NCBI GenBank assembly: GCA_018262875.1
Contig: JADFDL010000006.1
Span: forward strand, 1-21,248
DNA: 21,248 nucleotides
Origin: Rhodocyclaceae bacterium
GTDB taxonomy: Bacteria > Pseudomonadota > Gammaproteobacteria > Burkholderiales > Rhodocyclaceae
Reading direction: 5' to 3'
A program made the translations under genes and the position numbers. The notes below the pieces were generated by a model. It was not told where the DNA came from. It ran no database searches and was given only the letters and a program-made list of their open reading frames with translations. Shown piece after piece: positions 1-21,248 of this stretch (positions are counted from its first letter, which is position 1; the number at the start of each line of letters is the position of its first letter).

Positions 1-713
1 GCCTGGGCGATCTTGGCGCCGGTCGGGCCCGAGCCGGTGAACATCACTTTGTCGATGCCCGGGTCGCCGGTGAGCCAGGCGCCGACTTCGCCGGTGCCGC
101 TGACGGTGTTCACCACCCCGGCGGGGAGCACTTCGTTGATCAGGCGCACCAGCTCCAGCGTGCCGATCGAGGTGTACTCGGAGGGCTTGAGGACCACGGT
201 GTTGCCGACGCGGATCGAGGGGATGATCTGCCAGATGGCGATCAGGAGCGGCCAGTTCCACGGGGCGACGGCGGCGACCACGCCGAAGGGTTTCCTGTGC
301 ACTTCGTCGCGGCGGGTGTCGTCTTCGAAGGCCAGTTCGACCGGCAGGTCGAGGCTGGCCGGCACCTGGGTCCACACTTCGCAGCCCCACAGCTCGAAGC
401 GCGCGCCCGGCACCTGGTCGGGGCCGAGGCCGCCGAGCGGCTTGCCCTGCTCGCGCGTGACCCAGTCGGCCAGGTAGGGGGCGTTGGCCTTGATGACTTC
501 GGCGACTTTCATCATCAGGGCCTTCCTTTCGGCATCGGGCCGCGCCGCCCAGGCGGGCTGGGCGGCACGCGCCGCGGCGATCGCATCGGCGACCTGCTGT
601 TGGGTGGAAATGGGCACACTGCCCAGGCTCTCGCCGGTGGCCGGATTGAGCGACTCGAAGGTCTTGTCCGAACCGACCGGCTTGCCGTTGAGGGTGTTGA
701 GATAGGTTTTCAT
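1..713 (-). CDS. Aldehyde dehydrogenase, N-terminal 237 residues (runs off the window)
   Basis: The translation is an NAD(P)+-dependent aldehyde dehydrogenase covering the coenzyme-binding domain. Visible motifs are NPATGE (residues 23-28), EQGKP (88-92), PWNWP (149-153, with the oxyanion-hole Asn151), LKPSE (173-177, with the coenzyme-binding Lys) and FTGS (223-226). The catalytic Glu and Cys lie beyond the window edge, so activity cannot be confirmed here. The ATG start has an AGGAG six bases upstream and lies 52 bp after the YCF48-like gene, so it is probably the last or a late gene of the amine-dehydrogenase operon. By position, I infer that it oxidises the aldehyde released by the amine dehydrogenase. 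The exact substrate cannot be read from the sequence. Confidence 0.9.
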   Translation of the reverse strand, partial: MKTYLNTLNGKPVGSDKTFESLNPATGESLGSVPISTQQQVADAIAAARAAQPAWAARPDAERKALMMKVAEVIKANAPYLADWVTREQGKPLGGLGPDQVPGARFELWGCEVWTQVPASLDLPVELAFEDDTRRDEVHRKPFGVVAAVAPWNWPLLIAIWQIIPSIRVGNTVVLKPSEYTSIGTLELVRLINEVLPAGVVNTVSGTGEVGAWLTGDPGIDKVMFTGSGPTGAKIAQ

Positions 714-765
714 GGCTGGCTCCTAGCGTGGGTTGACGTTGACGAACTTGCGGGAACTTACACCT

Positions 766-1725
766 TCAGTTGATGCTGCCGCCGACACCGGCGAGCGTAA
801 ATGTGTGCAGCGCGTCGCCGGCTTCGATCAATGCCGTGTGCGACTGCCTTTCCGGGCGGACCTGGACGGCGAAGGTATGGCCGCCATCCCTGCTGCGAAT
901 GACTGCGCCGCCCAGGCCGGCGACAACGATCTCGCCGCCGTCACGCTGCACGCCTGCGGTCAGCGCCTGTTGCGTGCCGCTCGGCACGTCGATCCAGGTG
1001 CGGCCGCCGTCGCCGGAGCGCAGGACGCGGCCGCGCATGCCCCAGATCAGCACGGAACCGTCGCGCAGTGCCATGCCGCCCCAGATCGAGCCTTTATACG
1101 GCAGCGAAACGGCTTCGAATGAAGCGCCGCCGTCGCCGGAGCGAAAGACGGTGCCGCCTTCGGCGGTGATCCACAACACGCCCTTCGGCCCGGCAAAGAT
1201 GCTGTACAGATGCTGGTCGGCATACTCGCCGCGGCTGATCGCCGTTTTCTTCCAGGTGCGCCCGCCATCTGCCGTAAGCGCGGCAAAGCCGAAGGCGCCC
1301 ACCACCAGGCCGCGCTGCGCGTCGAGAAAATGCACGGCGAACGGCACGACTTCGCGGCCCAGTTCCGCCAGCCGCGTCCACTGCTCGCCGCCGTCCTGCG
1401 ATCCCAGCACGACGCCGCCATGCCCCACCGCCCAGCCCTGCCGCCCCGCGTCGAAAGCCAGGGCGGTCAGCGTGGCGCGGGTGGGGGTGCGCGCCTGGCG
1501 CCAGTTGCGGCCGGCATCGTCCGAGAGCAGCACAGTGCCGAAATCGCCTGCTGCGACGATCCTCTCGCCCGCGTGCGCCGCCGCCATGAGCGGCGCCCGC
1601 GCGGCATGCGGCGCCATGAAGGCTTCCGTGGCCGGCGCCGCGGCCGCCTGCGGCCACGCCGTGCCGGGCGCGGCGAGGAAAGTCAGGCTGCAGGAGACGG
1701 CGAGGATTGCGCGCAGCTTGCTCAC
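766..1725 (-). CDS. YCF48/BNR-repeat beta-propeller protein, exported
   Basis: This is a 319-residue protein starting with a hydrophobic signal peptide (about residues 1-26, ending AWPQA). It carries six Asp-box motifs of the S-x-D-x-G-x-x-W/F type at residues 68-75, 109-116, 151-158, 196-203, 237-244 and 278-285, spaced about 41 residues apart, which indicates a six- to seven-bladed propeller. The fold is shared with the photosystem II assembly factor Ycf48/HCF136, but nothing else here is photosynthetic. I chose the GTG start at 1725 because GGAGG lies five bases upstream, the signal peptide begins there, and GTGA overlaps the stop of the TerB-like gene. A longer reading would run back through that gene. 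By context it is probably a periplasmic partner or assembly factor for the RND/DUF1302 system. Confidence 0.88.
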   Translation of the reverse strand: MSKLRAILAVSCSLTFLAAPGTAWPQAAAAPATEAFMAPHAARAPLMAAAHAGERIVAAGDFGTVLLSDDAGRNWRQARTPTRATLTALAFDAGRQGWAVGHGGVVLGSQDGGEQWTRLAELGREVVPFAVHFLDAQRGLVVGAFGFAALTADGGRTWKKTAISRGEYADQHLYSIFAGPKGVLWITAEGGTVFRSGDGGASFEAVSLPYKGSIWGGMALRDGSVLIWGMRGRVLRSGDGGRTWIDVPSGTQQALTAGVQRDGGEIVVAGLGGAVIRSRDGGHTFAVQVRPERQSHTALIEAGDALHTFTLAGVGGSIN

Positions 1726-2216
1726 GATGCCTCCGTTCCGCGCGCAGCGGAATTCGCGCGGGCGAAAGCCCGCTCGCGTGCCGCATCGACGGCCTGCGGT
1801 GAAAGATCGAGGGCCATGGACAAGCGCCCCATCAGCTCGTCCTCGAAACGCGCCAGATTGCCGTCGGCATAGACCACCTGCCAGAGCATTTCCAGCACGG
1901 CCTCGCGTTCCTGTTCGCCAAAGCATTCGCGCACGGCCTGGGTGAACACCCAGTCATCCAGGGCCGCGGCGAACTCGCCTTCGGCAATTTGCAGCAATTG
2001 GGCGGTTTCTGCCGGCGGCAGCCGGAAGTGTTCGCGGACCAGGCGCTTGACGACGGCGCGCTCCTCCTCGCGGATGCTGCCGTCGACCTGCGCCGCTTCC
2101 AGCAGGAGCGCCGCCACGGCCAGATCGGCGCGCGGAAAGGGCAGCAAGGTGGGGGGCGTCCCGGGTGCGGCACGCAGTTTCTCGAGCAGGCTTTTCAGTG
2201 GCATGGGTACGCTCAA
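1722..2216 (-). CDS. TerB-like domain protein
   Basis: This is a soluble, helical, acidic 164-residue protein with the TerB-family pattern. Two similar helical segments each carry an acidic turn: VDGSIREEE at residues 44-52 and ADGNLARFEDE at 117-127. There is no signal peptide or membrane segment, so a cytoplasmic location is likely. TerB-like domains occur in tellurite-resistance proteins and in many proteins of unknown role. The reading used here starts at a TTG whose TTGA overlaps the stop of the RND gene. An in-frame ATG at 2204 (MPLKSLLEKL) is an alternative start with no better ribosome binding site. It overlaps the next gene by 4 bp, so it is probably translationally coupled on both sides. 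Its function is unknown. Confidence 0.8.
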   Translation of the reverse strand: MSVPMPLKSLLEKLRAAPGTPPTLLPFPRADLAVAALLLEAAQVDGSIREEERAVVKRLVREHFRLPPAETAQLLQIAEGEFAAALDDWVFTQAVRECFGEQEREAVLEMLWQVVYADGNLARFEDELMGRLSMALDLSPQAVDAARERAFARANSAARGTEAS

Positions 2217-4573
2217 TGGGCCATGAAGGGGGCGCGCACCGGGCGCCGGCGCGGGATCAGCACGTCGATCGTCACCGCCAGCGCGGGCAGCAGAGTGATC
2301 GCCATCAGCATGTTCACCATGAACATGAAGGTCAGGAGCAGGCCCATGTCGGCCTGGAACTTGAGCGCCGAGAATGACCAGGTGGCCACGCCGATCGACA
2401 GCGTGACGGCGGTAAAGAACGTGGCAATGCCGGACTCCATGAGCGATTGCCTGAAGGCCGTGGCAATGTCGGCGCCCTGCGCCAGGTACAACTGAAGCCG
2501 GTTATAGATGTAGTAGGCGTAGTCGACGCCGATGCCGACGGCCAGCACCATCACCGGCAGCGTGGCCACGGTCAGGCCGATGTCGAGTTCCTTCATGAAC
2601 CAGTAGCCGAGGAAGGTCGCCAGCGTCAGCGGCAGGCAGCAGGCCACCATGGCGCGCCAGTCGCGGTAGGTCAGCAGCACCAGCGCGATGATGGTGGCGT
2701 AGACGTAGAGCATCATCGGCAGTTCGGTGGTCTCCAGCACCTCGTTGGTGGCCGCCTGCACGCCGGCATTGCCGCTGGCCAGGCGCACCGACACGCCCTC
2801 GAATGTCTCGCGCTCGCGGAACGCGCGCACGGCGGCGATGACGCCCTTGATGGTGGTGGCCTTCTGGTCGGTCAGATAGATATTGACCGGCAACACCGTG
2901 CAGCCGGGATTGAACAGGCCGGTGCCCTCGGGAATCAGGCCGACGGAATTGGCCAGCGAACGCTCATCCAGCGCCAGGGCGGTCCACTTCGGATACCCCT
3001 CATTGGTGCCGGCATAGGCCTGCTTGGCCAGTTGCGCAACCGAAGCGACCGAGAGGACGCCCGGCACATTCGACATCTGCCAGGCAAACTGATCGATGTA
3101 CGCCATCGCGTCGGTCCGGTAGCAGCCATCCTTGGGCGTCTCGAAGACGACCGTGAGGACGTCCAGGCCGAGGTCGAAGCGCTCGACGATCGCCGCCGCA
3201 TCCCGGTTGTAGCGGGAATCCGCATGCAACTCCGGCGCACCCGGCTTCAGGTGGCCGACGTGCCGGCTCTGGCTCTGCTGGTAGGCGAAGGCGAACAACA
3301 CCATGCCGACCAGCGTGCCGATAGCGGCATTGCGCGTCGTGGCAATGCGGCCGAAGTAGCTCATGGCGCGCGCACGCGCTTCGCGCCGCTGGTGCGCGCG
3401 CGCCACGTAATCCTCGCCGAACCGGCAATAGGAAGCCGCCACGGGCAGCATGATCAGGTTGGTGACGATCTTGTAGGCAACGCCGATGGACGCGGTGATG
3501 CCCAGCTCGCGGATCATCGGGATCGGGATCAGGGTCAGCGTGGCGAAGCCGACGAAGGCGGTCACCAGCGCCATGGTGCCGGGGATGAACAGCCCGCTGA
3601 AGCTGCGCCGGGCCGCCGTGACGGCATCGTTGCCGGCGCAGATTTCCTTGGAAATGTAATTGATCTGCTGCACGCCGTGAGAGACGCCGATGGCGAAGAC
3701 AAGGAAAGGCACCAGAACGGCGAGCGGATCGAGCCCGTAGCCGAGCAGCCGCAGCGTGCCGAACTGCCAGATCAGGGACACCAGCGAGCAACCCAGCGGC
3801 AGCACGGTCAGCACCAGCGAGCGCGAGTAATAGAACACGGCGGCGGCGGTGAGCAGGAAGGCCAGCGCGAAGAACTGCACCACGCTCCTGGCGCCGTCGG
3901 CGATGTCGCCGATCTGCTTGGCGAAGCCGATGATCTGGATCTCGAATTGGGCATCTTCGTGGCGGGCGCGGACGTCCTGCTCCAGCCGCCTGGCGAAATC
4001 GAGGTAATCGAGTTTTTCGCCGCTCTTCAGATCGTGTTCGAGGAGATCGGCCACGACCATGGCGCCGCTGCTGTCCTTGGCGACCAGGCTGCCCATGTAG
4101 CCGCCGACCAGGGCGTTGTAGCGGATGCGCGCAATCTTCTCCGGCGTGAGCTGGTCGGGCGTAGTGTCGCCGCCGATCACGTCCTCGGCGCGAAAACCCT
4201 CTTCCGTGACTTCGAGCACCCGCGTGGTGGGGGTCCATAGCGACGAGACGGTACGCCGGTCGACGCCGGCGAGGAACATCACGGACTGCGTGACCTCGTA
4301 CAGGCGCTGCAGGCCCTCGGCGGTCCATATCTCGCCCTGGCGCGGATGCACCACGACGATGATGCGGTTGGCGCCGAACACCTCGTCGCGGTACTGGTTG
4401 AAGGTCTGGATGAATTCGTGGCCCTGCGGCAACTGCTTGTCGAAGCCGGCATCCATTTTCAACTGGACGGCGAACGCCGCCATCAGCAGGGTGAAGGCGA
4501 GCAGCGCGCCAAGCGCCAGGGCGCGTCGCCTGAAGAACAGGTCTTCAAGCCGTTGAACCAGGGGTGCGATCAT
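2213..4573 (-). CDS. RND superfamily (MMPL/HAE3-type) transporter
   Basis: This 786-residue inner-membrane transporter is made of two RND repeats. Each has one TM helix, a large periplasmic domain and a five-helix bundle. TM1 is about residues 18-36, the first bundle about 232-380, TM7 about 413-431, and the second bundle lies in the C-terminal third. The second half carries GIGVDYAYY (680-688) with the conserved TM4-type Asp684. The equivalent site in the first half reads AIGVSHG (294-300). The length and this asymmetry fit the hydrophobe-exporter (HAE3/MMPL) branch rather than AcrB-like tripartite pumps, and there is no membrane-fusion protein beside it. It sits between DUF1302 and TerB/YCF48 genes. 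A role in moving a hydrophobic molecule across the envelope is inferred; its direction is unknown. Confidence 0.92.
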   Translation of the reverse strand: MIAPLVQRLEDLFFRRRALALGALLAFTLLMAAFAVQLKMDAGFDKQLPQGHEFIQTFNQYRDEVFGANRIIVVVHPRQGEIWTAEGLQRLYEVTQSVMFLAGVDRRTVSSLWTPTTRVLEVTEEGFRAEDVIGGDTTPDQLTPEKIARIRYNALVGGYMGSLVAKDSSGAMVVADLLEHDLKSGEKLDYLDFARRLEQDVRARHEDAQFEIQIIGFAKQIGDIADGARSVVQFFALAFLLTAAAVFYYSRSLVLTVLPLGCSLVSLIWQFGTLRLLGYGLDPLAVLVPFLVFAIGVSHGVQQINYISKEICAGNDAVTAARRSFSGLFIPGTMALVTAFVGFATLTLIPIPMIRELGITASIGVAYKIVTNLIMLPVAASYCRFGEDYVARAHQRREARARAMSYFGRIATTRNAAIGTLVGMVLFAFAYQQSQSRHVGHLKPGAPELHADSRYNRDAAAIVERFDLGLDVLTVVFETPKDGCYRTDAMAYIDQFAWQMSNVPGVLSVASVAQLAKQAYAGTNEGYPKWTALALDERSLANSVGLIPEGTGLFNPGCTVLPVNIYLTDQKATTIKGVIAAVRAFRERETFEGVSVRLASGNAGVQAATNEVLETTELPMMLYVYATIIALVLLTYRDWRAMVACCLPLTLATFLGYWFMKELDIGLTVATLPVMVLAVGIGVDYAYYIYNRLQLYLAQGADIATAFRQSLMESGIATFFTAVTLSIGVATWSFSALKFQADMGLLLTFMFMVNMLMAITLLPALAVTIDVLIPRRRPVRAPFMAH

Positions 4574-4663
4574 CTTGATGCGATACCGGAAGGAAGGCGC
4601 GGGAGGCGCCCGGGGCGGTCAGCCGCCCCGGGGCTTCGAGTCGATCGTGCGCAGCGAGCTTGC
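4574..4663 (-). other. 90-bp gap between DUF1302 and RND genes with a GC-rich hairpin
   Basis: A perfect 10-bp inverted repeat lies at 4609-4618 (CCCGGGGCGG) and 4623-4632 (CCGCCCCGGG) around a 4-nt loop. In the direction of transcription it follows the DUF1302 stop by about 30 bp and is not followed by a T-run, so it is not a classical intrinsic terminator. It could stabilise the upstream mRNA, attenuate read-through, or be a REP-like element. I see no promoter of good quality and no open frame. The RND start has only a weak ribosome binding site. Confidence 0.6.
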
Positions 4664-6499
4664 TCAGAAGGTGTAAGAAACGCTCCCGAAGGCGAAATCG
4701 CGGTCGCGCATGAGGTTGTTGTTGCCGCCGCCCCAGAAGCGCGTCACGCCGAGATTGGCCTTCCATTTGCTGTCGCGGTCGAAATTGAGGGAGAACGCCG
4801 CCGACTTTCGTCCTTCGACGAAAGGCAGGGCATTCGGCGTGGTGCCGTTTACATCATGGGCGAAGTCGAGCTGGGGCGCCATGTTCCAGCCGCTGCCGAA
4901 AAGGTTCGGATAGGTCAGGCCCATCGACAGGACATAGCCCCAGGAGGTCTTGTTCGGAATCTCGTAGTTCGACAGCAGGTAGGGCACCTGGCCGGAACGG
5001 TCGAGTCCGGGATAGTAGGCGATCGCCGCTTCGCCCAGGACATAGCCTTCCGCGGCGCCGAGCCCGCTCATGATGGCGCCGAGGGGGCTGGAAGGCGCAA
5101 TCAGATAGAAGCCCGTCAGGTGCGCCTGCCATTTCCGCTCGGTGGTGAAGCCGCGCGCCACCTTGCCGGCATACTCGAACACCGAATACTTGCCGGCCGC
5201 CGGCACGGTCGGGTCGATGGCAACGCTGTCCTTCGGCCGGTAGGAGAGCTCCGCGCCGACCGCTACCGGGCCGATGTTGGTATTCATCGATATGCCGAAG
5301 AGATTGCGCTTCTCGCCATAGTCTTCGAAATAGGTAACGCCGAGGAGGTTGCTCGGGCTGCCGGCATTCCTGAAACCGATGAAGGGAATCTTGTCGTGAT
5401 AGCGGATGTAGTAGAAGCCGAAATCGCTGCTCAGGGCGTCCGACTTGTAGCGGAAGGCTGCGCCGAACTGGCCGCCCTTCGGATCGCGCACGCCGTCGCG
5501 GTAGGCGACGCTGCCGGTGCCGACGGCGCCATAGGCCGGATTCAACAGCGGATCGGCCAACTGGGCGGCGGTCAGGCCATGCGGCCCGCCCGGGTCGCCG
5601 ACGGTGCCGGCGGGAAAGGGCGATCCCGGCAGGCCGAAGTTGTTGGCGATCGAAGTCGGCACATAGGCATTGTCAGCGCTCTTGCCGAGCACGTCGGCCG
5701 GCGAGAAGAAGGTGCCGACGGCGGGGAACTGGAAGGCATTCCACTTCCACTGGTAATAGCCTTCGAAGCTGAGGTTGTCGGTCACCGAGGCATTCAGCGA
5801 AATCATCGGCGCCGGCCGGAAGACCTCCTTCAACTGGGTGCCGGGAACGCTGAAGCGCTGCAGATCGATGGCGTTGGTGATGTTAACGCCGCCGTAGATG
5901 AAGACGTCCTCGCCCCAACTGATGACCTGGTTGCCGATCTTGACCTTGGCCGGCCGGTCGCCGATGTGGAACTCCTTGGCGATCCAGGCGTCGAGCCAGG
6001 TCCAGTTCTTGACCGCGATATCCTCGGCGGCATTGGAGAGCGGCGTGCGCCGGGTGTCGTCGGCCTTGAAGTCCTTCATCCAGGACGCGCGCAGCAGCGC
6101 GGTAAGCCCGGCCGGCGCCTTCAGGTAGAGCTCGTGGGTGCCTTTCAGCGCCACCGAGACGACGTCGCCTTTTTTGTAGTTGAGGTTGCCGTTGTCCGAC
6201 TGCAGATAGTTGAAGTCGGGCGGCGAATTGACGCCGCCGCCCGGCCCGTACATTTTTTCGCCCAGTGTCCCGGAAACCGCAGTGCAGCCGCCGTTGTCGT
6301 TGCCGATCACGCTGCAATGGGTCGATTCCAGCCGCTGCCGGAAACCGAGGGAAATAGTTGAGTCGAAGCTGCCCGACACCGATTCGCCCTCGAATTTGAA
6401 TGCCGCCGCCGGCTGGCTGGCGAGCAGGCCCAGCCCGCCCAGCGCGACGGCCAGAACTGTCTTGCGACCGGTTCCGATGCCATGTTGGTTCTTTTTCAT
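4664..6499 (-). CDS. DUF1302 family outer-membrane protein
   Basis: The protein has 611 residues. A signal peptide (about 1-33, ending QPAAA) is followed by long stretches of alternating polar and aromatic residues typical of beta-barrel strands, and the chain ends in Tyr-Thr-Phe, the terminal aromatic expected of an outer-membrane barrel. These features and the Gly/Asn-rich loops match the DUF1302 family. The ATG at 6499 is chosen because GAGGAGG ends five bases upstream; a GTG two codons earlier overlaps that site. It lies 26 bp after the DUF1329 gene. DUF1302 and DUF1329 proteins are commonly adjacent in catabolic clusters for hydrophobic compounds, so an outer-membrane uptake or export channel is a reasonable inference, not a demonstrated role. 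Confidence 0.9.
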   Translation of the reverse strand: MKKNQHGIGTGRKTVLAVALGGLGLLASQPAAAFKFEGESVSGSFDSTISLGFRQRLESTHCSVIGNDNGGCTAVSGTLGEKMYGPGGGVNSPPDFNYLQSDNGNLNYKKGDVVSVALKGTHELYLKAPAGLTALLRASWMKDFKADDTRRTPLSNAAEDIAVKNWTWLDAWIAKEFHIGDRPAKVKIGNQVISWGEDVFIYGGVNITNAIDLQRFSVPGTQLKEVFRPAPMISLNASVTDNLSFEGYYQWKWNAFQFPAVGTFFSPADVLGKSADNAYVPTSIANNFGLPGSPFPAGTVGDPGGPHGLTAAQLADPLLNPAYGAVGTGSVAYRDGVRDPKGGQFGAAFRYKSDALSSDFGFYYIRYHDKIPFIGFRNAGSPSNLLGVTYFEDYGEKRNLFGISMNTNIGPVAVGAELSYRPKDSVAIDPTVPAAGKYSVFEYAGKVARGFTTERKWQAHLTGFYLIAPSSPLGAIMSGLGAAEGYVLGEAAIAYYPGLDRSGQVPYLLSNYEIPNKTSWGYVLSMGLTYPNLFGSGWNMAPQLDFAHDVNGTTPNALPFVEGRKSAAFSLNFDRDSKWKANLGVTRFWGGGNNNLMRDRDFAFGSVSYTF

Positions 6500-6525
6500 A
6501 TTCACCTCCTCAGGTATCGTCGTGT

Positions 6526-7890
6526 TCAGCGATCGCCGACGCGGCGCAGTTCATCCGGGTTGAAGCGGCTCTTCTCGATGCGCCCCTCGCGGCCGGCCAG
6601 CCAGTCGGTTTCCGGGCGCTCCTGCGTCGAGTTCTCGGCAATGTAGCGGCCGACGTTGAGGTCGTAGCCCATGTTTTCCTGGGCGACGCAGGCGGGGATT
6701 TCCGGCGCGACGATGAGGCTCGATTCCTGCACGCGCCAGACCTTGCCCTGGGCGTCGTAGTTGTCGACGACCATGATGCCCCAGCTATCCTCGTCGAGAT
6801 AGAACACCCGCTTCGGGAAGATGTGGCGCATGCCCGCCTTCAGCGTCGCCTCCACTTTCCAGACGCGGTGCAGCTCGTAGCGAACCAGGTCGCGGTTGAC
6901 GTAGTCCGGGCCGTAAATGTCCTTGTACTTGCGGCCCTTGTCGACCCACTTCCAGCTGTTGTAGGGAATGTACAGCTCCTGCTTGCCGACCAGCTTCCAG
7001 TCGTAGCGGTCCATGGCGCCGGCGTACATCGGATACTGGTCCACGGTCTCCAGGTTTTCGTAGCCCGGCACCGGATTGTCGTAGGCGAAGGTCGGCGCGC
7101 GGCGCACGCGGCGCTGGCCCGGGAAGTAGAGCCAGGCTTCGCTCGCTGCGTTCATCGACCAGTGGGCGAGGATCATCTCGCCGGTGCGCGCCGCCGGGGA
7201 CACCACGGCGTTGAGCAGTTTCATCTCGACGCCGTCGACCTCTTCCACGCCTTTGTTGTTGCGGTTGTGGAAGGGAACCGTCACCCACTGATCCTGCATC
7301 AGCGGCGTGGAATCGCCGCTCTTGCTGGAAAAGAGCGTCGCGTAATACTCGACGCGGCCCTCACCCTGGTAGCGCAGCTTGTGGTTCCACATGGCTTCGG
7401 CGCCGCTCTTGGGAATCGGGAAGATCACCGCCGCGCCGACCGCCTTTTCCAGGCCCCAGCCGTTGGCGGCGAGCTTGGCGTCCTTGGCGTTCGTCCGGGA
7501 GCGCTCGTAGACGAAGTCGGGGAAGCCGCAGGAGCGATGCGTCGGATAGACGTCCATGCGATAGCCCTTCAGCGTCTTGACCAGCGCCAACTGGCCTTCC
7601 GAGAGCTTGTCCTTGTACTTGTCGACGTTGGAGGCGTCGATGGCGTAGAGGGGCTTGTCGTCCTTGAACGGGTCGATGCGCTTTTGCCCCGGCTTCCAGC
7701 CTGCCGGCGGTTTCGTGATGCCGCCGGCCCATTCGGGAATGGAGCCGTCCTTGTTGCCGGCCTTCTCTGCGCCCACCGGCGTCAGTTCCTTGCCGAGGCG
7801 AGCGATCTCCGCGTCGGTCGCGGCGGCGGCAGCCAGCCCCCAGGCGCAGACCAGGCATGCTGCAATTGTCGTTCTTGTAATCGACTTCAT
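6526..7890 (-). CDS. DUF1329 family periplasmic/outer-membrane-associated protein
   Basis: The protein has 454 residues and a clear N-terminal signal peptide (about residues 1-23, Ala-rich cleavage region). The mature part matches the DUF1329 pattern: an early LTPVGAEKAGNKDG-type segment, many Trp and Tyr residues, and the C-terminal NVGRYIAENSTQERPETDWL-like region followed by charged residues. The ATG at 7890 has GGAGG seven bases upstream. It lies 35 bp after the cytochrome c gene and 26 bp before DUF1302, so it is very probably co-transcribed with the amine dehydrogenase genes. The family has no established biochemical function. The fold is thought to resemble LolA/LolB-type lipid-binding beta-sheets, so lipid or hydrophobic ligand binding is a plausible guess. 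Confidence 0.9.
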   Translation of the reverse strand: MKSITRTTIAACLVCAWGLAAAAATDAEIARLGKELTPVGAEKAGNKDGSIPEWAGGITKPPAGWKPGQKRIDPFKDDKPLYAIDASNVDKYKDKLSEGQLALVKTLKGYRMDVYPTHRSCGFPDFVYERSRTNAKDAKLAANGWGLEKAVGAAVIFPIPKSGAEAMWNHKLRYQGEGRVEYYATLFSSKSGDSTPLMQDQWVTVPFHNRNNKGVEEVDGVEMKLLNAVVSPAARTGEMILAHWSMNAASEAWLYFPGQRRVRRAPTFAYDNPVPGYENLETVDQYPMYAGAMDRYDWKLVGKQELYIPYNSWKWVDKGRKYKDIYGPDYVNRDLVRYELHRVWKVEATLKAGMRHIFPKRVFYLDEDSWGIMVVDNYDAQGKVWRVQESSLIVAPEIPACVAQENMGYDLNVGRYIAENSTQERPETDWLAGREGRIEKSRFNPDELRRVGDR

Positions 7891-7925
7891 CCGTGCTCCT
7901 CCTTTTGAATCGTTTTTTCTGATGC

Positions 7926-8360
7926 CTACTGCTCTCGCAGACGGCGCACTTCGTTGGGCGGCAGGGCCCGCTTGCGGGCGGCCGCGACTTCCTGTTGCGT
8001 GATGCGTTGTTCACCCGGCACGCCGTTCAGATCGCCGAGGACATGGCCGGCGAGGACGACGATCTCGTCGTCGGAGAGCGCGGCAAAGGACGGCATGGCG
8101 TCATTGAACTTCTCGCCGCCCGAAACAATCGGGCCCATCATGCCGCTCACCACCAGTTGGGCCAGGTAAGCCCGGCCGGACTCCTTTTTCGCGCGCTCGG
8201 CTAGATTGCCCGCCAGCCGCGGCGCAAAGCCGGGGATGCCCTCGCCCTTCTTGTCGTGGCAGACGGCGCAATGCTGTTCGTACAGCGCTGCGCCGCGCTC
8301 CTGGGCGCAGGCCGCGCTCGCCACGGCCAGGGCGACGCCGAGCGCCAGAGCGTGTCTCAC
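7926..8360 (-). CDS. Monoheme class I cytochrome c, periplasmic
   Basis: The protein has 144 residues with a signal peptide of about 19 residues (ending SAACA), one heme-attachment motif CAVCH at 31-35 and a probable axial Met89 in AMPSF. These are the marks of a small soluble class I cytochrome c. The GTG start overlaps the aauA stop as GTGA, so it is translationally coupled to the small subunit of the amine dehydrogenase. The obvious inferred role is electron acceptor for the TTQ enzyme, passing electrons toward a terminal oxidase or reductase. The well-studied Alcaligenes faecalis enzyme can use azurin; no azurin gene is visible in this window. The C-terminal 30 residues after the heme domain are charged and of unknown use. 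Confidence 0.9.
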   Translation of the reverse strand: MRHALALGVALAVASAACAQERGAALYEQHCAVCHDKKGEGIPGFAPRLAGNLAERAKKESGRAYLAQLVVSGMMGPIVSGGEKFNDAMPSFAALSDDEIVVLAGHVLGDLNGVPGEQRITQQEVAAARKRALPPNEVRRLREQ

Positions 8361-8887
8361 GATTCCTTCTCCGCCAGGCCGATCAGCACCGCCGTCGTGC
8401 AATGGAACATGGTGCTGCTGGTGTTGGCCATGCACCAGTTGACGTCGTTGTGCAGCCCCATGCGGTAGCCGGGACGGTCGCCGAGATTGGTGTTGCACAG
8501 GCAGCGGCCGCAGGCCGTCTTGCCGCAGCAGTCGTTGTAGCTGATGAGGTAGTCCTTGCCGTCCTGCGGATTGCGGCAGGTGCCGATCCAGGCGACCTTG
8601 GAGACTTCCGTTCCCGGCGGGCAGGTCGACAAGCTGCCGCCGCAGCAGGAGCAGAGGAAGCCGTCCACCGCGCAGTAACGCCAGTAGTCGCAGTCATGCA
8701 CGCCCGGCTCCTTCTTCTTGCCGCCCGATCCCGCGGCGGCGCGGGCGATGCGATCGAAAGGCAGCACCGGCAGGGTGAAGGCGGCGCCGACCAGCAAGCG
8801 GCCGATGCCCACCAGCGCGCTGCGGCGCGACACGCGCTGTGCCGCGCGGCGGCTCGATCGTTCGAAGAAATCGTCAAGCCATTTCAT
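8357..8887 (-). CDS. aauA: Aromatic amine dehydrogenase small (TTQ) subunit
   Basis: This is the catalytic light chain (176 residues) of a periplasmic quinoprotein that oxidatively deaminates primary amines. It has 14 cysteines, among them FLCSCCGG, DCC and CGRCLC. The pair Trp100 (VAWIGTC) and Trp151 (VNWCMAN) is 51 residues apart, the spacing of the two Trp residues that form tryptophan tryptophylquinone. Asp119 (YNDCC) matches the catalytic base, and Thr164 (HCTT) the active-site Thr. From memory of both families, the CSCCGG, GKTACGRC and LHNDVNWCMAN segments match aromatic amine dehydrogenase better than methylamine dehydrogenase. The long leader contains SRRSAL (20-25), a twin-arginine-type signal. 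The ATG overlaps the aauD stop by 4 bp. The substrate (e.g. phenylethylamine or tyramine) is inferred. Confidence 0.93.
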   Translation of the reverse strand: MKWLDDFFERSSRRAAQRVSRRSALVGIGRLLVGAAFTLPVLPFDRIARAAAGSGGKKKEPGVHDCDYWRYCAVDGFLCSCCGGSLSTCPPGTEVSKVAWIGTCRNPQDGKDYLISYNDCCGKTACGRCLCNTNLGDRPGYRMGLHNDVNWCMANTSSTMFHCTTAVLIGLAEKES

Positions 8888-9492
8888 GTTCCGCTTCCCT
8901 GTCCAGCCTGGCCGGTGACGAATTCCTGCACCGAGGCCACGTTCATCTCCTTGGCGGTGAACAGGCTTTCCAGTTGCTCCCGCGAATTCACCAGGCCTTT
9001 GGCGCGCACGCGTCCGGCCTCGTCGAGCAGCACCGCGTAGGGCAGCTTGCCCACCCGGAGAGCCATGCCCAATTCGGCCGACAGAACATAGGAAAAGTCA
9101 GTCAGCGCAGCACGGCGGTAAAAGGCCCTGTGCTCCTCGGGCTCGCCGTCGCTCGCCAGCACGATGCGCAACCAGCCGGCTTCGGCGGCGGCGATGGATT
9201 TCAGGATGGGAAGCAGTTTCTTGCACACCGGACAGGTGGGCGAGAGAAAGAACAGCAACTGGCTGTGGCTTCCGGCGGCGCCGACGGCTACGGCGCCGCC
9301 GCCCAGCGCCGGCAGATCAAGGCGCGGCGCCGCTTCGCCGACGGCGGGCCCGGAGTCGATCATCAGGGCGCCCATCGGCGCCACGCGTTCGTAAAGAATG
9401 CCGACCTGGCGCGCCAGGGCGAAGACTGCCACCAGCAGGGCGAGGACGACGGCCCAGAGGATGGCATTGGAAATGGCGAGTGCGTCGATCAT
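8884..9492 (-). CDS. aauD: AauD/MauD thioredoxin-like maturation protein
   Basis: The protein has 202 residues with an N-terminal membrane anchor (about 9-28), a linker, and a thioredoxin/AhpC-like domain whose redox motif is CPVC at 87-90 within SPTCPVCKKLLP. The homologous MauD proteins are needed to make disulfide bonds in, or to stabilise, the cysteine-rich small subunit in the periplasm. The neighbouring aauA product, with 14 cysteines, is the obvious client. The ATG at 9492 follows the aauE stop by 5 bp with AGAGG just upstream, and its own stop overlaps the aauA start as ATGA. An open reading frame continues far upstream in the same frame across aauE and aauB, but only this start gives the membrane anchor and the family length. 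Confidence 0.92.
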   Translation of the reverse strand: MIDALAISNAILWAVVLALLVAVFALARQVGILYERVAPMGALMIDSGPAVGEAAPRLDLPALGGGAVAVGAAGSHSQLLFFLSPTCPVCKKLLPILKSIAAAEAGWLRIVLASDGEPEEHRAFYRRAALTDFSYVLSAELGMALRVGKLPYAVLLDEAGRVRAKGLVNSREQLESLFTAKEMNVASVQEFVTGQAGQGSGT

Positions 9493-9497
9493 TCGGT

Positions 9498-10037
9498 TCA
9501 GCCTCTCAGTTTCAGCAGGCGCGGCCGGTTGGCCATGAGCTGGTTGGCGGCGGCATACAGTCCATACAGCGCCAGCGTTCCCGCGACCACCGTCAGGCCG
9601 TCGAGCCAGACCAGCTCGCGCGGCGCTTCCGCGGCCCGCGACAGCGCTGCGGCGAGGCACAGCATCCCGTTGCGCAGGACCAGCCCCCAGGAAAGATGCT
9701 GGCCGCCCTCCGGTCCGCCGCAGCCACAGTCGATGGCCCGGCGTCCGCGCAGCAGATTGACAGCAACCGCCAGCGTCACCGCGGCCAGCACGGCCAGCGC
9801 CAGCGCGGCGCCCAGCGCCCGTGTCGCCAGGGGCAGGAGCAGCAGGCCGGCGCCGGCTTCCGCCAGCAGCAGCGCCCAGGCGGCGGGCGGCGCCCAGGCT
9901 GCCGGCAGCAGCCGGTATTGCTCGACCGCCATGGCGAATCCGTCCATGTCGCGCAGCTTCTGCCAGGCGCCGCCCAGAAACACGATCGCCAGCAGCGCGG
10001 CGAACATGTGCGGCAAGGTCGGATCGAGCGCGTTCAC
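9498..10037 (-). CDS. aauE: AauE/MauE integral membrane protein
   Basis: The protein has 179 residues with about five transmembrane helices (roughly 8-25, 47-70, 74-95, 117-134 and 145-164). A conserved Cys-Gly-Cys-Gly-Gly turn (residues 104-108) lies in the loop after the third helix. This is the MauE/DoxX-like pattern found in every TTQ amine dehydrogenase operon. MauE works with MauD in the export or disulfide processing of the small subunit, and the CGC pair may relay electrons across the membrane as DsbD/CcdA do. The GTG start directly follows the aauB stop with no spacing (TGAGTG). An in-frame ATG at 10007 would shorten the first helix. Family assignment is firm; the detailed mechanism is not established. 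Confidence 0.9.
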   Translation of the reverse strand: MNALDPTLPHMFAALLAIVFLGGAWQKLRDMDGFAMAVEQYRLLPAAWAPPAAWALLLAEAGAGLLLLPLATRALGAALALAVLAAVTLAVAVNLLRGRRAIDCGCGGPEGGQHLSWGLVLRNGMLCLAAALSRAAEAPRELVWLDGLTVVAGTLALYGLYAAANQLMANRPRLLKLRG

Positions 10038-11183
10038 TCAGTGCAGCTCCATCAGCGTGGCGGCCTCGCCGATCTGTTCCATGCGCTTCAGAAAGCGCGG
10101 CTTCACGCCGGCATCGAACACCGCCAGGCCCATCTTCACGCCGTCGATGGCAAACAGTTTCGGCTGGTCGGTCTGGCTCACCGCGAGGGCGATGGCGTTG
10201 TGCCCGGGCAAACGCGCCAGGCGCTTCTTTTTCTCGATGTCGAAGACCCAGATTTCCTGCGCCGGATTCTTGTGCGTGCCCTCGGCGCCGCCCGAATGCA
10301 TGGCGACGAACAGGCGGCCGCTCTTGCGATGGACGGCGACAAGCTGGTAGCCGCCCGGACGCCAGCCCTTGCGCGCCTCCGCCGCCGTGGCCAGCGGCCA
10401 CGGCGCGTCCACCATCGGCTTGTCGCCGGAGAGGTCGGCGGCGTACACCTGGCCCTTGTAGGAGACGAAATAGTGCCGGTCGCCGATATTGTCGCTCTGG
10501 ACGAAGACCGGATCCTCGTCGGGATGGAAGAAGCGGGCGCTGCGCGTGCGCGACTTCAGGCCGCCGTTGTCATCGAGGACGATGCTTTGCATCGTGCCGT
10601 CGCCGCACAGCGTGGCGAAGCGGTTGCCGGCGCTTTGCGAAGGAATGACGATCCAGCAGCCGGGGGTGGCGATCTCGGCCGCGAACTTGCGCGCCTTGAG
10701 GTCGACCACCGTCACCGAGGAGGCGGGGGTGGCGTTCTGCACGTACAGCCAGCGGCCGTCGGCGGAGGGCCGGATCAGGCCCTTGTAGGGCAGGGCCTGG
10801 GCGTGGCGCGCCGGGATCGCGATCTCGCCCCGGTGCTCGAGCGTCTGCGTATCGTGGATATCCACCACTTCGGTGCGCTCACCGCGCGACAGGCGCGAAT
10901 AATAAGTGGTGGCGACGTAGAGTTCCTTGCGGTCGAGCGAAAGCGTGGCGTTGCCGGCGTAACCGGTGGAAATCATGCCGAGGTAGTTCAGGCCGTCGCC
11001 ATCGATGACATGCAGCCGCCCGTCCACGATGTGGTTGATGGAGATGTCGGAAACGTAGAGTCGATGCGGCGACGCCTCCGGCAGCCGGGCCACCGTCAGG
11101 GTTTCGTAGCGGGGCTGGGCCATGGCGATGCACGCCGTGCAGGCAGCGGACACGAATACGGCCACGCGGATGAAACGCGACAA
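10038..11183 (-). CDS. aauB: Aromatic amine dehydrogenase large subunit
   Basis: This is the heavy chain, a seven-bladed beta-propeller that pairs with the TTQ subunit as a periplasmic heterotetramer. With the start chosen it has 381 residues: a signal peptide ending near AMA (20-22), then propeller segments such as RLHVID (56-61), TTYYSRLSRGERTEVVDIHD (92-111), GCW (175-177), CGDG (193-196), FVSYKGQVYAADLSGD (239-254) and GTHKNPAQEIWVFD (302-315). Cys176 and Cys193 match a conserved disulfide pair. These segments resemble the A. faecalis aromatic enzyme as I recall it. The TTG at 11183 is preferred because AAGGAGG precedes it by about nine bases and the signal peptide follows. An ATG at 11237 would add 18 residues but lacks such a site. 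Confidence 0.9.
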   Translation of the reverse strand: MSRFIRVAVFVSAACTACIAMAQPRYETLTVARLPEASPHRLYVSDISINHIVDGRLHVIDGDGLNYLGMISTGYAGNATLSLDRKELYVATTYYSRLSRGERTEVVDIHDTQTLEHRGEIAIPARHAQALPYKGLIRPSADGRWLYVQNATPASSVTVVDLKARKFAAEIATPGCWIVIPSQSAGNRFATLCGDGTMQSIVLDDNGGLKSRTRSARFFHPDEDPVFVQSDNIGDRHYFVSYKGQVYAADLSGDKPMVDAPWPLATAAEARKGWRPGGYQLVAVHRKSGRLFVAMHSGGAEGTHKNPAQEIWVFDIEKKKRLARLPGHNAIALAVSQTDQPKLFAIDGVKMGLAVFDAGVKPRFLKRMEQIGEAATLMELH

Positions 11184-11408
11184 AAGTTTTCTCCTCCTTG
11201 TTGCGCCGCAATAATTTTCTTCTTGAAACAGCGGCATGCAGTGAGGCCGGATTCTAGGCAGGGATGCCAGCGGCCCGTTAGCCCAAATCGGCAAGCAGAG
11301 AAAAAAGATCGCCGTTTGTTGCCGCGCCGCCACAAACGGCGCTTGCATTCGGGCCCCCATTCGGTTTTACTGCCCTCTCACCCCCAACCGGTCTGCACCC
11401 AGCACGGC
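11184..11408. promoter_or_regulatory. Divergent promoter region between aauB and the AraC-type regulator
   Basis: This 225-bp non-coding segment separates the amine operon (minus) from its probable regulator (plus). On the minus strand, TAGAAT at 11251-11256 is a good -10 candidate (5 of 6 to TATAAT) with no recognisable -35 box, which fits an activator-dependent promoter. It would place transcription start near 11244 and give a leader of about 60 nt. On the plus strand only a weak pair (TTGCAT at 11343-11348, TTTTAC at 11365-11370) is visible. The regulator's ATG lacks a clear ribosome binding site. A strong inverted repeat is listed separately. Confidence 0.6.
11310..11341. promoter_or_regulatory. 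Inverted repeat, candidate operator for the amine operon
   Basis: Two perfect 10-bp arms, CGCCGTTTGT (11310-11319) and ACAAACGGCG (11332-11341), flank a 12-bp spacer. The arm centres are 22 bp apart, about two helical turns, as expected for a dimeric regulator bound to one face. The centre lies about 80 bp upstream of the inferred aauB start site, a usual distance for an upstream activator. The AraC-type protein encoded next to it is the natural candidate binder, though AraC proteins often bind direct rather than inverted repeats. It could instead form a hairpin in the regulator's mRNA. Confidence 0.55.
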
Positions 11409-12440
11409 ATGGAGACGACGCCTTCAAATTCTCCCGATTCGCACGATGCGACAGATGCGCTCGACGAGCAGGCGCTCTACTCGCTGGTGCGCCGCGAGAC
11501 GCGCGACGCCGACGAGCAGGCCGCCTGCCTGCGCGACTGGGATCAGGTGTACGAACAGCTCTCGCCGGGACAGTTCGAGGGGCGCTTCATGGAAATCCGC
11601 TTTCGCGGCATCCAGCTGTTTCGCGAGGTCACCAACCAGTCGGTGCATGAAGAAGGGCTGATGCGCGCCGGCGAGCGCGTGCTCGGCGTGCCGGTGGCGA
11701 TGCAGGGCCAGGGCTATTTCTGCGGCCGGCCGATCACCCCGGATGCCATCATGACCATGCGCGGCGGCGAAGCGCTCGAATTCAGCGCGCCCGAGCACTT
11801 CGACATCGTTGCCGTTTCCTTTCCGGTCGATGCGCTGACCCGCTATGCCCGGGATATCGAGCACCGGGAAATCGAAGCGGAGCTGCAGAATGTCGCGGTG
11901 CTCCAGGCCACCAAAACGGCGGTCGACGAATTCCGCGGCTTTCTGCTCACCGCGCTGGAGTCGGTCTCGCGCACGCCGGCCATGCTGCAGTTCGCCGCGA
12001 TGCAGAAAGGGCTGGAGCACGCGCTCCTCTCCAGCGTGGTGAAGGCCGTCGGCCTCGTCGAAGACGGCCGCGTACCGGACACGCCGACCGCGCGCCACGC
12101 CCTCGTCTCGCGCGCGCAGGACTACATGCGCGGGCATGTCGACGAACCGCTCACGGTGGAAGACCTCTGCCGCGAGCTGGCGGTGAGCCGGCGCACGCTG
12201 CAATACAGCTTCCAGGAAGTGCTGCAGATCAATCCGGTCAGCTACCTGCGCGCCATGCGCCTGAACGGCGTGCGCCGCTCGCTCAAGGCCGCCGATCCGG
12301 CGCGGCAGTCGGTGCAAGACATCGCCGCGCGCTGGGGCTTCTGGCATCTCTCCCACTTCGCCAACGACTACCGCCGCATGTTCGGCGAACTGCCCTCGGA
12401 AACCCTGCGCGGATCGGCGCACCCGGCGCGGCTGGTTTAG
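11409..12440 (+). CDS. AraC-family transcriptional regulator, EutR-like
   Basis: The protein has 343 residues. The C-terminal part (about 230-335) is an AraC-type double helix-turn-helix. The first HTH is around LTVEDLCRELAVSRRTLQYSF (248-268). The second is around VQDIAARWGFWHLSHFANDY (302-321), with the family tail YRRMFGELPSETL. The N-terminal 200 residues (QLSPGQFEGRF, IQLFREVTNQSVHEEG) resemble the sensory half of EutR-like regulators of ethanolamine catabolism, which fits amine sensing. It is transcribed divergently from aauB, so it is the likely activator of the amine dehydrogenase operon. The ATG is used because METTPSN starts just before the conserved part; upstream sequence in frame looks non-coding. 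Its end is 12 bp from the convergent HAD gene. Confidence 0.9.
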   Translation: METTPSNSPDSHDATDALDEQALYSLVRRETRDADEQAACLRDWDQVYEQLSPGQFEGRFMEIRFRGIQLFREVTNQSVHEEGLMRAGERVLGVPVAMQGQGYFCGRPITPDAIMTMRGGEALEFSAPEHFDIVAVSFPVDALTRYARDIEHREIEAELQNVAVLQATKTAVDEFRGFLLTALESVSRTPAMLQFAAMQKGLEHALLSSVVKAVGLVEDGRVPDTPTARHALVSRAQDYMRGHVDEPLTVEDLCRELAVSRRTLQYSFQEVLQINPVSYLRAMRLNGVRRSLKAADPARQSVQDIAARWGFWHLSHFANDYRRMFGELPSETLRGSAHPARLV

Positions 12441-12452
12441 CTCGAAAGTCAG

Positions 12453-13124
12453 TCACGGCGACACGGCGAGCAGGTCGAGCGCCTGGCGGAACGATTCGGC
12501 CGGATGCGCGATATCGAACCACACCGCGCGCATGCCGGCCTGCGCCGCCCCCTCCACATTCGGCCGCTGGTCGTCGACGAACACGCAGGCGGCCGGCGCC
12601 AGGCCGAGCGCTTCGATGCAGAGGGCGTAGGCGCGCGGGTCGGGCTTGAGGATGCCGGTATAGGTGGCGTCCACGATGCAGTCGGCCTGGCGCAGCACGG
12701 CCACGCGGCTGCGCAGTTCGCGGCCGTAGAACAGATCCAGTTCGTTGGAAAGAATGGCGATGCGGCAGCCGGCGGCCTTGGCCGCCTCGATGGCGGCGAC
12801 CGCCTCGGGGCGGATCACCGCGTCGGGGTCGGCGCCGCGGGCGCGCACGACGAAAGTCTCCATGCGATCCCAGTCCTCGCCCAGCAGGGCGCCCACTTCG
12901 CGCGTGCGCGCCAGCCAGTAGTCGCGTTCGCTGAGGCGCCCCGCCTCCATGTCGCGCCAGAGCGGGTCGCTCCCGGCATCGAAGGGGCCGCGCCACTTGA
13001 GCGTACCGGGCGCCAGCCCCAGCGCCGCCTCGGTGATGGCGTGCGTCTCGAACAGCGTGCGGGTGACAACGCCGCCGAAATCGAGCACCAGCGCCTGCTG
13101 TCGGGCCTCCCGCAAACCGCTCAT
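12453..13124 (-). CDS. HAD-superfamily protein with atypical motif I
   Basis: The protein has 223 residues with a HAD fold. Motif I is LVLDFGGVV (nucleophile Asp15), motif II is ILSNE (Ser126), motif III is Lys160 in LKPDPRAY, and motif IV is VFVDDQRPNVEGA (Asp184, Asp185). The residue two after the nucleophile is Gly17. Most HAD phosphatases have Asp there as general acid/base, so this may not be an ordinary phosphatase. DFGGV-type motifs occur in subfamily IA proteins, some annotated as epoxide-hydrolase or haloacid-dehalogenase-like. The ATG overlaps the stop of the Tm-1-like gene by 4 bp (ATGA), so the two are coupled. Substrate unknown. Confidence 0.87.
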   Translation of the reverse strand: MSGLREARQQALVLDFGGVVTRTLFETHAITEAALGLAPGTLKWRGPFDAGSDPLWRDMEAGRLSERDYWLARTREVGALLGEDWDRMETFVVRARGADPDAVIRPEAVAAIEAAKAAGCRIAILSNELDLFYGRELRSRVAVLRQADCIVDATYTGILKPDPRAYALCIEALGLAPAACVFVDDQRPNVEGAAQAGMRAVWFDIAHPAESFRQALDLLAVSP

Positions 13125-14374
13125 GCCGCGCGCCGGGCGGTGGCGATGCGGCCGTCGGCCACCCAGCGGTCGAAGACGGCCAGCGCGGCATCGGAAAAGG
13201 CGGCGTCGTTGATGTGCGCATCGACTTCGACGAACTCCACCGGCGCCCAGGATTCGTCGCACAGGGCGGCGACGAAGTCGGCCAGGCCGGCGGCGTCGTG
13301 CAGCGGCTGGCCTGCGCGATCCCACTCCTCGATGCCGCGCCGCGGCAGCAGGAGACAGGCCGGGCCCGTTGCCGCGCGCAGGCGGCGGGCGATCTCGGCG
13401 GCAATCTCGCGCCGCTCGGCCGTATCGCAAATACCGGACGCGATCAGGCGATTGTGCGCATGGCTTTGGCGCGCCGTGAAACGCGCGGGCGGCGCGCACC
13501 AGGCCGGAAAATCCACCATGTCGGTGGCGCCCGGGGCGACGATCTGCGGCACGCCGGCCAGGCCGGCGCCCTGCAACCGCGAGGCGCCGGCGGTGACGCA
13601 GGAGCCGCCGAGATGATTGGCCAACTCCTGCAGGCTGAAGTCGAACACCGCGGCAAAGCGGCCCTGTTCGGCCAGCAGCTCGAAGGCGCGCCCGCCCATG
13701 CCGGTGGTGTGGAACACGGCGACTTCATAGCCGCGCGCCTCCAGCGCCGGCTTCAGCCGCTTCATGTAGGAGAGCACGCTGGAACCGAGCGAAGTGATGC
13801 CGACGATCGGGCGGTCGAAGCGCGGCGGTTGCGCCAGGCGACAGGCGCCGAGCACGGCGCCGGCGGCCTGCGCCAGCGAGGAACGACACAGGTCGTTGAG
13901 GCCGTAGAGGCCACCCGACCAAAGCAGCATGATGAGGTCGGGCGGAATCCGCTCGGGCGGCAAGAGGTGCGAGAAGGCGATGGTGGACAACACCGCCTTG
14001 GGCATGCCCACCGGCAGCGCCGCGGCGACGTCGAGCGCGAGATCCGTGCCCATGGTGCCGCCCAGTGCGAGCAGGCCGTCGATGCGTCCGGCGGCGTGCA
14101 GCTCGCGGGCGAGGCGCGAGGCGCCGCGCGCCATGCCGGCCATGGCGGCGTTCTCGTCGCCGGGCGCCGCCAGCGCCGCCGTGGTGGTGCCGGCGGCGGC
14201 GGCGACCTCGGCGTTGGCGATCTCGGGTTTGAACGGCGCGCCATCGAGCACGCCGACGTCCATCACCAGCACTTCGCCGCCGCCGGCCTCGATGCGCCCG
14301 CGCAGAAACAGCAGTTCGTCCGACTTGGTATCGGCGGTGCCGATGAGCAGGATGCGCGGCGGGCGGTGACTCAT
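13121..14374 (-). CDS. Tm-1-like ATP-binding domain protein (UPF0261)
   Basis: The 417-residue protein has the features of the UPF0261/Tm-1-like family, near its usual length. A nucleotide-binding-like start ILLIGTADTKSDE spans residues 8-20, and a Gly-rich LALGGTMGTD-type segment lies near 100-115. GITSLGSSV and FHTTGMGGRAFE follow in the second half, then IVAPGATDMVDFP. The family is named after the N-terminal domain of the tomato Tm-1 antiviral protein. Bacterial members have no firm enzymatic role. The ATG at 14374 follows a GGGGGA-type site. The gene lies downstream of the aminotransferase with a 109-bp gap and is coupled to the HAD gene. A role in metabolising a product of the aminotransferase pathway is only a guess. 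Confidence 0.88.
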   Translation of the reverse strand: MSHRPPRILLIGTADTKSDELLFLRGRIEAGGGEVLVMDVGVLDGAPFKPEIANAEVAAAAGTTTAALAAPGDENAAMAGMARGASRLARELHAAGRIDGLLALGGTMGTDLALDVAAALPVGMPKAVLSTIAFSHLLPPERIPPDLIMLLWSGGLYGLNDLCRSSLAQAAGAVLGACRLAQPPRFDRPIVGITSLGSSVLSYMKRLKPALEARGYEVAVFHTTGMGGRAFELLAEQGRFAAVFDFSLQELANHLGGSCVTAGASRLQGAGLAGVPQIVAPGATDMVDFPAWCAPPARFTARQSHAHNRLIASGICDTAERREIAAEIARRLRAATGPACLLLPRRGIEEWDRAGQPLHDAAGLADFVAALCDESWAPVEFVEVDAHINDAAFSDAALAVFDRWVADGRIATARRAA

Positions 14375-14483
14375 GCCATTCCCCCAGCCCCCTTCCCGGG
14401 GAAGGGGGTGACGGTCGTTCGCAGGCTGTGCCCGCTCCATGTCGTTGACTGCGCCGCCCTCGGGGCGGCCCGGCGAGCGGCGC
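14375..14483 (-). other. 109-bp gap with two GC-rich hairpins
   Basis: Two inverted repeats separate the aminotransferase gene from the Tm-1-like gene. One has 7-bp arms GCCGCCC (14453-14459) and GGGCGGC (14463-14469), about 15 bp after the aminotransferase stop. The other has 9-bp arms CCCCCTTCC (14388-14396) and GGAAGGGGG (14400-14408), ending some 13 bases before the next ATG. Neither is followed by a T-run on the minus strand. The first could act as a weak or factor-assisted terminator; the second could affect translation of the Tm-1-like gene or be a dispersed REP-like element. No promoter is evident. Confidence 0.55.
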
Positions 14484-15851
14484 TCATGCGCCCGCCTCCG
14501 CTTCGGCAAATGCGGCATCGAGCGCATCGACCAGGATGTCTATCTCCTCGCGCGTGATGATGAGGGGCGGCGAGAGGATGATGTTGGGCCCGGAGACCCG
14601 CACCATGGCGCCGCGGCGGTAGGCAGCGCGGGCGATTTTCAGCGGCAGATCGTTGCCGCGCGGCAGGGTCTTGCGACTCGCCTTGGATTCGACCATTTCG
14701 ATGGCGGCCATCAGGCCGACGCCGCGCACGTCGCCGACGTGGGCGTAACGGGCGACGAATTCGCGCAGGCGCGCGTGGAAATGCGCGCCGACGCGCGCCG
14801 CGTTGCCCGGCAGGTCGAGTTCTTCCACCAAAGTCAGGCTCGCCAGGGCGGCGGCGGCGGCCACCGGGTGGGCGCTGTAGGTATAGCCGTGGGTGATGGC
14901 GCCGATGCCGGCCGGCGCATCGAGGAAGGCCTCCGCGACACGGCGGCCGACGACCGTGGCGCCGAGCGGCACGTAGCCGCCGGAAATGCCCTTGGCCAGG
15001 CACCAGATATCCGCGTTGACCCCCCACAGGCGGGTGCCGAACAGCGCCCCGGTGCGGCCGAAGCCGGTGACCACCTCGTCGGCGATGAGCAGCACGCCGT
15101 GGCGGTCGCACACCTGGCGCACCGCCGGCCAGTAGTTTTCCGGCGGCACGATGACGCCGCCGGCGCCCTGCACCGGCTCGGCGATGAAGGCAGCGACGGT
15201 GTCCGGCCCCTGGAAGACGATCTCGCGTTCCAGCAGCTCGGCGCAGATGCGGCCCAGCTCGACCGGATCGTCGGTGTAGGGATTGCGGTAGAGCCACGGC
15301 GTGTCGACATGGAAGCAGCCGGGCAGCAGCGGCTCGTAGGCGCGGCGGAAATTGGTGTTGCCGTTCACCGACATGCCGCCGAAATGCACGCCATGGTAGC
15401 CCTGGCGCAGGCTGATGAATTTCGTGCGGTCGGCCTGGCCGCGCACCTTCCAGTACTGGCGGGCGATCTTCAGCGCCGCTTCGACGGCGTCGGAACCGCC
15501 GCTGCCGAACATCACGGCGCCGGCCTCTTCCGGCGCCATCATGCGCACCAGCGCCGCGGACAGTTCGATGGCGCGCGGATGCGTGGTGCCGCGAAAGACA
15601 TTGTAGTAAGGCAGCTCGTCGAGCTGGGCGACGATGGCGTCGCGCACGCGGCGGTTGCTGTGGCCGAAGTTGGCGCTCCACAGGCCGCCGACGCCGTCGA
15701 TCATGCGGTGGCCATCGATGTCCCAGATCCACACTCCTTCGCCGCGCGCGATGATGTCGGGCGGCGCATCGAGCATGGCCTGGGGATGCGCCATGGGATG
15801 CCAAAGGTGGCGTGCGTTGTCGCGCTTGAGCTGCTCGATGCTGTGGTTCAT
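14484..15851 (-). CDS. Class III PLP-dependent aminotransferase (omega-amine/amino acid:pyruvate type)
   Basis: The 455-residue enzyme transfers an amino group from an amine or omega-amino acid to a 2-oxoacid, probably pyruvate. Motifs include HLWHPM (15-20), the phosphate-binding GSGGSDAVEAALK (116-128), the PLP-stacking GYHG (151-154), AEPVQGAGGV (224-233), ADEVVTGFGR (257-266, Asp258 binding the PLP ring nitrogen) and the PLP Schiff-base Lys287 in CLAKGISGGY. LWHP near the start and SPPLIIT near the end are usual in the SpuC/taurine/beta-alanine:pyruvate group. The ATG at 15851 has GGAAAG just upstream. It is divergent from an aldehyde dehydrogenase gene. With that enzyme and the alanine dehydrogenase encoded further on, it fits a transaminase route for amine breakdown. 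The exact donor is unknown. Confidence 0.92.
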   Translation of the reverse strand: MNHSIEQLKRDNARHLWHPMAHPQAMLDAPPDIIARGEGVWIWDIDGHRMIDGVGGLWSANFGHSNRRVRDAIVAQLDELPYYNVFRGTTHPRAIELSAALVRMMAPEEAGAVMFGSGGSDAVEAALKIARQYWKVRGQADRTKFISLRQGYHGVHFGGMSVNGNTNFRRAYEPLLPGCFHVDTPWLYRNPYTDDPVELGRICAELLEREIVFQGPDTVAAFIAEPVQGAGGVIVPPENYWPAVRQVCDRHGVLLIADEVVTGFGRTGALFGTRLWGVNADIWCLAKGISGGYVPLGATVVGRRVAEAFLDAPAGIGAITHGYTYSAHPVAAAAALASLTLVEELDLPGNAARVGAHFHARLREFVARYAHVGDVRGVGLMAAIEMVESKASRKTLPRGNDLPLKIARAAYRRGAMVRVSGPNIILSPPLIITREEIDILVDALDAAFAEAEAGA

Positions 15852-15928
15852 GGACTTTCCGATGCTGTGGTGCGTGGGCGTTCCCGGCAAACAATACGCA
15901 AACGATACGCTCGGGGCGGCTAATTTAC

Positions 15929-15950
15929 ATTGGTTGTCTTTACAACCAAT
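15929..15950. promoter_or_regulatory. Palindrome 1, candidate operator
   Basis: Perfect 9-bp arms ATTGGTTGT (15929-15937) and ACAACCAAT (15942-15950) surround a 4-nt centre CTTT. It lies about 80 bp upstream of the aminotransferase start and 135 bp upstream of the aldehyde dehydrogenase start. The length and symmetry fit a MarR-type dimer site, and a MarR gene lies in the plus-strand operon. The core GTTGTCTTTACAAC is nearly repeated at 16010-16023. Confidence 0.65.
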
Positions 15951-16009
15951 ATCCCAAAACGGCAAACGGAGGAAAATTTTATTCTTGCTGCGCGACGCGG
16001 CGCAAAAAC

Positions 16010-16023
16010 GTTGCTTTTGCAAC
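16010..16023. promoter_or_regulatory. Palindrome 2, same core pattern as palindrome 1
   Basis: The arms GTTGC and GCAAC surround TTTT, giving GTTGCTTTTGCAAC. Together with the core of palindrome 1 this defines GTTGYYTTTRCAAC. The two centres are 77 bp apart, close to seven helical turns, which would allow one regulator to occupy both sites on a similar face. Confidence 0.5.
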
Positions 16024-16028
16024 TTCCC

Positions 16029-16042
16029 GGTGTTACAACACC
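16029..16042. promoter_or_regulatory. Palindrome 3
   Basis: The perfect 6-bp arms GGTGTT (16029-16034) and AACACC (16037-16042) flank AC. It lies six bases after palindrome 2 and 42 bp before the aldehyde dehydrogenase ATG. The half-site differs from palindromes 1 and 2, so it could serve another regulator or form a small leader hairpin. Confidence 0.4.
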
Positions 16043-16083
16043 ACGCCAAACTCCACGCCGCAATCATGCAACGAGGCAACACC

Positions 16084-17526
16084 ATGAGCGACTATCCCGC
16101 CCCCGCCCTGTACATCGACGGCCGCTGGCTCGACTCCGGCAGCGCCGGCAGCCTGCCCGTCGTCAATCCCGCCGACGAATCCGTGCTCGGCATGCTGCCG
16201 CTGGCCGGCGACGCGGAACTCGACCTCGCCGCCGCTGCCGCGCGCCGCGGCTTCGAAACCTGGAAGCGGGAACCGGCCCACGCACGCTGGGAGACCATCA
16301 CCCGTGCCACGCGCCTGTTGCGGGAGCGCGCCGGCGCCATCGCCCGCGTCATGACCCTGGAGCAGGGCAAGCCGCTCGCCGAGAGCCGACGCGAAGTGCT
16401 GCTCAGCGCCGACATCATCGACTTCCTCGCCGAGGAGGGCAAGCGCGCCTACGGCCGCCTGGTGCCGCCGCGCTCGGCGGCCATCCTCGCCCAGGCGGTG
16501 ACGCGCGTGCCGGTCGGCCCCGCCGCGCTGTTCACGCCGTGGAACTTCCCCATGAATCTGCCGGCGCGCAAGATCGGGGCGGCGCTCGCCGCCGGCTGCA
16601 GCGCCATCCTCAAGCCGGCCGAAGATACGCCGGGCAGCGCCATCGAGCTGGTGCGCGCCTTCCACGATGCCGGCCTGCCGCCGGGCGTGCTCAATCTCAT
16701 CTGCGGCGACCCGGCACAAGTGTCCGCTTGCCTGATCGCCCACCCGGCCATCCGCAAAGTTTCTTTCACCGGTTCCATCCCCGTCGGCAAGCATCTGGGC
16801 GAACTGTGCGCCCGCGGCGTCAAGCGCTATACGGCGGAACTCGGCGGCCATGCGCCGGTGCTGGTCATGGCCGATGCCGATGCGCAGCAGGTGGCCAAGC
16901 TGTCGGTCTCTGCAAAATTCCGCAACGCCGGCCAGGTATGCGCCTCGCCGACGCGCTTTCTGGTGCACCGTTCGCTGTTCAGGCTTTTCGTTGACACCTT
17001 CGTCGCCGGTGCGCGCGCATTGCGCGTTGGCAACGGTCTGGCGCCGGAGAGCGAGATGGGCCCGCTGGTGCACGCCAGGCGCCTCGCCGAGATGGAAACG
17101 CTGGTGGAGGACGCGCTCGCCTGCGGCGCGACGCTGGCCTGCGGTGGACGGCGCCTGCCCGGCGCGGGCTTCTTCTTCGCGCCGACGGTGCTCACCGACG
17201 TGCCGGACCAGGCGCGCGTGCTGCGCGAGGAACCCTTCGGCCCGATCGCGGTGGTCAACGCCTGGGACGATCTCGATGCCGCCGTGGCGCAGGCCAACGC
17301 CCTGCCCTACGGCCTGTCGGCCTACCTGTTCACGCGCGACCTGGCGCTGGCGCACACGGTCTCGGCGCGCCTGGAAGCGGGCATGGTCGGCGTCAACCAC
17401 TACGGCGTCTCGCAGCCGGAAACGCCCTTCGGCGGCGTCAAGGAAAGCGGCTACGGCTCCGAGAGCGGCCAGGAAGGACTGGCGGCGTATCTCGACACCA
17501 AGCTGATCAGCTTCGCAAACCCATAA
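16084..17526 (+). CDS. Aldehyde dehydrogenase, succinate-semialdehyde dehydrogenase-like
   Basis: This is a complete 480-residue NAD(P)+-dependent aldehyde dehydrogenase. All key residues are present: Asn154 in PWNFP, Lys177 in LKPAE, FTGS at 228-231, general base Glu252 in ELGGHAP, nucleophile Cys286 in GQVCASPTR, and EEPFGP in the C-terminal third. The start TLEQGKPLAE and length fit the GabD-type succinate/glutarate semialdehyde dehydrogenases. The ATG at 16084 is preceded by CGAGG seven bases upstream; an in-frame ATG six codons earlier (16066) is less likely. It leads a plus-strand operon with a permease and MarR regulator and is divergent from an aminotransferase. It probably oxidises the semialdehyde or aldehyde that enzyme makes. 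Confidence 0.93.
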   Translation: MSDYPAPALYIDGRWLDSGSAGSLPVVNPADESVLGMLPLAGDAELDLAAAAARRGFETWKREPAHARWETITRATRLLRERAGAIARVMTLEQGKPLAESRREVLLSADIIDFLAEEGKRAYGRLVPPRSAAILAQAVTRVPVGPAALFTPWNFPMNLPARKIGAALAAGCSAILKPAEDTPGSAIELVRAFHDAGLPPGVLNLICGDPAQVSACLIAHPAIRKVSFTGSIPVGKHLGELCARGVKRYTAELGGHAPVLVMADADAQQVAKLSVSAKFRNAGQVCASPTRFLVHRSLFRLFVDTFVAGARALRVGNGLAPESEMGPLVHARRLAEMETLVEDALACGATLACGGRRLPGAGFFFAPTVLTDVPDQARVLREEPFGPIAVVNAWDDLDAAVAQANALPYGLSAYLFTRDLALAHTVSARLEAGMVGVNHYGVSQPETPFGGVKESGYGSESGQEGLAAYLDTKLISFANP

Positions 17527-17549
17527 AACAACAACACAAGGAGGAGAAC

Positions 17550-18917
17550 ATGGAGAAGGAAAAAGCCCTGCCGCTGGCGGCGCTTGTAGCCACGGCGGTC
17601 GGCGTGGTCGTCGTGCAGAGCACAATGATCACCATGCTCAACGGCGCCGGCATCGGCCAGTACAATTTTCTCGTCGCGATCGGCATTTCGGCGCTGCTCG
17701 CCCTGAGCTACGTGCTGTCCTTCTCGGAGCTGGCGCTGATGTTACCGCGCTCGGGATCGGTCAGCGCCTATACGCAGGCCGCGCTCGGGCCGGGGCTGGC
17801 CATCGTCGCCACGCTGTCGGGCTACGTCGCCGTGGCACTCCTCGGCATCCCGGCCGAGCTGATCCTGGTCGACGCCCTGCTCGAGCAGGTGGCGCCGGAT
17901 CTGGTGGCCGCTCTCCACTACCCGAGCCTCATCCTCTTGCTGCTCTTCTTCCTGCTCAATCTGCGCGGCATCGATCTTTTCGCGCGCATCCAGACGGCGC
18001 TCGTCACGATCATGTTCGGCGGACTGTTCGTGATCGGCATCGCCGGGCTGACCGGCAGCGGCCACGCACCCGTCGGCGCAGCGGCGCCGGCCGCGCTCGA
18101 CCTGCCGCTGGCGCTGTCGCTGGTGGCGATGGCCTTCTGGGGCCTGGTCGGGCTGGAATTCGTCTGCCCGATGATCGCCGACGCGCGCAACCCGGCGCGC
18201 AACCTGCCGCGCGCCATGCTGATCGGCCTGCTCATGATCGTCGCCGTGTACTGCGTTTTTTCCCTCGCTGGCATCGCCATGCTGCCGGCGGAAAAACTGA
18301 CGGCGGCCACGCCGCACATGGACCTGGCGTTGTCGATCTTCGGTCCGACGGCAAAGATCGCCTTCGCGGTGCTCGCCATCCTCGGCAGCGCGACGCTGCT
18401 CAACACCGTGCTCGCCAGCGTCTCGCGCATGATTCAGGGCATGGCGCAAAGCGGCCAGCTGCCGGCCTGGCTCGGCCGCGAGAACGCGCGCGGGGCGCCG
18501 CTCTGGGCGCTCGCCGCCTTCGCCGCTGCCATCGCCGCCGTGCGCGCCCCGCTCGGCATGGATGCCGCCGCGATTCTCACGCTGACCATCGCCGCCGCCG
18601 GCTGCTGGCTGGTGGCCTACATCATCGTGCACGTCGACCTCATCGTGCTGCGCCTGCGCCTGCCGCAGCACCCGCGCCCATTCCGCTCACCCTTCTTTCC
18701 AGCGCCGCAGATACTCGGCATCTTCGGCATGGGTTATGTTTTTCTCAATATTTCACCAACGCCGGAATTGGCCGCGCCGATCTACCGCAATGTGGCGGCG
18801 ATGCTCGGCGCAACCCTGGTCTACAGCATGGCGTGGACCCTGTTCGCGATGAAGAGCAATCCCTTCCGGCCGGATCTGGCGGGCGCACTGCGCGACAACG
18901 GCGCGCCGCATGCGTAA
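17550..18917 (+). CDS. APC-superfamily amino acid/amine permease
   Basis: The 455-residue, very hydrophobic protein has about 12 membrane helices and the pattern of the amino acid-polyamine-organocation superfamily. The N-terminal helix is followed by a Gly-rich turn near NGAGIG, then ELALMLPRSGSVSAYTQAALGP (a family-typical region after helix 2), an IADARNPARNLPRAM cytoplasmic loop, and a C-terminal YVFLNISPTPE segment. The ATG has an AAGGAGG about five bases upstream and lies 23 bp after the aldehyde dehydrogenase, so they are co-transcribed. By context it imports the amine or omega-amino acid handled by the aminotransferase and aldehyde dehydrogenase. The substrate cannot be read from the sequence. 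Confidence 0.92.
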   Translation: MEKEKALPLAALVATAVGVVVVQSTMITMLNGAGIGQYNFLVAIGISALLALSYVLSFSELALMLPRSGSVSAYTQAALGPGLAIVATLSGYVAVALLGIPAELILVDALLEQVAPDLVAALHYPSLILLLLFFLLNLRGIDLFARIQTALVTIMFGGLFVIGIAGLTGSGHAPVGAAAPAALDLPLALSLVAMAFWGLVGLEFVCPMIADARNPARNLPRAMLIGLLMIVAVYCVFSLAGIAMLPAEKLTAATPHMDLALSIFGPTAKIAFAVLAILGSATLLNTVLASVSRMIQGMAQSGQLPAWLGRENARGAPLWALAAFAAAIAAVRAPLGMDAAAILTLTIAAAGCWLVAYIIVHVDLIVLRLRLPQHPRPFRSPFFPAPQILGIFGMGYVFLNISPTPELAAPIYRNVAAMLGATLVYSMAWTLFAMKSNPFRPDLAGALRDNGAPHA

Positions 18918-18929
18918 ATCGGATCGCCG

Positions 18930-19430
18930 ATGACTCCTTCACGCACAAAGAAAAGCCCCGCTGGGCGTACCGCTGACGAAAAGCTTTCCCTGCATGAGTT
19001 CATCCCGTACAAGCTGGCGGTGGTCGCCAACCGCCTGAGCCAGTCGATCGGCTCTCTTTTCGAGAAAAAGTACGGCATCCAGATCCCCGAGTGGCGCATC
19101 CTGATGGCCCTGCACAGTTGCGGTCCGCTGGCGCCGAACGAGGTGGTCGATCACACCAGCATGGACAAGGGGCGTGTCAGCCGCGCCCAGCGTCGGCTGG
19201 TTGAGCTGGATCTGGTGATCGTCCGCGACGATCCGCGAGACGGCCGGCGACTGGTGTTGTTTCTGACGCGCAAGGGCGCCGGCATGTGCGCGGCGATCAT
19301 CCCCGCGGCGCGGGAGACCGAAGCCTGGTTGCTGTCGGTACTGCCCGCCGGCGAGCGGAGAGCGCTCGACAAGGCGCTCTCCCGCCTGTTGGCACGCAGC
19401 CAGGAACTGCGGCAGCCGGAAGAAGGCTGA
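18930..19430 (+). CDS. MarR-family transcriptional regulator
   Basis: The 166-residue protein has a MarR winged helix-turn-helix. An N-terminal dimerisation helix (about 22-45) precedes IPEWRILMAL (52-61), the recognition helix region around VVDHTSMDKGRVSRAQRRL (72-90), and a wing with DDPRDGRRLVLFLTRKG (100-116). A C-terminal helix follows. MarR proteins usually repress nearby catabolic genes and release DNA on binding an aromatic or other small ligand. It starts 12 bp after the permease and probably shares its transcript. The palindromes at 15929-16042 are its most likely targets, which would make it an autoregulator of both divergent units. The ATG has only a weak ribosome binding site, suggesting coupling to the permease. 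Confidence 0.93.
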   Translation: MTPSRTKKSPAGRTADEKLSLHEFIPYKLAVVANRLSQSIGSLFEKKYGIQIPEWRILMALHSCGPLAPNEVVDHTSMDKGRVSRAQRRLVELDLVIVRDDPRDGRRLVLFLTRKGAGMCAAIIPAARETEAWLLSVLPAGERRALDKALSRLLARSQELRQPEEG

Positions 19431-19436
19431 GCCGCC

Positions 19437-19904
19437 TCAGACGTCCAGCGCGGTCTTCTTGCAGACGGCGCGCAGGGCGAAGCTGGAGCGGATGCGCGCC
19501 ACGCCCGGCAAGCGGGTGAGATGCTGCTTGTGGATGCGCTCGTAGTCCTGCGTATCGGCAGCCACCACCCGGATCAGGTAATCGGCGTCGCCCGACATCA
19601 GGTAGCATTCCATGACGTCCGGACAGGCGCGCACGGCCCGCTCAAAGGCCTTCAGCGACTCCTCGCTCTGGCTCTTCAGCGTCACCTCGACAAAAATGCT
19701 GGTCGGCCGGCCGACGGCTTCCTGCCGCACCAGCGCCACATAGCCGGCGATGACCCCGGATTCCTCCAGGCGCTGCACCCGCCGCAGGCAGGCGGATGCG
19801 GACAGGCTGACATGCTGCGCCAGATCGACGTTGGTCATGCGGCCATCGGCCTGCAACAAAGCCAGTATCTTACGATCTGTTTTATCGAGGTCGATTTTCA
19901 GCAT
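19437..19904 (-). CDS. Lrp/AsnC-family transcriptional regulator
   Basis: The 155-residue protein has the Lrp/AsnC layout. An N-terminal helix-turn-helix (LDKTDRKILALLQADGR, then LAQHVSLSASACLRRVQRLEE) is followed by a hinge and a C-terminal RAM ligand-binding domain ending VARIRSSFALRAVCKKTALDV-like. The MSGDADYLIRV segment marks the effector-binding region. The ATG at 19904 has GGAG five bases upstream. It is divergent from alanine dehydrogenase with a 127-bp gap, the arrangement known for AldR-type Lrp regulators that activate ald in response to alanine. I infer the same role here. Its 3' end is 6 bp from the convergent MarR gene, with only a weak 5-bp stem (CTGAG/CTCAG) between them. Confidence 0.93.
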   Translation of the reverse strand: MLKIDLDKTDRKILALLQADGRMTNVDLAQHVSLSASACLRRVQRLEESGVIAGYVALVRQEAVGRPTSIFVEVTLKSQSEESLKAFERAVRACPDVMECYLMSGDADYLIRVVAADTQDYERIHKQHLTRLPGVARIRSSFALRAVCKKTALDV

Positions 19905-20031
19905 AAATCTCCATTCATTCGAATTTGTGCGCAACATTATTGCACAACGGCCCGGCGATTCCCCTGAAATCGCAATCCCATTTCGTCCCGCTGCGTACAT
20001 CATGCTCCCTCTGTCAACCAAGGAGAAAACG
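19905..20031. promoter_or_regulatory. Divergent lrp-type/ald promoter region with inverted repeat
   Basis: This 127-bp region contains arms TTGTGC (19925-19930) and GCACAA (19942-19947) with an 11-bp AT-rich spacer. This is a 23-bp dyad of the kind bound by Lrp/AsnC proteins. A weak sigma-70-like pair for ald (TTGCAC at 19940-19945 and TGAAAT at 19965-19970, spacer 19 bp) overlaps the right arm. The dyad is also only 21 bp from the regulator's start codon, so autoregulation is plausible. No other structure is evident. Confidence 0.5.
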
Positions 20032-21144
<1,113 letters not shown>

Positions 21145-21148
21145 GGCG

Positions 21149-21248
21149 CTATTCGATGTTCTGCACCTGCTCGCGCATCTGCTCGATGAGCAGCTTCATG
21201 TCCACGGCGATGGCGGTGATTTCCGAGGAAACCGATTTCGAGGCGAGG
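21149..21248 (-). CDS. yicC: YicC-family endoribonuclease, C-terminal end only
   Basis: The last 33 residues of a minus-strand gene are visible, reading ASKSVSSEITAIAVDMKLL followed by IEQMREQVQNIE and a TAG stop. This helical ending, particularly IEQMREQVQNIE, is characteristic of the C-terminus of YicC/YloC proteins, a conserved family with endoribonuclease activity shown for the E. coli member. Only four bases separate it from the convergent ald gene. This is likely core genome and may mark the end of the amine-catabolism region. Confidence 0.85.
   Translation of the reverse strand, partial: LASKSVSSEITAIAVDMKLLIEQMREQVQNIE

Follow-up and report, generated by a model that had tools for sequence, protein, structure and literature searches.

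The stretch of DNA analysed here (the window; 21,248 nucleotides) raises the question of why genes for a periplasmic amine dehydrogenase run directly into genes for an envelope transport module. On the minus strand, aauBEDA and a cytochrome c gene are followed by genes for DUF1329, DUF1302, an HAE3-like RND transporter, a TerB-like protein, a YCF48 protein and an aldehyde dehydrogenase (ALDH). The gap is -4 bp at aauD/aauA, aauA/cytochrome c, RND/TerB and TerB/YCF48, and wider at cytochrome c/DUF1329 (35 bp), DUF1329/DUF1302 (26 bp), DUF1302/RND (90 bp) and YCF48/ALDH (52 bp). The coordinates, together with Pfam/NCBIfam matches for the named genes, bear out the unbroken run, its gaps spanning -4 to +90 bp, described in the first-pass annotation, and the end that it gave, 11183, matches the start of aauB at a TTG. 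The window is the entire contig of a 54%-complete genome, and the ALDH gene at its edge is therefore truncated. A near-complete genome from this genus, assembled as a single contig, shows the run going on through a full ALDH gene, a small cytochrome c gene and two MauG-like genes. Consensus search of positions 1-12500 returned no internal sigma-70 promoter, though such a search says little at this GC. The dehydrogenase part of the run is as follows.

10038..11183, minus strand: aauB, large subunit of aromatic amine dehydrogenase (AADH); PF06433, E 4e-52; TTG start behind AAGGAGGAG
9498..10037, minus strand: aauE, MauE-like membrane protein, named from its position and tblastn conservation beside aauD/aauA
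8884..9492, minus strand: aauD, MauD-like disulfide protein; NCBIfam TIGR02661, 213 bits, above cut-off
8357..8887, minus strand: aauA, AADH small (TTQ) subunit; PF02975, E 3e-52
7926..8360, minus strand: periplasmic monohaem cytochrome c; Cytochrom_C / Cytochrome_CBB3, with CAVCH in the sequence

Against chains of solved structure, the heavy chain scores 298 bits with AADH and 139 bits with methylamine dehydrogenase (MADH), and the light chain 199 and 155 bits, respectively. Residues W100, W151 and D119 of aauA are invariant among 27 aligned sequences. We take W100 and W151, 51 residues apart, to be the TTQ tryptophans and D119 to be the catalytic Asp (AADH numbering). Accessory aauE and aauD genes are present and a monohaem cytochrome c gene follows aauA, with aauE, which has no NCBIfam match, recognised by position and tblastn alone. 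Judged by its sequence, the window enzyme is a predicted TTQ aromatic amine dehydrogenase acting on arylalkylamines. A methylamine dehydrogenase (mau) was rejected, as the light chain is nearer to AADH and the MauG-like matches of the window's genome lie on another short contig. A MauG-like pair (E 1e-40) occurs in 6 of the 17 genomes with AADH and in 2 of the 10 other genomes, and its presence in only 6 of the 17 led us to reject it as a general TTQ maturase.

The cluster of Alcaligenes faecalis consists of aauBEDA and then a monohaem cytochrome c gene. The window has the same aauB-E-D-A order with a monohaem cytochrome c next, but differs in carrying the module and, in its genus, a MauG-like pair at the 3' end of the run. 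The genes that follow the cytochrome are listed below.

6526..7890, minus strand: DUF1329, LolA-like periplasmic protein (AmeB-like); PF07044, E 6e-137; PF17131 LolA_like at cut-off
4664..6499, minus strand: DUF1302, predicted outer-membrane beta-barrel (AmeA-like); PF06980, E 7e-141
2213..4573, minus strand: RND/MMPL transporter, HAE3 type (AmeD-like); PF03176; best NCBIfam model TIGR00921, below cut-off
1722..2216, minus strand: TerB-like protein; tblastn match to locus L201, whose own TerB matches PF05099
766..1725, minus strand: YCF48/BNR propeller with a signal-peptide-like start (AmeC-like); PF14870, E 1.5e-18
3..713, minus strand: aldehyde dehydrogenase, cut by the contig end; PF00171; aminobutyraldehyde / phenylacetaldehyde dehydrogenase-like

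AlphaFold models of the DUF1329 and DUF1302 proteins have pLDDT values of 88 and 80.5, and long strands predominate in the latter. Genes for DUF1302, DUF1329, YCF48 and HAE3 RND proteins recur in catabolic islands and are predicted to move oily molecules across the cell envelope. The available text on Castellaniella defragrans describes AmeABCD as a substrate-induced efflux module for apolar monoterpenes in a catabolic island (PMC6394551). The window module has the same four kinds of protein (DUF1302, DUF1329, COG4447/YCF48 and HAE3 RND, the last assigned from its best model, below that model's cut-off), in the order DUF1329-DUF1302-RND-(TerB)-YCF48 where AmeABCD has DUF1302-DUF1329-YCF48-RND (PMC6394551). 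Unlike AmeABCD, it is paired with periplasmic amine oxidation and a EutR-like regulator. In Pseudomonas putida, PP_0765/PP_0766/PP_2018/PP_2019 encode a DUF1302 protein, a DUF1329 protein, a periplasmic protein and an efflux transporter with linked Tween 20 phenotypes; this set, likened to ours by protein kinds, differs from the window in lying in split loci and, in the part of the source available, has no amine dehydrogenase named with it (PMC10866462).

The first-pass annotation had proposed looking for conserved adjacency of aauA with DUF1329, DUF1302 and RND genes. Such adjacency was found: flanks are complete at 49 of the 80 loci nearest by AauA, and the same full module is present at 46 of these. 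The TerB gene was rejected as a core part, since in the 80 loci it was found only with a DUF1329 at least 52% identical to that of the window. In one family, an RND of this type is present in 14/14 genomes with PF02975 vs 12/107 others (Fisher 1e-11), and in 13 of the 14 it lies no more than 6 kb from aauA. In an even sample of PF02975 loci, the module was not seen nearby in 31 of 39, some of the flanks in this sample being short (downstream at L083 and L099, for example). With 31 of 39 loci lacking it, we rejected the idea that the module is required for AADH chemistry. The more distant module-free PF02975 loci were taken as methylamine-dehydrogenase-like. Whole-genome searches of 24 genomes to which the module-free loci of the even sample belong found this RND type only in G533, where it is module-linked at L108, and in G758. 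No module lies near the three even-sample loci whose light chains are most similar to that of A. faecalis, and this RND type is absent from their genomes.

The same RND clade also adjoins the CTQ quinohemoprotein amine dehydrogenase (QHNDH) and flavin amine oxidases (Pfam-verified in example loci), so a module specific to TTQ was rejected. The TTQ-centred reading first proposed kept its conserved linkage to aau, but it was too narrow in the enzymes covered and, given the 31 of 39 loci without the module, also too broad. The RND lies within 13 kb of AADH, QHNDH or a flavin amine oxidase in 23/30 places in the family vs 0/25 more distant modules, an unmatched comparison in which the controls (25 of 26 places were used, the low-identity one in G143 being left out) come mostly from outside the family and several of their flanks are short (7 kb at L146). 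Of the more distant relatives, 23/25 have the Ame gene order. Seven of the 30 places have no linked amine enzyme, two of them (L214/L215) in an apparent cobalamin locus; no amine enzyme was seen at L142, L144, L217 and L218. Plasmid records matched in 22 cases, 14 of them at 55-61% identity, and among the eight plasmid loci opened of those 14, L247, L250 and L252 have neither an amine enzyme nor the promoter motif described below. Among 18 strong QHNDH places in one family, 7 lie no more than 13 kb from the module.

The tree of aauA and aauB requires 7 changes to account for module presence and 14 for module type, the type classes being set by a 50% threshold of DUF1329 identity and not by clades. 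On the RND tree (one RND per locus with at least 550 aligned residues), the AADH/QHNDH/flavin amine oxidase labels need 6 changes, and the QHNDH-linked L201-L203 are nested among AADH-linked modules. The window-type RND forms a fully supported clade separate from the 25 more distant relatives in this tree, from which AmeD itself is absent. Each tree comes from one FastTree run, in which long branches were flagged, and near-copies occur among the rows (L011 and L094 are identical). These sequence comparisons show modules and amine enzymes exchanging partners, the pairing having apparently been repeated with unrelated enzymes.

Further features bear on how the genes may be controlled.

11409..12440, plus strand: AraC-family regulator, EutR-like, divergent from aauB; HTH_18; best NCBIfam match EutR, 221 bits, below cut-off
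11276..11294, minus strand: operator-like motif TTGCCGATTTGGGCTAACG upstream of aauB; PWM score 36.4
11251..11256, minus strand: -10-like box TAGAAT, 19 bp after that motif, with conserved spacing
15947..15965, minus strand: second operator-like motif, toward the transaminase gene, with TAAATT at 19 bp; PWM score 23.8
14484..15851, minus strand: class III omega-transaminase, putative regulon member; PF00202; NCBIfam PRK07481, 719 bits
13121..14374, minus strand: UPF0261 protein after the transaminase (start set by eye); PF06792/PF23189; conserved with the transaminase
12453..13124, minus strand: HAD-family hydrolase; PF00702; conserved neighbour of the transaminase
16084..17526, plus strand: second aldehyde dehydrogenase, succinate-semialdehyde dehydrogenase-like by sequence match

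The operator-like motif is present in 51 of 53 araC-aauB gaps, against a mean of 1.25 after shuffling; this count is descriptive because the matrix was trained on those 51 promoters, and for the tests other sites were used. It stands before 14/35 separately placed modules vs 0/24 controls, modules with less than 250 bp upstream (L075 among them) being excluded; the other 21 of the 35 have no motif within 400 bp upstream. At motif sites outside the training set, a -10 box follows at 18-20 bp in 22/27 vs 3/48 chance matches; the sites include near-copies (L201/L202, L234/L235), and one with 2 mismatches (G1094:C1:3442882) was left out of those opened. The second motif of the window is found at the same place in 5 further genomes. 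In flavin-oxidase-linked loci motif scores are weak (12.4-17.6), the site lying upstream of the oxidase and being absent before DUF1329. The AraC regulators beside QHNDH in the family are EutR-like or 52-55% like that of the window. We infer that a EutR-like AraC activator would bind the motif in answer to an amine.

Taken together, the co-regulation of module and amine dehydrogenase as one system is well supported by sequence, and their functional link is very probably real. The union claimed at the outset is thus upheld by linkage that survives rearrangement and by a shared operator-like promoter. It had been said that a separate constitutive promoter before DUF1329, or lack of linkage, would point to chance; this condition is answered by the operator-like promoter, a copy of which stands before many of the modules that lie apart from the operon. 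Chance adjacency, or hitchhiking of a general efflux module, is accordingly very improbable in the face of 46/49 loci, 14/14 genomes, repeated swaps and the operator on many separated modules, even with clade A modules also found in the cobalamin-like locus L214/L215 and on plasmids (L250, L252).

We propose that the EutR-like activator controls an amine-catabolic regulon in the window. The TTQ dehydrogenase would oxidise the amine in the periplasm and pass electrons to cytochrome c, while a second lineage of Ame-type module (DUF1329 carrier, DUF1302 barrel, HAE3-like RND pump and YCF48) would be co-expressed. The module may cope with a hydrophobic toxic molecule that arises in the periplasm, more probably the aldehyde than the amine. 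Outward transport would lower the aldehyde load of periplasm and membrane, and a cytosolic aldehyde dehydrogenase would consume aldehyde that enters the cell. An aldehyde cargo is suggested because an ALDH gene follows 43/76 clade A modules vs 1/22 controls (with probes taken from clade A loci); the remaining 33 have no ALDH just downstream by the same measure. The window's own ALDH at 3..713 has no signal peptide by eye. The outward direction is suggested because, in the available account, Castellaniella deleted for ameABCD tolerated monoterpenes less well and showed an altered influx of Nile Red (PMC6394551). We put this whole explanation, including cargo and direction, at just short of an even chance (roughly 0.48).

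The same regulon might instead work inward, with an amine that permeates poorly (a long-chain or bulky one, or a diamine) reaching the periplasmic dehydrogenases by way of the DUF1302 barrel and the DUF1329 carrier. We consider this unlikely, though the paired enzymes work in the periplasm or appear equipped to do so, and the omega-transaminase beside a semialdehyde dehydrogenase-like enzyme in the putative regulon would fit diamines. RND pumps are outward antiporters and small arylamines pass porins, both of which count against uptake, as does the absence of the module near the loci most similar to the A. faecalis AADH and of this RND type from their genomes. The P. putida DUF1302/DUF1329/YCF48/RND genes, needed for Tween 20 growth in the available part of the study, would also fit uptake (PMC10866462). 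The same observation, with terpene growth, speaks against a role in envelope upkeep (membrane lipid adjustment) or periplasmic maturation of quinone enzymes, as modules of the same kinds serve both (PMC6394551, PMC10866462). That reading is improbable, even if DUF1329 is LolA-like, YCF48 carries the Pfam name of a photosynthesis assembly factor and the linked enzymes include ones needing special maturation. A flavin amine oxidase, to our knowledge, needs no quinone maturation, which counts against the maturation role. So does qhp: in the accessible text, expression of this amine-induced QHNDH operon is described with qhpABCDEFGR alone, and no DUF1329, DUF1302, RND or YCF48 is given with it (PMC7876137). 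Like the window, qhp encodes a periplasmic amine dehydrogenase, and the operator-like promoter is common to several QHNDH genomes here.

Returning to transport of an aldehyde, a broader form of the idea stands at even odds: one DUF1329-DUF1302-RND-YCF48 lineage, under one EutR-like operator, may have been recruited to whichever betaproteobacterial amine oxidase is present (TTQ, CTQ or FAD), carrying reactive aldehyde or hydrophobic amine across the envelope. In the window's genus, a putative omega-transaminase branch of the regulon could channel diamines through omega-amino acids. The solved structure nearest to the transaminase is the omega transaminase 5lh9.

The pairing with amine oxidation suggests that amines are broken down with the help of a so far undescribed transport step, which the described aau and qhp pathways would gain. 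Among the literature matches listed, in which subscription journals are thinly covered, no description of a joint amine dehydrogenase and envelope module was found, in keeping with the novelty first claimed for it. Promoter and repeated partner exchange appear to tie the module to one reaction, periplasmic amine to aldehyde, whatever the enzyme; this tie therefore defines a class of substrates, and suggests a probable inducer, with which the module's cargo can be probed. The operator-like motif can be used for finding further members, and it also precedes QHNDH alpha, qhpG and an unlinked ALDH gene.

The window is an entire contig of a genome that is 54% complete, and its annotated genes are the following:

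11183 down to 3, minus strand: aauB, aauE, aauD, aauA, cytochrome c, DUF1329, DUF1302, MMPL/RND transporter, TerB-like protein, YCF48 propeller and aldehyde dehydrogenase (ALDH), in that order
divergent from aauB: AraC-family gene (best NCBIfam model EutR, below cut-off)
12453-18917: HAD, UPF0261, omega-transaminase, semialdehyde dehydrogenase-like ALDH and APC permease

The first-pass annotation had described the first run as lying wholly on the minus strand with gaps of -4 to +90 bp, and these coordinates were borne out, including the aauB end at 11183. There aauB starts with a TTG codon preceded by AAGGAGGAG; at the other end the ALDH gene is truncated by the contig end. In G1119, a genome of the same genus (one contig, 99% complete), the run continues further: the ALDH is complete there and is followed by a small cytochrome c and a tandem pair of MauG-family genes. 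ARAGORN additionally reported a tRNA-Cys at 3164-3247 of the window, within the RND coding sequence, which is most likely a false call.

The light chain scored 199 bits as aromatic amine dehydrogenase (AADH) versus 155 bits as methylamine dehydrogenase (MADH), and the heavy chain 298 versus 139 bits. Judged from its sequence, the enzyme is AADH-like, not MADH-like. The positions taken to correspond to the TTQ tryptophans and the catalytic Asp were invariant in 27 sequences.

It had been suggested that genomes be searched for conserved adjacency of aauA with DUF1329, DUF1302 and RND, and such adjacency was indeed found. Among 84,980 species genomes scanned, at least 586 AauA relatives were confirmed. 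In the closest 80 of these, all three genes were present at 46 of the 49 loci flanked by 9 kb or more on each side; two of the three exceptions carry elsewhere in the genome an RND gene 58-59% identical to that of the window. Counting all 80 loci, 62 had a complete module, 7 a partial one at contig ends and 11 none (8 of the 11 are short-flanked). The module is divergent from aauB in four of the 80 and upstream on the same strand in one. Culturable relatives that share the window's arrangement include Parazoarcus communis SWub3, Azoarcus sp. L1K30 and Zoogloea oleivorans (loci L016, L019 and L028). In the family of the window, the light-chain domain PF02975 occurs in 14 of 121 genomes, the window's own included. 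An RND protein at least 54% identical to that of the window (E 1e-200) was found in 14/14 of these versus 12/107 others (Fisher 1e-11). The two genes lie within 6 kb of each other in 13 of the 14; in the fourteenth both are near contig ends.

Since the 80 loci had been picked for closeness, evenly drawn genomes were added at the level of the order (399 genomes) and the phylum (397 genomes), and 39 PF02975 loci were opened. Eight had the module, and 31 had none within the available stretch, among them the three loci nearest the Alcaligenes faecalis light chain.

An RND tree of 128 rows is divided by a fully supported branch into clade A, which contains the window (103 rows), and clade B, consisting of 25 relatives at 37-48% identity. 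In mapped clade A loci the gene order is DUF1329-DUF1302-RND-YCF48. In 23 of the 25 clade B loci (L152 and L153 deviate) it is DUF1302-DUF1329-YCF48-RND, the order of the Ame-type module (AmeABCD). Because its gene order differs, we treat the window module as related to the Ame type but apart from its members; AmeD was not among the tree rows. On a FastTree phylogeny of AauA plus AauB (116 rows), module presence requires 7 changes and module type 14. Loci L002, L003 and L005 match the window at 83-88% in AauA, 69-78% in AauB and 77-88% in ALDH, yet at only 44-46% in DUF1329.

When unlinked clade A modules from the family sample were opened, further amine enzymes came to light. Quinohemoprotein amine dehydrogenase (QHNDH) adjoins the module at L201, L202, L203 and L205, and at L204 and L206 its alpha subunit is about 12 kb off; the domains PF09098, PF09099, PF09100 and PF14930 were found in example loci, along with genes for a radical SAM protein and an S8 protease. 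In the RND tree, the modules of L201-L203 sit on short branches among AADH-linked ones. Thus, the enzyme was exchanged beside a nearly identical module. At L207, L208, L210 and L212 the neighbours are an AraC gene and a flavin amine oxidase with a twin-arginine-like leader (PF01593 in L207 and L210). The family has 30 clade A places, and at 23 of them one of the three enzymes lies no further than 13 kb away: AADH (counted by PF02975 and taken as AADH) at 13, QHNDH at 6 and flavin oxidase at 4. None of the three was found at E 1e-6 in the 25 clade B loci (Fisher 1e-9 for 23/30 versus 0/25; the samples are not matched). Of the remaining seven places, one is G1103, whose PF02975 lies at a different contig end, and two are at contig edges and have a U32 gene together with an ALDH gene. 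One adjoins ALDH and GabT-like genes, two belong to a cobalamin-like locus (these gene and locus names were assigned by eye), and the last is on a contig of 3.9 kb. Viewed from QHNDH, the link is only partial, since a module lies within 13 kb at 7 of 18 strong family places.

Some clade A modules have other neighbours. Those of L214 and L215 (RND 54%) lie within an apparent cobalamin synthesis/TonB receptor locus that has no amine enzyme. The neighbours of the L143 module (G127), named by eye, are a quinoprotein dehydrogenase of the PQQ type, Baeyer-Villiger-like monooxygenases and a GMC oxidoreductase; the module may thus also serve other periplasmic dehydrogenases. A peptidase U32-family gene adjoins the modules of L204, L206 (by Pfam PF01136), L209 and L211; at the first two it is also close to the QHNDH genes.

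In the araC-aauB gap we observed a conserved sequence, CGTTANCCGAAATCGGCAA, which reads TTGCCGATTTCGGNTAACG in the direction of aauB, in 51 of 53 loci (at most 5/18 mismatches; 1.25 when shuffled). The motif has a TTGCC and a TAACG half. With a score matrix built from these 51 promoters, the window shows two matches, one ahead of aauB and the other ahead of the omega-transaminase gene at 15.9 kb. Outside the training set, a score of 14 or more is reached within 400 bp of DUF1329 in 14 of 35 modules not close behind aauA, and upstream of DUF1302 in 0 of 24 clade B control modules; random 420-bp stretches gave 88/3000 in clade A loci and 16/3000 in clade B loci. Among the 14 are the divergent loci L021, L022, L069 and L079, in which the aauB-DUF1329 interval contains the site and the site points to the module. 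A further four modules, located 1-1.3 kb behind aauA, each carry a site of their own, and L075 has one before the module and a second before aauB. In flavin-oxidase-linked loci the sites are all weak (12.4-17.6) and precede the oxidase; the module follows later on the same strand.

With up to 2 mismatches allowed, a pattern search of 14 whole genomes yielded 19 sites, 18 of which were opened. Six are at aauB (four assigned via distance from aauA), four before modules, two before QHNDH alpha (in G1131 and, distant from its module, in G350), one before qhpG (NCBIfam NF049967, above cut-off) and two before unlinked ALDH genes; three within seemingly unrelated genes are probably spurious. Genomes G1068, G1158 and G019, which lack PF02975 and a strong PF09098 match (G019 has a weak, partial one), had no site at this threshold. 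A -10-like hexamer follows 18-20 bp past the motif in 38/51 aauB promoters, 22/27 other sites and 3/48 chance matches. We read the motif as a candidate activator site overlapping the -35 region. L089 (G028), which lacks the module, has a site scoring 24.3 ahead of aauB; the motif therefore extends beyond module-bearing loci.

Plasmid records with a match numbered 22 (14 at 55-61% identity), and 8 were opened. One, from Cupriavidus pinatubonensis, carries AADH and flavin oxidase; three have a distant (24-31%) flavin-oxidase match, and three neither amine enzyme nor motif. The Variovorax plasmid L253 has operator-like sites at 3008, 4298 and 6560, by an AraC gene, an ALDH gene and the module, together with a permease gene, and amine-enzyme probes found no match in its 22 kb.

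What might the module do? In Castellaniella, deletion of ameABCD lowers monoterpene tolerance and an exporter has been proposed (PMC6394551). In P. putida, four related genes are required on Tween 20 and barrel-carrier and carrier-pump contacts are predicted (PMC10866462). The common denominator of the enzyme partners would be an aldehyde produced in the periplasm. Among loci with enough sequence past the module, 43 of 76 in clade A and 1 of 22 in clade B have an ALDH gene within the next 3 kb; the probes were drawn from clade A. Aminobutyraldehyde and phenylacetaldehyde dehydrogenases come nearest to this ALDH, which scores below their cut-offs and by eye has no signal peptide. The main rival reading is that amines are taken up through the module. 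Since the partners would share a periplasmic aldehyde and an ALDH without signal peptide follows many clade A modules, we favour a role in which the module would handle the aldehyde in the outward direction.

The first-pass annotation had regarded the joint system as undescribed, and we likewise found no publication linking DUF1302/DUF1329/RND with amine dehydrogenases, in a literature coverage that excludes most subscription journals. The component parts are of known kinds; what appears new is their co-regulated, enzyme-independent pairing.

Eight loci from seven genomes retain the omega-transaminase branch of the window, whole or in part, next to AADH; L245, which has no AADH, has it next to a clade A module. 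The motif before the transaminase scores 19.0-28.6 in six such loci (five genomes) and was not found there in L079 and L245. This branch would fit diamines, which is not proof.

At the end of the aau run, ALDH is followed by a small cytochrome c and a tandem pair of di-haem genes of the MauG family (L239, 6354-8527, in G1119, and L244, contig C158 of G000). The window's own genome has such a pair on a short contig. The pair was present in 6/17 AADH genomes versus 2/10 other genomes searched, and could serve as TTQ maturase in a subset of the AADHs.
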